Positions 1-64,000 of a stretch of 64,000 bases of DNA are shown here, piece after piece. A model generated the notes under the pieces. That model had not been told where the DNA came from. It saw nothing but the letters and a program-made list of their open reading frames with translations, and searched no databases. This DNA is from CBDCXE01 sp965223725 [NCBI: Nitrospinota bacterium] (GTDB lineage Bacteria > Nitrospinota_A > UBA7883), in the NCBI GenBank assembly GCA_965223725.1, contig CBDCXE010000006.1, forward strand, positions 248,001-312,000, written 5' to 3'. How positions within the stretch are numbered: the first letter of the stretch is position 1; every line of letters begins with the position of its first letter. The position numbers and the translations under genes are program-made.

Positions 1-441
1 AATCAGCACAGAGTGGGGCAGGGCCGCCGCGCCATAAACTTCCGAAACGGAGCCGTCGGCGTCCAGCGCGATGGGGAAGGTGATATTATTTTTATCGAGA
101 TAGCGGTTGATGATGGACTCCTTCTGCATAAGGTTCACACCGATAACCATCAACCCCCTATCCTTGTGCGCATTAAACGCCCGCTCCAGGTCTGGCATCT
201 CCCTCCTGCAGGGCACGCACCATGTGGCCCAGAAATTCAAAATTGCCACCTTCCCCTTTATCGATTCGGTCGAAATCACTTCTCCGCTCAGCCCTTTCAT
301 TTTAAACGCCGGGGCCATGCCGCCCTCTTCCACCTGCTCCGCAATTGCATATGGGTTGATGAAAAGTGCAGCTATCAGCCCTATAAAAAGGGAAATGAGG
401 TTGCGAATCAGCGGTTGGCGTATCGTTTCGGTTATAGCCAT
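1..441 (-). CDS. TlpA/ResA-like thioredoxin (3' end cut by window edge)
   Basis: A thioredoxin-fold thiol-disulfide oxidoreductase predicted to act in the periplasm. The start is the ATG at 439-441 and 147 codons remain open to the window edge, so the C-terminus is missing. An N-terminal hydrophobic stretch at about residues 13-27 is followed by a mature region whose redox motif reads WATWCVPC, the WCxxC signature of TlpA/ResA proteins. These proteins reduce apocytochrome heme-binding cysteines or serve other periplasmic disulfide chemistry. The gene starts 10 bases after the stop of the DUF3365 heme protein upstream, so the two are probably co-transcribed, which fits a role near a c-type heme protein. 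Family confidence is high; the precise substrate cannot be inferred. Confidence 0.85.
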   Translation of the reverse strand, partial: MAITETIRQPLIRNLISLFIGLIAALFINPYAIAEQVEEGGMAPAFKMKGLSGEVISTESIKGKVAILNFWATWCVPCRREMPDLERAFNAHKDRGLMVIGVNLMQKESIINRYLDKNNITFPIALDADGSVSEVYGAAALPHSVLI

Positions 442-451
442 TATTCTCTTC

Positions 452-1027
452 TCATTTCATCGGTACCACAACCGAAAATGCGCCCCGCACATCATCTATC
501 TTGTGACCGGTCGCCTTGTCCTTAGGATAGTTGGCCCGGATCTCTTCCATAGCTTCGCTGTTCAGTTTATCCGACGCGCCGTGGCAGTTTAGGCAAACTT
601 TTTTCGTGACGATCGGTTTCAGAAACCTGAGGCTCTTTTCCCCGTTATTATCATCCACCACATCCATATACGCAGGCGCCAGTTTACCGGCTGCGTTGTC
701 CACGTCCATCTGCTCCAAAATATTATTTTCATACTTATCTGGCGCGTTTTCAGGGTTCCGCAGTTTCAGGCTGACCCTTCGTATGGCGCCATCATGCGCG
801 GCGCTGATCTCATCCGCCAATTGCGGAGCCGAGACTTTGCACACACCAATGGCGTCGGCGAACCCAGCGCCCTTTACGGCCGATTGAAGCTCCCCTTTTA
901 ATTGGGTCGCCAGCTGCTTGACCATGACCTTCGCTTCCATAACCGCTTCCTCTTTCGAAACTTCCGCATGGCTTACAGCGGAGAAGGCGACAATGCAGGC
1001 GCAAACAAGCGCAGTTTTGATATTCAT
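452..1027 (-). CDS. Periplasmic DUF3365 (Tll0287-like) c-type heme protein
   Basis: A 191-residue secreted protein. A signal peptide is visible at residues 1-21 (cleavage near SHAEV). The rest matches the DUF3365/Tll0287-like heme domain, found alone or as a sensor module in redox-related proteins, and it carries one c-type heme motif CLNCH at about residues 145-149. Its start overlaps the stop of the beta-helix acyltransferase gene by four bases (ATGA) and a thioredoxin gene follows 10 bases later, so it sits at the end of the amino-sugar operon. No partner enzyme is evident. It could be a redox or NO sensor or a small electron carrier; the sequence does not decide. Family assignment is by overall pattern and the single heme motif. 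Confidence 0.8.
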   Translation of the reverse strand: MNIKTALVCACIVAFSAVSHAEVSKEEAVMEAKVMVKQLATQLKGELQSAVKGAGFADAIGVCKVSAPQLADEISAAHDGAIRRVSLKLRNPENAPDKYENNILEQMDVDNAAGKLAPAYMDVVDDNNGEKSLRFLKPIVTKKVCLNCHGASDKLNSEAMEEIRANYPKDKATGHKIDDVRGAFSVVVPMK

Positions 1028-1827
1028 TTTTTCTTACTTTCCGGCTCTGCCCTTGGGTTATTTTTGATAATACTTTTGGAGGGATGGAAACCTTTCGGCA
1101 CAGAGCTGTTCGGATATACCCAACACTCCGACCCCAGCAGAGCGCCCGGCGCTGTCACCGTGTTGCAGCCGATCTCGCAATAGTCACCAACGATGGCGCC
1201 CAGTTTTTGCCGCCCGGTTTTCACCGGGTCTCCACCCATATTGATAACAATCTCTTTAATGTCACCGTCATTGATCTCCTTGCGGGTCCGAAACTGGAGA
1301 TTGGCCAGCTTGGCTCCGGCGCCCAGGTTGGTATGGCGCCCCAGTATAGAATCACCCACATATGCAAAATGCCCTGCATGGGCGTTGTCCATGAAAATGG
1401 AGTTTTTAACTTCTGTCACATGCCCCACTACACAGTTATTCCCGATTATCGAGTTCCCCCGCAGGTAAGCTCCTTGACGAATCTCGGACCTTTCACCGAT
1501 TATGCACGGCCCTTTAATAACTGCGCCTGCCTCCAGATATACACCCTTTTCTATAAACAGTTCATGGTCCGGCAGGCATATTACATACTCGGTTGTAACT
1601 GTTTTCATGACGGTGAGCGACTGTTCTATATTGCCCGAGGGTAGCATGGTCATCCCGATCACCATATTCCCTTCAAGCTCTTTCATATATGTGCCTTGCT
1701 GGCCATCGAGAAACGACTGGATCAACGATGGTATTTTCTCCAGGACCGACCATGGATGGTCATAATTTCTGATTTCGTCCATAAACAGAAACTTGTTTCC
1801 CTTCGGAAAATACTCAGTAAACTTCAT
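1024..1827 (-). CDS. Left-handed beta-helix acyltransferase, GlmU C-terminal-like
   Basis: A 267-residue protein. Its first 80 or so residues form a small alpha/beta region, and from about residue 95 to 250 it shows hexapeptide repeats of the left-handed beta-helix type, seen as recurring I/V-G-x-x-x-x and GAx patterns. This is the fold of the acetyltransferase half of GlmU and of related sugar-nucleotide acyltransferases. It lies directly after the phosphohexomutase gene with a four-base overlap and shares the operon with GlmS. The likely role is acetylation of glucosamine-1-phosphate. It has no nucleotidyltransferase domain; a separate GlmU-like protein is encoded at the head of the operon. 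Whether the two form one split enzyme or have different sugar substrates is open. Confidence 0.7.
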   Translation of the reverse strand: MKFTEYFPKGNKFLFMDEIRNYDHPWSVLEKIPSLIQSFLDGQQGTYMKELEGNMVIGMTMLPSGNIEQSLTVMKTVTTEYVICLPDHELFIEKGVYLEAGAVIKGPCIIGERSEIRQGAYLRGNSIIGNNCVVGHVTEVKNSIFMDNAHAGHFAYVGDSILGRHTNLGAGAKLANLQFRTRKEINDGDIKEIVINMGGDPVKTGRQKLGAIVGDYCEIGCNTVTAPGALLGSECWVYPNSSVPKGFHPSKSIIKNNPRAEPESKKK

Positions 1828-3851
1828 TGCCCACCCATTACAATTGAAAGATAGTTTTTGCCCGATTCCGTTAACAAAGCCCCAGGCTGGCCCGATGTTA
1901 ACAGGCCCTGTTTTAACCCAACTTCGTTTAACAGTTGCGCGTATAGCCGTTCATCCAGTTCATCGACCGGTTCCGCCGGCGCTCCACGGATGGAGGCTTT
2001 CAACAGCGCGATCTCCGCCCTGCCCATAACCGATGACGGATCTTTTATATATTTTAGCAGTCTTTTAAAACCAGCGTTACCAGCCGACCATAATTTTTGC
2101 CCGTCATCCCGCCTGCCCCGCAATGTTATCCCGGTTTTATCTTCTGTGCCGGAGTTGCGTATAAACAGCGAGCCGGCATGAATTCCACCCTCCATGACTT
2201 TCAGATAGAGCATATTGCTTTCGCCCGGGTGGACCATCTCTTCCACCGTCACGTTGAGCCAGTTCTCTTTTATATGGCTCCTTATTGCATGCTCAGCTTC
2301 CCGCCAGGCGTCCGACCCGCGGCGCCAGCGCGCTTTGTCGACATAGTAAATATACAAGGTTTTCTTGTATCCGGTTTTAAAAGGGCGGCTGACGATCTTG
2401 AATTTATTTTCGGTCGTCGCCGTCTCCAGCAGCGGGCCGGTCTCGGTGGCGGCGAATGTGTTAAGGCAGCTTTTCAGCCCGTTACCGTGGAACACGGTCA
2501 TTTCATCACCCGCCGCATTCTTCAAAAACCCGGGTGTTATGTTGTGCCCGCTCTCCTCCGCGCCGATAATGTTCAACGTGTGGCCGGCCGCAGACACATT
2601 TGTTGAGCCGCTTGATAATATTTCTTCAATCATATCCGCTTTCGGTTTTCCATCGTTTGACGACTCATCTATTTGACGGACCATACCCTCCGGCGCGGTT
2701 TGGCGCAGCAAAGCCAAAAATGCGCTTTGCAAGATCCATTTATCACCAACGGCCGTCAAGGCTGTGGAATAACCGAGCGCCCCTGCGGTCCTGGCCGATT
2801 CCAGGTCGCTCTCGACGGAGTTGATGAACAGCTCTTCATTATCCGGGTTGTTGCGGAACCTGGCCTGCAGTATGGATGTCTCATCGCCGGACAAGACATG
2901 CGCCGTGTCAGTGTATGGGTCGTAATCGACCCGGTAGAACCGGTCGCCGTCCCCGTCGAATACCGCCGCGCTGACCATGGCGTCCCCCGACTTTATCGCC
3001 TCCGCCCGCTGACGCCCGGTTTTGAACAACAGTAAAACAGCTTCATTGGCGCTAAACCGCCCTGTCCCAGTCAGCATATCAGGCGTAATCGTATCCACAC
3101 CTTCCAGCTCCGATACGCCGCAGTTGAAGTTGATCTGGCTGTTATAGTCGTTGCACACGGTCACCACTTCACCAAACCCTGCGTTATGCAGGGTCGGGCC
3201 GGCAGTCTCCGACAGGGCGCCGTTGGCTGTGTCCACGATAAGGAAAACATGCGCCATGGCGGACTTGTCATCGATCCAGCTGTTGCGCGGGTCGAGGGAA
3301 TAGCTCTCAAACAATTCGATTGCTTGCTTATGATGGTTCTCTTCCCACCCCTTGCGCGTCAGCTTTTGAACATTTTCGTATTCCGTGTTTAGCACAGCAT
3401 CACTCAACAGCTCATCATCGCCCGGCAAAAGCTTGAGCCCATGCCTGGTAAAAACCTTGATCCCGTTATAGGACGCGGGGTTATGCGACGCAGTGACCAC
3501 CAGAGCCCCACCTGCCTGCAGGTATTGCATATAGAGGACCACCAGCGGCGTGGGGGCGATGTCCACGTTGATTGCGTTTGCCCCTGCTTTAAGAACACCG
3601 TCTACTACGGCCTGGTTAAAAGTTCCAACAGAATCGCGCGGATCCCACCCGACGACAAAGTTGTCACCAGCTTTCATGGCGCCGGAATCGATCAACATTT
3701 TAATCCGGCAGTATGCGTACAATTCCATGAACTGCTCGGTCATCACGCCATGTTCCATGAACGCATCTTGTGGCGCAAGCCCGGCTATGGCAGGGTCGTC
3801 AGACAGCTTTACATGGCGGCGGACTCCGTCGGTGCCCTGAAACCGGAACAT
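1824..3851 (-). CDS. Phosphohexomutase (phosphoglucomutase/phosphoglucosamine mutase family)
   Basis: A 675-residue alpha-D-phosphohexomutase. All four family signatures are visible: the phosphoserine loop TASHNP, the metal loop DGDGDR, the sugar loop GAEESGH, and the phosphate loop RNSGTEDKTG. The chosen start (ATG at 3849-3851) gives an N-terminus MFRFQGTDGVRR and falls five bases after the glmS stop; a longer reading would run into glmS and is unlikely. Context between GlmS and two beta-helix proteins makes conversion of glucosamine-6-phosphate to glucosamine-1-phosphate the most probable reaction. It is much longer than the roughly 445-residue bacterial GlmM, so a broader phosphoglucomutase role is possible. 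The gene symbol is left blank for that reason. Confidence 0.85.
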   Translation of the reverse strand: MFRFQGTDGVRRHVKLSDDPAIAGLAPQDAFMEHGVMTEQFMELYAYCRIKMLIDSGAMKAGDNFVVGWDPRDSVGTFNQAVVDGVLKAGANAINVDIAPTPLVVLYMQYLQAGGALVVTASHNPASYNGIKVFTRHGLKLLPGDDELLSDAVLNTEYENVQKLTRKGWEENHHKQAIELFESYSLDPRNSWIDDKSAMAHVFLIVDTANGALSETAGPTLHNAGFGEVVTVCNDYNSQINFNCGVSELEGVDTITPDMLTGTGRFSANEAVLLLFKTGRQRAEAIKSGDAMVSAAVFDGDGDRFYRVDYDPYTDTAHVLSGDETSILQARFRNNPDNEELFINSVESDLESARTAGALGYSTALTAVGDKWILQSAFLALLRQTAPEGMVRQIDESSNDGKPKADMIEEILSSGSTNVSAAGHTLNIIGAEESGHNITPGFLKNAAGDEMTVFHGNGLKSCLNTFAATETGPLLETATTENKFKIVSRPFKTGYKKTLYIYYVDKARWRRGSDAWREAEHAIRSHIKENWLNVTVEEMVHPGESNMLYLKVMEGGIHAGSLFIRNSGTEDKTGITLRGRRDDGQKLWSAGNAGFKRLLKYIKDPSSVMGRAEIALLKASIRGAPAEPVDELDERLYAQLLNEVGLKQGLLTSGQPGALLTESGKNYLSIVMGGQ

Positions 3852-3856
3852 CTCTG

Positions 3857-5680
3857 TTATGCGACGGTGACCGACTTGGCCAACGACCGGGGCCGGTCTA
3901 TATTCCGCTTCAGCGTGGTGGCGGTGAAGTAGGATAGAAGCTGGGCCACCACCATCTCCAGAAACGGCGCGACGAACCATGGTGTTTTCGGCAGGATGAT
4001 CTGCTCGGAGAATGGAAGTTTATCGCTGTTTTTCGATTCGAACGTAATACCCAGGATATAGCCGTTGCGCGCCCTGATCTCCTCGGCGGAGGAGAGGGTG
4101 AGCTGATATAGCTCTTTTTGTTCCTGCGGCGGGGTGAACACCACCGAGTTTAACTGATCGTCGATCAGCGCGATGGTCCCATGTTTCAAAAATCCGCTCG
4201 GCATCCCCTCTGCGTGGACATAGGCGACCTCTTTCATTTTCAACGCCGACTCCCGGGCGATCGGGTAATACAACCCCCGGCCAAGGAACAACCAGTGCCG
4301 GATATGGCTCTGCTGTTGCGCTATGTTATGGACGAAACCCGACTTTTCGTTCAGCACCGTTTCTATCAACCCAGGCAGCAGCTTCAGCTCCTTCTCATGG
4401 GCCGTCGCCTGCTTTCTGGTTATTCGTTTGCTGATGACGCCAGCCTCCAGCGCGATGCGGGCCAGGATGATCATCTGGGACAGGGCCGCCTTGGTGCTGA
4501 TGACGCATATCTCCGGCCCGGAGCCTTGCAATATGAAATTGTCCACCATCCGCGACATGGTGGAGCCCATAACATTGACAATCGCCGCGGTCACCGCTTT
4601 CTTTTCCTTTGCGTGACGCAGCGCGGTTAATGTGTCGTAGGTTTCGCCCGACTGGGACACCGCCAGCACAGCGCACTCCTCGTCCAGCTGGGCCAGGAAC
4701 TTGAACTCGTCGGAGGAGACAACCATAGGCGTGACGCCCGCCTGCTGGCTGAAATAGTATTGCGCCATCTGGGCGACATAGAACGTGGTGCCCACACCGG
4801 TGATGATAAACTTTTCCGCGTCCAGCGCCATCCGGGCGAACCGCCGGATCTGCTCTTTATCGATCTCCAGTGCGTTGTTGATCACCTGCGGCTGTTCATA
4901 TATTTCCTTCAGCATATAGTGCGGAAAGCCGCCCTTCTGGGCCATTTGCGAGTCCCACATCAACTCCGAAATTTCGTGTACGACGCTGGCCCCGGTGGAT
5001 ATCTTTTTTATTACATAGCTGTTGTGGGTGACGATGGCGTATTCGCCATCCTCCAGAAAGACAGCGCTTTTCGTGAAATCGATAAACGCGTTGCAATCGG
5101 AGCCGATATAGTTGGCGTCGGTTCCCAGCCCGATCATCAGGGGGCTTTCCAAACGCGCGCAATATATCTTGTCCGGCTCATACTTGGTCACCATCGCCAC
5201 GGCGTATGTCCCGTTCAGCTCGGACAGGGCGGTGACGAACGCTTTCTCCACGTTTTTCGTTTTGGAATAATACTCTTCGATCAGATGGACGATGACCTCG
5301 GTGTCGGTTTCGGAGAGGAACTTGTGCCCTTTCTTTTTAAGCCTGGTTCGTAAGGTTTCATGGTTGGAGATTATCCCGTTGTGAGTAATAGAAAAATCTT
5401 GATGGCAAGAGCTGTGCGGGTGGGAGTTGGCCTTGGTCACACCGCCATGGGTCGCCCACCTGGTGTGGGCTATGCCGGTGGAGCCTTTGAGCCTTGCAAA
5501 ATTTTCCTTTTCGGCGACCTCGTCCACGGACCCGATATTTTTCGTCACATTAAGCGCGCGGATCCCGTTGACCATGGCTATACCACACGAATCGTATCCG
5601 CGATACTCCAGGCTCTTGATCGATTCGACCAGTTTGCCGCTGATATTTTCCAGTGAGGTTATGCCTGATATGCCGCACAT
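3857..5680 (-). CDS. glmS: Glutamine-fructose-6-phosphate aminotransferase GlmS
   Basis: This enzyme makes glucosamine-6-phosphate from fructose-6-phosphate and glutamine, the first step of UDP-GlcNAc synthesis in the cytoplasm. The 607-residue protein begins MCGISG, giving the class II amidotransferase nucleophile Cys2, followed by the motifs RWATHG and HNGIISN. Two SIS sugar-isomerase domains follow from about residue 285, with the SQSGET and SRG-type phosphate loops recognisable, and length is typical of the family. It is the second gene of the operon, nine bases after the GlmU-like gene and five before the phosphohexomutase. No ribozyme-like leader is evident ahead of it, and the tight spacing leaves no room for one. 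Confidence 0.93.
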   Translation of the reverse strand: MCGISGITSLENISGKLVESIKSLEYRGYDSCGIAMVNGIRALNVTKNIGSVDEVAEKENFARLKGSTGIAHTRWATHGGVTKANSHPHSSCHQDFSITHNGIISNHETLRTRLKKKGHKFLSETDTEVIVHLIEEYYSKTKNVEKAFVTALSELNGTYAVAMVTKYEPDKIYCARLESPLMIGLGTDANYIGSDCNAFIDFTKSAVFLEDGEYAIVTHNSYVIKKISTGASVVHEISELMWDSQMAQKGGFPHYMLKEIYEQPQVINNALEIDKEQIRRFARMALDAEKFIITGVGTTFYVAQMAQYYFSQQAGVTPMVVSSDEFKFLAQLDEECAVLAVSQSGETYDTLTALRHAKEKKAVTAAIVNVMGSTMSRMVDNFILQGSGPEICVISTKAALSQMIILARIALEAGVISKRITRKQATAHEKELKLLPGLIETVLNEKSGFVHNIAQQQSHIRHWLFLGRGLYYPIARESALKMKEVAYVHAEGMPSGFLKHGTIALIDDQLNSVVFTPPQEQKELYQLTLSSAEEIRARNGYILGITFESKNSDKLPFSEQIILPKTPWFVAPFLEMVVAQLLSYFTATTLKRNIDRPRSLAKSVTVA

Positions 5681-5689
5681 ATTATAAAG

Positions 5690-6898
5690 CTACTTTTTAC
5701 TGCAATCGGTGTAGTTATGCTCGATGACAGCGCCCGAATCCAGCACAGCGCCGGCCGGCAGTATGTTGGCGGCGCCTATGACAGCGCCATCCCCGATAAA
5801 GGCGCCCAGCTTGGCGCACCCGGTGTCCACCGTTTTGTTCTTCAATTTCACTTTGACAGATTTCTGATCTATATTCAGATTGATGGTCATCGCCCCGGCG
5901 CCCATGTCCACACCCTCGCCCAGTACAGAGTCACCTATGAACGATAGCCTGCCCACGATCGTTTTTGGGAACATGACGCAATTCTTCAACTCGGAGCCTT
6001 GCCCCACCACAGAGTCGGCGCCGATGCATGTGTATGGGCGGATCAGTGTGCTGTGGCCCACATAACTGCCTGGGCCGATATACGACGGCCCTTCCAGAAC
6101 GGCGCCCCCTTCTATCCTGGCGCCTTCACATATGCGGACAGGGCCTTTGATGGTGGCGCCTTTAAGTTCCACGCTGTTGTGGATTTCGGCGGATTTCCAT
6201 TTGTCCATTATCATTTTGTTGGCTGTAAGGATATCCCATGGATACGCCATGTCGAGCCAGGCGTCCTCCCAGATCGACGCGCGCAGGCCCTCGTTTTTAA
6301 TCAGTTTTTTCAGGGCCGTTTCCATGTTGCCCTTCGACTTTTCCAGATAATCGAAGAAGCTTGTGGATAATACGAAAACCCCGGCCAGCACATAGTTGCC
6401 CAGTCCTTTTTTCTTTTCAGGTTTTTCTATCAGCTTCGTGATCTTCATATCCTGGCCGAGGTATACGTTGCCATATTTCTCGCTCGACTCCGGCAGGCAG
6501 ATGGATGCGGTCGATTCCTTATGCAACCCGAACGATTGCAAGGTTACGCTGAATATATTGGAAGTGGTGAGTGTATCCGCATAGACCAGAATAAAATGTT
6601 CGCCCGGTGTAAAATTATCTTTGGCGCACAGTATAGCCTTGCCTATTCCGTCCGGTTTGCCCTGATCGATGAAATTGATGGTCGTCCCGCTATGGTGGGC
6701 ACTGTTCAGACGATCCTTGAGGAACTGTGACTTGTGACCGACCACCATGTTGACATAGCTGACGCCTGCTTTGTGGAGCATGCCGATGGCGTGTTCTATC
6801 ATATATTCACCACCAACAGGAATCACCGGGTTGGGGCGGGTGGAAGAGAACGGAGCCATGCTTCCCCCTCTGCCTCCTGCCAATACAAGAGCTTTCAT
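5690..6898 (-). CDS. GlmU-like nucleotidyltransferase/beta-helix protein with altered catalytic loop
   Basis: A 402-residue two-domain protein: an N-terminal NTP-transferase fold (about 1-225) and a C-terminal left-handed beta-helix (about 235-395), the architecture of GlmU and of archaeal sugar-1-phosphate nucleotidyltransferase/acetyltransferases. The start at 6896-6898 puts the beta strand MKALVLAGG at the N-terminus. The signature loop usually reads G-x-G-[TS]-R-[ML] and later P-K; here it reads GRGGSM and RPNP, so the positions of the catalytic Arg and Lys are Ser and Asn. Uridylyltransferase activity may be lost or changed while the acyltransferase half could still work. It heads the glmS operon. 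Its function may be regulatory or in a variant sugar pathway. Confidence 0.75.
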   Translation of the reverse strand: MKALVLAGGRGGSMAPFSSTRPNPVIPVGGEYMIEHAIGMLHKAGVSYVNMVVGHKSQFLKDRLNSAHHSGTTINFIDQGKPDGIGKAILCAKDNFTPGEHFILVYADTLTTSNIFSVTLQSFGLHKESTASICLPESSEKYGNVYLGQDMKITKLIEKPEKKKGLGNYVLAGVFVLSTSFFDYLEKSKGNMETALKKLIKNEGLRASIWEDAWLDMAYPWDILTANKMIMDKWKSAEIHNSVELKGATIKGPVRICEGARIEGGAVLEGPSYIGPGSYVGHSTLIRPYTCIGADSVVGQGSELKNCVMFPKTIVGRLSFIGDSVLGEGVDMGAGAMTINLNIDQKSVKVKLKNKTVDTGCAKLGAFIGDGAVIGAANILPAGAVLDSGAVIEHNYTDCSKK

Positions 6899-6981
6899 AT
6901 ATAGTCCTGAATTATAAAGATCAAGCGCCAATTATACGCCGAGAGGCCGCCATAGCGCAACTTACGCAACGTTATATTTGA

Positions 6982-7962
6982 CTAGATGTGGGCTATTTGA
7001 TCCTGGTCCTTTTTTTCTACATATGTGGTGGAGGCCAGTTTGATTTTGGATGTCAGCGCTTTGCGAACCGTTTCTAACCCTTTGTACAGGTTCAGCTCTT
7101 CTTTATCAAACACATCCACGGCGCCGATATCATTCGCCCTTTGGCGCATTTGGCCATCCTTCTGGGCAATGGAACTGACGATTATCACCGGTTTGGGGTA
7201 ATGAACCATCAGCTTTTTCAGAAAGGTAATTCCATCCATTTTTGGCATTATGATATCCAGCGTGATAACGTCCGGATCCAGCTCCAGGATTTTCGACCGC
7301 GCTTCATATGCGTTTGCGGCTTCTCCAATGACTTTAATCTGTCCATCCATGCCGATGGCTTCGGACAAAATATGCCGCACCATGGCAGAATCATCGACGA
7401 TCAATACCCGTATCTTCCGCCCTGCCAGGTCTTGTTTTTTAGCTTCCACCTGTTTGGCCAGCTCAGACTTTTGTATGGTGCTCACGTCTATTTGTCCGGT
7501 ATGGTTGTCGAAAACTATTTTGATGCCGGAATCTCCCCCGATTTGCTGTTTTACTATTTTGATACCATACTCGTTCAGTATCGATTTGGCGATTTTGGAG
7601 TTTTTTGGGCCGATGCCTATCCCGGATTCCAGATGCCCGATCACCACTGCGCCACCATAGATATGCGCATCGATGTTCGAAACATCCCGATCCAGTTTCA
7701 GCATTGCTCTTATCAGATGGGTGGTGGAATAATCCCCATATTTCCATTTGATAGATTCCTTGGCGCCGGTGGGGAGCATGAAGTGGTTCAGTCCGCCGAA
7801 TCGATGTTTTCTGTTATATAGAACAACCGACACGCACGACCCCAGCAAGGTCGATATTTCCACATGCTGCCGGGTGATGGCGATCTCGCCCGGTAAAACA
7901 AATATACGTTTTTTCGCCTGATCGTCACGCGCCGCCGGCGATACGCTTCTGGTTCTGTTCAA
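6982..7962 (-). CDS. CheD-receiver domain fusion protein
   Basis: A 326-residue chemotaxis protein joining two modules. Residues about 18-165 match CheD, the receptor glutamine deamidase, with LGSCVSV supplying the catalytic Cys and NHFMLP the His. Residues about 183-300 form a CheY/CheB-type receiver with the acidic pair in IVDDSAMVR and the phospho-acceptor Asp in TLDIIMP. The receiver most resembles the N-terminal domain of CheB, but no methylesterase domain follows. The likely start is a TTG at 7960-7962, since no in-frame ATG precedes the CheD core; it overlaps the 3' end of cheA by 38 bases. A phosphorylation-controlled deamidase is the natural reading, with CheA as kinase. Confidence 0.85.
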   Translation of the reverse strand: MNRTRSVSPAARDDQAKKRIFVLPGEIAITRQHVEISTLLGSCVSVVLYNRKHRFGGLNHFMLPTGAKESIKWKYGDYSTTHLIRAMLKLDRDVSNIDAHIYGGAVVIGHLESGIGIGPKNSKIAKSILNEYGIKIVKQQIGGDSGIKIVFDNHTGQIDVSTIQKSELAKQVEAKKQDLAGRKIRVLIVDDSAMVRHILSEAIGMDGQIKVIGEAANAYEARSKILELDPDVITLDIIMPKMDGITFLKKLMVHYPKPVIIVSSIAQKDGQMRQRANDIGAVDVFDKEELNLYKGLETVRKALTSKIKLASTTYVEKKDQDQIAHI

Positions 7963-10096
7963 TTATTCCATCCACATCAAGAACCAGCGCTATCTTCGAC
8001 CCGTCCAGCATCGACACCCCGGCGAATGCGCTTGGTTCTTTTGTTTGTACGGTTAGTTGTTTATATACTATCTGCCGCTGCTCCAGCACTGCGTCTACTA
8101 TCAGGCAGACTGTGGCGTTGCGCGATTCCACCAGCACGCATATGGCATCCCAAATGTTTTGGCGCGCCGGCTCGATATCAAACATGTCATGAGCCCTGAT
8201 GGCTGGGTATACCTTGCCGAACCGCTGTATTATCTCGCCCCGTCCCTTGACTTTGCTTACATGGCGTTGATCGACCTTGAACGTTTCTTTCACATTTTCC
8301 GCTGGTATCAAAAATATGCTGGAGCCGACAGCCAAGGTGAGCCCAAGCTTGATCCGTGTAGTATATGCAATGGGAGTGGCAAGTTTGACCACGAACCCTT
8401 GTCCGGGATTATTTTCCAGCGACAAGCTGCCGCCAAGCTCGTAGACGCCAGCGGCCAAAACATCCAGCCCCACGCCACGGCCCGATGTTTCCGTTATTTC
8501 CGCTGCTGTGGAAAAGCCAGGCAGTAAAGTCAAATCCAGAAGCTCCTTGTTTGTCAGCTTGTCTGCGTCACCATCCGATACCAGGCGCCGATGCAGCGCT
8601 GCGGCCCGCACCTTGCCCAGGTCGACCCCCCGCCCATCATCACTGATATTTATATACAGGTTCTGATTATCTGATTTCGCAGATATGGAGATTATCCCTT
8701 CTGGCGCCTTGCCCGCCTTTTCTCTCTGCTCCGGGCTCTCGATTCCATGGTCGGCGCTGTTTCTTACCAGGTGCACAAATATGGTTTCGAGCTTTTCCAG
8801 CAGGCTTTTATCAATCTCGATCTCGCCGCCGGTTGATTTAAATGCTATCTTTTTTCCAGTTTCGCGGGCCATGTTGCGCGCCAACCTCGGCAACTTGGTG
8901 AACGCTTTTTCCAGAGGGACTTTGCGGATTTCATACAGGTTTTTCTGTAGCTGTAACGACAATTCGCGAAACGACCGGTTGGAGTTTCGAAATATTATGG
9001 CAAGATCTTTCAGGTCGTCCGCCTCGAATTTTTTTTGGATAAAATTGAACATCTCGCTTAACGTTATAAGCTCGCCCACATGATCGGCGAACAGGTCCAG
9101 CAGATTCTCACTTATCCGCAAATAGCCCGCCTTGCGTATGTCAGGTTCTGCCGTCTGTTTCCCATCTGCCGTTGTTTCGGGTGCGCTCATTTCCTTGATG
9201 TCTGCTGTTTCCGGGCTGATTTTACTGATATTCTGGAAATAGATCTCCAGGTCGCCCGACAATGTCTCCGCCAGCAGCTCGTCAAAACCGATCTCTTCCT
9301 GATAGAACATTTCATTTTCTTGTTTTATATTCTCCAGCATATTTGCCAGTCGCCGGTCGCCCGCGTTTGTATGTTTATCAATGAGCCGGTCGATAACATT
9401 GGTAAAAATATGCATGGAATTCATTTCCGTGGCGCCATCGACTGCTTTTGCCAGAATATCTTTCAAAAACAGGTATTCCCTGGTCACATCCACCGAGCCG
9501 CATATATATCTGGACCCATCCGCCGTCCCCTTTCGTTTATCTTCCAGCAGATAAGGCGCATGCCCGCGGATGATGTCGAAAACCGCCGAGGCGGATGCTT
9601 TGGCGTCCGGGCTCAATCCATCCATTTCCGTGGCGCTGAATTTTACCAGGCTCGCCCGAAGCGCGTCGAGCTTCTGCTCCTGGGTGGTTTGGGCATAGCG
9701 CTCATCCAGCTGGCGGAGATAATGGATTTCGTTTGCCAATAGCTCCACATCCTGGGCGCTGCGATCACTCAGACGGTTGAATATCGATTTTAAATGATCG
9801 GAGCCTTCAATTATAAGTTGAGTGGTCTCGTCATCTATTTTCAGCCTTTTATCCCTGATGATATTCAGATAGTTTTCGAAGCTATGACAAAAAGTCTTTA
9901 TATTGGTCAGATTAAAAAAAGAGCTGTTACCTTTCAGCGAATGCACTTCCCGAAAAATTTTATGGATATATTCAGGATTTAAATCTGATTCAAGCGCCGT
10001 CGAATGTTGATCCAACAGAAGCAACAACTCATCCGACTCTTCCAGGAACGCATCAAAAAGCTCTTTGTCGATGATAACTGTATCCGAAGCCGCCAT
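7925..10096 (-). CDS. cheA: Chemotaxis histidine kinase CheA
   Basis: A 723-residue CheA. The N-terminal HPt domain carries the phosphorylated His52 in VHSLKGN. A less conserved linker spans about 115-325 and contains no obvious CheY-binding P2 domain. Dimerisation helices lie near 335-395, the HATPase domain near 400-570 has the N box LVRNSADHG, the G1 box DDGRGVD and the G2 box GRGVGLDV, and a CheW-like domain follows from about 575 to 715. It autophosphorylates and passes phosphate to receivers such as the fused CheD-receiver directly downstream, whose gene overlaps its 3' end. No MCP, CheW or CheR gene lies in the window, so the input is unknown; a flagellar or a non-motility pathway are both possible. 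Confidence 0.92.
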   Translation of the reverse strand: MAASDTVIIDKELFDAFLEESDELLLLLDQHSTALESDLNPEYIHKIFREVHSLKGNSSFFNLTNIKTFCHSFENYLNIIRDKRLKIDDETTQLIIEGSDHLKSIFNRLSDRSAQDVELLANEIHYLRQLDERYAQTTQEQKLDALRASLVKFSATEMDGLSPDAKASASAVFDIIRGHAPYLLEDKRKGTADGSRYICGSVDVTREYLFLKDILAKAVDGATEMNSMHIFTNVIDRLIDKHTNAGDRRLANMLENIKQENEMFYQEEIGFDELLAETLSGDLEIYFQNISKISPETADIKEMSAPETTADGKQTAEPDIRKAGYLRISENLLDLFADHVGELITLSEMFNFIQKKFEADDLKDLAIIFRNSNRSFRELSLQLQKNLYEIRKVPLEKAFTKLPRLARNMARETGKKIAFKSTGGEIEIDKSLLEKLETIFVHLVRNSADHGIESPEQREKAGKAPEGIISISAKSDNQNLYINISDDGRGVDLGKVRAAALHRRLVSDGDADKLTNKELLDLTLLPGFSTAAEITETSGRGVGLDVLAAGVYELGGSLSLENNPGQGFVVKLATPIAYTTRIKLGLTLAVGSSIFLIPAENVKETFKVDQRHVSKVKGRGEIIQRFGKVYPAIRAHDMFDIEPARQNIWDAICVLVESRNATVCLIVDAVLEQRQIVYKQLTVQTKEPSAFAGVSMLDGSKIALVLDVDGIIEQNQKRIAGGA

Positions 10097-10437
10097 TATA
10101 GACCTGGTTTATTGAGTAATGTCGCTGTCGGCTGGATTGAGGGCGCCTTGTATATCAATAGCATTTTCAAAACTCACCACACAGATGGTTACGTTCCTCC
10201 GTACTTTTATTATGAAAGGGTTTACCTCGATTTGCAAGTGGCGCCAGAACGACGCATTTATAGACTGTCGGGCTGGTTTTGTTTCTGCCGATCGAGTATG
10301 TAGCGTTCGCTTGCTTGCGGTTTTACTCTTAATGAAAGGAAGGGCCGGATAAATTGAACAAGAAAATGTATAGATATTTTCATTTATCCCGTCAGGGTAA
10401 TTGGGGCGCCCATGGCGCCTTGCTCTGGCCATGCCAG
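10097..10437. other. Intergenic stretch between cheA and tRNA-Arg
   Basis: About 340 bases with no gene I can support. The minus strand is open for 107 codons here (10109-10432), but its start would lie only six bases past the tRNA 3' end and the predicted protein shows no recognisable domain. The stretch presumably holds the cheA promoter, but I cannot point to a convincing one. Confidence 0.5.
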
Positions 10438-10514
10438 TGGTACGCCCGGCAGGATTCGAACCTGCGGCCTTTGGAACCGGAATCCAACACTCTATCCAGC
10501 TGAGCTACGGGCGC
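10438..10514 (-). tRNA. tRNA-Arg (anticodon CCG), CCA encoded
   Basis: On the minus strand the sequence folds as a complete cloverleaf. The acceptor stem GCGCCCG pairs with CGGGCGT (one G-U pair at the end), the D arm is GCTC/GAGT, the anticodon stem TTGGA/TCCAA encloses the loop TTCCGGT with anticodon CCG, and the T arm GCAGG/CCTGC encloses TTCGAAT. The discriminator is A and the CCA end is encoded at 10438-10440. It reads the Arg codon CGG. Confidence 0.95.
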
Positions 10515-10617
10515 ATCGTTTAAGGAATTTTATCACAAGTACACGTCTAAATAAGTAAGCGTTGAAAAAACTGATTAATATTTGGATATATATACTTCTA
10601 GCGTATATCATTAAAAC

Positions 10618-11562
10618 ATGAACTTAATAAAATGGATAATTACAGGTTGCATCTTGCTGTTTGCCCTATTTATGTTAAACCGGGATGGCGACACTGCAAA
10701 AACTGAATTCGATATCTCCAACCCGGTTGTCCCGTTGGAAAAAATCAAGTCAGGCGGACCTGGGAAAGATGACATACCCTCCATACTGAACCCGGGGTTT
10801 GTTCCGGCGGATCAGGCCGGCTCATTTCTGAAAGATTCCGACCGGGTATTGGCCCTTTCTATGAACGACGAACACCGCGCGTATCCGATTAAGATCCTTA
10901 ACTGGCATGAGATGGTGAACGATAAAATAGGTGATAAATCTATATTGATCACATTTTGCCCGCTTTGTGGTACCGGGATGTTATTTGATAGAGTGGTTGA
11001 CGGCAAAGAGCTGACGTTTGGAGTCTCTGGTCTGCTATACGAAAGCGACATGATTTTTTATGACCATCAGACAGAATCATTGTGGTCGCAAGTGGAGGGG
11101 AAGGCGATCACCGGTATAATGAGCGGCATGGAGCTGACGGCCCTTCCCATACGAAACACCACCTGGAGCGATTGGAAACGGAAACACCCGGATACGAAAA
11201 CGCTCGATATAAACACCGGCTATAAACGAAGCTACGATATTAATCCATATGAAGATTATGCTAAAACCGAGCTGTTGATGTTCCCGGTGTCAAATTCTGA
11301 TGCGCGTTTCGACAGAAAGGAAATGGTGATCGGCATCAGAATCAATGGCAAGGCGCGCGCCTATATCTATGACGACCTGGCCAAACTGGACAAACCGCTG
11401 GAAGACGAACTGGGCGGAGAGAAGATCGTGGTGCATTACGACAAGGACACAGCCACCGGCCATATCACGAACAAGGATGGAGCGGAACTGCCGTCGGTGG
11501 CCGGGTTCTGGTTCGCCTGGTATACGTTCAACCAGGATACCGACGTGTATACAATAGAATGA
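10618..11562 (+). CDS. DUF3179 domain protein, membrane-anchored
   Basis: A 314-residue protein with an N-terminal hydrophobic segment (about residues 5-20), either a signal peptide or an anchor, followed by a DUF3179 domain. Family hallmarks visible are TFCPLCGTG near residue 118, the FGVSG.LYESD stretch, and YDHQTESLW. The two Cys of CPLC suggest a metal or redox site, but the biochemical function of the family is not established to my knowledge. The gene stands alone between the tRNA and a convergent minus-strand gene. A short inverted repeat, CAGTATT and AATACTG around a four-base loop at 11564-11581, lies right after the stop and could act as a weak transcript end. Confidence 0.85.
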   Translation: MNLIKWIITGCILLFALFMLNRDGDTAKTEFDISNPVVPLEKIKSGGPGKDDIPSILNPGFVPADQAGSFLKDSDRVLALSMNDEHRAYPIKILNWHEMVNDKIGDKSILITFCPLCGTGMLFDRVVDGKELTFGVSGLLYESDMIFYDHQTESLWSQVEGKAITGIMSGMELTALPIRNTTWSDWKRKHPDTKTLDINTGYKRSYDINPYEDYAKTELLMFPVSNSDARFDRKEMVIGIRINGKARAYIYDDLAKLDKPLEDELGGEKIVVHYDKDTATGHITNKDGAELPSVAGFWFAWYTFNQDTDVYTIE

Positions 11563-11624
11563 CCAGTATTTATTAATACTGAGAACACCAGCAGAGGCTA
11601 GCGCTCTCATCTATAGCATTTATT

Positions 11625-13061
11625 CTACTCTTCTTCTGTCAGCAGGATTTCTTCGATGGCGTCCAGCTGTTCATCATCCCCGGCCTGGTCCGCCGGTAGC
11701 GCAGGCAATTGCCTGACCCGAAGCGCTCTGATAACCGCCGCTTTCACAATCGCTGCCTTACCCCTGTCCATCCCTTTAATAATGGCCTTTTTCAATTCTG
11801 CGATGGCAAGGGGCGGCTTTTGCATTATATTGGCGCCGCCGGCCCCGTCCGGTTGAACGAAATTGGTAAGTTTTGCGTTGTTGGCCATCAGCGATTCAAG
11901 GGTAATCCCGCCATCGATTTCAGAGGCGGCTTGTAGCATATCCGCGACCACAGCCTGATATCCAGGCAGGTTGTCATCTATTTCCTTACCCAGCAGATCT
12001 ATACCCACAGGAAGTTCTTCCAGCCGGTTCATCCAGTCCTCAACCATCGGGCCCTTGATTATGCCGCCATGCTGCGGCGCGATTACCTTGGGAATTCCAC
12101 AGGTTTCTTTCATTTTGGCGATAGAATACTTTATCGCTTCATTGTTGGGCATATAGATCGAATGGAAAGTAACCAGATCTCTCCATTGCTCTTCTATTGC
12201 CATCAATGGCGCCTCGGTAACATGGATCGAGGTCGCGCCGAAAAGATCACCCGTAAAAACTATACCGCTTTCCACATCGTATAACCCGAACGCGCCAGCA
12301 AAGTGGCAAAAGGGTGTGGGGAAGAATTTTATTGTGTGGCCTGTCACCAGCCTCAAGATCCATTTTTTGTCTTCGATATACCAAAACTTTTGAATACCAT
12401 AGTGGACCAGCAGTCGGGCCGTGGTCTCTGTGGATATACATATGGCATTCGGGTTCATCTCTGTAAGGAAAATAGCGTTAGAGCAAACATCAGGATCCTG
12501 GTGGTTGACAGAAAACAGTTGTATTTTAGAAAAGTCGACGATCTCCGAAATCCTGCGGGAGATATCAGGAAAATGAGCCTGGCTGCCAGGGTCGATAACC
12601 AGCCAAATTGGCCGACTGCCCGGCTTTTCAAACTTTTTGAGATAAACATTAATCTGCAGTGGAGACCCCTCTTTTCTATGGCCGACCCACCAGACATTTT
12701 TCCCGATCTCGACAGCGTTGTTAAGGTTAAACGACTCGCCCGTTCCCACTTCCTTTTTTTCATCTTTGGAAGCGGAGGCCTGGAAGATAAGCTCCTGCGC
12801 GTTGTGGGTGACTGATTGTTGTGGAGGAGTTTTGTAAGGAAGTTCGGTAATGACGCAATCGGACCAGCCCAGGCAGGTCATGATCGCCCGCTCTCCTATC
12901 AGGTCTTTTACTTTCGCATGGATGATCTCTCCACTTTTTACCCAGATGTGGCCAGCAATACCTTCACTTGCAACTTCCAGAAGAATAGTAACCTTCTTGG
13001 ATTGAATTAATTGAAGTGAATCAGCCAGATCGATATACAGGCTTGACCGAGACAACGTCAT
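11625..13061 (-). CDS. DUF4388 + metallo-beta-lactamase-fold protein, ODP-like putative oxygen sensor
   Basis: A 478-residue protein. Residues about 1-90 match the DUF4388 (PATAN-type) signalling domain. Residues about 115-330 form a metallo-beta-lactamase fold of the flavodiiron/ODP type, with metal ligands apparent as NHQDPD, the His of FCHFAG, the Asp of TGDLFG and the His of APQHGG. There is no flavodoxin domain, which separates it from NO or O2-reducing flavodiiron enzymes. ODP proteins are diiron oxygen-binding sensors that signal to CheA, and a CheA and a CheD-receiver lie about 1.5 kb away. The C-terminal 130 residues are helical and not recognised. A ribosome-binding site AAGGGG lies seven bases before the ATG. 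The sensory role is inferred. Confidence 0.7.
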   Translation of the reverse strand: MTLSRSSLYIDLADSLQLIQSKKVTILLEVASEGIAGHIWVKSGEIIHAKVKDLIGERAIMTCLGWSDCVITELPYKTPPQQSVTHNAQELIFQASASKDEKKEVGTGESFNLNNAVEIGKNVWWVGHRKEGSPLQINVYLKKFEKPGSRPIWLVIDPGSQAHFPDISRRISEIVDFSKIQLFSVNHQDPDVCSNAIFLTEMNPNAICISTETTARLLVHYGIQKFWYIEDKKWILRLVTGHTIKFFPTPFCHFAGAFGLYDVESGIVFTGDLFGATSIHVTEAPLMAIEEQWRDLVTFHSIYMPNNEAIKYSIAKMKETCGIPKVIAPQHGGIIKGPMVEDWMNRLEELPVGIDLLGKEIDDNLPGYQAVVADMLQAASEIDGGITLESLMANNAKLTNFVQPDGAGGANIMQKPPLAIAELKKAIIKGMDRGKAAIVKAAVIRALRVRQLPALPADQAGDDEQLDAIEEILLTEEE

Positions 13062-13399
13062 GACAATTTCCCCTTATCTAATTGACAATGGCTTCACAGC
13101 ATAACACTCTACTGCTTATTTTATATTGATTATTACATTCGACCACTCTCGACTATTCCAAATTTGAATAGCTGATATGATGCGCAATTAAACAACTGCG
13201 AATATTTTCCCTCAGAAACCAGTCGACTATTAATCCAATACTAACGGATACTTCAGTATGATCTGATCATTGCCTTATATCCTAAACCACTGAAATAAGA
13301 CCCCAACTTCAATTAATATTATCACATTCCGTCGCATTTGTGTAGAGAAATCACACCGGCGCGCCAAAGAACCTGCATAGCAGCCAGGTATTTTATTTC
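13062..13399. other. Intergenic stretch, nothing recognised
   Basis: About 340 A+T-rich bases between the ODP-like gene and a glycosyltransferase gene on the same strand. No open frame, RNA gene or clear repeat is visible. It should hold the promoter of the ODP-like gene. Confidence 0.5.
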
Positions 13400-14344
13400 T
13401 TACTTAACCGGGGATGACGGCGACGGCTTTCCAGGAGACCGCCGCTCCAGCATGTCGATCGCCCACTTTTCCAATGCGCAATATTTGTTGTATCTTTTTT
13501 TATGACCACGTATAGCAGAGCCTTTGGAGATGATGGAGGATTTGCGGGCGATCTCGTTTAATGTGATATCCGCCTGTTCCGATGTCAAAACCCCGCTATC
13601 CAGAATCTTTCTCAGGGAACGGACACGATAACGGTCCAGACCCCAGGTGGATTTGCTAAGCTGTGTCGCCTCACATCCAGGATTGTCATCGTTTCGTTTT
13701 ATAACAAGCTTTTCGTCGATGTAAGCCACCGAACGCCCTGCCATGATCCGCAGCCACAGATCATAATCCTCGCAAACCGGCAGCGATTCGTCGAACAGGC
13801 CGACCTTGTCAAACAATTCAGCATGGATCGCAACGGACGATGGCGAGATAAGACACATTTTCACTGACCTGCGAAAAAGCTCGTTATCACCGCTAACAGA
13901 ACCGGATTTCTGATGAATGTTTTTTGGGTTAACCCGTTTTTTATTCCTGATCCATTTTTCATCTGTGTGGATTATCCGGATGGAAGGGTCTGCTATTATC
14001 GCTTCGCGCTGCTGCGAAAGTTTATTAGGCTCCCACATGTCATCACTATCCAGGAACGTAACCCAGTCCGCGCTGGAATTATGTATACCCACATTTCGGG
14101 CCGAGCTGACACCACGGTTATCCTGTTTTATCAAAGTCACATTTGGGAAATCTCTGACGATATTATCTGCTGTTCCATCTGTGGAGCCATCATCGACAAC
14201 GATCAGCTCGTAATCTGTGAATGTCTGACCCAGCACCGATTCGATCGCCTCCCCCACCAGCGGCCAGCGGTTGAATGTGGGGATGACCACAGAAAAGAAA
14301 GGTTTCTTGCTATTTGCTTTACCCTCCCCTGTTTCTGTTTTCAA
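13400..14344 (-). CDS. Family 2 glycosyltransferase
   Basis: A 314-residue GT-A fold glycosyltransferase that would move a sugar from a nucleotide-sugar donor to a lipid, sugar or protein acceptor in the cytoplasm. The N-terminal motif SVVIPTFNR, the VVDDGSTDGT nucleotide-binding loop, and the DxD-type metal motif FLDSDDMW (about residue 98) are clear. The candidate catalytic base region CEDYDLWLR lies near residue 190. There is no transmembrane segment. The gene stands alone with no polysaccharide cluster around it, so substrate and product cannot be guessed. The C-terminal tail is rich in Pro and Ser. Confidence 0.88.
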   Translation of the reverse strand: MKTETGEGKANSKKPFFSVVIPTFNRWPLVGEAIESVLGQTFTDYELIVVDDGSTDGTADNIVRDFPNVTLIKQDNRGVSSARNVGIHNSSADWVTFLDSDDMWEPNKLSQQREAIIADPSIRIIHTDEKWIRNKKRVNPKNIHQKSGSVSGDNELFRRSVKMCLISPSSVAIHAELFDKVGLFDESLPVCEDYDLWLRIMAGRSVAYIDEKLVIKRNDDNPGCEATQLSKSTWGLDRYRVRSLRKILDSGVLTSEQADITLNEIARKSSIISKGSAIRGHKKRYNKYCALEKWAIDMLERRSPGKPSPSSPVK

Positions 14345-14546
14345 TAGCTTCCCTCCAATTTACCTAACGCCTAGTTCCAAAGGAAATAAGCAGGGGTATT
14401 GGGTCGATAAGTTTCATATTCATGTCCCAACCGGTATACAAGCTTGCGCTCTTCTTATGCCACCGGAGTGGTTGATACAATGGCGAACAAATGGTGAACC
14501 GAACACCATAATATCCAGGCAATCGCCGGCGCAAGATGTTCAAAAC

Positions 14547-14900
14547 TCATCCCGCCGGTTCAGTATCGTCGTCGGCTCCTTTGTTGTCACCGTCGCCGCC
14601 ATCGGCAGGCGCAGTCTCCAGCCGGGACAACCGCTCCCGCAGTTCATCCACTTCCGCTTTTGTGGCCAGCCCGGCGGAATCCATCACCCTTTTAACCGTG
14701 GTCTCGATGGTTTCGTTCAGCTTTTTCGAGTATTCATCCCGCGATTTATCGATCTCGTTAAACAGCCGCTCCCCCTCTTCCTTGCTCACCTTGCCCATCT
14801 CCGCCAGCTCATCGGTGACTTTTTTGAAATTCTCCTTCGATAGGGAAACAGCGCCCATACCCACTTTGGCGGCGTCCCTCAATGTTTCGAACATACCCAT
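14547..14900 (-). CDS. Phasin/PhaF-like coiled-coil protein
   Basis: A 117-residue charged helical protein. The first 60 residues resemble polyhydroxyalkanoate granule-associated (PhaF/PhaI-type) proteins, with the MFETLRDAAKVGMGAVSLS opening and a long amphipathic helix, and a short coiled coil lies near 75-95. The C-terminal 20 residues are rich in Asp, Gly and Ala and look disordered. It starts 31 bases after the stop of the UbiB-like gene on the same strand, a pairing I have seen for small phasin-like proteins and AarF kinases. No PHA synthase is present here, so a role in granules is not supported; it may instead be a membrane-associated partner of the kinase. Confidence 0.6.
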   Translation of the reverse strand: MGMFETLRDAAKVGMGAVSLSKENFKKVTDELAEMGKVSKEEGERLFNEIDKSRDEYSKKLNETIETTVKRVMDSAGLATKAEVDELRERLSRLETAPADGGDGDNKGADDDTEPAG

Positions 14901-14931
14901 ATCTATACCACTCCTTTGTGTAAATTATTGT

Positions 14932-16587
14932 TCACTCCAGCCGCCCCGACATCATGACGGCCCACAATATTCTCAGCCCCATGATGATGGCCACCACAAA
15001 CCCGGCCAACCCGAACACCGAATAGTCATATATCACCGGCGGCGCCTTGAAACTGAGCATCATGGCCGACCCGACAAACAGCGACGCGGTGATGATCCCG
15101 AATACCAGACGGTTGGCGGAATGCTCCAGTCCGCGGTGTTCCATATGGATCTCCAGCGAACCCTTGCGGAACCGCTCTATGATATCGAGCAGGGCGGAGG
15201 GGACATTTTCGGCGAAGGTCTGCATATCCTCGGTCAGCCGGGTCATCCTGGCCACCTTGCGCCCGATGGAAAATTTCAGAAGATTCATCTCGTCATGATA
15301 AGGCTCCACCACGGAAAACAGATTAAAGCCTGGCGACAACGCCCTGCTGGAGCCCTCCAGTGTGATCAAGGTCTTGATCAGCATCATGATCTCCGTCGGT
15401 AAAACGATATGATGACGATGGATGATGGAGACCATCTCGTTGAGGGCTTCAAACAGTTTAAGTTTCGCCACCGGCATCCCGCCATAAAACGAGATGAACT
15501 CCGCAAGGTCAGAGCCGAGCGCGTTCAGGTCCACATCCCGGGGCATGGCGCCAACCCGGGCAATTATCCGCGCCAGCTTGTCACTGTCCCTGGCCATGAT
15601 GGCCGCCACCATATCCTCTATATACTCACGCATCCTGCCGGAGAGCCTGCCCACCATGCCGAAATCGAGCAGGCCGATCCTGCCCCCGTCGCACAGCATT
15701 ATGTTGCCCGGATGCGGGTCTGCATGGTACAGCCCGTTCACGAAAATCATTTTCAGAAACAGTTGCGCGCCGGCCATCGCGATCTCGTCCCGTGGCAATT
15801 CTGTTTCGGTCGTGTCGTCCACCTTGTTCAGCGGCGTCCCTTCTATCCATTCCATCACCAGGATCCGCGATGTGGTCAGGTTTTCGTATACTTTAGGGAG
15901 CTTTACCGTCTCCTCATCTTCTAAATCTTCCGTGATGCTGATAATGTTCCGCGCTTCACGATTAAAATCGAGCTCGCGCATTATCGAGCGGGAGAACTGC
16001 TCGACAGTCTCCTTGGGGCGATAGTATCGTGATTCGTCCACATAATCTTCCAGCAACCCAGCCAGGTCGGACAAAATTTCCAGATCGGTTTCGACAACGT
16101 TATATATATCCGCATGCCGGACCTTGACGGCCACCTTCTCTCCCGATTTCAGCCATGCCACATGCGCCTGACCGATGGAAGCGGAAGCCACAGGCTCCAT
16201 ATCAAATTTTTCGAATAGTTCTTCCGGCTGTTTTCCCAATTCCTCGTTAAAGATTTTCTTAACGACATCGGGCGGGTCCGGCGGAACATTGGACTGCAGC
16301 TCTTTTAGTTCGTCAGATAACGCTACACCGACAAGGTCGGGCCGCAAAGAGAGCATCTGCCCGAACTTGATAAATGTCGGGCCCAGCTCCACAATCGCCC
16401 TGCGGACCCGCTCTTCCGTGGAAAGCTCCAACAGCTCTTTCGGGGACTGGCTCGATACGATCTCTTTAATGAAATCGAGGTTGATCCTGTGCGCCCAGTC
16501 CGCCAGGCCATACCGCACCAGCACCGCGAATATTTCACGATACCGAGTGAGATATCTCGAAGCTTTTCTGAGTGTTCCTAGCGCCAT
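14932..16587 (-). CDS. ubiB: UbiB/AarF-family atypical kinase-like ATPase
   Basis: A 551-residue ADCK/UbiB-family protein needed for, or supporting, isoprenoid quinone biosynthesis and lipid homeostasis at the inner membrane. The family-specific KFGQMLSLRPDL (KxGQ) motif, the alanine-rich loop ASASIGQAH replacing the glycine-rich loop, the catalytic YHADPHPGN and the metal-binding DFGMVG are all present. The C-terminus has two hydrophobic helices (about 490-515 and 520-545), as in UbiB. The phasin-like gene follows 31 bases downstream. No other ubiquinone or menaquinone genes are nearby, so which quinone it serves is unknown; the symbol follows the family name. Confidence 0.88.
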   Translation of the reverse strand: MALGTLRKASRYLTRYREIFAVLVRYGLADWAHRINLDFIKEIVSSQSPKELLELSTEERVRRAIVELGPTFIKFGQMLSLRPDLVGVALSDELKELQSNVPPDPPDVVKKIFNEELGKQPEELFEKFDMEPVASASIGQAHVAWLKSGEKVAVKVRHADIYNVVETDLEILSDLAGLLEDYVDESRYYRPKETVEQFSRSIMRELDFNREARNIISITEDLEDEETVKLPKVYENLTTSRILVMEWIEGTPLNKVDDTTETELPRDEIAMAGAQLFLKMIFVNGLYHADPHPGNIMLCDGGRIGLLDFGMVGRLSGRMREYIEDMVAAIMARDSDKLARIIARVGAMPRDVDLNALGSDLAEFISFYGGMPVAKLKLFEALNEMVSIIHRHHIVLPTEIMMLIKTLITLEGSSRALSPGFNLFSVVEPYHDEMNLLKFSIGRKVARMTRLTEDMQTFAENVPSALLDIIERFRKGSLEIHMEHRGLEHSANRLVFGIITASLFVGSAMMLSFKAPPVIYDYSVFGLAGFVVAIIMGLRILWAVMMSGRLE

Positions 16588-16754
16588 TTTTTCAATAATT
16601 TTCTCTTTATAACTATTTTACACTTTTATTGCGCTGGCGCGTTAGATGGAACTGCCCTTTGGCTTGCTTATCCATATCAACAAACCCTCAAACGTAACAG
16701 ATGCCTTGCCCAGGTCAAGCAGGATCGCGACAACTATATATAATCATAATAATT

Positions 16755-16894
16755 CATCTCCTTACTAACGTTTCTGCACATGTTGTGCATTAACTCGAGA
16801 TTACAATAGAAAATGTAATAGGCAAATAGCAGGTGAGGGATTTGGAGCATTTGGAGCATATGAGGCATATGAGGGATTTGAGGGATTTGAGGGT
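16755..16894. repeat. Dispersed repeat copy 1: hairpin leader plus six 9-nt units
   Basis: A hairpin TGCACA-tgt-TGTGCA (16775-16789) is followed, 51 bases later, by six direct 9-base units at 16841-16894. The units read TTTGGAGCA twice, then TATGAGGCA, TATGAGGGA, TTTGAGGGA and TTTGAGGGT. A second copy with the same layout lies at 40030-40185. The leader words GCATTAA, CGAGA and GCAGGTGAGGGATTTGGAGC are shared between the copies. Confidence 0.85.
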
Positions 16895-16931
16895 CCAATT
16901 TCACCAGTTTTAGCATGTTTTTGTCCATCCT

Positions 16932-16960
16932 TCCCCCTTAAAAAAGGGGACAAAGGGGGA
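16932..16960. repeat. Inverted repeat TCCCCCTT ... AAGGGGGA
   Basis: An eight-base perfect inverted repeat (16932-16939 and 16953-16960) around a purine-rich 13-base centre that repeats the AAGGGG word. It sits 37 bases after the 9-nt array. This kind of C-run/G-run element is common in intergenic regions of some bacteria, but I cannot tell whether it is mobile or a terminator. Confidence 0.6.
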
Positions 16961-17047
16961 TTTTCAACTTTCTTATCTAGTAAATAACTGATTTAACTCT
17001 GCATAGTATACCGCTTTCAACACACAGCGTTATTCTTAATTGTCAAT

Positions 17048-17122
17048 CCACCCCGGCCCTGCGCCATGATGGCGCTTTTAGCCCTGTCGGGGTGGCGGAA
17101 CGCCACATTTGGCCCTGTCGGG
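17048..17122. repeat. Nested inverted repeat with repeated GCCCTGTCGGG
   Basis: An outer stem CCACCCCG (17048-17055) pairs with CGGGGTGG (17088-17095) and encloses an inner hairpin GCGCCA-tga-TGGCGC (17061-17075). The word GCCCTGTCGGG occurs at 17081-17091 and again at 17112-17122. The structure is strong and unexplained; it may be a REP-like element or part of a structured leader. Confidence 0.65.
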
Positions 17123-17326
17123 ATGGGCGGGTATGCCTTTTTATTTGAATACTTATCTTAACCCTATCTTTTCTACTATATAAGATCGCAAGCATTCGCG
17201 ACAAGAAAGGAACTCTGCACACGCGACAGCGTCACCCGCAGTGGCCGCGCCACCTGCCCACGGCAGTTGACTGATATCGTAACAACCTATAATATGAGAT
17301 ATTGACTAAAGATAAGTTGCAATCAC

Positions 17327-18628
17327 ATGGCAGACGCTACTACAGATACCTGGCGCGGCAGCGCAGAATATTGGGAAAAGCTTGCGGAAAATTACGCAGC
17401 GCTCTATAAAGAAAACACCCGATCCTATATATATGTCCCCTTGGCCGATGCATTGGCAAATCTTGAAAAAACTGACGAAGCCATAGAAATATTGGAATAT
17501 GGCCTTGCCCTGCTGCCAAACAGCCGCGCCGGAAAAGTCTTGCTGGCACAGCTTTATTATGATGTGGGCGAAATTGCTAAATCCAGGAAGCTTCTGGTGG
17601 AAATAGTCGATAAAAACCCAGATCTGCCAGCGGCGGTTTCGTTGTTGTGTAAAATTTATGAGCGGGAAGGCGCTTATATTAAAGCTGACAATATGGCCAG
17701 CGAGCTTGCGCGCTATTATCCGGAATCCAGCTATGTAAAAAGCCTGGCTGAGCGTTATAGGTCGCTTTCTGAAGCCAGCGAAATGACTATGTCTGTGGCT
17801 GCGGCTGATGTTACTGGCTATGCCGCAACCAGCCAGGAGGACGCCAACGAACAGCGCAAGCTGAAAGAAAATACGGAAGAAACTGTGAGATCACTTATTC
17901 CTGTTAGCTTTCTGGACGAGCTGGTTCAAGACAAGGATCGCAACGTCTCAGCGACAGATACCGGCTCGGATAAAAATGTCGATGACATTGCGCCGGAGGA
18001 GATGGCCAACACTGTTGATATCGCACCAATGGAACCAAATGGCAAGGATTATGATCGCGCTGAAGATATGCTGTTGCCCGATGATCAAGTTTTAAACGAT
18101 GTAACATTTAATATTGGTGATCAAGATCAGGATACCAACCATGACATGTTTGAATCGGATGGGGATAATGATGATCTAAATGATACAGATGTTGTCTATC
18201 TGGATTATAAAAACACAGTGGAAACAGTTGATAAAGTTCTGCTGTCTGACACAAGCAGCGATATTGAGCTTGGGAACGAACATGAAGGCGAAGAGCACTA
18301 TGTATACAATGACCTTTTGCAACCTGATAATGAAAACATGGATGAAAGCGATGAAGAGCTAAGAATTATAAATGATGGAAACGAAGGCAATGATAACAAA
18401 TTACCTGGGCCTGATGACTATACGTATATAGATGATGATAAAGTTATTGCGACCCAGGAGCTGTATGAAGCGGAAGATATCCTCTCTGCCATCGCCAACA
18501 ATGTATCCAGCAAGACAGATGACATAGATTCAGATAAGGATATCCAGGCGCCAAAACAGCTGGTGACGTTAAACTCCATGCTTGACCAGATAAAAAAACT
18601 TAAAGGAACAGAGGCGGATCAGTCGTGA
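17327..18628 (+). CDS. TPR-repeat protein with long acidic tail
   Basis: A 433-residue protein. The N-terminal third (about 10-165) is built of TPR-like helical hairpins, seen in stretches such as [19 protein letters not shown] and [20 protein letters not shown]. From about residue 180 to 400 the sequence is dominated by Asp, Glu and Asn with few hydrophobics, indicating a disordered acidic region. No signal peptide or membrane segment is visible. TPR modules mediate protein-protein contacts; the partner is unknown. The stop overlaps the GTG start of aroQ (GTGA at 18625-18628), and a peptidase gene follows, so it leads a three-gene operon. The ATG at 17327 has no strong ribosome-binding site. 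Confidence 0.7.
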
Positions 18629-19053
18629 AAAAGGTGCTTGTGATCCATGGCCCAAACCTGAATATGTTAGGGGTGAGGGAAAAATCGATATATGGTGATA
18701 TGGACTATGACACGCTCAACAACGCCATCAAGGAAAAAGGAGATGAGCTGGACCTGGCTGTAACGATAAAACAGAGCAACCATGAAGGTCAGCTGGTCGA
18801 TATCATCCAGGGCGCCCCGGACGAAGTGGATATTATACTTATCAATCCTGGCGCCTATACCCACACCTCGGTGGCCATCCGTGACGCCCTGTTGGCTGTC
18901 AGTTTGCCGGTCATAGAGGTGCACATGTCCAACATCCATCAGCGCGAGGAGTTTCGCAGCCACTCCTATGTCTCCGACATTGCTGTTGGCTCTATTACCG
19001 GCTTTGGGCCAGATAGCTATCTGTTGGCCCTCGCGGCGGCCAGCAATTTATAG
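18625..19053 (+). CDS. aroQ: Type II 3-dehydroquinate dehydratase AroQ
   Basis: Catalyses dehydration of 3-dehydroquinate to 3-dehydroshikimate in the shikimate pathway in the cytoplasm. The 142-residue length is standard for the type II dodecameric enzyme. Signatures present are HGPNLNMLG, the YGDMDY lid with the catalytic Tyr, the NPGAYTHTS substrate loop with Asn and His, and [14 protein letters not shown] ending in the active-site Arg. The start is GTG, translationally coupled to the TPR gene by a four-base overlap. A peptidase gene of family M24 follows, the arrangement seen in many bacteria where elongation factor P and acetyl-CoA carboxylase genes come next, although those are not here. 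Confidence 0.95.
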
Positions 19054-19065
19054 CCAAGGATGGCT

Positions 19066-20157
19066 ATGATACTGGAGAACAGGGAGCAGGCGGCGCCGTT
19101 CCATCAGGCCAGAATAAAAAAACTTCAGAAGCTTGTAAGCGCAAGTGATATAGACGCGCTGCTGGTCACCAATCTGGAAAACATAAGGTACCTGTCCGGG
19201 TTTTCCGGCACTGCGGCCACCATGCTGATAACAGATGACAAGGCGTTTTTTCTCACTGATTTTCGGTATACAACACAGATGAAATCGCAGGTCACGCCTG
19301 GCGTTATCACCGATGAAACCAAAGAGGCGCTAGGATCTGTCGCAGATATTTTGGCTGCTGAAAACATCGAAAACCTGGGCATAGAAGCGCAAAACCTGAC
19401 TGTCGCCCGAATGAATGAGATGAAAAAAAGATTCGACAACGTTACATTCATTCCGGTGGAGAAAATGGTTGAATCGATACGCATAGTCAAAGACACTGCC
19501 GAAATGGAAGTGATAATGACCTTGATGGGGATGCTGGATGATGTGTTGCCATCAGCTTTTGATATGATGCGGCCCGGTATGGTGGAGCGGGATGTGGCGC
19601 TGGAGCTGGAGTATAAACTGCGCCAAGCCGGGGCGGACGGACCTGCGTTTGACTTTATAGTAGCATCGGGGGAAAGATCGGCGATGCCACATGGAGTCGC
19701 GTCGGAAAAGGTGATTGGTAAAAAAGAAGCGGTGATCCTGGACTGGGGCGCCAAAGGATGGGGGTATCACACTGATAATACAAGAACCACACTACCAGAA
19801 GATGTGGAGCCGCAACTGAAGGAAATATATAAAATCGTGCTGGACGCCAACCTGGCGGCGATCGACGCCATCAAACCAGGCGTCCCATTAAAAAAAATAG
19901 ATGAGGCCGCCCGCGACCTGATCACAAAGGCGGGGTATGGCGATTATTTTGGGCATGGGACCGGGCATGGAATCGGGCTCGACATTCATGAAGCTCCCAC
20001 AGTTTCTTGGCGGTCTGACCAGATGGCGGTCGAGGGAATGGTGTTTACAATAGAGCCAGGTATCTACATCCCGCGGTTGGGCGGGGTCCGCATCGAGGAT
20101 ATGGTGCAGGTGACCGCCAATGGAGCGGAAGTTTTAAGCGTGACCCTTCCGAAATAG
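19066..20157 (+). CDS. Xaa-Pro peptidase (M24 family)
   Basis: A 363-residue cytoplasmic metallopeptidase that releases the N-terminal residue ahead of proline. The creatinase-like N-terminal domain (about 1-125) is followed by the pita-bread catalytic domain. Metal ligands are visible: Asp in LDWGAKG, Asp in HTDNTRT, His in GHGTGHGIGL, Glu in TIEPGIY and Glu in VRIEDMV. An ATG at 19060 is also in frame, but the AAGGA ribosome-binding site at 19056-19060 fits the ATG at 19066 better. It is the third gene of the TPR-aroQ operon and converges with cobU, ending only four bases away from it. Confidence 0.9.
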   Translation: MILENREQAAPFHQARIKKLQKLVSASDIDALLVTNLENIRYLSGFSGTAATMLITDDKAFFLTDFRYTTQMKSQVTPGVITDETKEALGSVADILAAENIENLGIEAQNLTVARMNEMKKRFDNVTFIPVEKMVESIRIVKDTAEMEVIMTLMGMLDDVLPSAFDMMRPGMVERDVALELEYKLRQAGADGPAFDFIVASGERSAMPHGVASEKVIGKKEAVILDWGAKGWGYHTDNTRTTLPEDVEPQLKEIYKIVLDANLAAIDAIKPGVPLKKIDEAARDLITKAGYGDYFGHGTGHGIGLDIHEAPTVSWRSDQMAVEGMVFTIEPGIYIPRLGGVRIEDMVQVTANGAEVLSVTLPK

Positions 20158-20161
20158 GATA

Positions 20162-20716
20162 TTATTTCAGCTTCTGCGGTATGCCGCACACCACATGATA
20201 AACTTCATCTGCGGCCGCGGCGATTATCTGGTTCACCCTCCCGGAAAGGTCAGAAAAATTCCGCGCGGCGGCGTTATCCGGGATTATACCGCCACCCACC
20301 TCGTTGGTAACAAACAGAATCGTGGAATCCAGTGATTTGCAAACCTCAAGCGTTTCCAGAATCGCGGCGGCCGCCTGATCCTGGGAGACAGTTTCATTGC
20401 GCAACTCAGCTTCATACATCAAGTTGTTGATCCAAAGGGTCACACACTCTATCAGAACCAGTTTGCAGTCTTTCAGCCCTTTCAGGGCGCCGGCCAGGTC
20501 TATGGTCTCTTCTACCGTTACCCAGTTTTTGCCTTCCCGATCCTTTTGGTGTCTATCCACTCGCTGCCTGGTTTCGTCATCTATTATGGGGCAGGTGGCG
20601 ATGTATGTCCTGGAACCTTCGGTCTGCAGGGCCAACGATTCGGCAAAAGCGCTCTTTCCGCTGCGCCGGTCGCCGGTAATTAATACGATTTTGCTCATGG
20701 GCAAGTTAGCATTCAA
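20162..20716 (-). CDS. cobU: Adenosylcobinamide kinase/guanylyltransferase CobU
   Basis: Phosphorylates adenosylcobinamide and then transfers GMP to it, a step in the nucleotide-loop assembly of cobalamin and in cobinamide salvage. The 184-residue protein has the P-loop GDRRSGKS, the active-site RHQKDRE (His/Arg region near residues 54-60) and the NEVGGGIIP motif, all typical of CobU/CobP. An internal ATG at 20696-20698 is an alternative start and gives the N-terminus MSKIVLITG. It lies 22 bases after cobO on the same strand and is divergent from the cobalamin-riboswitch-controlled import operon, which places it firmly in B12 salvage. Confidence 0.93.
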   Translation of the reverse strand: MNANLPMSKIVLITGDRRSGKSAFAESLALQTEGSRTYIATCPIIDDETRQRVDRHQKDREGKNWVTVEETIDLAGALKGLKDCKLVLIECVTLWINNLMYEAELRNETVSQDQAAAAILETLEVCKSLDSTILFVTNEVGGGIIPDNAAARNFSDLSGRVNQIIAAAADEVYHVVCGIPQKLK

Positions 20717-20738
20717 ACGGTTAGAAATGGATAATCAG

Positions 20739-21272
20739 CTAGAAATCCATACCCTCCTGGGCTGGAATACCAGCGCTTTTCGGGTGTTTGATCATTTCCA
20801 TGCTGGTCACCAGATCCGCTTTGTCGATCAGGCGTTGTGGCGCGTCGCGGCCGGTGAGCACCAGATGAACCAGCTTTGGTTTGGCGTCTATTATCTCTTC
20901 TATTTGTTCGATCGATACCAGGCCAGACCTTAACGCGTACAGAATTTCATCCAGAACAATAGTCTCATAGACGCCAGATTTTACAGTTTCCATAGCGATT
21001 TTCAGCCCTTCCGCCGCAGCCTGAATATGCTCTTCCCGGGTGATATCCTTGTCCCAAGTAAATCCTTTGCCGGTTCTGACAATCTCTAAGTTGGGAGAAA
21101 GCGCATCTACCATGTACATCTCGCCAGTTTTCAACCGTCCTTTGATAAACTGGATAAGCTTGCACTTACGCCCATGGCCCAATGAACGAAGTATTACGCC
21201 TAATGAGGCGGAAGTTTTTCCTTTGCCGTTGCCGGTGAAAATCGCAACCAGGCCCTTAATATTATTTTCCAT
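20739..21272 (-). CDS. cobO: Cob(I)alamin adenosyltransferase CobO/BtuR
   Basis: Transfers the 5'-deoxyadenosyl group of ATP to cob(I)alamin or cobinamide. The 177-residue protein shows the unusual P-loop FTGNGKGKTSA and the LIQFIKG and VLDEILYAL stretches that define the CobA/CobO/BtuR type of adenosyltransferase; the C-terminal GRDAPQ is also typical. It is transcribed away from the btuB operon, with cobU following 22 bases downstream. The 5' region between cobO and the riboswitch promoter is short, and no separate riboswitch on the minus strand is evident. Together with CobU it lets imported cobinamide or cobalamin enter the cofactor pool. Confidence 0.94.
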   Translation of the reverse strand: MENNIKGLVAIFTGNGKGKTSASLGVILRSLGHGRKCKLIQFIKGRLKTGEMYMVDALSPNLEIVRTGKGFTWDKDITREEHIQAAAEGLKIAMETVKSGVYETIVLDEILYALRSGLVSIEQIEEIIDAKPKLVHLVLTGRDAPQRLIDKADLVTSMEMIKHPKSAGIPAQEGMDF

Positions 21273-21416
21273 TTAGAATCCTGAAAATGTGTTGCGTTTT
21301 TAACCACAACCGTTTTACAAAATGTCTTGATTAAGACTTTCAACTGAATAGTGGAATTCTACACTATATAATGCTCCAGTCAACCTTGACGACGTTATTG
21401 AACAAAATATAAAAGC

Positions 21417-21445
21417 TTGACAAATCATTGATCAAAATGTAAATT
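21417..21445 (+). promoter_or_regulatory. Candidate sigma-70 promoter of the cobalamin import operon
   Basis: A perfect -35 hexamer TTGACA (21417-21422) and a -10-like TAAATT (21440-21445, four of six consensus bases) are separated by 17 bases. Transcription would start near 21451, exactly where the first riboswitch begins. Confidence 0.65.
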
Positions 21446-21450
21446 ACAAT

Positions 21451-21622
21451 CAAGTGTTTGGGTAGCCTGTGACAGGCTTTAAAAGGGAAAGGTGGTGCAA
21501 ATCCACCGTGGACCCGCCGCTGTGATCGAGGACGAAAGCCGGATCGCGCCACTGTCGTTGTTACGATGGGAAGGCCCGGTTAGTAGGATGATTCGTAAGC
21601 CAGAATACCTTCCTTGCATTTG
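21451..21622 (+). promoter_or_regulatory. Cobalamin riboswitch 1
   Basis: Shows the class hallmarks in order: a P2-like hairpin CCTGT/ACAGG, the AAAAGGGAA block at 21481, the GGTGG-tgcaaat-CCACC hairpin, the GCCGCTGTGA core, GACGAAAGCC, GCCACTG, the GGGAAGGCCCGG stretch, and a B12-box-like AAGCCAGAATACCT at 21597-21610. The ends can pair as CAAGTG (21451-21456) with CATTTG (21617-21622). The B12 box differs from the canonical AGCCAGGAGACCTG at a few positions. A transcription terminator lies 55 bases downstream, with no gene between. Confidence 0.92.
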
Positions 21623-21677
21623 CTTGTTATAAGCAAGCCTCGTGGTTTAGGCAAAATTGTGGATAAAATATCGGTAT

Positions 21678-21714
21678 CCTCGGAAAGCAAAAAAGTTTTC
21701 CGGGGTTTTTTTTT
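21678..21714 (+). terminator. Rho-independent terminator behind riboswitch 1
   Basis: The stem CCTCGGAAA (21678-21686) pairs with TTTCCGGGG (21697-21705, one T-G pair) and is followed by nine T. It lies between the two riboswitches, so readthrough is required for btuB expression. It is the natural expression platform for the first aptamer. Confidence 0.9.
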
Positions 21715-21766
21715 GGTAAATGGTGGTTTCATCAAATATTTTTACCGCCATTTTGTATTAGTTTAT

Positions 21767-21905
21767 TGCGGATTTAAGGGAAGGAAGTTTTAAGCTTCCG
21801 CCGCCCCGCGACTGTAATCGGGACGAAAGCCGTAAATAGCCACTGCCATATGGGCAGGAAGGCGCGGTAAGTAGGATGATCGAAAGCCAGGAGACCTGAT
21901 CCGCA
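21767..21905 (+). promoter_or_regulatory. Cobalamin riboswitch 2
   Basis: The closing stem is TGCGGAT (21767-21773) with ATCCGCA (21899-21905). Inside are the GGAAGTTTTAAGCTTCCG hairpin, CCGCCCCGCGACTGT, GACGAAAGCC, GCCACTGCC, the GGAAGGCGCGG block and a canonical B12 box AGCCAGGAGACCTG at 21885-21898. The btuB start codon lies 36 bases after it. No T-run terminator follows, so control of translation through the GAGGGAGAG ribosome-binding site is the likely mode. Confidence 0.94.
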
Positions 21906-21941
21906 GTAGTTATCTGGTAAACATTTTCTCGAGGGAGAGAG

Positions 21942-23867
21942 ATGGTAACATTTCGAAATATCTTTTGGTCAATTTTTCTTTCAGTAGTTCTGTTATTTCC
22001 AATCAACACCACCTGGGCAGAAGAGGCCGAGGATGAAGAATATGGTAAACGGATTGTTGTAACCGCCACCAAAACACCAGTCGCTTCGGAAGAGGTCGGC
22101 AGTTCGGTCACTGTTATCACCAGCGAAGAGATGAAGAAAAAACAGATAAAAACAGCGGCGGACGCCCTTCGCTCCGTTTTATCCGTTGATGTGGTTAACA
22201 GCGGCGGACGAGGCGGCAATTCATCTGTCTTTATGCGTGGCGCCAACAGCGAGCATACGTTGGTGCTGATTGATGGCATCGAAGTGAACGACCCGTCTTC
22301 GGCTGGCCGCACGTTTAACTTTACCCATATCATGGCGGATGATATCGAAAAGATAGAAATCATCCGCGGCCCGCAAAGCACGCTGTATGGCTCCGACGCC
22401 ATGGGCGGCGTGATCAATATCATCACCAAACAGGGCAAAGACGACCCGAAGCTGAACGCGCAGGTGGAGGGTGGCTCTTTTGGTACCTTCGTCGGGTCGG
22501 CCAGGGTTTCCGGCAGCACGGATATGGCCCGCTATTCACTCACCGCATCCCGGTTGCAATCGGATGGTTTTTCGGCGGCGACTGTGAAAGCAGGCAATGA
22601 GGAAAAAGATAAATACGAGAACACTTCATTGGGCGCCAATGTCGGGTTCGACCCGATGGAAAACCTGTCCATCGATCTCAACCTGAAGCATATTGATGGC
22701 AAGGCCGATATAGACGGCGGCGCGTTCGATGACGACATTAACTTTACATCCGACACAAAAACCCTTTATTTCAAGGCTTTGGCCAACCTGTTTCTTTTCG
22801 ATGAAATGTGGGAGCAGAAACTCAGCTATTCACAAACATCCACCGACAGGGAGTTTATAAACAGGCTGGACCCCGCTCATCCGCAGGACAGCTCTGAAAA
22901 CACATTCGACGGCGGGTTGCAGAAGGTTGAATGGCAGAACAACCTGTACCTTATCGAAGACAACACCTTGACCCTGGGTGTGGAACTGGAAGAGGAAAAG
23001 GGAGAATCGTTTTTCCATTCCGAGAGTTCTTTCGGGCCTTTTACAGATGTTTTCGATAACAAGAAACAGCGGACCACCAGCTTTTACGCCCAGGATCAGG
23101 CAAAGCTGGCCGAGAGCCTGCACCTCACGGCTGGTGTCCGGGTGGATGATAACGACCAGTTCGGCTCCCACACCACCTACCGGGGAACCGTTGCGTATAT
23201 TCTGGACCAGATGGGTATGACAGTGAAAGGCTCCTACGGCACCGGCTTCAAGGCGCCATCGCTGTTCCAGCTGTTTTCCCAGTATGGTGACGAAAACCTG
23301 AAACCGGAAGAGAGTACTGGTTGGGATATCGGCATAGAAAAAGCGTTTAACGAAGGTAAATCTGTGGTCGGCGCTACATATTTTAACAACGAATTTAAAG
23401 AGCTGATCAACTTCGATTTTGGCACAAGCAAATATTTGAACGTGGGCGAGGCGGAGACCAAAGGCTTTGAGCTGTTTGCGCGGATGGCGCTGTTTGAAAG
23501 CATGCTGGCCCAGATAGCTTATAACCAGACCGACGCGAAAAACAAGGACACCGGGCAGAACCTTTTCCGCAGGCCGAAAAACAAGTTCAGCGCGGATCTG
23601 AATTTACCGCTCTTCGGTCTGGACACCACTGTTTCGTTGCTCCATGTGGGCGAGCGGGACGCCCAGGATTTTACCAAGTTCCCGGCGGAGGTTGTAACTT
23701 TGTCAAGCTATACCCTGCTCAACACAGCAGTTTCATTCGATGTGACCGATTCGATCAGCCTGTTCGGCAGGGTCGAAAACATCACCGATGAAGATTATGA
23801 AGAGGTGCTTGGTTTTAACACGGCGGAACGATCTTATTATATTGGCATTAGTGGTTCGTTAATCTAG
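21942..23867 (+). CDS. btuB: TonB-dependent outer-membrane cobalamin receptor BtuB
   Basis: A 641-residue outer-membrane beta-barrel receptor that imports cobalamin with energy from TonB. A signal peptide spans residues about 1-26. A TonB-box-like stretch RIVVTATK is followed by the plug domain (about 45-155, with VFMRGANSEHTLVLIDG and GPQSTLYGSDAMGGVIN) and the barrel, ending in the aromatic-rich strand YYIGISGSLI. The ATG at 21942 is preceded by GAGGGAGAG. Two cobalamin riboswitches directly upstream identify the substrate, and exbB, exbD, tonB, btuF, btuD and btuC follow. Import should be shut off when cobalamin is plentiful. Confidence 0.94.
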   Translation: MVTFRNIFWSIFLSVVLLFPINTTWAEEAEDEEYGKRIVVTATKTPVASEEVGSSVTVITSEEMKKKQIKTAADALRSVLSVDVVNSGGRGGNSSVFMRGANSEHTLVLIDGIEVNDPSSAGRTFNFTHIMADDIEKIEIIRGPQSTLYGSDAMGGVINIITKQGKDDPKLNAQVEGGSFGTFVGSARVSGSTDMARYSLTASRLQSDGFSAATVKAGNEEKDKYENTSLGANVGFDPMENLSIDLNLKHIDGKADIDGGAFDDDINFTSDTKTLYFKALANLFLFDEMWEQKLSYSQTSTDREFINRLDPAHPQDSSENTFDGGLQKVEWQNNLYLIEDNTLTLGVELEEEKGESFFHSESSFGPFTDVFDNKKQRTTSFYAQDQAKLAESLHLTAGVRVDDNDQFGSHTTYRGTVAYILDQMGMTVKGSYGTGFKAPSLFQLFSQYGDENLKPEESTGWDIGIEKAFNEGKSVVGATYFNNEFKELINFDFGTSKYLNVGEAETKGFELFARMALFESMLAQIAYNQTDAKNKDTGQNLFRRPKNKFSADLNLPLFGLDTTVSLLHVGERDAQDFTKFPAEVVTLSSYTLLNTAVSFDVTDSISLFGRVENITDEDYEEVLGFNTAERSYYIGISGSLI

Positions 23868-23896
23868 TTAAGTTAATTACAGAAGAAGCGTAGATC

Positions 23897-24529
23897 TTGG
23901 ACTTTTTGTTTGAATCGCAACTGTTTAGCAAGGGGGGCCCAGTTATGTGGCCCTTACTGGCGCTGTCGCTGTTGTCGCTGACCGTAACGATCGAACGGAT
24001 TTACTTCTGGTATAAAGAGAACAGCCGGAGCAACGACCAGTTGGCGAATGAGCTGCTGACGCATGTGAAAGAGGGCCGGATCACCGACGCGCTGAAAGCT
24101 GGTAAAGGCACGGATGATGGATGTATTCAAGCGATCATGGATGGGCTGAAATATCGTGACGACGGGTTCGACAAAATTGTGCAGATAGCCGCCGATAAGG
24201 AGATAGGCAAGATGAAGCAAGGCTTAGGCGTGCTGGACACTATCGTCACGCTTGCGCCTCTGCTTGGTATCCTCGGCACTGTTTTAGGCATCATACATTC
24301 GTTCGACATGCTGGGCAAAAGCGGGATAGAAAACCCGAGCGCCGTGACCGGCGGCATCGCCCAGGCGTTGATCACCACAGCCACAGGGCTGACGATCGCC
24401 ATCGTGACGCTGATACCGTTTAACTATTTCATATCGAAAACCGAGGCGGCCACAAAGCGAATGGAGATGCTGGGCACATCGTTCGACCTGGCGCTGCACC
24501 ACAACCTGGGAGGCGCCAATGAAGCTTGA
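23897..24529 (+). CDS. exbB: ExbB-type proton channel subunit (MotA/TolQ/ExbB)
   Basis: A 210-residue inner-membrane protein with three predicted transmembrane segments: residues about 14-34, 112-135 and 160-185. The MotA/TolQ/ExbB signature is visible as LAPLLGILGTVLGI and in GIAQALITTATGL. With ExbD it forms the proton channel that energises TonB. The first in-frame start is the TTG at 23897, giving an N-terminus with the family's SKGGPVMWPL; the later ATG would remove that segment. The gene lies 29 bases after btuB and overlaps exbD by 11 bases, so this copy is dedicated to cobalamin uptake. Confidence 0.9.
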   Translation: MDFLFESQLFSKGGPVMWPLLALSLLSLTVTIERIYFWYKENSRSNDQLANELLTHVKEGRITDALKAGKGTDDGCIQAIMDGLKYRDDGFDKIVQIAADKEIGKMKQGLGVLDTIVTLAPLLGILGTVLGIIHSFDMLGKSGIENPSAVTGGIAQALITTATGLTIAIVTLIPFNYFISKTEAATKRMEMLGTSFDLALHHNLGGANEA

Positions 24530-24926
24530 CAGCGGATTTGAAAACAAGCGCGCCAGGGTGGAGATGCTCCCGTTGATAGACGTGGTGTTTTTGCTGCTGG
24601 TGTTTTTTATATACGCTATGCTCTCTATGGCGGTGCAGTATGGGATCAAAGTAAATCTGGCGCCCTCGGCCACTGTGGAGGTGGACAGGAAAACCAGGAT
24701 CAATGTAACCATCAAGGAAGATGACAGCGTATATGTCAACGGCGATTTAACCCAGATGAGCCAGCTGATAGACCGGCTGACCGAGCTTAAAGACGCCGAT
24801 GAAGCGCCGGTGATATTGAATGGTGATGTGAAGGCGAACCTGGGCGCCGCGCTGGAAGTTTTTGATATGTTGCGCGAGGCTGGGTTCACAGATGTTTCTA
24901 TAGGATATACGAAGAAACAGCAATGA
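24519..24926 (+). CDS. exbD: ExbD-type biopolymer transport protein
   Basis: A 135-residue protein with one N-terminal transmembrane helix (about 16-38) that includes the conserved Asp in MLPLIDVVFLLLVFF, the residue involved in proton translocation in ExbD/TolR. The rest is a periplasmic domain. It overlaps the end of exbB by 11 bases and the start of tonB by four, consistent with one operon and coupled translation. With ExbB it transduces proton-motive force to TonB for the BtuB receptor. Confidence 0.9.
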   Translation: MKLDSGFENKRARVEMLPLIDVVFLLLVFFIYAMLSMAVQYGIKVNLAPSATVEVDRKTRINVTIKEDDSVYVNGDLTQMSQLIDRLTELKDADEAPVILNGDVKANLGAALEVFDMLREAGFTDVSIGYTKKQQ

Positions 24927-25600
24927 AAAATTCACAGTTTACAGTTCCGTTTATTGTCGCATGCCTGATTCATACATGCGCGTTTGCCAGCGGGTTGGCG
25001 CTATATGAGCCTGCCAAGATGTTGACTGTAAAGCCGGACAAACAGCTCAACATAAAATATTTCACCATGCAGAAAAGCAGCCAGCCAGAAGCGCAACCGG
25101 AAAAGGTAGAGAAAAAAGTTAGCAAACCTCCGGTGGAGCCAGCTCCCGCCAAAGTGGCGAAAGCGACGCCGGTGAAGAAAAAAAGAACGCGAAAACCGAA
25201 ACCGGTGATTGCCAAGAAAGCAAGGCCGGAGCCGGAAAAACAGAAGGCCAGCAAAGCGCCATCCAAGCCAGTGGAAAATCGCCAAGCCAGGATAACCAAG
25301 GAATCTAGCAGCCTTAGTTCTGCCAGCCAGGATGTGGTTGTGCTGGATCTGCCGGAGCCAAAATATCCGATCAGCGCCATCAGGCGCGGCGAAGAGGGAA
25401 CGGTGATACTACGGATCGAGGTATATGAAGATGGCAGACCGGGCAAGGTGCAGGTGGTGAAAACCAGCTCCTTCAAAAAACTGGACAAAGCCGCAATCAA
25501 AGCGGTGGAGCGGGCCATATTCAAGCCAGCGATGAAAAAAAATGTCGCGGTTTTTTCCACCACACAGATATCGATAACCTTCAGGCTGGAAAACTCTTGA
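24923..25600 (+). CDS. tonB: TonB energy transducer
   Basis: A 225-residue protein with an N-terminal membrane anchor (about 7-25), a long Lys/Pro/Ala-rich periplasmic linker (about 45-125), and a C-terminal TonB domain (about 145-225). The last part contains the YPISAIRRGEEGTVILRI and KLDKAAIKAVE stretches typical of the fold that binds the TonB box. It overlaps exbD and btuF by four bases each. It is a dedicated TonB for the cobalamin operon; whether the genome has others cannot be seen here. The linker is highly repetitive in K, P and A, so its length may vary between strains. Confidence 0.9.
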   Translation: MKNSQFTVPFIVACLIHTCAFASGLALYEPAKMLTVKPDKQLNIKYFTMQKSSQPEAQPEKVEKKVSKPPVEPAPAKVAKATPVKKKRTRKPKPVIAKKARPEPEKQKASKAPSKPVENRQARITKESSSLSSASQDVVVLDLPEPKYPISAIRRGEEGTVILRIEVYEDGRPGKVQVVKTSSFKKLDKAAIKAVERAIFKPAMKKNVAVFSTTQISITFRLENS

Positions 25601-26607
25601 ACCAATCGGACCAGAAGGACCAGCGTCCAGGGCCTGAACCTTCTGACAAAATCGAAAAACGCACCAGTTTAAACATTGGTTTTCTTACCCTTGCCGGCGT
25701 TATACTTGTATCGTTCGCACTGACCTATTGGGGCAAAACAGCACTCAATGCAAATAGCGCCGCCCGGTTGTCAGGTGTAATGGCCAGCGATGGCTCTTCC
25801 AGTTGTGACAGCATCGTATCACTGGCGCCCAGCGTGACCGAAACCTTGTTCGCGCTGGGCCTTGGCAACAAGGTGGTGGGTGTGACGACATATTGTGATT
25901 ATCCGGAAGAGGCCAAATCGATAAACAAAATAGGCGGATATTTTTACCCGAACCATGAAGCGATCCTGGCGCTGAAACCGGGGTTGGTGATAATGCTGTC
26001 GGTTCATGACGCCTTCCGGCAACATGCCAAAGAGCTGGGGCTGAGCACGCTGTCTGTCAGCAACCAGAGCGTCAAGGATATTCTGAGTTCTGTAAGGGAA
26101 ATCGGCTCAACCTGCGGAACCGCCGACAAAGCGGAGAATATAGTCTCTGGGCTTACTTCCCGTATAGAGCGTATACAGCAAAAAATCGCAGGGCTGGACA
26201 AGCCGAAGGTCATGGTCTCTGTCGGAAGAAACATGGGAACAGGAAAACTGAAAGATGTTTTTATTTCTGGCGAGGATGGCTTTTTTAACGAGCTGATACA
26301 ATTGGCCGGTGGCGTAAACGCCTACTCCGGGCTGACTTCACAGTTCCCCAGCGTTTCCAATGAAGGGATCTTGCAAATCAATCCTGATGTGATTGTGGAT
26401 ATCGTCCCGGACCTGGATCAGCTGCCGGTTACTGAAGAGCAGGTGATGGACGAATGGCGATCGTTGGCCTATGTTCAGGCGGTGCAGGATAACCGGGTGC
26501 ATATTTTTGGCGACGATTTTGCCGCCAAACCGGGGCCGCGCTTTATCCTGATACTGGAGAAGCTGGCCAGGGTGGTCCACCCGGAAGTTGACTGGGACGA
26601 CGTATGA
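25597..26607 (+). CDS. btuF: BtuF cobalamin-binding protein, membrane-anchored
   Basis: A 336-residue periplasmic binding protein of the BtuF/FecB type. The IVSLAPSVTETLFALG motif at about residue 69 opens the first lobe, and a second lobe begins near residue 190. Residues about 27-48 are hydrophobic without a lipobox Cys next to them, so it is probably held in the inner membrane by an uncleaved helix preceded by a 26-residue charged tail. Translation likely starts at the TTG at 25597, which overlaps the tonB stop. It delivers cobalamin to BtuCD. Riboswitches upstream of the operon support cobalamin over heme or siderophore. Confidence 0.85.
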   Translation: MNQSDQKDQRPGPEPSDKIEKRTSLNIGFLTLAGVILVSFALTYWGKTALNANSAARLSGVMASDGSSSCDSIVSLAPSVTETLFALGLGNKVVGVTTYCDYPEEAKSINKIGGYFYPNHEAILALKPGLVIMLSVHDAFRQHAKELGLSTLSVSNQSVKDILSSVREIGSTCGTADKAENIVSGLTSRIERIQQKIAGLDKPKVMVSVGRNMGTGKLKDVFISGEDGFFNELIQLAGGVNAYSGLTSQFPSVSNEGILQINPDVIVDIVPDLDQLPVTEEQVMDEWRSLAYVQAVQDNRVHIFGDDFAAKPGPRFILILEKLARVVHPEVDWDDV

Positions 26608-27383
26608 ACCGAGATGTTGTAGAGGTTGATAACATAAGTTTCCAGATCGGCGAAAAGCTGATCCTGGATGATGTTTCGTTCAAGGTCACCGAGGGCGAGT
26701 ATTTATCGATCATCGGACCCAACGGCGCGGGGAAAACGACGCTGCTGAAGATAATCGCCAACATCACAAAATCGGGCGCCGGCGATATCAGTATTTATGG
26801 TACTAGGCTTACATCGTATGACCAGAAATCGTTGGCGAAGCTGGTCAGCTATGTTCCCCAGGGCGCTGGCGCGTTGTTTCCGTTTTCCGTTTACGAGTTT
26901 GTGATGATGGGTCGATATCCGCATTTGAGCTCTTTCACCCCGATATCCATGGAAGACCGTGCGGAGGTCGACAAAGCGCTGGAACTTACGGAGACGACAG
27001 AATTTGCGAAGAACAATGTGAACACATTAAGCGGTGGTGAGCGCCAGAAAGTGTTCATCGCCGCCGCGCTGGCCCAGGGCGCCAGTATAATGCTGCTGGA
27101 TGAGCCGACGACATTTCTCGACCCGAGGCGCCAGGCGGAAATCAGCGCCATATTGAAAAACATAAACCGCGAATCGGGCATTACCATAGTGTCGGTAACC
27201 CACGATATCAACAGCGCTATATCCTCCAGCGACAAACTGATAGCGCTGAAAAGCGGCCGGTTGGTGTTTTCCGGCTCGCCCGACGAGCTGATGAGCCAGG
27301 GCAGGCTGGAAGAGATATTCGATATATCGTTCCTGTTTGCGAATCACCCAAGCCGAAACCTCCCTGTGGTATTTCTGGAATGA
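26604..27383 (+). CDS. btuD: Cobalamin ABC transporter ATPase BtuD
   Basis: A 259-residue ABC ATPase. The Walker A motif GPNGAGKTT, the Q-loop near VPQGAGAL, the signature LSGGERQK, Walker B IMLLDEPTT and the switch His in VTHDIN are all present and in normal spacing. It overlaps btuF and btuC by four bases each. Such FepC/BtuD-type ATPases serve siderophore, heme or cobalamin importers; the operon's riboswitches indicate cobalamin. It powers transport of the vitamin across the inner membrane with the BtuC permease encoded next. Confidence 0.92.
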   Translation: MNRDVVEVDNISFQIGEKLILDDVSFKVTEGEYLSIIGPNGAGKTTLLKIIANITKSGAGDISIYGTRLTSYDQKSLAKLVSYVPQGAGALFPFSVYEFVMMGRYPHLSSFTPISMEDRAEVDKALELTETTEFAKNNVNTLSGGERQKVFIAAALAQGASIMLLDEPTTFLDPRRQAEISAILKNINRESGITIVSVTHDINSAISSSDKLIALKSGRLVFSGSPDELMSQGRLEEIFDISFLFANHPSRNLPVVFLE

Positions 27384-28396
27384 TAGAACCATCAAAAATT
27401 AAGCTCTTTTTCGCCGTAATGATCGTTGGGGTTATCGGCTCTTTGCTGATCACTCCGTTTATCGGCATGACGGATGTATCCATCGGTATGCTTTTCGATC
27501 CGGCGTATACCGGGATCGAAAAGGACATATTCTGGCGTATCCGTGTGCCGAGGACCCTGGTGTCGTTCATTGCCGGGTCTGGCCTGGCGCTTAGCGGGAT
27601 GGCCTTTCAGGCCATGTTCAAAAATCCGCTGGCCACGCCGTTCACCCTGGGGGTGTCGGCTGGCGCGTCGTTGGGCGCGGCTCTGTATGTGCGGCTCGGT
27701 TTGATCTTCACCGTTGTCGGCATATCCGGCCTGTCGATATTCGCGTTTATTGGCGCGGCTCTCTCTATCATATTGCTGTACGGGCTGACGACGCTTGGCA
27801 GAAATTTCTCCACCGCCACCATGCTGTTGGCTGGCGTGGCGATTAGTTTTTTCTTTTCCAGTGTTATTCTGTTCACGCAATATGTGTCCGACTTCACCCA
27901 GTCATACCGCATCGTGCGCTGGCTCATGGGCGGCTTTGTGGTGTCCGGGTATGATAGCTTTCTGAATATGTTTCCGTTTGTGGTTAGCGGCAGCGCGATC
28001 CTGTTTTATATGACCCGCGAGCTTAACCTGATAACCACCGGCGACGAGATCGCCACCAGCCGCGGCGTCGATGTGCTTAAATCGAAAAATATCATCTTCT
28101 TCGCCACATCGCTGATGGTGGGCGGTGTGGTGGCGCTTTCCGGACCGATCGGTTTTATTGGTATGATGTCGCCTCATATCTGCAGGCTGATCATCGGGCC
28201 GAACCATACATTACTCACACCGGCCACGTTTCTGTTTGGCGGAACGTTCCTGACGGTTTGCGACACAATCGCCCGGGTTGTAATAGCCCCCGCCGAGATC
28301 CCGGTTGGGGTTATCACCGCGCTGATAGGCGGGCCGTTTTTCGTATGGTTGTTGTTAAGCGGCGCCTTGAACAAGGGAATGTTTTACGACAATTAG
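27380..28396 (+). CDS. btuC: Cobalamin ABC transporter permease BtuC
   Basis: A 338-residue FecCD/BtuC-family permease with about ten transmembrane segments. Family landmarks are RVPRTLVSFIAGSGLALSG near residue 55, NPLATPFTLGVSAGAS near 82 and the GFIGMMSPHICRLIIG loop near 258, which contacts the ATPase. The start ATG overlaps the btuD stop. It is the last gene of the operon; the following gene is convergent and begins 44 bases beyond its stop, with no obvious T-run terminator in the gap. Confidence 0.92.
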   Translation: MIEPSKIKLFFAVMIVGVIGSLLITPFIGMTDVSIGMLFDPAYTGIEKDIFWRIRVPRTLVSFIAGSGLALSGMAFQAMFKNPLATPFTLGVSAGASLGAALYVRLGLIFTVVGISGLSIFAFIGAALSIILLYGLTTLGRNFSTATMLLAGVAISFFFSSVILFTQYVSDFTQSYRIVRWLMGGFVVSGYDSFLNMFPFVVSGSAILFYMTRELNLITTGDEIATSRGVDVLKSKNIIFFATSLMVGGVVALSGPIGFIGMMSPHICRLIIGPNHTLLTPATFLFGGTFLTVCDTIARVVIAPAEIPVGVITALIGGPFFVWLLLSGALNKGMFYDN

Positions 28397-28440
28397 CCGC
28401 GCCATTCCTGCAGTTTGATATCCTGATCGCTGGCGAGAAG

Positions 28441-29202
28441 CTAGATAACAGGCTCTGGCCCTGCTGGCTCTGGCGGGACGTCCCTGACCTTGTCCCATGT
28501 TTCCATCTTGATCGACTCCAACCATTTCAACCTGTCGGCTTCAATAACGATCGGCGCGTCTGGCGTTTTGTTTTTGGCCACCGAGGATCGAAAGCCTGGC
28601 TCTAAAATGACTTCATCGCTTTTACCCTTGCCCTGGCTTTGCAGATACATATTGCCGCCTTCAAACTCATAGTCTGGCAAAAGGTCGACCTCTGTGGCGC
28701 CTTCATTGATCTGAACTATAAATGGTGGGGTGCCACCAACCCCTGTTATGGCCGCTTTGGTTTTGTATTCAAATTTCGACTCTGGTGTCAGGAGCTTTGT
28801 GACTGATGATTTAACAAGACCAGTTATTAGCTTGAAAATGGAGAATGTAGAGCCCACTTTATCACGGTGGATCGATGTGACTATCAGCTCGGTCTCTGGC
28901 TCCAGATGGATCAGGTCGCCTGTGTCGAATTTTATTTCGAGAACGCTATCTTTACCGGTTTTGACCAGGTCGCCCTCTATAAACCTGGTGCCGGTCAAAA
29001 TTGTCATAGGCTTAAGCTTATACCTTGTAACCGTTACATCACCCTGTGCAAGCACGGCTTTGGCGATCAGCAAGTTGGGCTTGTCTTCATACGACCAGGC
29101 AGGACCTGTAAATAAAACTGCCACCATAGCAATGGCAACTGGAATTGAGCTGGTAAATTTATATATTTGGTTTAATTGGGAGATGAACGCTTTTAACATC
29201 AT
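28441..29202 (-). CDS. Secreted FecR-domain protein
   Basis: A 253-residue protein with an N-terminal hydrophobic signal segment (about 20-36, ending near PAWSYED). Residues about 45-170 match the FecR beta-rich domain, seen in RFIEGDLVKTGKDSVLEIKF and GDLIHLEPETELIV. FecR domains occur both in anti-sigma regulators and in free-standing secreted or surface proteins; this one has no cytoplasmic anti-sigma part, so a regulator role is unlikely. It converges with btuC and is separated by about 580 bases from the ECF sigma/anti-sigma genes, with one gene of another type between. Function is unknown. Confidence 0.7.
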   Translation of the reverse strand: MMLKAFISQLNQIYKFTSSIPVAIAMVAVLFTGPAWSYEDKPNLLIAKAVLAQGDVTVTRYKLKPMTILTGTRFIEGDLVKTGKDSVLEIKFDTGDLIHLEPETELIVTSIHRDKVGSTFSIFKLITGLVKSSVTKLLTPESKFEYKTKAAITGVGGTPPFIVQINEGATEVDLLPDYEFEGGNMYLQSQGKGKSDEVILEPGFRSSVAKNKTPDAPIVIEADRLKWLESIKMETWDKVRDVPPEPAGPEPVI

Positions 29203-29336
29203 GACTAAACGCTCCTAAGCAAATGTCACACTACTAAATATTTAAAACATCTATACACTGTATACGTAAAATAGTATAACACTTTATCTAAAATTGATCA
29301 ATCGGAAAAGTAAGATAAGCCTATATAAACAAAGAG

Positions 29337-29789
29337 TTACTTTCCCAAAAGCGCATGCTCAATTTTTAGGCAACGATCCTGGACGGTTGCAATACCACGG
29401 GATCGTATTCTATCCGCCGCGGCATTGTTAACGATCCCTAGCTGAAACCAGACACACTTCGGTTTCCGCGAGACAATATCGTCCACCAAATCATCTATGG
29501 CGTCTGCCCTGCGGAACAAATCAATAATATCAAGGCCTTCAGGGACATCAGCAATGCTTTTATAGCATTTCAGCCCTTCCCATTCGTCAAGTTTCGGGTT
29601 AACTGGCAGAATTTCGTATCCACGCTCTTTCAAATAGAGCGCCACATCCCTCGATTCGCGACCAGGTTTGTTGGACAATCCTATTATGGCAATGGTTTTG
29701 GCGTTTTCCACGATTGCGCTGATCTGTTCAGCGTCCGGGTTGCCCTCCGGGGTGGGTGGCCTGACAGATATATCGCAAGCTTCAGCCAT
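29337..29789 (-). CDS. CoA-binding domain protein (YccU-type)
   Basis: A 150-residue protein with a single CoA-binding Rossmann domain, recognised from the TIAIIGLSNKPGRESRDVALYL opening, YEILPVNPKLDEWEG and the C-terminal PKCVWFQLGIVN. It corresponds to the stand-alone YccU family, whose biochemical role is not defined; relatives contain the fold of succinyl-CoA synthetase subunits. It follows the anti-sigma gene after five bases, so it is the third gene of the sigma operon. No effector role is assigned. Confidence 0.85.
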   Translation of the reverse strand: MAEACDISVRPPTPEGNPDAEQISAIVENAKTIAIIGLSNKPGRESRDVALYLKERGYEILPVNPKLDEWEGLKCYKSIADVPEGLDIIDLFRRADAIDDLVDDIVSRKPKCVWFQLGIVNNAAADRIRSRGIATVQDRCLKIEHALLGK

Positions 29790-29794
29790 ACAGA

Positions 29795-30055
29795 TCAGCC
29801 TTTCTCTGTGATTTCTCCATCGGTGGCGATGGTTTCTTTCAAAAAGCTTTTCAGATTACTGGAAACATTATCTGGTATTTCCGGGGTCTCGCTGCCAATA
29901 CCTTTAAACAGCTCTACAGTTTTCTTGAGCGTATTAATAAATGCTATACAAGGCTCACAATTCTCCACATGCTCTTCAATATCCTTACACAACGAAGGAT
30001 CGAGCTCCTTATCGATATATTCGCTGATTTTCTCAAAAATCTCTTCGCACTTCAT
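29795..30055 (-). CDS. Zinc-finger anti-sigma factor (zf-HC2)
   Basis: An 86-residue cytoplasmic protein. The N-terminal half contains the ZAS motif H-x3-C-x2-C as HVENCEPC (about residues 29-36) with an upstream Cys (KCEEIFE), the zinc site of redox-sensitive anti-sigma factors. There is no transmembrane segment, so signal sensing is probably cytoplasmic, for example thiol oxidation. It overlaps the ECF sigma gene by four bases and is expected to sequester that sigma factor. Its C-terminal half is short and not recognised. Confidence 0.88.
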   Translation of the reverse strand: MKCEEIFEKISEYIDKELDPSLCKDIEEHVENCEPCIAFINTLKKTVELFKGIGSETPEIPDNVSSNLKSFLKETIATDGEITEKG

Positions 30056-30741
30056 TTTCTATATCCGGTTTCTTCCACCATGGAGGCGCCGTCTAGATGC
30101 TCCGATAAATATTCACGCATAAAAATCCTTGCGCGATGCAGCCGGGACTTCACCGCCGCCACGGTCATGCCCAGCATTTCGCTTATCTCAATGTTGCTAA
30201 AACCTTCCACATCCTTTAATACCAGCACCACTCGCTTATCTTCCGGCAACTTTGCTATCGCCTTGTCCAGCAAATGCCTGATCTCATCCACGCCACAAAG
30301 CAATGAAGGGTTCTGTGACCAATCGACAACCTCTCTTTGCAGTTCAGAGCCATTTAATATTATCGGTTTATCAATAGAGACCAGATCGACCTTCTTACGC
30401 TTTCGCAACCGCATAAGGCAGTTGTTCGTGGCGATTTTTAGCAGCCACGTAAAAAACGCCGAATCACCCCGAAACGTTTCCAAAGATTTATAAACTTGCA
30501 AGAATGTATCCTGCAATATGTCTTCAGCGTCCTCCTTGTTGTTAAGGAATTTCAGACAATGATGATATATACGGGATTCGTATTTATGCACCAGCTTTTC
30601 AAACGCCGCATAGTCACCCTTTTTTATACGGATGATCAACCGCTCATCTTCAGCTTTAGACTTTAAGTTAGCTGCTTTTGTTTTTACCTTGTTTTCGGCC
30701 TTTGACATATTTTGATGCTGTATGTTATGAAAAGGGTTCAC
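30052..30741 (-). CDS. ECF RNA polymerase sigma factor
   Basis: A 229-residue sigma-70 family ECF factor. Region 2 is clear (AFEKLVHKYESRIYHHCLKF, DAEDILQDTFLQVY) and region 4 ends in a helix-turn-helix (FSNIEISEMLGMTVAAVKSRL). The first 30 residues are Lys-rich and probably an extension; an internal ATG at residue 12 is a possible start. The linker between the domains carries an extra segment (about 125-155). It is paired with the zf-HC2 anti-sigma gene and likely transcribes its own operon. The regulon is unknown. Confidence 0.92.
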   Translation of the reverse strand: MNPFHNIQHQNMSKAENKVKTKAANLKSKAEDERLIIRIKKGDYAAFEKLVHKYESRIYHHCLKFLNNKEDAEDILQDTFLQVYKSLETFRGDSAFFTWLLKIATNNCLMRLRKRKKVDLVSIDKPIILNGSELQREVVDWSQNPSLLCGVDEIRHLLDKAIAKLPEDKRVVLVLKDVEGFSNIEISEMLGMTVAAVKSRLHRARIFMREYLSEHLDGASMVEETGYRK

Positions 30742-30813
30742 ATCAGTTAATCAAGGTTTTAATGCTATCAGCAATTTGAATATGCTTCAAGCGCAATACA
30801 AAATACAGGTGTA

Positions 30814-31614
30814 ATGACCCAAATCGTTAATGACCGAGGCAAGGGCTCACCCATCATCATGGTTCATGGGTGGGGACAGAGCGGCGCCTGCTTCCAACCG
30901 CTTATGGAAAGACTGCAAAACAACCACAGGGTTGTCATTATCGATCTGGCTGGTCATGGCAAAGCCAGAGCAGCGGAAGGGCCTTACACTTTCAATAGAT
31001 ATTGTGATGATATCTCTGATATCGTCAATCAACTGGGTGTGGCAGATAAGTATCATCTGCTCGGCTGGTCGATGGGTGGGGCCATTGCGGCCGCCTATTG
31101 CCTTGATAATGTAAGGCCCGAGCCAAAATCGATGATATTAATAAGCGCCACACCAAGATTTGTTGATCCATATGGTAAAGCGCGCATGGGACAACACCGG
31201 GTAGCCGTAAAGAAAATGGAACGGATGGTAAAGGCGGACAGCGCCGCAGGACTGCGTGATTTTATTGGCCGTTTTTTCGAAGCGGGAGAGGTAATAAGAC
31301 CTGTGCAAAGGGAACAATTTGAAAAACTTTTGATTACTTCAGATTTCCCACCGAGCCAGCGGGCGCTTATGGATACATTAAAAGAGCTTGAACAGACAGA
31401 TTTAACCAAGCATACTAGAACGTATGACGGTAAAATATTGCTCATTTATGGAGCGCTTGATAAAATCTGCCCACCCATGGGACAAAAGTTGTGGGATCAT
31501 TGCTTTAGCGCTATCAGTGAACATAAAATCGAATCATGCGGCCATGCGCCGCTGCTGACCTGCGCTGACAGAACAGCCACCGAAATCAAAAACTTCATAG
31601 CTGGAACCAGATAA
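30814..31614 (+). CDS. bioH: Alpha/beta hydrolase, probable BioH pimeloyl-ACP methyl ester esterase
   Basis: A 266-residue alpha/beta hydrolase. The oxyanion motif MVHGWGQSG, the nucleophile elbow GWSMGG, the Asp in YGALDKICPP and the His in CGHAPLL make a complete Ser-Asp-His triad. Its position directly before bioC and bioDA argues for BioH, which cleaves the methyl ester from pimeloyl-ACP at the end of the BioC-initiated pimelate route. The family is large, so assignment rests on context. It heads an operon of six tightly spaced genes and is divergent from the ECF sigma gene. Confidence 0.82.
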   Translation: MTQIVNDRGKGSPIIMVHGWGQSGACFQPLMERLQNNHRVVIIDLAGHGKARAAEGPYTFNRYCDDISDIVNQLGVADKYHLLGWSMGGAIAAAYCLDNVRPEPKSMILISATPRFVDPYGKARMGQHRVAVKKMERMVKADSAAGLRDFIGRFFEAGEVIRPVQREQFEKLLITSDFPPSQRALMDTLKELEQTDLTKHTRTYDGKILLIYGALDKICPPMGQKLWDHCFSAISEHKIESCGHAPLLTCADRTATEIKNFIAGTR

Positions 31615-31616
31615 TC

Positions 31617-32435
31617 TTGCCTGACATATCCAAGGAAAAAATAAGACGATCGTTCGATAAAAGCTCGGCGCAATATGATAAATACGCCAGCTTCCAAAAC
31701 GAAGTCGCCGTGGAGATGGCTCGCTGGCTCGCCGACAGTGGCGTCCACTCCGGGTCGATTCTGGATATCGGTTGCGGGACAGGCGTTTTATCATCCATGC
31801 TGGCGGAGTCGGCGCAGTTTCATAGCATAGTCGCCCTCGATATTTCCGGGGGTATGACGGCCATCGCCAAAAAACGGGCCGGGCAGTTTCCCTCTATGTA
31901 TGTGGCGCAGGCGGACGCCGACTGCCTGCCGTTCCTTCCGGCCAGCTTCGACCATATTGTTTCCAGCATGTCGCTGCAATGGCTGGAGGATATGGAGAAC
32001 ATTTTTAACCAAGCCGCCCGGGTGTTGAAAAATGGCGGACGACTCATGGCCGTCACATTGGGCGATGCAACCTTTAACGAGCTGAAAACCGCGTTGTCCG
32101 CAGCCTCCGGTATGGATGGCAATATTGACCAAAGCGATGTTTTCATGAAGTTCGCGACTGTAGAAAAATTGCAATCAGCCGCCGAAAGCGCCGGTTTTAC
32201 CGTGGATATCCACACCAGCAAACGCGCAAAAGTGTATGAAAACTTCCTCTCGTTCATAAAAACGTTAAAAAAGGTCGGGGCGCAAAACAGCAAAGGTCTG
32301 AGCCAATTGGGTCTTGGCCGGCGCGAGTTAATGATAAAATACGCTAAAAAATATCATGAGATGTTCGCAGTGAACAGTGGCGTGGGCGCGACCTATGAGC
32401 TGATATTTATCGACGCGAAACTAAGGGAAAAATGA
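31617..32435 (+). CDS. bioC: Malonyl-ACP O-methyltransferase BioC
   Basis: A 272-residue SAM-dependent methyltransferase that methylates malonyl-ACP so that fatty-acid synthase can build the pimelate chain. The N-terminal IRRSFDKSSAQYDKYASFQ matches the BioC signature, and the SAM-binding motif I is LDIGCGTGVLS near residue 45. The best start is the TTG at 31617, two bases after bioH ends; the in-frame sequence before the core leaves no better choice. The stop overlaps the bioDA start by four bases. Confidence 0.88.
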   Translation: MPDISKEKIRRSFDKSSAQYDKYASFQNEVAVEMARWLADSGVHSGSILDIGCGTGVLSSMLAESAQFHSIVALDISGGMTAIAKKRAGQFPSMYVAQADADCLPFLPASFDHIVSSMSLQWLEDMENIFNQAARVLKNGGRLMAVTLGDATFNELKTALSAASGMDGNIDQSDVFMKFATVEKLQSAAESAGFTVDIHTSKRAKVYENFLSFIKTLKKVGAQNSKGLSQLGLGRRELMIKYAKKYHEMFAVNSGVGATYELIFIDAKLREK

Positions 32436-34492
32436 AAACAGGAATATTTGTAACCGGGACAGATACCGGTATAGGAAAGACGATAATCGCCGGAGCCATA
32501 GCGGGCCTGCTCCGCCGCGAAGGATATGACGTGGGTGTGATGAAGCCGGCGGAATCTGGCGCCGCGCCGGAGGATAGCGATACCCGGTTCCTGATGAAAA
32601 TGGCGAAAAGCGATGACCCGCTCGATCTGGTAAACCCATATTCGCTCAAGGAACCGCTCTCTCCATACCACGCTTCCATGAACGAAGGTGTGGTCATCGA
32701 TGTGGATAAAATAATCGACGCTTACACAGAGCTTCGCTCCCGCCACGATATTGTCATTGTCGAGGGGGCGGGCGGTCTGCTGGCGCCATTGACGAGGGAG
32801 GTGTCGATGGGCGGATTGGCCCGCATGATGAACCTGCCCACGCTCATTGTGGCGCATCCGTTCCTCGGTTGCATCAACCACACGCTGCTCACCGCCGGTT
32901 CGGCGCGGTCCATGGGGCTCGATCGTCTGGGGATCATCTTCAACCAGTGGAAGAGGCAAAAGTTCCCGGAGCCCGATTTCGACCTGATAGAAAGCTCCAC
33001 AGGCGTCGATGTGCTGGGACTGGTCCCATATATCGGCAAGTTCGGCGACGAAAAACTGATGGAAACGGTAAAACAGAATATCCGTCTCGATTCGTTGCTG
33101 GAACGATTGCAAAACTTTTCAGTAAGCGCCAAAACCCGCCAGAAATCGTATGAAAGCAGAGACAAAAAGTATGTATGGCACCCGTTCACCCAGATGAAAG
33201 AGTGGGATAAAAGCGACGTGACGGTCATCGAATCGGGCCACGGTGTCACCTTGAGGGATATCAACGGCAAGGAGTATATCGACGGGCACTCCAGCTATTG
33301 GTGCAACGTCCATGGTCATTGCGACCAGCGGATGAACGACGCGTTCAAGAACCAGCTGGATAAAATCGCGCACTCCACTTTCCTCGGCCTCTCCAATGCG
33401 CCGGCCATCGACCTGGCGGAAAAGCTGGTGGAGATGACCCCGGATGGCCTGGACAAGGTTTTCTATTCCGATGATGGTTCCACTGCGGTGGAGGTCGCCC
33501 TGAAAATGAGCTATCAGTATTGGCGGCATGTGGAGCCGGAGGGCAAGCGTAATCTGTTTCTGTCGGTGGAGAACGCATATCATGGCGATACCATCGGCGC
33601 CGCATCGGTGGGTGGTGTCGATATATACCACACCACGTTCAAAGAGCTGATGTTCGATGTGCGGCATGTCCCGGCGCCATACTGCTATCGGTGCCCCATC
33701 GACAAAACCTACCCGGACTGCACCCTGGCCTGCGCAGAGCTTATAGACAAAGCCTTAAGCGCCGACAAGGGCCGCTACTGCTCCATGATTATCGAACCGC
33801 TGGTGCAGTGCCCCGCCGGCATGATCACCGCGCCCCACGGCTATCTCAAACGGGCGCGGGAAATCTGCGAAGCGCACGACGTCATTTTTATCGCAGACGA
33901 AGTGGCGGTGGGGTTTGGCAGGACCGGGCGGATGTTCGCCTGCGAGCATGAAGATGTGCAGCCGGATATCATGACCATGTCGAAGTCGATCACCGGCGGT
34001 ATGCTGCCGTTTGCGGTGACCATGGCGTCGCAAAAACTGTTCGACGCGTTCTGGGCCGATTATGAAGAGATGAAAACTTTTTTCCATGGGCACACATACA
34101 CCGCCAACCAGCTGGGGTGCGCCATCGCGTTGGAGAACCTGAATCTGATGGAAGAGAGGTCGATCATCAGCCAGATACAGGAAAAAAGCGCCCGGCTGGC
34201 CGATCTGCTGGTCAGGTATGAAGACCTGGATCATGTCGGCGAAGTTCGACAACGGGGGCTGATCGTCGGTATAGAGCTGGTGTTGGATAAAAAAACAAAA
34301 GAGCCGTACCACTGGAACGAAAAGGTGGGGGTCCGCGTATCGGAAGAAGCGAAGCGGCGTGGGCTGGTCGTGCGGCCGCTGGGCAATGTGATGGTCCTAT
34401 TCCCGGCGCCCGCCATGCCGGTCGAAACCATGGGCAAGATGACCGATATTCTGTACGACTCGATCGTGGCCATCACACAGGATGGCGCGTGA
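32432..34492 (+). CDS. bioDA: BioD-BioA fusion: dethiobiotin synthetase and DAPA aminotransferase
   Basis: A 686-residue bifunctional biotin enzyme. Residues about 1-225 are dethiobiotin synthetase, with the P-loop TGTDTGIGKT and the VEGAGGLLAP motif. Residues about 245-686 are the PLP-dependent 7,8-diaminopelargonate aminotransferase, starting with YVWHPFTQMKEW and showing the HSSYWCNVHGH substrate loop, the DEVAVGFGRTG motif and the PLP Lys in MSKSITGG. The order is BioD then BioA, as in the fused plant and fungal enzyme, so the product of the aminotransferase feeds the synthetase on one chain. Both active sites look intact. No bioF or bioB is in the window. Confidence 0.92.
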   Translation: MKTGIFVTGTDTGIGKTIIAGAIAGLLRREGYDVGVMKPAESGAAPEDSDTRFLMKMAKSDDPLDLVNPYSLKEPLSPYHASMNEGVVIDVDKIIDAYTELRSRHDIVIVEGAGGLLAPLTREVSMGGLARMMNLPTLIVAHPFLGCINHTLLTAGSARSMGLDRLGIIFNQWKRQKFPEPDFDLIESSTGVDVLGLVPYIGKFGDEKLMETVKQNIRLDSLLERLQNFSVSAKTRQKSYESRDKKYVWHPFTQMKEWDKSDVTVIESGHGVTLRDINGKEYIDGHSSYWCNVHGHCDQRMNDAFKNQLDKIAHSTFLGLSNAPAIDLAEKLVEMTPDGLDKVFYSDDGSTAVEVALKMSYQYWRHVEPEGKRNLFLSVENAYHGDTIGAASVGGVDIYHTTFKELMFDVRHVPAPYCYRCPIDKTYPDCTLACAELIDKALSADKGRYCSMIIEPLVQCPAGMITAPHGYLKRAREICEAHDVIFIADEVAVGFGRTGRMFACEHEDVQPDIMTMSKSITGGMLPFAVTMASQKLFDAFWADYEEMKTFFHGHTYTANQLGCAIALENLNLMEERSIISQIQEKSARLADLLVRYEDLDHVGEVRQRGLIVGIELVLDKKTKEPYHWNEKVGVRVSEEAKRRGLVVRPLGNVMVLFPAPAMPVETMGKMTDILYDSIVAITQDGA

Positions 34493-34929
34493 TGGGCCGC
34501 GTCCTGGCATTGGATGTGGGCAGCAAGCGTACCGGCGCCGCCATCAGCGATGAGCTGCGCATCACGGCGCAGGCGGTGGGCGTGCGAGAGCGGACCGGCT
34601 ATAAATCTGACCTGAAGTGGATAAGGGAGCTGATGGAGCAGTACGAAATAGAAACAATAGTTATTGGACGACCTTTAAATATGGACGCAAGCCGTGGTGA
34701 ACGCGCGCAGGAGACAGAGCGGATCGCGGAGAAACTGGCGAAGGATCTTCCCTGCGAAATTGCGTTGTGGGACGAGCGGTTGACCACTGTATCGGCGGAA
34801 AAAGCGCTGATCGAAGGCGGCATGTCCCGCAAAAAAAGGAAAAAGAAGATCGACCAGGTGGCCGCGCAGTTGATACTTTCCAGCTGGATGTCGGCCAACC
34901 CGGCGGGTAAAGGACAGGGACAGGAATAA
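34492..34929 (+). CDS. ruvX: RuvX/YqgF Holliday junction resolvase-like nuclease
   Basis: A 145-residue RNase H-fold protein of the YqgF family, involved in 16S rRNA 5' maturation or Holliday junction processing. The first Asp is in ALDVGSKRTG, a second acidic residue in WDERLTT, and the third in KKIDQVAAQLIL. The ATG at 34492 overlaps the bioDA stop by one base; a GTG three bases earlier is also possible. It precedes mltG, an arrangement found in many bacteria, so its presence in a biotin operon is probably incidental. Confidence 0.92.
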   Translation: MGRVLALDVGSKRTGAAISDELRITAQAVGVRERTGYKSDLKWIRELMEQYEIETIVIGRPLNMDASRGERAQETERIAEKLAKDLPCEIALWDERLTTVSAEKALIEGGMSRKKRKKKIDQVAAQLILSSWMSANPAGKGQGQE

Positions 34930-35954
34930 TGAAAGTATCCTGGAAAATAATAGTCCCTGTGCTGGTTTGGGTGCTGATTACATGCTCATTATTCGCCATC
35001 ATGTTTGTAAATATCCTTATCGTCCGGCCATCACATCGGGAAGGAGAAGCAGTCGTGGAGATCAACCGGGGTGATACTACATCTCTGATCGCCGACAAGC
35101 TGATAGAGGCTGGTGTAATAAACAGCTGGTACCTGTTCAAGTTGGAAGCACGCCTGTCTGGCGCAAAAATAAAAGCTGGTGAATACAGTATCCCGCTCAA
35201 ACTTTCAATCCGTGATGTGATCGCGTTTCTGGATAAAGGGAAAACCTTATTGCATAAAGTGACTATACGGGAAGGCCTGACCATCCCGGAGATAGCGGCG
35301 GCGCTGGAGGAATCGAACATGGTTGCGGCCAATGATTTTATGGACGCTGTGGCACAACTGGCGCAATCAAACAAATGGGCCATCCCGGCGAAGACCCTCG
35401 AGGGGTACCTGTTTCCGGAGACATACAATTTCCGCAAAGGTGTAAAAGCGGACAGCGTGGCACGGGAGATGGTCAACACATTTTACAAACAGGTTGCCAC
35501 TGTGGCGCCGGAAGAGCTGATGAAAAATCCGGAAGCCTTGCATGAGGTTGTCACGCTGGCGTCCATAATAGAAAAGGAGACCGGGGCGGAGCATGAACGA
35601 AAGGTCATCTCCGCTGTGTTTACAAACCGGCTGAAAAAAAACATGCTGTTGCAGTCCGACCCGACGGTTATCTATGCTTTGCCTAAATTTGACGGCAACA
35701 TTCGCAAAAAGGATTTGTCATACGACTCGCCATACAACACCTATAAATACGCCGGGTTGCCGCCCGGACCCATAGCCAGTCCTGGGCTTGGTTCCCTGGA
35801 TGCGGCTTTGAACCCTGCCAGCGAGAGCTATCTCTATTTCGTTTCCAAAAATAATGGTGAGCATTATTTTTCCAGAACCTTGAGAGAGCACAACAACGCT
35901 GTACGAAAATATCAGCTCAACAAAAGGTCGAGAAACAGAAACAGAGGCTCGTGA
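34929..35954 (+). CDS. mltG: Endolytic murein transglycosylase MltG
   Basis: A 341-residue inner-membrane enzyme that cuts nascent peptidoglycan strands and terminates glycan growth. One N-terminal transmembrane helix (about 7-30) is followed by a LysM-like region and the YceG catalytic domain. The catalytic Glu lies in LASIIEKETG (about residue 218), with the EGYLFPETYNF and SPYNTYKYAGLPPGPIASPG stretches also matching. The last base of the ruvX stop is the first base of the mltG start, giving full translational coupling. Confidence 0.93.
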   Translation: MKVSWKIIVPVLVWVLITCSLFAIMFVNILIVRPSHREGEAVVEINRGDTTSLIADKLIEAGVINSWYLFKLEARLSGAKIKAGEYSIPLKLSIRDVIAFLDKGKTLLHKVTIREGLTIPEIAAALEESNMVAANDFMDAVAQLAQSNKWAIPAKTLEGYLFPETYNFRKGVKADSVAREMVNTFYKQVATVAPEELMKNPEALHEVVTLASIIEKETGAEHERKVISAVFTNRLKKNMLLQSDPTVIYALPKFDGNIRKKDLSYDSPYNTYKYAGLPPGPIASPGLGSLDAALNPASESYLYFVSKNNGEHYFSRTLREHNNAVRKYQLNKRSRNRNRGS

Positions 35955-36871
35955 CCAAAAAAATGGAAACGAAACATATTAGCAGTCTGTCCGAAATCGA
36001 TGGTGTGCAAGTAGGACACTGGACCGACCCGGTGGCCAGGACAGGGTGCAGTGTGGTCATGTTCGATGAGCCTGCGGTTGTGTCTGTCCATGTATCAGGG
36101 GGCGCGCCCGGCTCCCAGGAGACAGACCTGCTGGCCTCGTCACGGCTTGGGGCCAAGGTTGACGCGATACTGCTCACTGGAGGTTCCGCTTATGGCCTGG
36201 CCGCGGCGTCTGGTGTGCGTAAATACCTGGAAGAGAAAGGCCGCGGGTTTAAAGCGGACGACAATGTCGTGCCAATCGTACCAGCGGCGGTGATTTTTGA
36301 CCTTGCCATAGGCGATGGATCTGTTCGGCCCGGCCCGGATGAGGGCTACGCCGCTTGTATCAACGCGCAGAGTAACCTAGAAGATGAAGGTCGTGTGGGG
36401 GCTGGCGCCGGAGCGACCGTTGGCAAATATATGGGCCGGGAACATAGCCACGATGGTGGAACAGCGACATATGGTCAAGTCGTGGACAATGATGTCTTCA
36501 TCGGCGCCATTATGGTGGCCAACTGTTACGGCGCGGTGATCGACCCGGACGACAACCATAAATTCGCCGGGCCGGTGGATGACCATGGCGCGCCTGCCAG
36601 GTATCTGGAAAATAAAATAGCTCCACCTGATTTTGGATCGACGGCTATCGGTGTGGTGGTGACCGACGCCGGGCTGACCAAATCTGACGCAGAGCGTGTG
36701 GCCGTTATGGCACACGACGGCATCGCCAGGGCGGTCTATCCATCGCACACACCTTATGATGGAGACATGATATTCGTCGCCAGCATTGGTTCGAAAAAGA
36801 TGGAAATCTCCAGAGTGGGCGCCTGGTCGGCGCATATGGTGGAGAGGGCTATCGTCTCCGCAGTATTTTAG
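35951..36871 (+). CDS. P1-family (DmpA/NylC-like) peptidase
   Basis: A 306-residue protein of the P1 family of self-cleaving N-terminal nucleophile hydrolases, which includes DmpA aminopeptidase and the nylon-oligomer hydrolase NylC. The shared blocks are LTGGSAYGLAAASGV, VPAAVIFDLAIGDG and VGAGAGATVGKYMG. Autocleavage normally creates two chains with a Ser or Thr nucleophile; I can see the surrounding GGTATYG region near residue 177 but cannot assign the cleavage residue with certainty. There is no signal peptide. GTG at 35951 overlaps the mltG stop by four bases. Substrate is unknown. Confidence 0.82.
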   Translation: MTKKMETKHISSLSEIDGVQVGHWTDPVARTGCSVVMFDEPAVVSVHVSGGAPGSQETDLLASSRLGAKVDAILLTGGSAYGLAAASGVRKYLEEKGRGFKADDNVVPIVPAAVIFDLAIGDGSVRPGPDEGYAACINAQSNLEDEGRVGAGAGATVGKYMGREHSHDGGTATYGQVVDNDVFIGAIMVANCYGAVIDPDDNHKFAGPVDDHGAPARYLENKIAPPDFGSTAIGVVVTDAGLTKSDAERVAVMAHDGIARAVYPSHTPYDGDMIFVASIGSKKMEISRVGAWSAHMVERAIVSAVF

Positions 36872-36878
36872 ATAGCCG

Positions 36879-37868
36879 CTACCACTCAACCAGCGTGGCG
36901 CCCCAGGTCAAACCGCCGCCAAACGCGACCAGCAGAACGACATCACCTTTTTTCAATCTGCCCTCTGTCTGCGCTTCGTACAAGGCTATCGGTATGGACG
37001 CGGCGGATGTGTTGCCATATTTGTTTACGATCACATAAAACTTGTCATCCGGCGCAGAAAGACTTTTGGCGACAGCGTTTAATATCCTGATATTCGCCTG
37101 ATGTGGGATTACCAGAGCGATATCATCCATTGTCAGGCCGTTGGTCTTCAATAATTCCTGCGTGACGTCGGTCATTTTTTTAACCGCCACCTTGAAGGTC
37201 TGGTTGCCGATCATCTCCAGATATTGGCCGTTTTTAACATTTTCGTTCTCGTAAAAAGGTCTGTTGGATGTACATCCGCCCGCTTTCAGCAGATCGCCAA
37301 ACTCGCCATTGGACCGTATCCGTGAATCGATGATTCCTCCCGAACCTTCACCACCCTTAAACACAGCTGCTGCGGCGCCGTCACCGAATAACACACAGGT
37401 GCTTCGGTCCTCCCAGTTGACTATCTTGCTGAATATTTCGCTGGCTACAAGAAGCGCGTTGCGCGCGGAGCCGGACTGGATAAACTGGTCTATGACATTG
37501 GCGCCATAAATAAAACCGGAACAGGCGGCCAGCAGATCGAACGCGCCACATTCAGACGCGCCGATACCATGCTGGATTTCGCAAGCGGTGGATGGGAACA
37601 CTTTATCCGGGGTGGATGTGGCGCAAATGATAAGGTCCAGATCCTTCGGGTCGACTCCAGCGGTATCCAGCGCCTCCATCGCCGCAGGGATTCCAAGTGA
37701 TGCGGCCGTCTCGCCCTGCCCTGCGATCCGGCGTTCCTTTATACCGGTCCTGGTCTGTATCCACTCGTCCGATGTATCGACCATACGCTCCAGTTCAGCG
37801 TTGGTTAGTATTTTTTTTGGAATGTTTACGCCCAGTCCGGCGATGGTCGCTCTGGCAGTGGCGCTCAC
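36879..37868 (-). CDS. fabH: Beta-ketoacyl-ACP synthase III FabH
   Basis: Condenses acetyl-CoA with malonyl-ACP to begin fatty acid synthesis. The catalytic Cys is in LLAACSGFIYG, the His in VIPHQAN and the Asn in YGNTSAAS, a complete triad. The most probable start is the GTG at 37866-37868, which overlaps the plsX stop (GTGA) and gives the N-terminus (M)SATARATIAGLG, 329 residues; an upstream ATG would extend it 11 residues into plsX. It is the last gene of the DUF177-rpmF-plsX-fabH operon and converges with the P1 peptidase gene. Confidence 0.94.
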   Translation of the reverse strand: MSATARATIAGLGVNIPKKILTNAELERMVDTSDEWIQTRTGIKERRIAGQGETAASLGIPAAMEALDTAGVDPKDLDLIICATSTPDKVFPSTACEIQHGIGASECGAFDLLAACSGFIYGANVIDQFIQSGSARNALLVASEIFSKIVNWEDRSTCVLFGDGAAAAVFKGGEGSGGIIDSRIRSNGEFGDLLKAGGCTSNRPFYENENVKNGQYLEMIGNQTFKVAVKKMTDVTQELLKTNGLTMDDIALVIPHQANIRILNAVAKSLSAPDDKFYVIVNKYGNTSAASIPIALYEAQTEGRLKKGDVVLLVAFGGGLTWGATLVEW

Positions 37869-39115
37869 GTTACTTCCGTATCGTCGGCTGACCGCTTCCA
37901 CATCTTTCGTTTAACCTGATCCCACAATCCTTCGCTTTTCAGCTCCTTCGTCGCCAGGATATCCTTGTTTTCAATCAGGCTCTCGCTAATGTGTCCATTC
38001 ACGTTTTCATCGATAAATTTTTTGGCGCCCATGATCGCGCTCTTTATCGATTTCGGGCCGGATGATCCATGCGAAATAAACACGGCGCCGTTTATGCCCA
38101 GCAGGGGCGCTCCTCCAACTTCCGAGTGGTCAACCTTTTTCCTGAAGTCTTGCATGGATGATTTTACAAGGGCATACGCCAGCTTGCTGCGCCAGCTCTT
38201 TTTGAACATATCTTTCAGGAACTGCCCGATCATTTCCGCCACAGACTCTGATATTTTAAGGGCGATGTTTCCTGTAAAACCATCACACACCACAACATCC
38301 GCGTGCCCGCGATACAGAAGCTTGCCCTCGGTGTTGCCGATGAAATTTATAGAACTTTGTGTAAGCATCTCCAGCGCTTCCTTGGTCACCTCGTTGCCTT
38401 TGATATCCTCTTCGCCAATGGCAAGCAGGCCCACTTTCGGTGTGGGCAGATCAAGCGCGCATTGAGCGTACATGGAACCCATAATGCCGAACTGATAAAG
38501 ATGCTCCGCTTTGCATACCACGTTGGCGCCCGCATCCAGCAATAAGGTATTGCCCTTTTGTGTTGGTAAAATCACCGCTATGGCCGCCCGGTCTATCCCT
38601 TCCAGGTTGCGCAACATTACCGTGGCCACCGCCATCACGGCGCCAGTGTTGCCGGCGGAGATAAACGCGTCCGCCTCTTTATCAGATATCATCTTGACGC
38701 CAATATGAATAGATGATTTCCTCTTTTTCCTGAGCGCCTGCGATGGAGAGTCGTCCATCTCGATAACTTCCTCGGCATGACGGATTGTTATTCTGTCGCC
38801 ACTGTAGGATCGTTCATCCAGCACAGCCTGCACCGCCTCTTTATCGCCCACCAGGATCACTTCCATGCCGCTGGTTTCTTCAACAGCCTGGATACTGCCA
38901 TCCACTACCGCGGCTGGCGCATTGTCACCGCCCATGGCGTCCAACGCGATTCTTATAACACCAGGCTTCGCTTCCGGCGTGATTTCCGGTTCGGGTGTTT
39001 CTTCTGGTGGGGCGTCAACGGATGTTGACTCATCTGCAGGTTCGGCGGCGGCTTCTGGCTCGCTTTGCGCTACGGCTGTACCCGACTTATCTTCGGGAAG
39101 CTCGACTTCTGTCAA
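37865..39115 (-). CDS. plsX: Phosphate acyltransferase PlsX with N- and C-terminal extensions
   Basis: Makes acyl-phosphate from acyl-ACP for phospholipid synthesis. The PlsX core runs from about residue 53 (IRIALDAMGGDNAP) to about 380, with FISAGNTGAVM and the GSSGPKSI region recognisable. The first 50 residues are rich in Glu, Pro and Ala and look disordered; the C-terminal 35 are charged. Typical PlsX proteins have about 330-345 residues, so this 416-residue form carries two added tails. The ATG at 39115 follows rpmF by four bases. The tails might tether it to membrane or partners; that is inference. Confidence 0.92.
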   Translation of the reverse strand: MTEVELPEDKSGTAVAQSEPEAAAEPADESTSVDAPPEETPEPEITPEAKPGVIRIALDAMGGDNAPAAVVDGSIQAVEETSGMEVILVGDKEAVQAVLDERSYSGDRITIRHAEEVIEMDDSPSQALRKKRKSSIHIGVKMISDKEADAFISAGNTGAVMAVATVMLRNLEGIDRAAIAVILPTQKGNTLLLDAGANVVCKAEHLYQFGIMGSMYAQCALDLPTPKVGLLAIGEEDIKGNEVTKEALEMLTQSSINFIGNTEGKLLYRGHADVVVCDGFTGNIALKISESVAEMIGQFLKDMFKKSWRSKLAYALVKSSMQDFRKKVDHSEVGGAPLLGINGAVFISHGSSGPKSIKSAIMGAKKFIDENVNGHISESLIENKDILATKELKSEGLWDQVKRKMWKRSADDTEVT

Positions 39116-39119
39116 AGCG

Positions 39120-39302
39120 CTACGCCTCTTCTACGATGATGACTTCTTCGCCCTTGAACATACCGCATTCCGGGCACACCCGGTGGGGCGCCATGGCGGC
39201 TCCGCATTCGGGGCAGGTCGAGATCGCCGGATGACTCAACGCGTCATGCGATCTGCGTTTCCCCCGCTTGCTGCGGGAGGTTCGTTTTTTAGGTACCGGC
39301 AT
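39120..39302 (-). CDS. rpmF: Ribosomal protein bL32
   Basis: A 60-residue large-subunit ribosomal protein. It begins MPVPKKRTSRSKRGKRRSH, the highly conserved L32 opening, and has two CPECG motifs forming the zinc-binding ribbon. The start overlaps the DUF177 gene by 14 bases and plsX follows after four, the widely conserved DUF177-rpmF-plsX-fabH order. Confidence 0.96.
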   Translation of the reverse strand: MPVPKKRTSRSKRGKRRSHDALSHPAISTCPECGAAMAPHRVCPECGMFKGEEVIIVEEA

Positions 39303-39864
39303 TTTTATCCTCCTGGTCTTGTAACAGTTTTTTCAGTTCGGCAAATCTCGGGTCGCCATCGCTCCGTTCACACGAGCACCCGGCAAGGTTCAGGTTGGCT
39401 CCGCAGACGACACACAACCCTTTGCAATCTTCGGCGCACAAGGGCTGCATCGGCGTCTCCAGAACTATCTGATCCTGCAACGGCCCAAGCAGGTTGATCT
39501 CGTCTCCCTGATAATACGAAACATCCATATCCTCAGCTTCCAGCTGTATCTCTTTACCATGTTTGCCAGGTTTGTTTTCTTCTTCTGGCGTAAACAGGGC
39601 CAAAACATCGCTGGTCAATTCATACTCAAAGTCTTCGGTACAGCGCGAACAGGATAGCCCAAGCAAAGCCGACAGCCGCCCGTCGAAATATATCCGCATG
39701 CCCGATCGGCCAAGCTTGCCGCTGGCTTCCACTGGGCGGTTGACCGTGAAATTGTAATCTTCACCGGTTATAAGCTCCGGATCGATGGTCCATTCACGCC
39801 GGATACCTTCTTCCGGGATAGAAGTCGCTTTTATCGAAAGCGATTGATCACTTGTCTGGCCCAT
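39289..39864 (-). CDS. DUF177 (YceD) protein
   Basis: A 191-residue YceD-family protein, implicated in 23S rRNA accumulation. The CSRC pair near residue 72 and a second Cys cluster in LCAEDCKGLCVVCG near residue 144 are the DUF177 metal-binding-like features. The chosen ATG (39862-39864) gives MGQTSDQS; an ATG three codons earlier is possible. The genes after it, rpmF, plsX and fabH, are the usual neighbours of YceD, supporting the call. Further function is not known. Confidence 0.9.
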   Translation of the reverse strand: MGQTSDQSLSIKATSIPEEGIRREWTIDPELITGEDYNFTVNRPVEASGKLGRSGMRIYFDGRLSALLGLSCSRCTEDFEYELTSDVLALFTPEEENKPGKHGKEIQLEAEDMDVSYYQGDEINLLGPLQDQIVLETPMQPLCAEDCKGLCVVCGANLNLAGCSCERSDGDPRFAELKKLLQDQEDKNAGT

Positions 39865-40029
39865 AATCACCACGCCTGGTAATTGTATACATAAGTCATC
39901 GCTGTACTAAACCAATCTGGTTTTATAACAGTTTTACCGCACGGTGTCAATTTATCATGGCCAGAAGACCAGGGCGACGCCGCTACCTTCCACAATGTAA
40001 TTTTTGATCTATGTCCAGGTCATTTTTGT

Positions 40030-40185
40030 ACCCTTTACTAAAAGTTCTAACATTTGCAACCTGCGTTGCATTAATTACGAGACTACAAGAAGAATCATTT
40101 AATATAAATCGCAGGTGAGGGATTTGGAGCATTTGAGGCATATGAGGGGTTTGCGGGATTTGAAGCATAAGAAGCATATGAGGAA
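40030..40185. repeat. Dispersed repeat copy 2: hairpin leader plus seven 9-nt units
   Basis: A hairpin TGCAAC-ctgc-GTTGCA (40055-40070) is followed, 52 bases later, by seven 9-base units at 40123-40185: TTTGGAGCA, TTTGAGGCA, TATGAGGGG, TTTGCGGGA, TTTGAAGCA, TAAGAAGCA and TATGAGGAA. It has the same strand orientation and layout as the copy at 16755-16894. The stem bases differ from copy 1 but pairing is kept. Confidence 0.85.
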
Positions 40186-40270
40186 TCCGAAACGGCCCTT
40201 TTTGGCCTGTTTATTGCTACCTTGTCGATAGGCGCGGATTTGTAAACCATTGTTTTCGCTAAATATATAG

Positions 40271-40378
40271 TGTCACCCTGGAACGAAGTGTCAGCTATGA
40301 CACAGAGTGAAGGATCTGGTTAGTGTAATACTTTCGGGCCAGGATTCCTCGCTCCGTGGACTTCGTTCGAGAATGACA
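40271..40378. mobile_element. MITE-like element with 18-bp terminal inverted repeats
   Basis: The left end TGTCACCCTGGAACGAAG (40271-40288) matches the reverse complement of the right end at 40361-40378 in 15 of 18 bases. Inside lies a perfect palindrome GTGTCA-gcta-TGACAC. There is no coding capacity in 108 bases. No clear target-site duplication is visible. Confidence 0.65.
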
Positions 40379-40411
40379 GGCTTTGAGAACCCAAAGTAAG
40401 GAATAGTTTAT

Positions 40412-41089
40412 TCAGGCGCCGACTTGCCATACTTTTGGTTCATCGGCTGGTCTATGAAGATACTCTGATCCATACCCGGCGCCATGTAAGCAGAGGTGGA
40501 CCACTAATGGCGCCAGGGATTTTGCCATATCCCGGGCTGTAGGCTCATTATCAAGTTTATCCATCGCTTCTGTTGTTGTCCAGGCGCCCAATGGGATCGC
40601 CAGAGGCGTTAGACCGTCTTCATTGTCCAGCAGCAAACGCAGCTCTTTTGCGCCGTTTTTGACATCGACATCTATATGGGCGAAAAATCCATGCTTTGCC
40701 GCCAGGCCATCTGGTGTTTCGATATAAACGCACCACTCTGGCAGTTTCATGAAAATATCTTCGCTGGCTTCGTATCTGGCCTCGTCTGCTTTCATGATTT
40801 CGCTGTATAAAGCTGGATCGAACCGGTAGATGCCTTGTGTCGCGCGCCAGGTGATTAATGCAGCCAGGCAAGCCACATCACGATCAAGGTCCGGCGCCAG
40901 CGCCCCCTTTGGAGGATCATGTTCGTTGCGAACAATTGCTTCGAACCCGGCCAATGGCATGAAGCAGAGATCGGGCCAATCGGGCAGGCCGCAGTGGCCC
41001 TTGCCCATACGAAACCTGTCGGAAGTTGCAAAAGCCTCCGGATAGCGTTGGCTGATCTGCTCCAACAGGGTTACAGGACGGGGTGTCAT
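40412..41089 (-). CDS. AcrVA2-like protein
   Basis: A 225-residue soluble protein. The stretch IYRFDPALY followed by LPEWCVYIETPDG and later a hydrophobic VVHLCLHGAG segment recalls AcrVA2, the Moraxella anti-CRISPR against Cas12a, whose homologues are widespread on plasmids and in bacteria without a proven anti-CRISPR role. I rely on memory of the family and the LP-x-WCVY core, not on a search. The start at 41087-41089 is chosen because GGAG lies seven bases before it; a longer reading would add 34 residues without a ribosome-binding site. It stands alone and is divergent from a secreted-protein gene. No CRISPR array or cas gene is in the window. Confidence 0.55.
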   Translation of the reverse strand: MTPRPVTLLEQISQRYPEAFATSDRFRMGKGHCGLPDWPDLCFMPLAGFEAIVRNEHDPPKGALAPDLDRDVACLAALITWRATQGIYRFDPALYSEIMKADEARYEASEDIFMKLPEWCVYIETPDGLAAKHGFFAHIDVDVKNGAKELRLLLDNEDGLTPLAIPLGAWTTTEAMDKLDNEPTARDMAKSLAPLVVHLCLHGAGYGSEYLHRPADEPKVWQVGA

Positions 41090-41236
41090 AATGGCGCTCC
41101 AGTTATTTACATGTTTATATGTATAGTACCAGAAAACATTAAAATAATTGAGATTTTGGGTACGATTTTTGGTCATTGATTTTCGTTGCAATCGACAACA
41201 TATGGAATTTAGAATATCGGTAACAGGCGTGTATCT

Positions 41237-41902
41237 ATGATTTTTCGAAGGATCTATATGGGCGGCAAAGCAGGAGTGTGGCTATGGGCCATGCTGTTGC
41301 TTGCCGCGATTGGATTGCCAGCTGCCAACGTGTCGGCGCAGGAGCGTGTATGCAATGTATCGTATGATAAAAACCAGTTCACGTTCACATGGACGGCGTA
41401 CAAAACCCCTTACAAATTGCCGGTCAGTGGCAGCTTCGATAAATATACGATCACAGCTAAAAAGAGCGGCGGGTCGGTCCCCGATATATTGAACAGCGCG
41501 GTGATCGAGATCGACGGGGCCACTGTCTCCACCCGGAACATTGGGCGGGACGAGACGATCATGCGGATGTTTTTCATGATATTCCAACCGACCACAGCTA
41601 TAAAAGCCACAATAGAAAACGCAAGCGATTATGACAGCGTGTTCGATCTGCATATAGAAATGAACGGTATGAAATCGACGATACCGATGACCTATATGGT
41701 TCAACGCAGCGGGCTGTTCAGCGCCACCGGGTATATCGACATGGTGGACGTTGGGCTGTCTAAACCATTCGAATCACTGCGCAAGGCGTGCGAGGAACGC
41801 AAGCTCCACGATGGTAAAACATGGCGTGATGTAAAGTTGACCATGGAGATCCCTGTGGATATAAAGTGCCACAACGCCGACCCAGGTGAGGGGCCGGAAT
41901 AG
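41237..41902 (+). CDS. Secreted YceI-like protein
   Basis: A 221-residue periplasmic protein with a signal peptide ending near residue 35 (NVSAQE). The mature part, about residues 40-205, resembles the YceI lipocalin-like barrel in its YDKNQFTFTWTAYKT opening and alternating beta pattern. YceI proteins bind isoprenoid-type lipids. Two Cys, near residues 39 and 183, flank the domain and could form a disulfide. It precedes the convergent ferredoxin gene by 45 bases. The match is moderate, and a general secreted beta-rich protein is the alternative. Confidence 0.5.
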   Translation: MIFRRIYMGGKAGVWLWAMLLLAAIGLPAANVSAQERVCNVSYDKNQFTFTWTAYKTPYKLPVSGSFDKYTITAKKSGGSVPDILNSAVIEIDGATVSTRNIGRDETIMRMFFMIFQPTTAIKATIENASDYDSVFDLHIEMNGMKSTIPMTYMVQRSGLFSATGYIDMVDVGLSKPFESLRKACEERKLHDGKTWRDVKLTMEIPVDIKCHNADPGEGPE

Positions 41903-41947
41903 GGATCGCGCTGGCCCGGTCAGTTCGAAACTATGTGTAGATAAAGC

Positions 41948-42127
41948 TCAGTCTTCACATGTAAGCGCGCCGGTAGGGCATTTAGCCACTGTCGCGCGGA
42001 TCGATTCATCTGTCCCTTTGGACGCTTCTATGACCAGCTTGTTGTCCACAACAGCAAAGACTTCAGGCGAGCCCTTTAAACATTCGCCAACTCCTTTGCA
42101 CTTGCTTTTATCATATTTGATTTCCAT
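41948..42127 (-). CDS. Small three-cysteine ferredoxin ([3Fe-4S]-type candidate)
   Basis: A 59-residue protein read from ATG 42125-42127 to TGA 41948-41950. It has the shape of single-cluster ferredoxins used by P450s and other oxidoreductases: Cys10, then G-V-G-E-Cys16, then SPEVF, and Cys50 followed by PTGAL. The usual middle Cys between Cys10 and Cys16 is Gly/Val here, which suggests a [3Fe-4S] cluster; an extra Cys57 is near the C-terminus. A ribosome-binding site GGGGAA lies ahead of the ATG. It follows nirF by 98 bases on the same strand, so it may give electrons to the radical SAM or other steps of heme d1 synthesis. That role is inferred from position only. Confidence 0.85.
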   Translation of the reverse strand: MEIKYDKSKCKGVGECLKGSPEVFAVVDNKLVIEASKGTDESIRATVAKCPTGALTCED

Positions 42128-42225
42128 TTAATTTCCCCTAAAGTAATGATTACTTGGTCTGGTATTCAATCTTAACATTTTTTGCCTAATATTTATAATA
42201 AGCCGACGCTGGGTACAGGGCGAAT

Positions 42226-43404
42226 CTATAATCCGAACTTGCTGGCCCGGTCGCTGCAGAAAATACCGGATGGCTTCCGGGCGGGGATTTCCTTGATCTG
42301 CTCCATGGTTTTCGTGTCGTAGACCAGGACCTTGTTGTCGCCGTTGGAGGAGAGGTAGACGGCGGTACCCTTCGGGGTGAACTGCATATGGAATATCCTG
42401 GCGCCCGGTTTTAGCGTCTTCACAACTTCCAGTGTTTTCACGTCCACCACCTGCACGGTGTCGTGGTTGTCGCCCAGGACATAGTTGGCCCATATCTGGC
42501 GGCTGTCCGGGCTGGCCATGGCGAACACCGGGAAGGCTGCAAGCTGGATAAATTTTCTGCTCTCCCAACTTTCTGTATCGATCACCGCCAGGCCGTCGCC
42601 GCCAATCACCGGGGCGAACAGGTCGCCGCCCGCCATGATCCATCCTTCCAGATGCGGGATTTTCAGCACCGGCGGTTTATCCGGTTTGACAGGGGGCTTG
42701 GGTAACGGGATCTTCGTGATTTCGTCCATGTTCCACAGATCGATCATGGCCACCCAGGGCGAGTGGAACAGCCCTGCGATATACCACCGCCCGTCCGGGG
42801 TCAGCAACCCGTCATATGGCTTTATACCGACATCCTTATACTTTTTGATCACCGGGAACTCCGGATCACCAGCGTCGATCACCCAGATCTCGTTGGCGTC
42901 CATCAGCGAGACGACCAGCAGGTTGCCCGGCGCGTCCACCAGCCCAACGGTTTTGGAGTCGTCCGCTTTTATGGTTTTGACGATCTTGAAAGTTTCGTCC
43001 GAGACGATGACCACGTTGCCTGGCTTATAGTTGCTGATGGCGATATGCCGATTATCCTGCGTGACGGCCAGGCCGATGGCGCTGTCGCCCACCTTCAGCT
43101 TATTAGCAACTTTCAGGTTGATCAGGTCGATCTTGCTCAGGTATCCATCGCGGCTGACCACATAACCATAGCGCCCATCACGCGAGAAGGAGATCGACGC
43201 GTGGTGCAGCACACCCAGCCCTTCGATCCGGCCGAGAAGCTTATGGTCCTGGGCCGAGTCGATGACCAGCACAGACCCCGCCTCCCGCTCGATCACCACC
43301 ATCAGCGCCGCGGTGCCCCACTCGCCCGCAAGCGAGACAGCGCCGGTCAACGCAACAGCCAGAATGGTAACTACAGTCGTTTTAAACAGCGCAAGCGGTC
43401 TCAA
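42226..43404 (-). CDS. nirF: Heme d1 biosynthesis protein NirF
   Basis: A 392-residue protein of the cytochrome d1-like beta-propeller family without a heme c motif. A signal peptide or anchor spans residues about 7-26. The motif series GVLHHASISFSRDGRYGYVVSRDG, FHSPWVAMIDLW and FHMQFTPKGTAVYLSSNG is typical of NirF, which acts late in heme d1 synthesis in the periplasm or at the membrane. It overlaps the 3' end of nirJ by 23 bases. Its place after nirS, nirN and nirJ supports the call. The other usual heme d1 genes (nirE, nirD/L/G/H) are not in the window. Confidence 0.88.
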   Translation of the reverse strand: MRPLALFKTTVVTILAVALTGAVSLAGEWGTAALMVVIEREAGSVLVIDSAQDHKLLGRIEGLGVLHHASISFSRDGRYGYVVSRDGYLSKIDLINLKVANKLKVGDSAIGLAVTQDNRHIAISNYKPGNVVIVSDETFKIVKTIKADDSKTVGLVDAPGNLLVVSLMDANEIWVIDAGDPEFPVIKKYKDVGIKPYDGLLTPDGRWYIAGLFHSPWVAMIDLWNMDEITKIPLPKPPVKPDKPPVLKIPHLEGWIMAGGDLFAPVIGGDGLAVIDTESWESRKFIQLAAFPVFAMASPDSRQIWANYVLGDNHDTVQVVDVKTLEVVKTLKPGARIFHMQFTPKGTAVYLSSNGDNKVLVYDTKTMEQIKEIPARKPSGIFCSDRASKFGL

Positions 43405-44554
43405 CTGCTATCTCCTCATCGGTCAGGTAGCATGCCGGGTCGCTGGCCCAGAAATCGCCGGTCATCCGCCATGCCCGCTCCCGGTTCGATCCACCGCACG
43501 CCTTTATCCATCGGCAACTGCCGCATCGGCCCTTGATCTGCCGCGGGCGACGCCTTAAGTCGTTGAGCATATCGTTGTCATCGCTGTTCCATATCTCGTC
43601 AAACGGTATATTGCGCACGTTGCCCAGGTTCACATACTGGATCAGCGGATCGGGGTGGACATCGCCTTGCGAGTCTATATTGGCGACGCCGATGCCCGCG
43701 CTGTTGCCGCCGGACCGTTCCAGCCGGCCCAGCAGCTTGAACGCCGCCGCCGGATTTCTGTTCATGAGCCAGAGCGTCAGATAGGCGCCGTCCGCTTCGT
43801 TGTTGCCGGTGACGATCTCTATCGGGACGTTGCCTTTCACATAGGAATCAGCCTTCTCAAAAACATAATCCATCATCAGGCGGGTTCTGGCATGGGAAAT
43901 ATCCTTGCTTTTGTTTTTATTGCCGCGGCCGGAATAGACCAGATGCGACAGGTACAGTTTTTCAACCTCGGTCCGCTCCACCAACGAGAAGATATGCTTC
44001 AGGTCGTCAATATTAAACTGGGTCAGCGTAAACCGGATACCAGTTTTGATACCCTCTTTTTTCAAGATCTCTATACCTCGGACAGATTTGTCGTAAGAGC
44101 CGGACATACCTCGGAATTTATCGTGGGTCTCCCTCGCGCCATCCAAGCTGACCCCCACATAGTCGAAACCGGCGTCCACAATATGCCCGGCCATAGAGCT
44201 GTTGATTAACGTACCGTTGGTCGACAGGGAAACGTACATGCCCAACTGCTTGGCGTATGACGCGATGGTTGGAAGGTCATGACGCAGCAACGGCTCGCCG
44301 CCTGAAAGGATCAAATAATTCACCCCGGCGTCGCTCAGGTTTTTCACAACACCCAGCGCTTCCTCACCCGCCAGCTCGCCATCGAACTGCCCGGCGAACG
44401 AGGATGAGTAACAATGCATGCAAGACAAGTTGCACGCCTTGGTAAGGTTCCATATCACCACCGGGCTGTCTGCTGTTGGACCTTTCGGATGCCGCCCCTT
44501 GGCCGTTCTGTCATTTGCGTACGCGTATTTTAATAGACTGGTTAGCCGAAACAT
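43382..44554 (-). CDS. nirJ: Radical SAM heme d1 biosynthesis protein NirJ
   Basis: A 390-residue radical SAM enzyme. The SAM [4Fe-4S] motif is CNLSCMHC (Cys41, Cys45, Cys48), followed by the GGE motif in LSGGEPLLR. The C-terminal region has extra cysteines in GRCGSCRWIKACGG and DPACYLTDEE for an auxiliary cluster, as in NirJ and other SPASM-like proteins. NirJ replaces propionate side chains by oxo groups during heme d1 formation. It lies 74 bases after the NirN-like gene and overlaps nirF. The close relative AhbC/AhbD of the alternative heme pathway is excluded mainly by context. Confidence 0.9.
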   Translation of the reverse strand: MFRLTSLLKYAYANDRTAKGRHPKGPTADSPVVIWNLTKACNLSCMHCYSSSFAGQFDGELAGEEALGVVKNLSDAGVNYLILSGGEPLLRHDLPTIASYAKQLGMYVSLSTNGTLINSSMAGHIVDAGFDYVGVSLDGARETHDKFRGMSGSYDKSVRGIEILKKEGIKTGIRFTLTQFNIDDLKHIFSLVERTEVEKLYLSHLVYSGRGNKNKSKDISHARTRLMMDYVFEKADSYVKGNVPIEIVTGNNEADGAYLTLWLMNRNPAAAFKLLGRLERSGGNSAGIGVANIDSQGDVHPDPLIQYVNLGNVRNIPFDEIWNSDDNDMLNDLRRRPRQIKGRCGSCRWIKACGGSNRERAWRMTGDFWASDPACYLTDEEIAVETACAV

Positions 44555-44628
44555 TTTACTCGCTCCCCTTAAAGCTCAGGAATAGGGTTGGTGACAATGA
44601 ACAATTGTAAATAGTTGGCCTTTGCAAT

Positions 44629-46368
44629 TCAATTGCTCCCCTTAAAGCTAAAAATATATGTGACTATAGAATCGAGCTGTGGCTCGGTAAGTTTTATATA
44701 AGACATGGAGTTGCGCTCATACCCTAATCCTTCGGCGCTTCTGCCGGGTGAGATGATATGCTGGCGGACCTCTTCCTCCGAACGCATATCGGCGATATCG
44801 CTAAACGACGGGCCGAAAGCCTCGTAGGTCTGATGGTGGCAACCCATGCAGTAATCATCGAAAATCGCTTTACCGGAAGAAAGCCTCGGGTCCGCAGTCC
44901 GCTCGACCAGTTTGCCCGGGTAGGTTTTGTTGAGCGCGTTATACTTGCCCACCGGCCGCTTGTATGGCATCGCTTTTATTTTGACCAGCGCCTTTGTGTC
45001 ATACACCACAACCTCGCCGTCTGCGCCCGGTATTGTGATCAGCGCGTACATCCCGTTTTTGGTGAACTCCACATGCATCGCCTTGCGCCCTTCGTGGGGC
45101 GTGATATATCGGATATCGCTATAGTTGTTTTTATCGACCAGGGCGATTTTATCGGTCTCTGTATCTATCCACAGATATTTGGTGGCGGGATGGGTCCGCA
45201 GGAAAAACCCGGCGCCAGGCAGTTTTATTTTACGGACGATTTTCTGGTCCGCCAGATCGATGATGGTGGCCACCGGCTCCTTGATATGGTTCACGCCGGC
45301 GTATAACTTGCCACCGTTTTTCCAGAACGCGGCGGAAGCCAGATGCGGCATACCGCTGGTGGGCAGTTGCGCTATGACTTTATTCTGTTCATAATCGTAG
45401 ATATAAAGCTTGTCGCTGCCCCGCTTTGTCCCGATTATATAAGGGTTGGCAGGGCTGATGGAGAAATCTTCGAAGGGCGCTGGTAAAGCAATTTTTTCGA
45501 TACTATAATTATCCCCTGGCCTGATGATCCAGAATTCCGCAATTTCACGGAACGAAATTATGAATCCGCTCAGGCCAGGGGCTGTGTAGAACCCACCCGC
45601 TTTACCAGGCAAATCTATTTTATGGACCGGTTTCAAATCGGCGCTATCAAAAAATATGATGTTGGACGGAAGATAGTTGGCCACCGCCACCAGCTTGTCG
45701 TCATGGGATACGGCGATGGAGCGGGAGTTGATCCCCGCCTTGAACACACAATCGGTGGCGAGCCGCGGAATATTGAAACTGGTGACACAGCCGTCGCGGG
45801 CCACCGCATAGATATTTTTTAATGAGTATGAAAACTTCGGGCCGCCATGAACAGCGCCCACCTTGAACTTCGTTTTTTCTGTAAGGTCGTCGCCATCCAG
45901 CAGGACCAGGCTTTTGGTTCCCCGCTCCATAACCAGTGTGACATTTTCAAAATCGGTAATTTTACTTTTAGCGTTTGAATTTTTTTTGTTGGAGCACTTT
46001 CTGCTCTTCTTGATATCTTTCTCTGTCCATACCAGCCGCCCTTCATCCATCGGCGCCTGAATGTATGCCGCTATAGCGTTTATCTGCTCTTCGGTAAGTT
46101 TATCCTTGAAAGCTGGCATCCGTGTGGCCGGCAAACCATTGGTGATCACATCCGCGATTTTCCCTTTTACACTTCTGGAATAGAGTGTGGGCATCAACGG
46201 AGGCGCGGTTAAGCCTAACCGCTGTTTATGGTGGCACCTGGAGCAATGCTTCAGGTACAGCTTTTCTGTGGGGTCGGCTGTATCAGCCAATGACAGGTGG
46301 AAAGTAGCGACCACTACCACCGACGCGGTAATGATCGCCCCTAACCGACTACATGTTTTTCGCCACAT
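44629..46368 (-). CDS. nirN: NirN-like d1 protein with two c-type heme domains
   Basis: A 579-residue periplasmic protein. A signal peptide (about 1-29) is followed by a cytochrome c domain with CSRCH (Cys42-His46), a d1-type eight-bladed propeller (about 135-480), and a second cytochrome c domain with CMGCH (residues 507-511). NirN finishes heme d1 maturation and passes it to NirS. The family normally has one N-terminal heme c. The C-terminal one resembles a NirC-type cytochrome fused on, which could supply or take electrons directly. It lies 54 bases after nirS. It lacks the HPGRGANF loop seen in NirS, supporting a maturation rather than a reductase role. Confidence 0.8.
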   Translation of the reverse strand: MWRKTCSRLGAIITASVVVVATFHLSLADTADPTEKLYLKHCSRCHHKQRLGLTAPPLMPTLYSRSVKGKIADVITNGLPATRMPAFKDKLTEEQINAIAAYIQAPMDEGRLVWTEKDIKKSRKCSNKKNSNAKSKITDFENVTLVMERGTKSLVLLDGDDLTEKTKFKVGAVHGGPKFSYSLKNIYAVARDGCVTSFNIPRLATDCVFKAGINSRSIAVSHDDKLVAVANYLPSNIIFFDSADLKPVHKIDLPGKAGGFYTAPGLSGFIISFREIAEFWIIRPGDNYSIEKIALPAPFEDFSISPANPYIIGTKRGSDKLYIYDYEQNKVIAQLPTSGMPHLASAAFWKNGGKLYAGVNHIKEPVATIIDLADQKIVRKIKLPGAGFFLRTHPATKYLWIDTETDKIALVDKNNYSDIRYITPHEGRKAMHVEFTKNGMYALITIPGADGEVVVYDTKALVKIKAMPYKRPVGKYNALNKTYPGKLVERTADPRLSSGKAIFDDYCMGCHHQTYEAFGPSFSDIADMRSEEEVRQHIISPGRSAEGLGYERNSMSYIKLTEPQLDSIVTYIFSFKGSN

Positions 46369-46422
46369 TACAATTAACTGAACCAGGCGCCTGTAAACGC
46401 CTGGTTCAGACTGTGTAAACGA

Positions 46423-48024
46423 TTAGTAGATATCGTGCATGGTGTTGTACATGTTGAACTTGCCTGTCGGAGTATCCAGGCCCTTGATGCGAGCCTTTTC
46501 CTTCCTGGTTTTGTCATCAAATACAACTATCTCACCCTTTTTGCCCCATACGCTGACCCAGACTTCGTCGCCCGCCTTGTTATATTCCAGGTGGACAGCG
46601 CGAATTTTTGGATCATCAGAAATCTGGATCATCTGAACCGGTTTGGTCAGATCGTTGATATCGAGAACACCAATGCTCTGATGGGTCTTAAGATCAGTGT
46701 TAAGGGTGAAATCGAACCACAGATTTTTGCTGTTAGGATGAGTTTTGATGAACAGGTTGCCAGCGCCAGCGTCCAGCTCGATAGAGCGGACAACTTTCCA
46801 TGCGTTATCCGGATGCCCCTCTGGGTCGGTACCGAATACAGAGATCAACCCTTCACCGATATGACCGGTGGCGTGCACAGGGCCAAATTCAGGATCGACA
46901 AAGTTTGCGCCGCGTCCTGGGTGGGGCTTGGTGCCCACTTCAATGTTGGCAATCCTTTTTCTCTCCTTGGTGTCGATGACGACCATGGTGTCGCGCATGT
47001 TCGCCGCCGGCATGAAATAGCGATGGGTCGCGTCCCATCCGCCATCATGGAGAAAGCGCTCAGCCTCGATCATGGAGATTTTCAGGTTATCGATATTGGT
47101 ATAGTCAACCAGCCATACATATCCGGTCTCCTTGATATTGATAACCCATTCCGGGCTGTAGTGAGACGATACGATAGCCGCCACGCGGGGCTCCTGATGA
47201 TACTCGAATGTATCATAGGTATAACCGCGGGTGCTTACGATTTTTTTCGGCTCCAGTGTTTGCCCGTCGAGCACTACAAAATGCGGAGGCCAGTAACAGC
47301 CGACAACCGCCAGCTTGTCCTCAAAGCCTTTATATTTGCTGGTATCGACCGAGCGGGCTTCGGAGCAGGTTTTCACCGACGCCACAAGTGTTGGCTCTTT
47401 CATCCACAAATCGATCATGCCGACCTTGCCGTCCCGACCGATGGAGAGGAAATAGCGGCCCGAAGCGGATGACCTGAGGATATGTGTCGCATATCCGGAT
47501 GGCACCCTGCCGACGATTTCTTTTGTGTCGCCGTCAATGATGACGATTTTGCCTGCGTCACGCTCCACCACACCAAAAAAGTTCTGCCAGTTTCTTTTGT
47601 GCATTGGCTCTTTTGGACGCGCGTCCACCGGCACATTAACTTCCCATGATTCTTTCATGTCCGCCAGGGATATCTCTGGTGGCGCCACTGGTTTGTGCTG
47701 TAGGAATTTGGCCATCAGTGTAACATCTTCGGCGGTCATCATGCCTTGTTCACCAAAGTTTGGCATACCACCAGGAGTACCTTCGGTGATGATTTCACCC
47801 AAAGTCTCTGTGCCCATGTCCAATGTCTTTTTTGGCAGAAGGTTTGGGCCGGTGGCCCCCTTGCGTAAAGTTCCGTGGCAACCGGTACAAAGATTAAAAT
47901 AAATATCTGTTGCCTTTGTCATCTCATCGGATGAGAGTTGCGGAGCCTCCGCCTGCGCCGACAGAGCCGACCCTGTCACCAGCGCAAAAGCAAGAGTAAC
48001 GATTAATGTAGAAACTCTCTTCAT
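46423..48024 (-). CDS. nirS: Cytochrome cd1 nitrite reductase NirS
   Basis: The periplasmic enzyme that reduces nitrite to nitric oxide. The 533-residue precursor has a signal peptide (about 1-25), a cytochrome c domain with CTGCH (Cys46, Cys49, His50), and the d1 propeller. The d1 axial His is in GYATHILRSSASG (His181), and the conserved active-site motifs DATHRYF, KPHPGRGANF and HATGHIGEG are complete. It lies between a porin gene and the nirN-like gene on the same strand. No strong FNR/DNR box is visible in the 131 bases before it. Confidence 0.96.
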   Translation of the reverse strand: MKRVSTLIVTLAFALVTGSALSAQAEAPQLSSDEMTKATDIYFNLCTGCHGTLRKGATGPNLLPKKTLDMGTETLGEIITEGTPGGMPNFGEQGMMTAEDVTLMAKFLQHKPVAPPEISLADMKESWEVNVPVDARPKEPMHKRNWQNFFGVVERDAGKIVIIDGDTKEIVGRVPSGYATHILRSSASGRYFLSIGRDGKVGMIDLWMKEPTLVASVKTCSEARSVDTSKYKGFEDKLAVVGCYWPPHFVVLDGQTLEPKKIVSTRGYTYDTFEYHQEPRVAAIVSSHYSPEWVINIKETGYVWLVDYTNIDNLKISMIEAERFLHDGGWDATHRYFMPAANMRDTMVVIDTKERKRIANIEVGTKPHPGRGANFVDPEFGPVHATGHIGEGLISVFGTDPEGHPDNAWKVVRSIELDAGAGNLFIKTHPNSKNLWFDFTLNTDLKTHQSIGVLDINDLTKPVQMIQISDDPKIRAVHLEYNKAGDEVWVSVWGKKGEIVVFDDKTRKEKARIKGLDTPTGKFNMYNTMHDIY

Positions 48025-48109
48025 CTAATTTGCCCCCTAGAAAGTAGTAAAAATTATTTAGCAATACGTTTAATGCTAAAGTATTCTCCCCTGAACATAT
48101 CTTCAGACC

Positions 48110-48141
48110 CTCGACCCATGGTTATAATACCAAGGGCCGAG
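48110..48141 (-). promoter_or_regulatory. Intercistronic hairpin between porin gene and nirS
   Basis: An imperfect stem of 11 pairs and two mismatches encloses TATAAT: CTCG-CCC-TGGT on one side and ACCA-GGG-CGAG on the other. It begins 15 bases past the porin stop. There is no T-run on the minus strand, so it may stabilise mRNA ends or attenuate rather than terminate. Confidence 0.55.
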
Positions 48142-48155
48142 AATAAGAGTAGTAA

Positions 48156-49418
48156 CTAAAAGTTAAAGACTGACATTACATAGCCCCAGTTCGACTGGTC
48201 GTCTTTCCCCCCGGACCTTTCCTTGGCCGCTTCGCCAGGTTGAAAGATGGAATAACCCGCCACGAGCTTCAGGTTTTTCAAAGCTTTGTAAGCTACCGTA
48301 AGGTCGATCTCATTACCGGCTTCTGTGCTGGATTTGCCTGGTACCGCCGCTTTGAAAGGCTTGGTGCCGACAACGTTCAGCCAGTCACCTTTACCCTCGG
48401 CCAGCTTGAAAATATGGAAATCGAGCTTAACCAGCGCGCCTTCGATAGGTTTCGCCTTCAGGCCCAGCTTCCAATGGTCTATGTTACCCCAGCTAAAATA
48501 GTCCATATGACCATAATGAAGATGGTTCGTATGGAACGGGAACACAAAAGCTTTATGTTCATCAGAGCCATCATCACCAGATCCACGGTTGTATTCAACC
48601 TCGACCCTGGAGATAACCATACCAGGATTGTAACCAGCTTTCACAGAGAAAGCGTTGGCTGAATGGGATACGGTTTCGGTCCAGTCACCAGACTGGAAAG
48701 CAGCTTCACCTGTGATATCGAAACTTCCCATCACAGCTTTGACCCTGGCGCCGTAGGTCATGATATCTCTACCCTGAATTCTTGCGCCCTCGTCGTTCTC
48801 TCCAGATGTTTTCCAGTTTATGACGTAAAGGTCCAGCGTGGTTCCTTCCGCCACATTGGCCACCGCATAGGCGCCGATCAGGTCGTCATCATTCTTGGAG
48901 TTAGATGGTTTGCCGGTTTCCGCTTCTTTGGCGGCGAATAAATCGATGTTTACCATCCCCAGCGCCGCCATAACTTTAGCCGCGTCGTGGGTTCTGGCAA
49001 AATCTGTCCAACCGAGATGACCGAGCAAACGTTGATCGCCATAAACCAGAGGCTGACGGCCAATCTTGGTTGATATGCCTGTGCCACCTATGTTGTTAAT
49101 CTGGAAAAACGCCTCGTACAGATCGAGGGCGTCGCTCTCCAGACCTGTTCCCACGTTGCTGGTTTTACCCCAACGCCTGGCGTCCTGAATTGTCAGCTTG
49201 GCGATTACATTTTCATCGACTTTAGCGTTGACAAAAAGTCTGGTTCTACTGCCTACAAACGCCTGTTTATCATCGATATCACTGTTAAAGTTGGAGTTTT
49301 CTCTCATTTCCGGGCGAACACGCAGTTGCCCTCCAAAGTCAAAAACTGTTTCTGCATACCCCTGTGTTGTCCATGCGATGGCAAGTAAACACGCGAGGAT
49401 TAAGGTACTTATCTTCAA
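48156..49418 (-). CDS. Outer-membrane porin, alginate-export (AlgE) type
   Basis: A 420-residue outer-membrane beta barrel with a signal peptide (about 1-22, ending GYAET). It matches the Alginate_exp family in FDFGGQLRVRPEMREN, KLTIQDARRWG and KIGRQPLVYGDQRLLG, and ends with an aromatic Phe strand (VMSVFNF). Porins of this family often accompany respiratory enzyme genes and are unlikely to export alginate here. A role in nitrite or other anion uptake is plausible because it is the first gene before nirS, but it is inferred from position. A purine-rich AAAAGGGG ribosome-binding site precedes the ATG. Confidence 0.85.
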   Translation of the reverse strand: MKISTLILACLLAIAWTTQGYAETVFDFGGQLRVRPEMRENSNFNSDIDDKQAFVGSRTRLFVNAKVDENVIAKLTIQDARRWGKTSNVGTGLESDALDLYEAFFQINNIGGTGISTKIGRQPLVYGDQRLLGHLGWTDFARTHDAAKVMAALGMVNIDLFAAKEAETGKPSNSKNDDDLIGAYAVANVAEGTTLDLYVINWKTSGENDEGARIQGRDIMTYGARVKAVMGSFDITGEAAFQSGDWTETVSHSANAFSVKAGYNPGMVISRVEVEYNRGSGDDGSDEHKAFVFPFHTNHLHYGHMDYFSWGNIDHWKLGLKAKPIEGALVKLDFHIFKLAEGKGDWLNVVGTKPFKAAVPGKSSTEAGNEIDLTVAYKALKNLKLVAGYSIFQPGEAAKERSGGKDDQSNWGYVMSVFNF

Positions 49419-49641
49419 TTCGCGTCCCCTTTTGTTAAAATGTGTTTGAAACTAAAAAAATACTGTTGAGTGTTAAGTAAATGGAAATTTAACCTTTTTT
49501 CCTCCTATTCCTCATAATAGTTAACAAAATTGGAGCGCAGATAAAATCTGATGCTATTTACATGCCATGTTTCGATATTACTTGACCAAACCATATATTT
49601 GGCCTGACAATTGAAAAGAACTATCTGGATGGAACAAAACA

Positions 49642-49995
49642 GTGTGGATATTTAAAGCGTGGGCCCCAAGGATAAAAGTGCTGATAAAAGAGGCGTGTAT
49701 TGTGGCGCTGTTTATAGCAATGACTGTATTCATTTTTGCTGGCGCTGTTGGATCCGCCATGGCTGGCGAGCTTGAAATCAGGGAAGAAAAAGCGCAAGCC
49801 ATAGTGCAGATAAAAGAAAATGAATGCGGCGTCGAGAAAAACAAACGTGTCGGGAAAAAGCTTGATTACGCTGCGATCCTGATTATGCATAACGAGCTTG
49901 ACGAAGCCAGGGAAGTATTGCAAATGGTCCATGATAAAGCCGATTCGGAAGGTTGCCAAATGGCCGTGGCGGACTATCTGAAAGGGGAAAATTGA
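49642..49995 (+). CDS. Small exported protein of unknown function
   Basis: A 117-residue protein that I do not recognise. Residues about 18-40 are a hydrophobic signal or anchor ending in GSAMAGE, and the mature part is helical and charged with two Cys (near residues 62 and 104). The helical pattern with a YAAILIMHNELDEAREVL stretch recalls a single TPR-like hairpin. The start is the GTG at 49642. A second secreted-protein gene follows four bases after the stop, so the two form an operon, divergent from the porin gene. Confidence 0.6.
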   Translation: MWIFKAWAPRIKVLIKEACIVALFIAMTVFIFAGAVGSAMAGELEIREEKAQAIVQIKENECGVEKNKRVGKKLDYAAILIMHNELDEAREVLQMVHDKADSEGCQMAVADYLKGEN

Positions 49996-49999
49996 ACTG

Positions 50000-50566
50000 A
50001 TGTTTGGAGTGGATGTTATGGATGCCGGATGGGTGTTAAAGTTGTTAAAGCGGCTGTTTATTATTGTTGTACTGGTTGCCGCGCCTGCGAATGCAGAGAC
50101 TGATGTAACTCAACTGGATATTGATGGCTACCGGCTTGGTATGACTATTGAGGATGTGAAAAAAATCCATTCCGACCTGAAAGTCGACCCGGTAATGCCG
50201 GATGGAAAGACGATGATCGGGTATAAAGCAAGGGTGGGTAGTACGGTCTTGAATTTCACCACGGAAGAGTTTGGAAGCGAGTTGTTTAATATTCAGCAAG
50301 TCACAATGTTCCGGTCGAAACCAGATGTGAAAGCCGTTTATGATGGAATGATCGAGAGGTATGGACGACCAGACTATTCCGGTCGGCAGATGTTTCATGT
50401 GCAGGCGTGCTGGGGTAAATGTTTTGGGAAGAACAAGCGTCTGGAGTTTAGGATAAAAATCGAAAATGTGGTCAATAAGCCGTATCCTATGACATTGACA
50501 TTATCTGATCCGACAATTGAACGTAAAAATCGGCGAGCATTTTTTAAGGAAATGGAGAGTAATTGA
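50000..50566 (+). CDS. Secreted protein of unknown function
   Basis: A 188-residue exported protein not recognised. A signal segment spans about residues 13-31 (ending in APANAE). The mature part begins with a DGYRLGMTIEDVKKIHSDL motif common to small periplasmic proteins in which a G-M-T turn is followed by a helix, and it has a CWGKC pair near residue 134. It is coupled to the preceding small exported gene. The stretch after its stop holds a dyad but no further gene before the NO-reductase cluster. No function is assigned. Confidence 0.6.
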   Translation: MFGVDVMDAGWVLKLLKRLFIIVVLVAAPANAETDVTQLDIDGYRLGMTIEDVKKIHSDLKVDPVMPDGKTMIGYKARVGSTVLNFTTEEFGSELFNIQQVTMFRSKPDVKAVYDGMIERYGRPDYSGRQMFHVQACWGKCFGKNKRLEFRIKIENVVNKPYPMTLTLSDPTIERKNRRAFFKEMESN

Positions 50567-50922
50567 TGATTTGGTCCTTCAGCTCGCGAATATTTTATTA
50601 TTATACTTAACGAAATGTAGCAATGTTTCGTTAAATTTCAATGCAGTTCTAAACTTTCAGGCTTGGAAGATGGGATCGTAGAAATCGATTTCAATTCTTT
50701 AACTGTTACGGAATATTATAATAAAGCCTGTTTTTATTTCATAGCGTTTCAAAAACAACCAGAAACAGTCCAAACTAAATCTTCAGAAAATATTTGATTG
50801 TCACAACGCTCAAATATGATACCATTTGGGTCGGAAATTGCATTACTCTCATGGACCATAGAAAGGGTGATATGGTATTATTTCTTGGGAATCTGATCAA
50901 TTAAACGAGTTGAGGGACATTT
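50567..50922. other. Upstream region of the NO-reductase cluster
   Basis: About 355 A+T-rich bases with no gene. It contains the inverted repeat at 50790-50817. The remainder, including 50570-50780, shows no repeat or RNA structure that I can support. Confidence 0.55.
50790..50817 (+). promoter_or_regulatory. Perfect 8-bp dyad, candidate operator for the NO-reductase cluster
   Basis: ATATTTGA (50790-50797) and TCAAATAT (50810-50817) are perfect inverted repeats with a 12-base spacer, 105 bases before the first start codon. The half-sites resemble the TTGA/TCAA of FNR/DNR boxes, but their spacing is wider than the classical four bases. A repressor or a dimer binding one helical turn apart is possible. 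Confidence 0.5.
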
Positions 50923-51597
50923 ATGACGCAAGATAATCAACAAGAAGAAAAGAAGATCTCTTATTGGGAAATATTTTTTGATGATATTTTCCTGCTGTTT
51001 TTCCTCGGCACAGCGATTACTTTCATACTGTACACAGTATGGGGTCTTATGGAGCTGGCCAGCGCGGACCCATCCCCACTATTAAAGCCTGCAATTGTAG
51101 GCTCGGTTAATTCTGATGGCGCCATGGGCGGCGGCACAGAAGCGAGCGCCCCAGCGGCGGCGGCCGATAGCAAATCTGACAATTACTGGGATGACTGGGC
51201 CGATGGCAAGGCGCAGGGGCCGATGCCGGACTGTAATGTGAACGTTCTGGCCTTGGGTGGCGATGATATTCTGCAAGAGACTGTGGATATCTATTGCGGA
51301 GTAAAGCCAGGCAGCTACACATCGAAGATAAACCCTGCCGCTATGGATGTTTACAATAGCAAAGGCAGCGAATACCCGGATGGCAAGACCGGTGTACTGA
51401 TTTTCGAGGATATTGGGGTCGTATTCACCACGGACCATAAAGGAGGAGAGCCGATATACGATGTCCTGAAAATCGCAGATGAAACATCAGTCGCTTCCAG
51501 CGAGGCGGGTCATCCGCTGAATCCGGAGACTTGCGCAACCTGCCACGCCAGTTTTGACGGGGTTTGCAAAGGCTTTGTTTGCGGCAACAGGTTCTAG
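50923..51597 (+). CDS. Membrane-anchored single-heme c protein of the NO-reductase cluster
   Basis: A 224-residue protein. One transmembrane helix (about 22-43) follows a charged N-terminus; a Gly/Ala/Ser-rich linker (about 60-85) leads to a periplasmic domain whose only heme motif, CATCH (Cys204-His208), is close to the C-terminus. The arrangement YPDGKTG, a beta-rich middle and a late CxxCH recall cytochrome P460/c'-beta folds that bind NO, but the resemblance is weak and I cannot confirm the crosslinking Lys. Three more Cys follow or precede the heme (Cys104, Cys215, Cys220). It is the first gene of the cluster and may donate electrons to the CuA subunit. Confidence 0.6.
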   Translation: MTQDNQQEEKKISYWEIFFDDIFLLFFLGTAITFILYTVWGLMELASADPSPLLKPAIVGSVNSDGAMGGGTEASAPAAAADSKSDNYWDDWADGKAQGPMPDCNVNVLALGGDDILQETVDIYCGVKPGSYTSKINPAAMDVYNSKGSEYPDGKTGVLIFEDIGVVFTTDHKGGEPIYDVLKIADETSVASSEAGHPLNPETCATCHASFDGVCKGFVCGNRF

Positions 51598-51639
51598 ATA
51601 ATCAATAACATACGTTCCAACAATATGGAGAAGAGATAA

Positions 51640-52167
51640 ATGAGTGTAGCTTCGCCCCAACCGGGCTGGTGGAACAGTCCGCTGCATAAAGAGGAAAAGA
51701 TATGGATATTCCTTGCCCTGGTTTGGTGTATCCTGATAACAGTAGCCATGCCATGGTGGCATTTTGTGGGTAACCAGAACGCCTCGCAAGAGTATTATAC
51801 AATCGCTCCCGAGGATTTCGATATGCTTACCGATAACTTCATAGAAAAATACAAGACCGGCGAAGAGAGTGACGTGCCGGTTGTAACACCGCCGCCGGGC
51901 AGTGATATTTTTCTGAGGGGTCAGCAATGGTCATGGGACCCGATATTAAAACTTAAGGCCAACGAAACTTACAGACTGCATCTCTCTTCTATAGATGTGC
52001 TTCATGGTTTTTCTGTACACCCGATCAATATGAATTTCGAAGTTGTCCCCGGGTGGGATTATGTTTTAACAATCACGCCAACCACCAAAGGCACATTCGG
52101 CATTATTTGTAACGAGTTTTGCGGAATTGAGCATCATGCCATGATTGGCAAAATAATAGTAGAGTAA
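51640..52167 (+). CDS. CuA subunit II of a heme-copper NO reductase or oxidase
   Basis: A 175-residue subunit with one N-terminal transmembrane helix (about 20-42) and a cupredoxin domain. The CuA ligands are complete: His122 in LHGFSVHP, Cys157 and Cys161 in CNEFCGIEH, His165 and Met168. CuA accepts electrons from cytochrome c and passes them to the heme centre. A ribosome-binding site GGAGAAGAG precedes the ATG. The subunit is encoded nine bases before the catalytic subunit. The short, single-helix form is like subunit II of ba3-type oxidases and like the CuA subunit of the sNOR encoded by norSY-senC-orf1 clusters in ammonia oxidisers. Confidence 0.88.
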   Translation: MSVASPQPGWWNSPLHKEEKIWIFLALVWCILITVAMPWWHFVGNQNASQEYYTIAPEDFDMLTDNFIEKYKTGEESDVPVVTPPPGSDIFLRGQQWSWDPILKLKANETYRLHLSSIDVLHGFSVHPINMNFEVVPGWDYVLTITPTTKGTFGIICNEFCGIEHHAMIGKIIVE

Positions 52168-52176
52168 GGGGGATAA

Positions 52177-53697
52177 ATGGCAACTAAAGAACAAAAATTC
52201 AGGACATGCCCGGCAACCGGGCTGAAAGTGCATTCAAAGGCGGAAACGCTGGTTAAAATAAACGCTGTCACATCAATAGTGTTCCTGTTGGTCGGTGGTA
52301 TCATCGGCCTGGGTTTGGTATTGACCAGGTGGCAGGCGGTTCATCTGCTTAATGACGAGTGGTTCTATCGGCTGCTCTCGCTCCACGGCATCGCAATGCT
52401 GGTGGCGTGGATCATCTTTTTCGAAATGGCGGTGCTCTATTTCGCCAGCGCGATCATACTTAACTGCAGGCTAGCGTCACCCTGGGCGGGTTGGCTGCAA
52501 TATTTGCTTATGCTGGTTGGTGGCGCGATTGTCGCCGTAGAGATACTGCTCGGCAACGCAGATGTCATGTTCACATCGTATGTTCCTCTGCAGGCGCACC
52601 ACCTCTATTATCTTGGCATTATTCTGTTTGCTGTGGGCGCTATTGTTGGTTGCGCCGTGTTTTTCGCGACACTTTATGTGGCCAAAGCGGAGAAGACCTA
52701 TACAGGCTCCCTCCCGCTGGTAACATTCGGCGCGGCGGCGGCGGCCATAATCGCCATTATCACACTGGCGCATGGCGCTATTGTTTTTATCCCCACATGG
52801 CTATGGGCGGCGGGTATTATCCCGATGATGGACGCCGAGGTATACCGGCTCCTGTTCTGGGGTTTCGGGCATTCATCCCAGCAGATTAACGTATGCGCAA
52901 TGGTGGCGGTCTGGTATCTGCTTGCCACCCTTACCACTGGCGCCAGCCCGTTGAACGAAAAAGTCAGCCGTATAGCGTTTGTGCTGTACGTTCTGTTTAT
53001 ATGCATCGCTTCGGAGCATCATCTGCTTGTGGACCCAGGCTATTCCGCGGCCCACAAATCGTGGAACACCGGCTACTTCATGCATCTGGCGGTTCTGGCC
53101 AGCATGATCCATGCGTTCTCTGTTCCTGCGGCGGCTGAAGTGGCGCTGCGGAAAAAGGGTTATACCCGCGGCGCGTTCGAATGGCTCAAAAAGGCCCCAT
53201 GGGGCGATCCAGGCTGGTCGGCTTTGGCGATCTCCGTTGTCGGGTTTGGTTTCCTTGGTGGAATCACCGGTGTTGTTTATGGTACAGAGCAGGTTAACAT
53301 TATCGCTCATAACAACCTGAGGATACCTGGTCATTTCCACGCTACTGTGGTTGTGGGCACGTCCCTGGCGTTTATGGGCATCACATATTATGTGTTGCCG
53401 TTGATTTTCCGTCGTGAAGTCGCCTTCCCTGGAATAGCCAAGTTGCAGCCTTACATATTCGGGATTTCCATGAGTGTGTTCTCTATTGCAATGATGTTCG
53501 CTGGTGGTTTTGGCGTATCACGCAGGAGCTGGGACATGAGCGGTGTTGATTCACCGTTTGCTGTTGATTTTGGCCCTGTGGTTGATATCTCGCTGGCTGT
53601 TATGGGTATTGCCGGCGTTGGCGCTGTGATTGGTGGCGCGATGTACTGTATCATCGCAGTGGCGACCTTGTTAATCGGTAAAAAAATAACTGACTAG
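52177..53697 (+). CDS. Heme-copper catalytic subunit I, sNOR-like (active-site Tyr replaced by Gln)
   Basis: A 506-residue subunit with about 12-13 transmembrane helices, closest in layout to B-family (ba3) oxidases. Metal ligands are intact: His70 (low-spin heme), His232, His281 and His282 (CuB or FeB), and His386 and His388 in IPGHFH. In oxidases the copper-ligand helix reads His-x-x-x-Tyr; here it reads HSSQQ, so position 236 is Gln and the cross-linked Tyr needed for O2 reduction is absent. Loss of this Tyr is the mark of NO reductases in the superfamily. Neighbouring CuA, SenC and small-subunit genes match norSY-senC clusters. NO reduction to N2O is therefore the most likely reaction, inferred and not shown. 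Confidence 0.8.
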   Translation: MATKEQKFRTCPATGLKVHSKAETLVKINAVTSIVFLLVGGIIGLGLVLTRWQAVHLLNDEWFYRLLSLHGIAMLVAWIIFFEMAVLYFASAIILNCRLASPWAGWLQYLLMLVGGAIVAVEILLGNADVMFTSYVPLQAHHLYYLGIILFAVGAIVGCAVFFATLYVAKAEKTYTGSLPLVTFGAAAAAIIAIITLAHGAIVFIPTWLWAAGIIPMMDAEVYRLLFWGFGHSSQQINVCAMVAVWYLLATLTTGASPLNEKVSRIAFVLYVLFICIASEHHLLVDPGYSAAHKSWNTGYFMHLAVLASMIHAFSVPAAAEVALRKKGYTRGAFEWLKKAPWGDPGWSALAISVVGFGFLGGITGVVYGTEQVNIIAHNNLRIPGHFHATVVVGTSLAFMGITYYVLPLIFRREVAFPGIAKLQPYIFGISMSVFSIAMMFAGGFGVSRRSWDMSGVDSPFAVDFGPVVDISLAVMGIAGVGAVIGGAMYCIIAVATLLIGKKITD

Positions 53698-53721
53698 CTT
53701 TTTATAGGAGAAGGCAAGATT

Positions 53722-53847
53722 ATGGATACTAATGAAGAGCACAAACCGAAAGGGTCGTTTATTTTGATAATGATCTTTTTTATAACGTTTGTACTGTTTT
53801 ATTTGCTCAACTGGAAATATCTGTCGGAGATATGGATAGTAGGGTAA
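53722..53847 (+). CDS. 41-residue single-helix subunit (subunit IIa/CbaD-like)
   Basis: A 41-residue membrane protein encoded 24 bases after subunit I. A hydrophilic N-terminus ([11 protein letters not shown]) leads to one transmembrane helix (about 12-30) and ends in a short Trp/Tyr-rich tail. Such mini-subunits accompany ba3-type oxidases (subunit IIa). An AGGAGAAGG ribosome-binding site lies just ahead, and a strong terminator follows 19 bases after the stop, so it closes the core operon. It is too short for many gene finders and easily missed. Confidence 0.8.
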
Positions 53848-53866
53848 ACCCTGATTTATATAAATA

Positions 53867-53898
53867 CCCCGGTGGATTTTAATCTGCCGGGGTTTTTT
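53867..53898 (+). terminator. Rho-independent terminator after the core NO-reductase genes
   Basis: CCCCGG (53867-53872) pairs with CCGGGG (53887-53892); inner bases extend the stem. Six T (53893-53898) follow. It separates the heme c, CuA, catalytic and mini-subunit genes from the SenC-cytochrome b genes, suggesting separate or attenuated expression. Confidence 0.9.
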
Positions 53899-53964
53899 GC
53901 ATTAAATGCCGTTTATATGATAATAGTCATGGATAGATGTTCAGGCATATGAAATATTTCCTTA

Positions 53965-54825
53965 ATGACACACGTGGTTAATTCAATTATGGAAGTTGAC
54001 ATTTCGAGGCGGAATTACATCTGGCGTTTGTGGGTGGTCTGTTTGTTATCCAGCTTTGCCGTGGCCGCTTTCATGCATAACTCGCCAACACTGGCCCAAT
54101 CCGCGCTGGAAAGGTCAGAAGGCGCCGTCGGTCGAACCATGGACAACTATCGGCTGATAGACCAGGATGGCAACTTCATCCCGTTTTATACCTACAAGGG
54201 CCGCCCGGTGTTGCTGAACTTTATGTACACAGAATGCCTGGGTCCGTGCCAGCTTATAAGCGCCAATATACAGAAAATACAAAACGCGCTGGAGCCTGCG
54301 CTGGCCGAAGATTTGATGACCGTATCTGTCACCATCGATATAGACCATGACAAGCCGGAAGTGTTAAAAGAGTTCGGGCAGGAGTATACCGATGATTTTG
54401 ATAACTGGATCTTCGCCCGGGCGGATATGGAAACCTTAACACGAATGGTAGAGGATCTTGGGTTCCAGTACGAAATCAGCAAAACCGGTATGGAGCATAT
54501 GAACCGGATAACCATTATCGGACCGGACGGTGTGGTGAAAAAGCATTTTTATGGAATGGAGTACGATCCCGATGAGGTTGGAAACGCCATCCGGGATGTG
54601 GTGGAGGGTCGGACGCTGAGTGATAAATTTTCCGATTCACTCGACTGGGCCTTGATCTATTGCTCCAACTACGATCCAAAGACAAAAACCTATCGCATCG
54701 ATTACTTTTTTATCGTGACCGTTGTTTTCCAATATTTTCTGGTGATGGGCACACTGATATATATATTCCGGAATAACATAGTGCGGATGTGGATGAAGAT
54801 CACAGGAAAGGTCGCAAAAGATTAG
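53965..54825 (+). CDS. senC: SCO1/SenC copper chaperone with C-terminal membrane helix
   Basis: A 286-residue SCO1/SenC protein that delivers copper to, or reduces, CuA sites. An N-terminal helix (about 20-38) is followed by the thioredoxin-like domain. The copper motif CxxxC is present as CLGPC (Cys91, Cys95), with a partner His near residue 179. Unlike minimal SCO proteins it has a second hydrophobic helix at about 246-270. It stands behind the terminator of the core operon and directly before the cytochrome b fusion gene (two bases between stop and start). A second SCO gene lies at the end of the cluster. Confidence 0.9.
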   Translation: MTHVVNSIMEVDISRRNYIWRLWVVCLLSSFAVAAFMHNSPTLAQSALERSEGAVGRTMDNYRLIDQDGNFIPFYTYKGRPVLLNFMYTECLGPCQLISANIQKIQNALEPALAEDLMTVSVTIDIDHDKPEVLKEFGQEYTDDFDNWIFARADMETLTRMVEDLGFQYEISKTGMEHMNRITIIGPDGVVKKHFYGMEYDPDEVGNAIRDVVEGRTLSDKFSDSLDWALIYCSNYDPKTKTYRIDYFFIVTVVFQYFLVMGTLIYIFRNNIVRMWMKITGKVAKD

Positions 54826-54827
54826 AC

Positions 54828-56477
54828 ATGAATGATCAACAAATGAATAGTAAAGAAAATAACCAGGCGGCGCCCCGGGGGTTCAAACAGCTCAACCGGC
54901 TGGTGCCAACGGTATTGCGGCCCGGCAACTATATATTGATGCGTTTCCAGGAGTTTTTAAACCTGGTATTCGGGCCGGCGCTCAACCCGCTCTACTATCT
55001 GGGCGCTATCACATTTTTATTTTTGTGGGTTCTGCTGGCAACCGGAGTTTACCTTTATCTGTTTTATGAGATGAATCCGGTGGGGGCATACGAATCTGTT
55101 CAATATATGACCGAGGATCAGAAATATTACGGTGGAATAATCAGGTCGATGCACAGGTATGCATCCGACGGGATGGTCATCGTCATCGCCATCCATATGT
55201 TCCAGGTCTTTTTTTCCGACCGGTTCAGAAAATATCGTTGGATCGCCTGGGTGTCTGGCGCGGCTATTTTGCCGGTACTCTGGTTCGAAGGTATCTCCGG
55301 ATATTTCCTGGTTTGGGACGAGACAGCGCAGATCATTGCCATATCACTGGCTGACATAATGGAATATCTGCCTATCAATGTAGAGCCTGTGGCCAGGAAC
55401 TTTTTGACTAATACATCGGTCAACTCCTTGCTGTTTTTTGTGATGAATTATCTGCATTTGGCCATACCGGGGCTCCTGCTGATCCTGGCCTGGGTGCATT
55501 GCATGCGAATATCGATGCCGCTGATCAACCCGCCAAAGCAGGTCACCATCACGATCCTGGTTGCGTTGTTGGGCCTGTCGCTGGTTAAGCCAGCCGTAAG
55601 CGCGCCGCCGGCTGACCTGCTGAAGCTTGTGGGCGATGCGCCGGTGGACTGGTTTTACATGCCGATGTTTCCATTTTTGAAAGCGTTCGATATTTCCGCT
55701 GGAGAGGCATGGATAGGGGGTATTATTTTATTCGCCCTGTTCACCGCCATGCCCTGGATCGTGCCTGATCCGCGCAAATCAGCCAACCAGAAACCGGTCA
55801 TGGAACAGAACCCAATATCGGTGCATATGGATGATTGCAAAGGTTGCATGCTTTGCCAGGAGGCTTGCCCGTTTGAAGCGATGAAAATTGTGCCTTCGGA
55901 AAGCGGCGCCAAATCGGCCATTGACATTGTGGTGGCCCCGAGTCGATGCGCTGAATGCGGGTTTTGTGTTAACGCCTGCGAGTTCGGCGCAGTCTCCATG
56001 GGCGATTGGGACAGAAGCACAATCCAGGATCATATCGAAAGCTTGCTGGAACCGGACGGCTATGATAGCAAACCATCCACCATCGCGTTCATATGTGAGC
56101 GAAGCTTTAATCAGGACGGTTTTTTTACCGCCGACAATAAAAGATTGGCAAGCAACAACAACGTGGCCAGCATGGTAATACCTTGCATAGGAACGATCAG
56201 CCCGGCGCTGATAGATTACAGCCTGAACGCAGGCGCCAAAGGGGTGTTCATCATCAGTTGCCAGCCGCTGGATTGCCACTATCGCGAGGCGCGGCACAAG
56301 CTTCCGCTCAGTGAAGACGCCGACCCGAATAAATTTCTGATAGAAAACGTCGATCATGACGCGGTAAAGGTCTATCACGCGGCGCCCTTTGCGTCGAAAA
56401 TAATGATAGACGCCATCGACAAGTTCGATGAAGATATGAGAAACCGAACAAACAGTGGAGGCAATAACGATGGCTAA
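54828..56477 (+). CDS. Cytochrome b - 2x[4Fe-4S] ferredoxin - MvhD-like fusion
   Basis: A 549-residue membrane protein joining three modules. Residues about 40-320 are a cytochrome b/b6-type membrane domain; the bis-His heme ligands are seen in SMHRYASDG with VIAIHMF and in NYLHLAIPG with AWVHCM. Residues about 335-400 hold two ferredoxin motifs, CKGCMLCQEACP and CAECGFCVNAC. Residues about 420-500 match the MvhD/FlpD iron-sulfur domain (IPCIGTISPALI and SCQPLDCHYREARHK), but the first CxxC pair of that domain is reduced to CERS. It could pass electrons between quinones and soluble or periplasmic carriers, as a link to the NO reductase. The ATG at 54828 is preferred over a longer overlapping reading. 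Confidence 0.8.
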   Translation: MNDQQMNSKENNQAAPRGFKQLNRLVPTVLRPGNYILMRFQEFLNLVFGPALNPLYYLGAITFLFLWVLLATGVYLYLFYEMNPVGAYESVQYMTEDQKYYGGIIRSMHRYASDGMVIVIAIHMFQVFFSDRFRKYRWIAWVSGAAILPVLWFEGISGYFLVWDETAQIIAISLADIMEYLPINVEPVARNFLTNTSVNSLLFFVMNYLHLAIPGLLLILAWVHCMRISMPLINPPKQVTITILVALLGLSLVKPAVSAPPADLLKLVGDAPVDWFYMPMFPFLKAFDISAGEAWIGGIILFALFTAMPWIVPDPRKSANQKPVMEQNPISVHMDDCKGCMLCQEACPFEAMKIVPSESGAKSAIDIVVAPSRCAECGFCVNACEFGAVSMGDWDRSTIQDHIESLLEPDGYDSKPSTIAFICERSFNQDGFFTADNKRLASNNNVASMVIPCIGTISPALIDYSLNAGAKGVFIISCQPLDCHYREARHKLPLSEDADPNKFLIENVDHDAVKVYHAAPFASKIMIDAIDKFDEDMRNRTNSGGNNDG

Positions 56478-57015
56478 GCCTGGGGTGAAATCGAATCGTT
56501 TATCCATAGCCGGGGTTTTGGTGCTATTGTCGCCCGCTATACTGGTCTATTTCTTTTCGACCACACCATCCTATACATATCACGAAGAAGATGAGGCGAT
56601 GCTTGTGGTATCGTTTAAAAAAACAACTGAGAAAGTAACGCTGTGCGATGAAGCCGAGCTAAAAAAGTTTAAGGAAACGGCGAAAGGACGGCGCAAGCAT
56701 ATGCGCAAAAACCGTGGGAAATGCGGTAGCCGTGAGCGGGTGCCGATGGAAATGGTGGTAAACATTGACAGTGAAGAAAAACTTCGAAAGCTTGTTGATC
56801 CATCCGGATTACGGTCAGATGGTGTGGTATACATCTATGAACGGTTCTACCTTACACCGGGCGAGCACAGGTTAGTGGTTTCGACCCGTGATTACCGGGA
56901 AGATGAAGAGACAGAGATCCAGACGTTCGATCAAACTGTATCGATTGGCCCGCAACGTATCGTAGTGATCGAGTTCGACCCACAGAAGAACGATTATGTC
57001 GTCATCGACAAATGA
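56470..57015 (+). CDS. Membrane-anchored hypothetical protein of the NO-reductase cluster
   Basis: A 181-residue protein not recognised. One transmembrane helix (about 12-30) is followed by a periplasmic, Lys/Arg- and Glu-rich domain with a beta-sandwich-like C-terminus (YERFYLTPGEHRLVVSTRDY). The ATG at 56470 overlaps the cytochrome b fusion gene by eight bases and is preceded by GGAGG with eight bases spacing. Its two Cys are at about residues 57 and 86. The position between the cytochrome b fusion and a SCO gene is like the orf1 that follows senC in norSY clusters, but I cannot confirm homology. Confidence 0.65.
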   Translation: MAKPGVKSNRLSIAGVLVLLSPAILVYFFSTTPSYTYHEEDEAMLVVSFKKTTEKVTLCDEAELKKFKETAKGRRKHMRKNRGKCGSRERVPMEMVVNIDSEEKLRKLVDPSGLRSDGVVYIYERFYLTPGEHRLVVSTRDYREDEETEIQTFDQTVSIGPQRIVVIEFDPQKNDYVVIDK

Positions 57016-57644
57016 GCGGCAAACCGTCCACGCGCATTGTTGCGCGTATTATCGGGGTTGTCGTAACAGCGCTGGCGATTGCGCTGACCATCTATGCTCT
57101 GAATAGATCATTTCTCCATAAGCCGGAACAGGCCACTATCCACCAAACAGAGCCACCATTAATAGCGCCCGGTGGTGATTTTACACTACTAAGCCACACC
57201 GGCGCAAAACTTGGCCTGAGCGAATTGCGGGGCAAGCTGGTCCTGATATTTTTCGGGTATACATTCTGCCCCGATATTTGTCCGGTACGGCTGAACGACA
57301 TCGACAGCGCCCTTGGCATGCTGGGCGACCGGGCCAGCGATGTTCAGGTCCTGTTTATAACGGTGGACCCGAAACGGGATACACCTGAAGTGTTGAGCGA
57401 GTATGTGGCGCATTTCAACCAGACGTTTATCGGGTTGACCGGATCGGATGATGAAATAAAAACAGTGGCAGAGAAGTACGCGATCCGCTATATCCTCGAT
57501 AAGCCAGACGGGGATGGAGACTATACAGTCGGGCATTCGTCACACTTGGCGCTGGTCGGCGCCGATGGCAAACTGAAAAAAACAATCTCGTATCAAACGA
57601 AGACAGAAGAGATCGCCAGAATATTGGAAGAGCATCTTCCATAG
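57012..57644 (+). CDS. SCO1/SenC copper chaperone (second copy)
   Basis: A 210-residue SCO1 protein with an N-terminal membrane helix (about 9-30) and a single thioredoxin-like domain. The copper ligands are Cys86 and Cys90 in FCPDICP, with His near residue 175 in VGHSSHLAL. It overlaps the hypothetical gene by four bases. Two SCO genes for one CuA subunit may split the work between copper delivery and thiol reduction, or serve the catalytic metal as well. It is the last plus-strand gene of the cluster; a histidine kinase gene ends 12 bases away on the other strand. Confidence 0.92.
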   Translation: MSGKPSTRIVARIIGVVVTALAIALTIYALNRSFLHKPEQATIHQTEPPLIAPGGDFTLLSHTGAKLGLSELRGKLVLIFFGYTFCPDICPVRLNDIDSALGMLGDRASDVQVLFITVDPKRDTPEVLSEYVAHFNQTFIGLTGSDDEIKTVAEKYAIRYILDKPDGDGDYTVGHSSHLALVGADGKLKKTISYQTKTEEIARILEEHLP

Positions 57645-57656
57645 GCGCCAGGATAA

Positions 57657-58721
57657 TCAACCAAGCGGCAGATAGATAATCACGCTAGCGCCTTTCCCTA
57701 TTTCCGATTCGATATCGATCACGCCGCCATGGTTGCCGATGATATTGCGCACGATTGAAAGACCAAGTCCAGAGCCACTTTTTTTTGTGGTAAAGAAAGG
57801 GTCGAAAATATATTTCAGATCGTCCGCCTCGATCCCCTGCCCCTGGTCGGCGATGGTGATACGTACCTTCTCCGACAGGCTTTTGATATATTTAGTCGTA
57901 ATATTAATGCTGGCGCCATTGTCGGAGGCTTGCACGGCGTTTAACAGAATATTGAGCAACGCCTGATAGATCTTCGTTTCATCCATCGGCACATGGGGCG
58001 TCTTCTCATCCAGCTTGGTGTTGACAGTTATATTATTATCATCGCAAGCGGTTTTCACAGTGGCCATAACCCGGTCGATCACTTTACCAAGCTCCACCCG
58101 GGCGATTTCCAGCTTCATGGGTTTGGCATAATCGAGCAGCTCCGACATTATCCTTTCCAGATTATCCACCTCTTCTTCCGCAATTTCGAAATGCTCTACA
58201 TCTTCACCTTTTGGCTCCAGCCGCTCTTTTAATATTGCGATATTCATTTTTACCGACGAAAGCGGATTGCGAATTTCGTGCGCTATGCCTGTGGCCAACC
58301 TGCCCAGCGAAGCCATCCGCTCCTCGTTTTTTAGTTTTTCTTCCAGCAGTTGCATCTCTGTTACATCGTGGATGATGCCCATCACGCCCACTACTTTGCC
58401 ATTATCACCATGCAAGGGCGACGATTTGACGATCACTTTATGGTTCTGGCCCCGTTTATCCATGATCTCCATTTCGAAAGATTGCAACACACCTTGCATG
58501 GTCAGGGCGCTCTCCCGTTTGCCGATTCGCTTTGTGTTCAGAATGTTCACCAACGGCTGGCCGATAAGCTCATCCTTATCGTAGCCCCATTCTTTTATGT
58601 TGTCGTTGATGTACATGAACCTGCCCTCCATATCGATGGCCCAGATGAGGTCACTGGCATTGTCAAGCAGGGTTTTATAGAACCCTTCTTTCATTGATTT
58701 GTCATTTATGCTGTTTTTCAT
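57657..58721 (-). CDS. PAS-domain sensor histidine kinase
   Basis: A 354-residue soluble kinase. A PAS domain (about 10-125, with YKTLLDNASDLIWAID) is followed by the HisKA dimerisation domain with the phospho-acceptor His148 in GIAHEIRNPLSS, and the ATPase domain with the N box NILLNAVQAS, the G1 box DQGQGI and the G2 box GSGLGLSI. There are no transmembrane helices, so it senses a cytoplasmic signal through PAS; no heme- or flavin-binding signature is evident. It lies two bases after the corrinoid fusion gene, and the response regulator of the same operon is the expected partner. The input might relate to the corrinoid proteins. Confidence 0.9.
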   Translation of the reverse strand: MKNSINDKSMKEGFYKTLLDNASDLIWAIDMEGRFMYINDNIKEWGYDKDELIGQPLVNILNTKRIGKRESALTMQGVLQSFEMEIMDKRGQNHKVIVKSSPLHGDNGKVVGVMGIIHDVTEMQLLEEKLKNEERMASLGRLATGIAHEIRNPLSSVKMNIAILKERLEPKGEDVEHFEIAEEEVDNLERIMSELLDYAKPMKLEIARVELGKVIDRVMATVKTACDDNNITVNTKLDEKTPHVPMDETKIYQALLNILLNAVQASDNGASINITTKYIKSLSEKVRITIADQGQGIEADDLKYIFDPFFTTKKSGSGLGLSIVRNIIGNHGGVIDIESEIGKGASVIIYLPLG

Positions 58722-58723
58722 AG

Positions 58724-61243
58724 TCAGGATACTGCCCCAGCGTTTGCCAGATATTCAGTATCGGCGCATATCAGTGTTAACTCTTCCCTGGCTGGCCGCG
58801 ACAGCAGGCATAACCGGGCGGCGCTCGCGGCGCCGTCCTTAATAAACGTTGTGTCAGCAACGGTGGGGATCATATCTATCGCCTGCGCGCTTTGGATGTC
58901 CACGATCACGCCAAGCGCTCCGGATATGATGACAGAGCCGATATCTTTCGCCTCCAGCGATACTTTATCCAGCAATGCAAAGATTGCTGATCGATAACTG
59001 TATGCCGCCTGAATCGTCGATTGAACCTGCGCCGATGAAACGGTGATCGGCTCGTACAGCGCAGTTTTATGTTTCGGTACCAGCAGATATCGGTCATCCG
59101 ATATTTTACTGCTCCTCGATGCATTGATAAAGTTACCACAATGGTCTGTTATACCTTGTTTTATAAATTCAGATGCAATATCCATTAGCGCCCCCCCGGC
59201 TAAACCCGCAGGCGCCGTATCCTGCAAAGTTTTAAATGTTATCTTGCCATCGTTTGGTATGCAGAGCTTATAGATAAGCCCAGGCTGGGTAGACTGGTCG
59301 AGATAATCCACCATATTCGGGGCCGCGGCGCATACAATGCCAGCTTCGGTTTCAAGCGCTATAGACCCGGCCCCGCCCACCTGAATGTACAAGGCAGGCT
59401 TTTGAGCGCTGTATCCGCCTGATACCAAAATATTAGCCGCAGGGCCAACCACAGGGCCAGCTCCACCTGTGGGCATTAGATCGATCCTGCAATTTTCGTT
59501 TACCTTCAATTTTGTGTTTAGGCCGACATCACGCGCAGTTAAATTTTTCCATTCGTTGTTTGGTTTCCCCTGATCGGGCGCTTGAATATCAAATAATGTA
59601 TATATGGACGGGTTGCTGATTATAACCATGTTGAGGATCGCATCACTGTCGATCGAATAGCCGGGCTGGAGCCATGCTAAGATTTCATTTATAGATTTGA
59701 ATAGTTCATCCTGGAGCTTGCCATTCAGTGATGGGTCACCCCCCAACCTTTCCATCATTGCTCTGGACGCAGATTCATATGTCGTCAGCCGATTTTTCGA
59801 CGCGGCCACACACTCCAGCGCTCCACCCCGCATGTTGTGGGTATATATAGTTATATTTGCGTCTGTTATATCTATCGCCAGTCCGTATGGATGGCCCGAC
59901 ATGGCCGGGTCAACCAAGGGCGCAAAGCCATACCTGTCAAGCTGGTCATCAATCGATTTTTCGTACAGTTCATCCGGCACAAACATGCCGAGCGGGAACC
60001 TGCGCAGAGAGTAAGGAATATAAATTTCCATATTCTCCTCGATTGGCGTATCGAGAGCTAATGACCCTTCTGGCACGTCTTTAGTGGAAGGGTTGGTGAT
60101 AGTTATGCCAGCCCGTCGCGCAGTATCGATAATAGTATTGCCAGCGTTGACAAATATCTTTTTCCTGTGGGGTAAAAAAGTGACTTCGAGCTCACCCCCA
60201 TCATGATGATTGGAATATTCAAAATCTTCGGCTTCATCCATGGAAGCGTTGTAGAGCGCCCTGATATTTCCCAGCTTCGAGTTCAGCGGCACTTCGCATC
60301 CGCTGCCGACGATAAACCGCTCTGTCGCCCGGGTGGTTTTCAGCAAAGCGCGCGCTTCCTTATATAAATCGCTTTCCGAACCCTCCAGAAACATGTTCGG
60401 TTTGATGTTGCCGTTGATCACTGTTGTGTCAGAGTATTGCAGCATGCCAGATATCGGCACAGGATAATCGACCGTTGTGATATCAGCGCGGACAGATGTG
60501 ATAATGGCGAGGTTGCTTTGTATCGGGCCTGCCACCGAATACCAGCTGATGATTTCAGGCCTGCTCTGTTTGATATCGGAAAAAATATTACAGACCCGCT
60601 GGGCTTCGAACTGTGTGAACATGTTGGCGGGCAACACAGCAGGTGACGCCGCTGGATCAAAAATCATTATTCCATCGGCGCCCTCTTTCGCCAGCGCCTG
60701 GGCGAATGTCAGCGAAACCTGAGCGCAGAAATCGAGGATCACTTCGAACTGGTCTGGATGGTCCACAATCATATAGAGCATCTTCTCTATATCCATGATC
60801 CTCGACGCCAGCGTTATCGGCCCTATGACATTGGCCACCACCGGGAAGGCGCCGTTGGCCTCCCCTTTCAATAATCGGAGGGCCTTTATAATCTCCGGCA
60901 TTCTGCCGTCTCTGTATGGGTCAGGGATATCCCTGTTTTCTATATCGGACGGGCGCTCCACAATATGGGTATTGATATAGGGATAGTTATTTTCCGGAAA
61001 GGTGAGCTGGCAACCGAGCGCTTCCGCTTCAACGCACAGGTCGGATATGGACAGCAATAAATCACTACCTGTTTTGGCCCTGGCGTCTATCTGGCATTGC
61101 GCCAGCAAATCGCCGTTTTTTACATAGTCGACCACCCGCTCTCCGGCAAGGGTGGCGGTGACGCCGATCATTTCTGTGGCCACAGGGACCCTGTCCGTCT
61201 GGCGGAAATTTAAAACGGAGCTGATTCTATCGTATGAGGTCAA
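58724..61243 (-). CDS. UroD-like methyltransferase - degenerate ferredoxin - RACo-like ASKHA fusion
   Basis: An 839-residue protein of three parts. Residues about 3-340 match the UroD/MtaA/CmuA fold of methylcobamide methyltransferases: SYDRISSVLNFRQTDRVPV opens it and GSGCEVP keeps one zinc-ligand-like Cys, but the usual HxC motif reads WYSVAGP. Residues about 351-418 align with the ferredoxin domain of corrinoid activator RACo, yet the four cluster Cys are missing. Residues about 450-839 align with the RACo ASKHA ATPase (SGALGVIVDIQSAQAIDMIP near the end), but the phosphate loops DIGTTT and DIGTNGE read DITDAN and VGGAGS. The start is uncertain: TTG at 61241-61243 limits overlap with the corrinoid gene; TTG at 61309 would add 22 residues. 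Confidence 0.75.
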   Translation of the reverse strand: MTSYDRISSVLNFRQTDRVPVATEMIGVTATLAGERVVDYVKNGDLLAQCQIDARAKTGSDLLLSISDLCVEAEALGCQLTFPENNYPYINTHIVERPSDIENRDIPDPYRDGRMPEIIKALRLLKGEANGAFPVVANVIGPITLASRIMDIEKMLYMIVDHPDQFEVILDFCAQVSLTFAQALAKEGADGIMIFDPAASPAVLPANMFTQFEAQRVCNIFSDIKQSRPEIISWYSVAGPIQSNLAIITSVRADITTVDYPVPISGMLQYSDTTVINGNIKPNMFLEGSESDLYKEARALLKTTRATERFIVGSGCEVPLNSKLGNIRALYNASMDEAEDFEYSNHHDGGELEVTFLPHRKKIFVNAGNTIIDTARRAGITITNPSTKDVPEGSLALDTPIEENMEIYIPYSLRRFPLGMFVPDELYEKSIDDQLDRYGFAPLVDPAMSGHPYGLAIDITDANITIYTHNMRGGALECVAASKNRLTTYESASRAMMERLGGDPSLNGKLQDELFKSINEILAWLQPGYSIDSDAILNMVIISNPSIYTLFDIQAPDQGKPNNEWKNLTARDVGLNTKLKVNENCRIDLMPTGGAGPVVGPAANILVSGGYSAQKPALYIQVGGAGSIALETEAGIVCAAAPNMVDYLDQSTQPGLIYKLCIPNDGKITFKTLQDTAPAGLAGGALMDIASEFIKQGITDHCGNFINASRSSKISDDRYLLVPKHKTALYEPITVSSAQVQSTIQAAYSYRSAIFALLDKVSLEAKDIGSVIISGALGVIVDIQSAQAIDMIPTVADTTFIKDGAASAARLCLLSRPAREELTLICADTEYLANAGAVS

Positions 61244-61913
61244 CTTTGTGACTGTTTTGGTTGCAAAAGAAATCCAGTCCGTCAAAAGCGTCCTGGGCAA
61301 CGTAGTCAAGGTTGAGGGACTCGCATGAGCTTTGCTGGATCGCCGCGCCGCCCCCGATTACAGCGATATGTCCAAATCCTTTTTCGGCAAGCTGTGTCTT
61401 GATATGCTCGATATTGCCCATGCTCACAGTCATCAGGCTCGATACGCCGATAAAGTCAGCGTTTTCCTTGATAGCGGTATCCACAAACTTTTCCACCGGC
61501 ACATCCTTGCCCAGGTCGATCACCCGGAAATTGTTGAACCGACAGAGGGTCGCGACGATATGTTTGCCTAAATCATGAACATCGCCCAGGATAGCGCCGA
61601 TGACTATTGTAGCGATGGTTTTACTCGGTTGGTTCATATTGAATGCGTCGGCTGCGTCATCCATATTCTCTTTCATCCGGGTGGCGATGCATTCATCCAC
61701 CACTTCGACCATCGCCCTGGACGCCAGGAGAACATCGAGAAGCTGAAAATTTTCGATAGTGCATTTATTGCGCAATACCTCCAGCCCTTTAGAGATGGCG
61801 TCTACAACCTCCTCAACCGGGCAATCCTCTGTCAGCAGGTCGTTGGCGCAGGAGACCGCCTCGACATTTTCTCCTTTTTGAACCAGATAGGATAGCTCGT
61901 CAAGTTTGTCCAT
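61227..61913 (-). CDS. Corrinoid (B12-binding) protein, MtaC/MtbC type
   Basis: A 228-residue corrinoid protein. Residues about 1-90 form the helical cap and about 95-220 the Rossmann-like B12 domain. The cobalt-ligand motif DxHxxG is intact as DVHDLG (His113), with later VIGGGA typical of the base-off binding site. It resembles the corrinoid subunits of methanol or methylamine methyltransferases, yet no substrate-specific methyltransferase (MtaB, MttB or like) is present in the window. It is followed by the fusion protein, whose gene overlaps it by about 17 bases. Adenosyltransferase and cobalamin import genes lie elsewhere in the window. Confidence 0.88.
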   Translation of the reverse strand: MDKLDELSYLVQKGENVEAVSCANDLLTEDCPVEEVVDAISKGLEVLRNKCTIENFQLLDVLLASRAMVEVVDECIATRMKENMDDAADAFNMNQPSKTIATIVIGAILGDVHDLGKHIVATLCRFNNFRVIDLGKDVPVEKFVDTAIKENADFIGVSSLMTVSMGNIEHIKTQLAEKGFGHIAVIGGGAAIQQSSCESLNLDYVAQDAFDGLDFFCNQNSHKVDLIR

Positions 61914-61941
61914 AATTTACAACCGCTATATCAAAACCTGG

Positions 61942-63387
61942 TTAAGTCTGGTCGTCCATCAGATAGTAATGCATCGGTTTAATGCCATATTTTTTAATTT
62001 TTCTATCCAGCCTGGGCCTCGTTATACCCAGCACATCACAAGCCTTGCCTTTGTGCCATTTTGTATGCGCCAGCGCCTTGGCCACCTGTTCCTTTTCAAC
62101 ATCCGCTAATGTTCTTGGCTGGTACCTGTCCAGGGCTTGTGGCGACAGGCCCATACTGTCGGCGATTTCCTCATCAATATTCATATGTTCAGGATGCGTC
62201 ATCGACCTTAACGTTTTTTCGGTCAATTGTTCACCACGACTCATTATAACAGTTTGAGTAATGAAATTTTCAAGTTGCCTCACATTTCCTTTCCACGGAT
62301 GCTCGGCGAGGAAGTCAAGGGCGTCTTCCGATATATATTTTACAGACCTGCCCGTTTCTTTGTTTGCCTTGGCGATAAAATACAAGGCCAGATCTGGAAT
62401 ATCTTCTTTCCTCTCTCTCAATGGCGGGATATGGATGCTGATGACATTGAGCCGAAAATATAGATCTTCACGAAACTGACCAAGCCGGATAGACTCCAGC
62501 AGATCCTTGTTGGTGGCTGATATGATCCTGCACTCGCATTTTAGCTTCTCCTTACCACCGACCCGCTCGAACTCCCTCTCCTGGAGCACACGCAACAGTT
62601 TGGCCTGGAGGTTAAAATCCATCTCGCCTATCTCATCCAGGAATATGGTCCCGGAGCCAGCCTGGGCGAATTTACCCTCTTTTTGTGTGACCGCGCCAGT
62701 GAATGATCCTTTTTCGTGACCAAACAGCTCCGACTCCAGCAGTGTGCCGACGATGGCGGAGCAGTTCACCGGTATAAATGGCTCCGATTTGCTTTCGGAG
62801 TTAAGATGAATAGAGTTCGCCACCAGTTCTTTACCTGTGCCGCTTTCGCCTGTGATATGGACCGTGGTTTTGCTCATGGAGACCATGCCGACGGTTTTGA
62901 ACACTTCTTTCATCACATAGCTTTTACCAATGAACTGATTAGCCGCGTCCATATCGTCCGGCACAGAAACAAATGAAGATGTGTCGTGCGCCTTGTTTTT
63001 GAAAAAATCTGTGGCGTTACTAATGGCGCCGTTCATCTCTTCAATATCCAGCGGTTTATGGATATAGTCGCCCACACCGTTCTGTACAGCCTTGACCGTT
63101 GATTCCATGTTTGGGTAGGCGGTGATTATTATTGAATAGTAGTTATCTCCCTTATCCCTGATCTCTTGCAACAGCTCCACGCCGTTGGCGTCTGGCAACC
63201 GAACATCGAGCACCACAATGGCGGAGCTTAGCTGGTCCAGCCTGCTCATGCCGTCCACAGCCGTCATGGCTGTGTAAACTTCGAAACCTTGACGTTCGAA
63301 GTGGAGCTTTAACGTTTTACCGATAGATTTGTCATCATCTATAATGACGATAGGCTCCTTGGCGCCTCCGCTTTCGATACCTTCCAT
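61942..63387 (-). CDS. Sigma-54-dependent response regulator (NtrC family)
   Basis: A 481-residue activator of sigma-54 promoters. The receiver domain (about 10-130) has the phospho-acceptor Asp61 in VVLDVRLP. The AAA+ domain shows Walker A GESGTGKE, the sigma-54 loop GSFTGA (a variant of GAFTGA) and the Walker B region GTIFLDEIGEM. The C-terminus has an Fis-type helix-turn-helix (KACDVLGITRPRLDRKIK). The ATG at 63387 is preceded by AAAAGGAAT and is preferred to an upstream reading of 25 extra residues. Its partner is probably the PAS kinase of this operon; targets may be the corrinoid operon itself or genes outside. Confidence 0.93.
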   Translation of the reverse strand: MEGIESGGAKEPIVIIDDDKSIGKTLKLHFERQGFEVYTAMTAVDGMSRLDQLSSAIVVLDVRLPDANGVELLQEIRDKGDNYYSIIITAYPNMESTVKAVQNGVGDYIHKPLDIEEMNGAISNATDFFKNKAHDTSSFVSVPDDMDAANQFIGKSYVMKEVFKTVGMVSMSKTTVHITGESGTGKELVANSIHLNSESKSEPFIPVNCSAIVGTLLESELFGHEKGSFTGAVTQKEGKFAQAGSGTIFLDEIGEMDFNLQAKLLRVLQEREFERVGGKEKLKCECRIISATNKDLLESIRLGQFREDLYFRLNVISIHIPPLRERKEDIPDLALYFIAKANKETGRSVKYISEDALDFLAEHPWKGNVRQLENFITQTVIMSRGEQLTEKTLRSMTHPEHMNIDEEIADSMGLSPQALDRYQPRTLADVEKEQVAKALAHTKWHKGKACDVLGITRPRLDRKIKKYGIKPMHYYLMDDQT

Positions 63388-63493
63388 AATATTCCTTTTA
63401 TGAAATGTGGCTGCCGTCGCCGATATGGCAATAGACTCCAGACGGCGACCCCGACACCACAAAGCCGGCTATGCGCTGACAAACCAGGTAGCG

Positions 63494-63817
63494 TTACTTC
63501 TTGGCTTCCTGCACATAGTTGTAAATTTCCTCTATTTCCGCGTCTGTATACCCTTTAAGTTTTTTCATTTTCTTTTTGGCGTATTTTTCCTGCTTTGGCG
63601 GCCTGTTTTCCCGTTTGGAGCCTTTGTTCACCTGCTCGATCCACTGCTCCAGCGGCCATTCGCTGGTATCGAGATTTGGCCCTACTTTACCTTTGCCAGA
63701 CCCTGGCAGTCCGTGGCATGCTTTACATTTTTTGAATTTTGGTGGCATCTCACCAGCGAAGGCCGACCCTGCCATAAATCCAACTATTACCATTGCCACA
63801 AATACTTTTTTGAACAT
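63494..63817 (-). CDS. Small class I c-type cytochrome
   Basis: A 107-residue periplasmic electron carrier with a signal peptide (about 1-21) and one heme motif, CKACH (about residues 31-35). The 86-residue mature protein is Lys-rich, and a Met in the KKKMKKL stretch could be the distal ligand. It lies 106 bases before the response regulator gene and in the same direction, so it may begin the corrinoid operon. An AAGGAGAG ribosome-binding site precedes the ATG. It could also serve the nitrite and NO reductases encoded nearby. Confidence 0.88.
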   Translation of the reverse strand: MFKKVFVAMVIVGFMAGSAFAGEMPPKFKKCKACHGLPGSGKGKVGPNLDTSEWPLEQWIEQVNKGSKRENRPPKQEKYAKKKMKKLKGYTDAEIEEIYNYVQEAKK

Positions 63818-63907
63818 TTTTGTTCTCTCCTTAGCTTAAATTGTTTCAAATTCTGTGTTTGCTTGCTCTTGCTTTACGCTATGCTCTCAAGCGCAGCGTA
63901 TTTCCCT

Positions 63908-64000
63908 TTAAATTGTTTTTGGCTCTAACGTTACCCTTTTGTCGAGTTTCAGTTTTACAGAAACCTCGGTTCCATCCTTTTCAGAGCTGGAGACGGTAAT
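63908..64000 (-). CDS. C-terminal end of a truncated protein, possibly a histidine kinase
   Basis: Thirty codons open to the window edge and ending in TAA at 63908-63910 on the minus strand. The sequence (S-S-S-E-K-D-G-T-E-V-S-V-K-L) has the glycine-threonine and alternating hydrophobic pattern of the last strands of HATPase domains. That is a weak hint; the rest lies outside the window. Confidence 0.35.
   Translation of the reverse strand: MTVSSSEKDGTEVSVKLKLDKRVTLEPKTI

What the first reader, a model, noticed from the sequence alone, without database searches (positions are those of the whole stretch)
58724..61243. Three-module corrinoid fusion with every cofactor motif altered
One chain joins a UroD/MtaA-like domain, a RACo-like ferredoxin domain and a RACo-like ASKHA domain. 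The overall folds align over long stretches, but the zinc HxC motif, the four ferredoxin cysteines and both ATP phosphate loops are replaced. The protein looks like a deliberate composite that lost methyl transfer, cluster binding and ATP hydrolysis, while its neighbour keeps an intact corrinoid site. It may be a scaffold or sensor that reads the state of a corrinoid cofactor. I know of RACo and MtaA as separate proteins but not of this degenerate fusion.
Basis: partly seen in the sequence, partly recalled or inferred. Interest (0 to 1): 0.85.

Follow-up and report, generated by a model that had tools for sequence, protein, structure and literature searches.

The report
Corrinoid-reading two-component system controlling oxidases
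The odd fused protein is one part of a conserved four-gene switch in which vitamin-B12 methyl-transfer machinery seems to have been turned into the sensor of a bacterial signalling system that probably controls respiratory oxidase genes; in this organism the built-in B12 recharging half has decayed.

Summary
The minus-strand protein at 61243-58724 joins a UroD/MtaA-like domain, a cysteine-less ferredoxin-like stretch and a RACo-like ASKHA domain whose phosphate loops are replaced. One zinc-type cysteine (C316) is kept.

It is not a unique composite. Relatives in 17 of 24 genomes of one phylum sit, as far as contigs reach, in the same order: sigma-54 response regulator, corrinoid protein, fusion, PAS histidine kinase. 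In 12 of the 17 the ferredoxin cysteines and ATP loops are intact as far as read. In one clade they erode stepwise; the window lost both, and its closest relative lost the RACo half entirely. Two zinc ligands are replaced in all 18 proteins, so zinc-dependent methyl transfer was probably given up first.

The best reading is a corrinoid-dependent input module of a two-component system. A shared palindrome precedes a bd-like oxidase operon in 10 of 17 relatives, mostly with a sigma-54-like site at a set distance. Its best match in the 64-kb window lies before the adjacent cytochrome oxidase operon. Signalling, DNA binding and the signal (Co redox state, O2/NO) are inferred. I saw no described precedent in nine searches of an open-access library.

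The parts
58724..61243 (-). fusion protein FUS: zinc-less UroD/MtaA-like domain (res. 1-333), cysteine-less ferredoxin-like stretch (about 350-415), RACo-like ASKHA domain with altered loops (about 450-833)
61227..61913 (-). corrinoid (B12-binding) protein CP with GDVHDLG motif
61942..63387 (-). sigma-54-dependent NtrC/AtoC-type response regulator RR (ORF can be extended to 63462)
57657..58721 (-). PAS-HisKA-HATPase histidine kinase HK, no membrane domain matched
50606..50633 (+). predicted RR-binding enhancer (palindrome TTAACGAAA...TTTCGTTAA); best match in the window to the motif of the relatives
50827..50842 (+). sigma-54-like -24/-12 site TGGGTCGGAAATTGCA, 96 bases before 50923
50923..57644 (+). 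predicted target operon: CATCH-containing protein, cytochrome oxidase subunits II and I, SCO1/SenC, cyt b-ferredoxin-FlpD fusion, unknown, SCO1/SenC

Best explanation
The fusion and the corrinoid protein form the input module of a two-component system. CP holds a corrinoid; the UroD domain, which lacks two of three zinc ligands, caps it and reads its state instead of moving a methyl group to a zinc-held thiol; in the ancestral form the RACo half re-reduces oxidised corrinoid with ATP, resetting the sensor. The cytosolic PAS kinase reads the CP-fusion complex and phosphorylates the NtrC-type regulator, which binds a palindromic enhancer and, with sigma-54, switches on a terminal-oxidase operon: a bd-like oxidase/cytochrome c operon in relatives, the adjacent heme-copper oxidase operon in the window. 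In the clade of the window the reset half has decayed, perhaps because stand-alone RACo proteins in the same cell can do the job. Shown here by sequence: architecture, motif states, gene order, tree, enhancer-like and promoter-like sites. Inferred: corrinoid loading, complex formation, kinase control, DNA binding, and the signal itself (most likely cobalt redox or ligand state, hence O2, NO or redox poise).
For: Order RR-CP-FUS-HK in the 17 relatives as far as contigs reach. Catalytic residues conserved in 16 kinases and 14 regulators aligned, one of the latter partial. CP motif GD(V/I)H(D/E)LG in all 17 CP sequences aligned. Zinc His/Cys replaced in 18/18, while five UroD paralogues from three of these genomes keep HICG, four of them from an unfused UroD-UroD-CP-RACo operon. 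bd-like oxidase gene on the contig of the cassette or of its RR in 14 of 17 genomes, in varying orientation. Enhancer motif score of 19.5 or more in 11 of 20 oxidase upstream regions tested (8 scored leave-one-out, 3 not in training: window, G006, G009); 95% of 241 other upstream windows score 13.9 or less. In 9 of the 10 relatives' regions among the 11 the best sigma-54-like site lies 143-168 bases from the palindrome; 207 in the window. In the window the motif's best hit, 22.9, exceeds the maxima of all 15 shuffled windows (9.3-21.4) and lies before the neighbouring oxidase operon.
Against: No biochemical data; no complex was modelled. The sigma-54-like site of the window is not strong (13.5 of 15.7) and its spacing is longer; in three of the nine relatives with the set spacing (L002, L008, G009) the site scores only 11.5-11.8, about the shuffle mean of c0 upstreams, 11.25. 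Of 18 coxA orthologues only L067 (14.7), and less clearly L069 (14.0) and L070 (12.9, about 300 bases upstream), have a sigma-54-like site upstream, and L067 has no enhancer hit in the 296 bases held, so oxidase control in the window rests on one palindrome and one site. Seven of 17 relatives' regions lack a good motif match: L001, L003, L028, L031, G010, G012, and L005 (16.3, spacing 244). Genome-wide the degenerate pattern is hardly enriched over its reversed control (132 versus 99 matches in 24 genomes). Other sigma-54 regulators surely exist in these genomes (recalled, not counted). The window and G006 lack an intact in-cis reset.
Confidence: 0.6

Rival explanations
1. A methyl-donor sensor: the UroD domain still demethylates some methylated compound on to the corrinoid without zinc, RACo repairs the corrinoid, and the kinase responds to methyl-cobalt.
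For: UroD + CP + RACo is the part list of a corrinoid methyltransferase, and an unfused UroD-UroD-CP-RACo operon exists in G004 and G022. The UroD domain is better conserved than the RACo half between the window and every relative with both, so it does something specific.
Against: Two zinc ligands replaced in 18/18; linked genes and predicted targets that were scanned are oxidases, cytochromes and cytochrome-maturation genes, not methyl metabolism.
Confidence: 0.2
2. For the window protein itself the RACo half is a functionless relic; only the UroD domain, CP and the kinase matter.
For: The closest relative (L006/L035, UroD domain 67% identical) has a 345-aa UroD-only protein followed directly by the kinase; the RACo branch of the window is 1.40 against 0.25 for the other parts.
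Against: A stop-free stretch of about 390 codons with a Pfam hit at E 4e-25 persists. In another degraded lineage the stretch is still constrained: dN/dS 0.26 over 465 codons, dS 0.54, L007 versus G023. No close relative of the window is held to test it there.
Confidence: 0.4
3. CP-FUS is an ordinary enzyme that merely shares an operon with an unrelated two-component pair.
For: The parts have enzyme relatives.
Against: The order is kept, with the kinase right after the fusion wherever the contig reaches it, although flanks rearrange; zinc ligands lost everywhere, ATP site and cluster lost in one clade.
Confidence: 0.12
4. The module measures B12 supply or light rather than cobalt redox or ligand state.
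For: The window carries a B12-uptake-like gene cluster with two cobalamin riboswitches; B12-binding regulators that respond to light (CarH) and B12-binding co-regulators (AerR) exist (listing).
Against: A RACo module would have no evident use in a light sensor or an apo/holo switch (inference); riboswitches may already cover B12 supply.
Confidence: 0.1

Closest known systems
RACo / AcsV / RamA (DUF4445) reductive activators of corrinoid proteins
   Same: ASKHA fold and, in 12 of 17 relatives as far as read, the ferredoxin cysteines and ATP loops; a corrinoid protein is encoded next door
   Different: fused behind a UroD domain; in the window cluster and ATP sites are gone and the linker is deleted; sits in a two-component operon
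MtaA/CmuA/MtbA family (UroD-fold methylcobamide:thiol methyltransferases)
   Same: UroD fold, third zinc-type Cys, best PDB sequence match 4ay7
   Different: zinc His and Cys replaced by Ser and Ala in all 18 proteins; scores well below NCBIfam cut-offs
MtbC/MttC/MtaC/MetH-type corrinoid proteins
   Same: helical cap plus B12-binding domain, GDVHDLG motif
   Different: tied to a histidine kinase and sigma-54 regulator; no intact-motif methyltransferase gene beside it in the window
NtrB/NtrC- and AtoS/AtoC-type sigma-54 two-component systems
   Same: PAS-HisKA-HATPase kinase and receiver-AAA-HTH regulator; predicted enhancer 143-207 bases upstream of a -24/-12-like site
   Different: two corrinoid-machinery genes sit between regulator and kinase
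B12-binding regulators CarH and AerR
   Same: a corrinoid-binding domain used for gene regulation
   Different: those act directly on DNA or on a DNA-binding protein (abstract starts in the listing only); here a methyltransferase-type CP with a RACo module and a kinase

Membership tests
MtaA/CmuA methyltransferases | UroD (TIM-barrel) fold | tested here: met
   Pfam E 2e-61; 4ay7_A Z 34.6, rmsd 2.8, 325 aligned
MtaA/CmuA methyltransferases | zinc site H-x-C ... C (ligand identity recalled) | tested here: not met
   S236 and A238 replace His and Cys, C316 kept; same in 18/18
RACo/RamA corrinoid activators | ASKHA domain with middle region | tested here: met
   RACo_C_ter E 4e-25, Raco_middle E 0.001 but below cut-off; 3zyy_Y Z 26.2, rmsd 5.9, 381 aligned
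RACo/RamA corrinoid activators | iron-sulfur cysteines of the ferredoxin domain | tested here: not met
   0 of 4 in the window; kept in the relatives other than L006/L035 where the stretch can be read
RACo/RamA corrinoid activators | ATP phosphate loops (DIGTTT, DIGTNGE) and GxFG | tested here: not met
   DITDAN, QVGGAGS, GALG in the window; intact in 12 of 17 relatives as far as read
RACo/RamA corrinoid activators | ATP-dependent Co(II) to Co(I) reduction | not testable with these tools
   needs biochemistry
Methyltransferase-type corrinoid proteins (CP gene) | D-x-H-x-x-G corrinoid motif (recalled) | tested here: met
   GDVHDLG in the window; GD(V/I)H(D/E)LG in all 17 aligned
NtrC-type two-component system (HK, RR genes) | phospho-acceptor His, HATPase, receiver Asp, sigma-54 AAA domain, Fis-type HTH | tested here: met
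   Pfam and conserved columns
NtrC-type two-component system (HK, RR genes) | phosphotransfer and enhancer-dependent activation | not testable with these tools
   enhancer and -24/-12-like sites predicted only

The most novel reading that the evidence does not exclude
Corrinoid methyltransferase machinery was recruited as a resettable redox or gas sensor: protein-bound cobalt is the sensing element, a zinc-less UroD cap reads it, a built-in RACo recharges it, and a PAS kinase/sigma-54 regulator pair uses the readout to choose and switch on terminal oxidases. In one clade the recharger became a pseudo-enzyme and was finally deleted, with recharging moved to other proteins.
Probability: 0.35. 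Interest if true: 0.88.

Novelty: new variant of a known kind. Interest (0 to 1): 0.72.

Why it matters
Corrinoid proteins and their ATP-driven activators are known as parts of C1 metabolism. A conserved cassette that wires them to a kinase and a sigma-54 regulator would be a new use of the cofactor. It would also give bd-like oxidase operons, which resemble clusters reported as conserved in Nitrospinae, Nitrospirae and anammox bacteria but of uncertain activity (PMC8026999, passages seen), a candidate dedicated regulator with a testable DNA site. The graded series from intact RACo to no RACo is a natural experiment on which part of the sensor is essential.

Tried and rejected
Rejected: motifs present but shifted (alignments); pseudogene or frameshift (open frame of 839 codons; constraint in a related degraded lineage); a single-genome oddity (17 relatives, plus a degraded RACo remnant and kinase in G023 at a contig edge); reversed orientation (one plus frame).

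Considered and left weak: the link between decay and stand-alone RACo genes. 6 of 6 genomes with degraded or absent in-cassette RACo (G004, G006, G007, G021, G022, G023) show at least one other RACo match against 4 of 12 with an intact one (Fisher p 0.013), but the six are relatives and not independent, the assemblies may be incomplete, and the stand-alone genes looked at (G004, G022) belong to a methyltransferase-like operon of their own. Sigma-54-like sites before the nir-like genes (49567, minus) and before cytochrome c (63817) were scanned; the first has no enhancer match next to it, and the second region has no good site. A degenerate enhancer pattern searched over 24 genomes was too unspecific by itself. 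In the L001/L003/L028 upstream regions I see only another, different inverted repeat. The upstream regions of RR (12, kept apart from the 241) hold a separate motif match of 21.6 in L030 and weaker ones of 14.5-18.3 in L028, L002 and L003, a hint of autoregulation not followed up. A second kinase precedes RR in L008, L030, L033 and L034 (dCache domain seen in L030, the only one scanned); its part is unknown. RR is broken into two ORFs in L008 and L033, cause not examined. VIA-align rows were filled mostly by the UroD domain, so absence of other folds says nothing. Spread beyond this phylum could not be tested: the single genome-contig scan used window-specific peptides (10 loci) and found only 10 of the 17 relatives seen. 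Literature searches showed no described system of this kind in the titles and abstract starts listed; four of them had more hits than the 20 listed; the library holds open-access papers only.

Full report
What is there. The protein lies on the minus strand, 61243-58724, 839 aa. Upstream, in the same direction, are a sigma-54 response regulator (63387-61942) and a corrinoid protein (61913-61227, overlapping the fusion by 17 bases); downstream, two bases on, is a PAS histidine kinase in which no membrane domain was matched (58721-57657). Domain and fold searches confirm UroD/MtaA in the first 333 residues and RACo in the C-terminal part, with the caution that the model has mean pLDDT 66.

Relatives. 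One scan of genome contigs gave 10 loci, and a profile search of the UroD domain found orthologues in 17 of the 24 held genomes of the phylum that contains them (record titles of the ten say Nitrospinota, Nitrospinales, Nitrospinaceae, Nitrospirae or only 'bacterium'; the phylum name itself was not told). In all 17, as far as contigs reach, the corrinoid protein precedes the fusion, the regulator precedes that, and the kinase follows. Cut cases: L009 has fusion and kinase only, with a regulator of this kind on another contig; L034 ends inside the fusion, so its kinase is not seen; L008 ends inside the fusion, and the other half with the kinase is on another contig. In L008 and L033 the regulator is broken into two ORFs. 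An eighteenth genome, G023, shows a degraded RACo stretch followed by the kinase at a contig edge.

A decay series. In 10 relatives the RACo half is read in full and its ferredoxin cysteines and ATP loops are intact: L001, L002, L003, L005, L009, L010, L028, L029, L031, L032. L034 is cut at a contig end and intact as far as read; L008 is split over two contigs and what can be read of both halves looks intact. L030 has cysteines but half-altered ATP loops; L033, L004 and L007 keep cysteines and have lost the ATP loops; the window has lost both; L006/L035, its closest relative (UroD 67% identical), is a UroD-only protein of 345 aa. In an unrooted tree of UroD, CP, HK and RR columns the intact set is separated from the decaying set with 100% bootstrap support, and the RACo tree has a branch of 1.40 for the window against 0.25 in the other. 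In the degraded pair L007/G023 the stretch is still constrained (dN/dS 0.26, dS 0.54, 465 codons) but far less than the kinase (0.046). Between L004 and L007 the ASKHA part has 0.34 against 0.09 for UroD, with dS above 1; 12 domain comparisons in four intact pairs give 0.056-0.111. So the decayed half was not free to drift there; for the window no close relative is held.

What was lost first. The zinc His and Cys are replaced (Ser and Ala at the aligned positions) and the third Cys is kept in all 18 fusion proteins. G004 and G022 carry an unfused operon UroD-UroD-CP-RACo-oxidoreductase, and the five UroD paralogues aligned, four from these operons and one from G006, keep HICG. The parts of the cassette therefore look like a corrinoid methyltransferase system that gave up zinc-dependent methyl transfer when it was wired to the two-component pair, and lost its reducing half later in one clade. 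RACo-type (DUF4445) proteins are linked by mutant fitness to B12 reactivation in bacteria (PMC5764234, passages), and Co(I) is described as highly sensitive to autoxidation, with ATP-driven re-reduction (PMC6739815, passages).

What it may control. In 14 of 17 genomes a bd-like oxidase gene lies on the same contig as the cassette or as its regulator, upstream or downstream and in either direction; where scanned it is followed by cytochrome c genes. This resembles a cluster described for Nitrospinae, Nitrospirae and anammox bacteria (PMC8026999, passages); orthology was not tested. Several upstream regions share a palindrome, roughly AACRAAnnGTT...TTTYGTT, with a sigma-54-like site downstream. 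A 28-base matrix from eight such sites gives 19.5 or more in 11 of 20 tested oxidase upstream regions (the eight scored leave-one-out), against 13.9 for the 95th percentile of 241 other upstream windows; the five background windows above 19.5 are four genes sharing those intergenic regions and the window's own target. The best sigma-54-like site lies 143-168 bases from the palindrome's centre in 9 of the 10 relatives' regions (not G017) and at 207 in the window; six of the nine score 13.0 or more out of 15.7, three only 11.5-11.8, which is shuffle level. Three of the 11 were outside the matrix: G009, G006 (a more distant bd-like gene, score 31.0) and the window. In the window the best of all positions on both strands is 50606, score 22.9, next best independent 16.8, maxima of 15 shuffled windows 9.3-21.4. 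It starts 221 bases before a sigma-54-like site (50827) that is 96 bases before the first gene of the oxidase operon which runs towards the cassette and ends beside it. The bd-like gene tested from G016, where no cassette was found, scores 0.6. Results against: seven relatives' regions are weak or lack the motif (L001, L003, L028, L031, L005, G010, G012), 15 of 18 coxA orthologues have no sigma-54-like site above 11.9, and the degenerate pattern is hardly enriched genome-wide (132 against 99 for its reversed control).

Reading. A corrinoid protein with a cap that lacks two zinc ligands, a reactivase that is dispensable in evolution, a kinase next door wherever it can be seen and oxidase promoters as the likely output fit a sensor of cobalt state, and so of oxygen, NO or redox poise, better than an enzyme. 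The signal and every protein contact remain inference. That the organism imports B12 is suggested by a btu-like cluster with two cobalamin riboswitches in the window.

Novelty. In nine searches of the open-access library the titles and abstract starts listed (at most 20 a search) showed no UroD-RACo fusion and no corrinoid/RACo-coupled two-component system; subscription papers and preprints are not covered. Each component belongs to a known family, so I call it a new variant of a known kind.

Noticed in passing
window 21442-21630 and 21754-21917 (+): Two cobalamin riboswitches in tandem before a btuB-like receptor gene (21942-23867) and btuF/D/C-like genes (25597-28396).
   Followed up: partly
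window 42226-48024 (-): Three genes with a cytochrome D1 heme domain and a NirJ-like radical SAM gene: nitrite reduction or heme d1 genes near the oxidase operon.
   Followed up: no
window 54789-56477 (+): One chain joins cytochrome b, two 4Fe-4S motifs and an FlpD/MvhD-like domain inside an oxidase operon.
   Followed up: no
window 50923-51597 (+): First gene of the oxidase operon has a long C-terminal part with CATCH; among 18 orthologous operons only L067 (G005) matched it over its full length, and L067 also has a strong sigma-54-like site.
   Followed up: partly
L030 12409-14157 (-), also L008, L033, L034: A second histidine kinase sits just before the regulator gene; the L030 one has a dCache domain.
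   Followed up: no
L126 3397-8382 (-), L128 2881-8858 (+): Unfused UroD-UroD-CP-RACo-GFO/IDH operon: a likely corrinoid methyltransferase system of unknown substrate.
   Followed up: partly
L002 13911-19330 (-) and eight other loci: ResA/CcmH-like genes with an FGE-sulfatase-domain protein (scanned in L002) lie next to the cassette in 9 of 17 loci.
   Followed up: no
L030 12242 (+): A further enhancer-motif match (21.6) lies upstream of the regulator gene itself, a hint of autoregulation.
   Followed up: no
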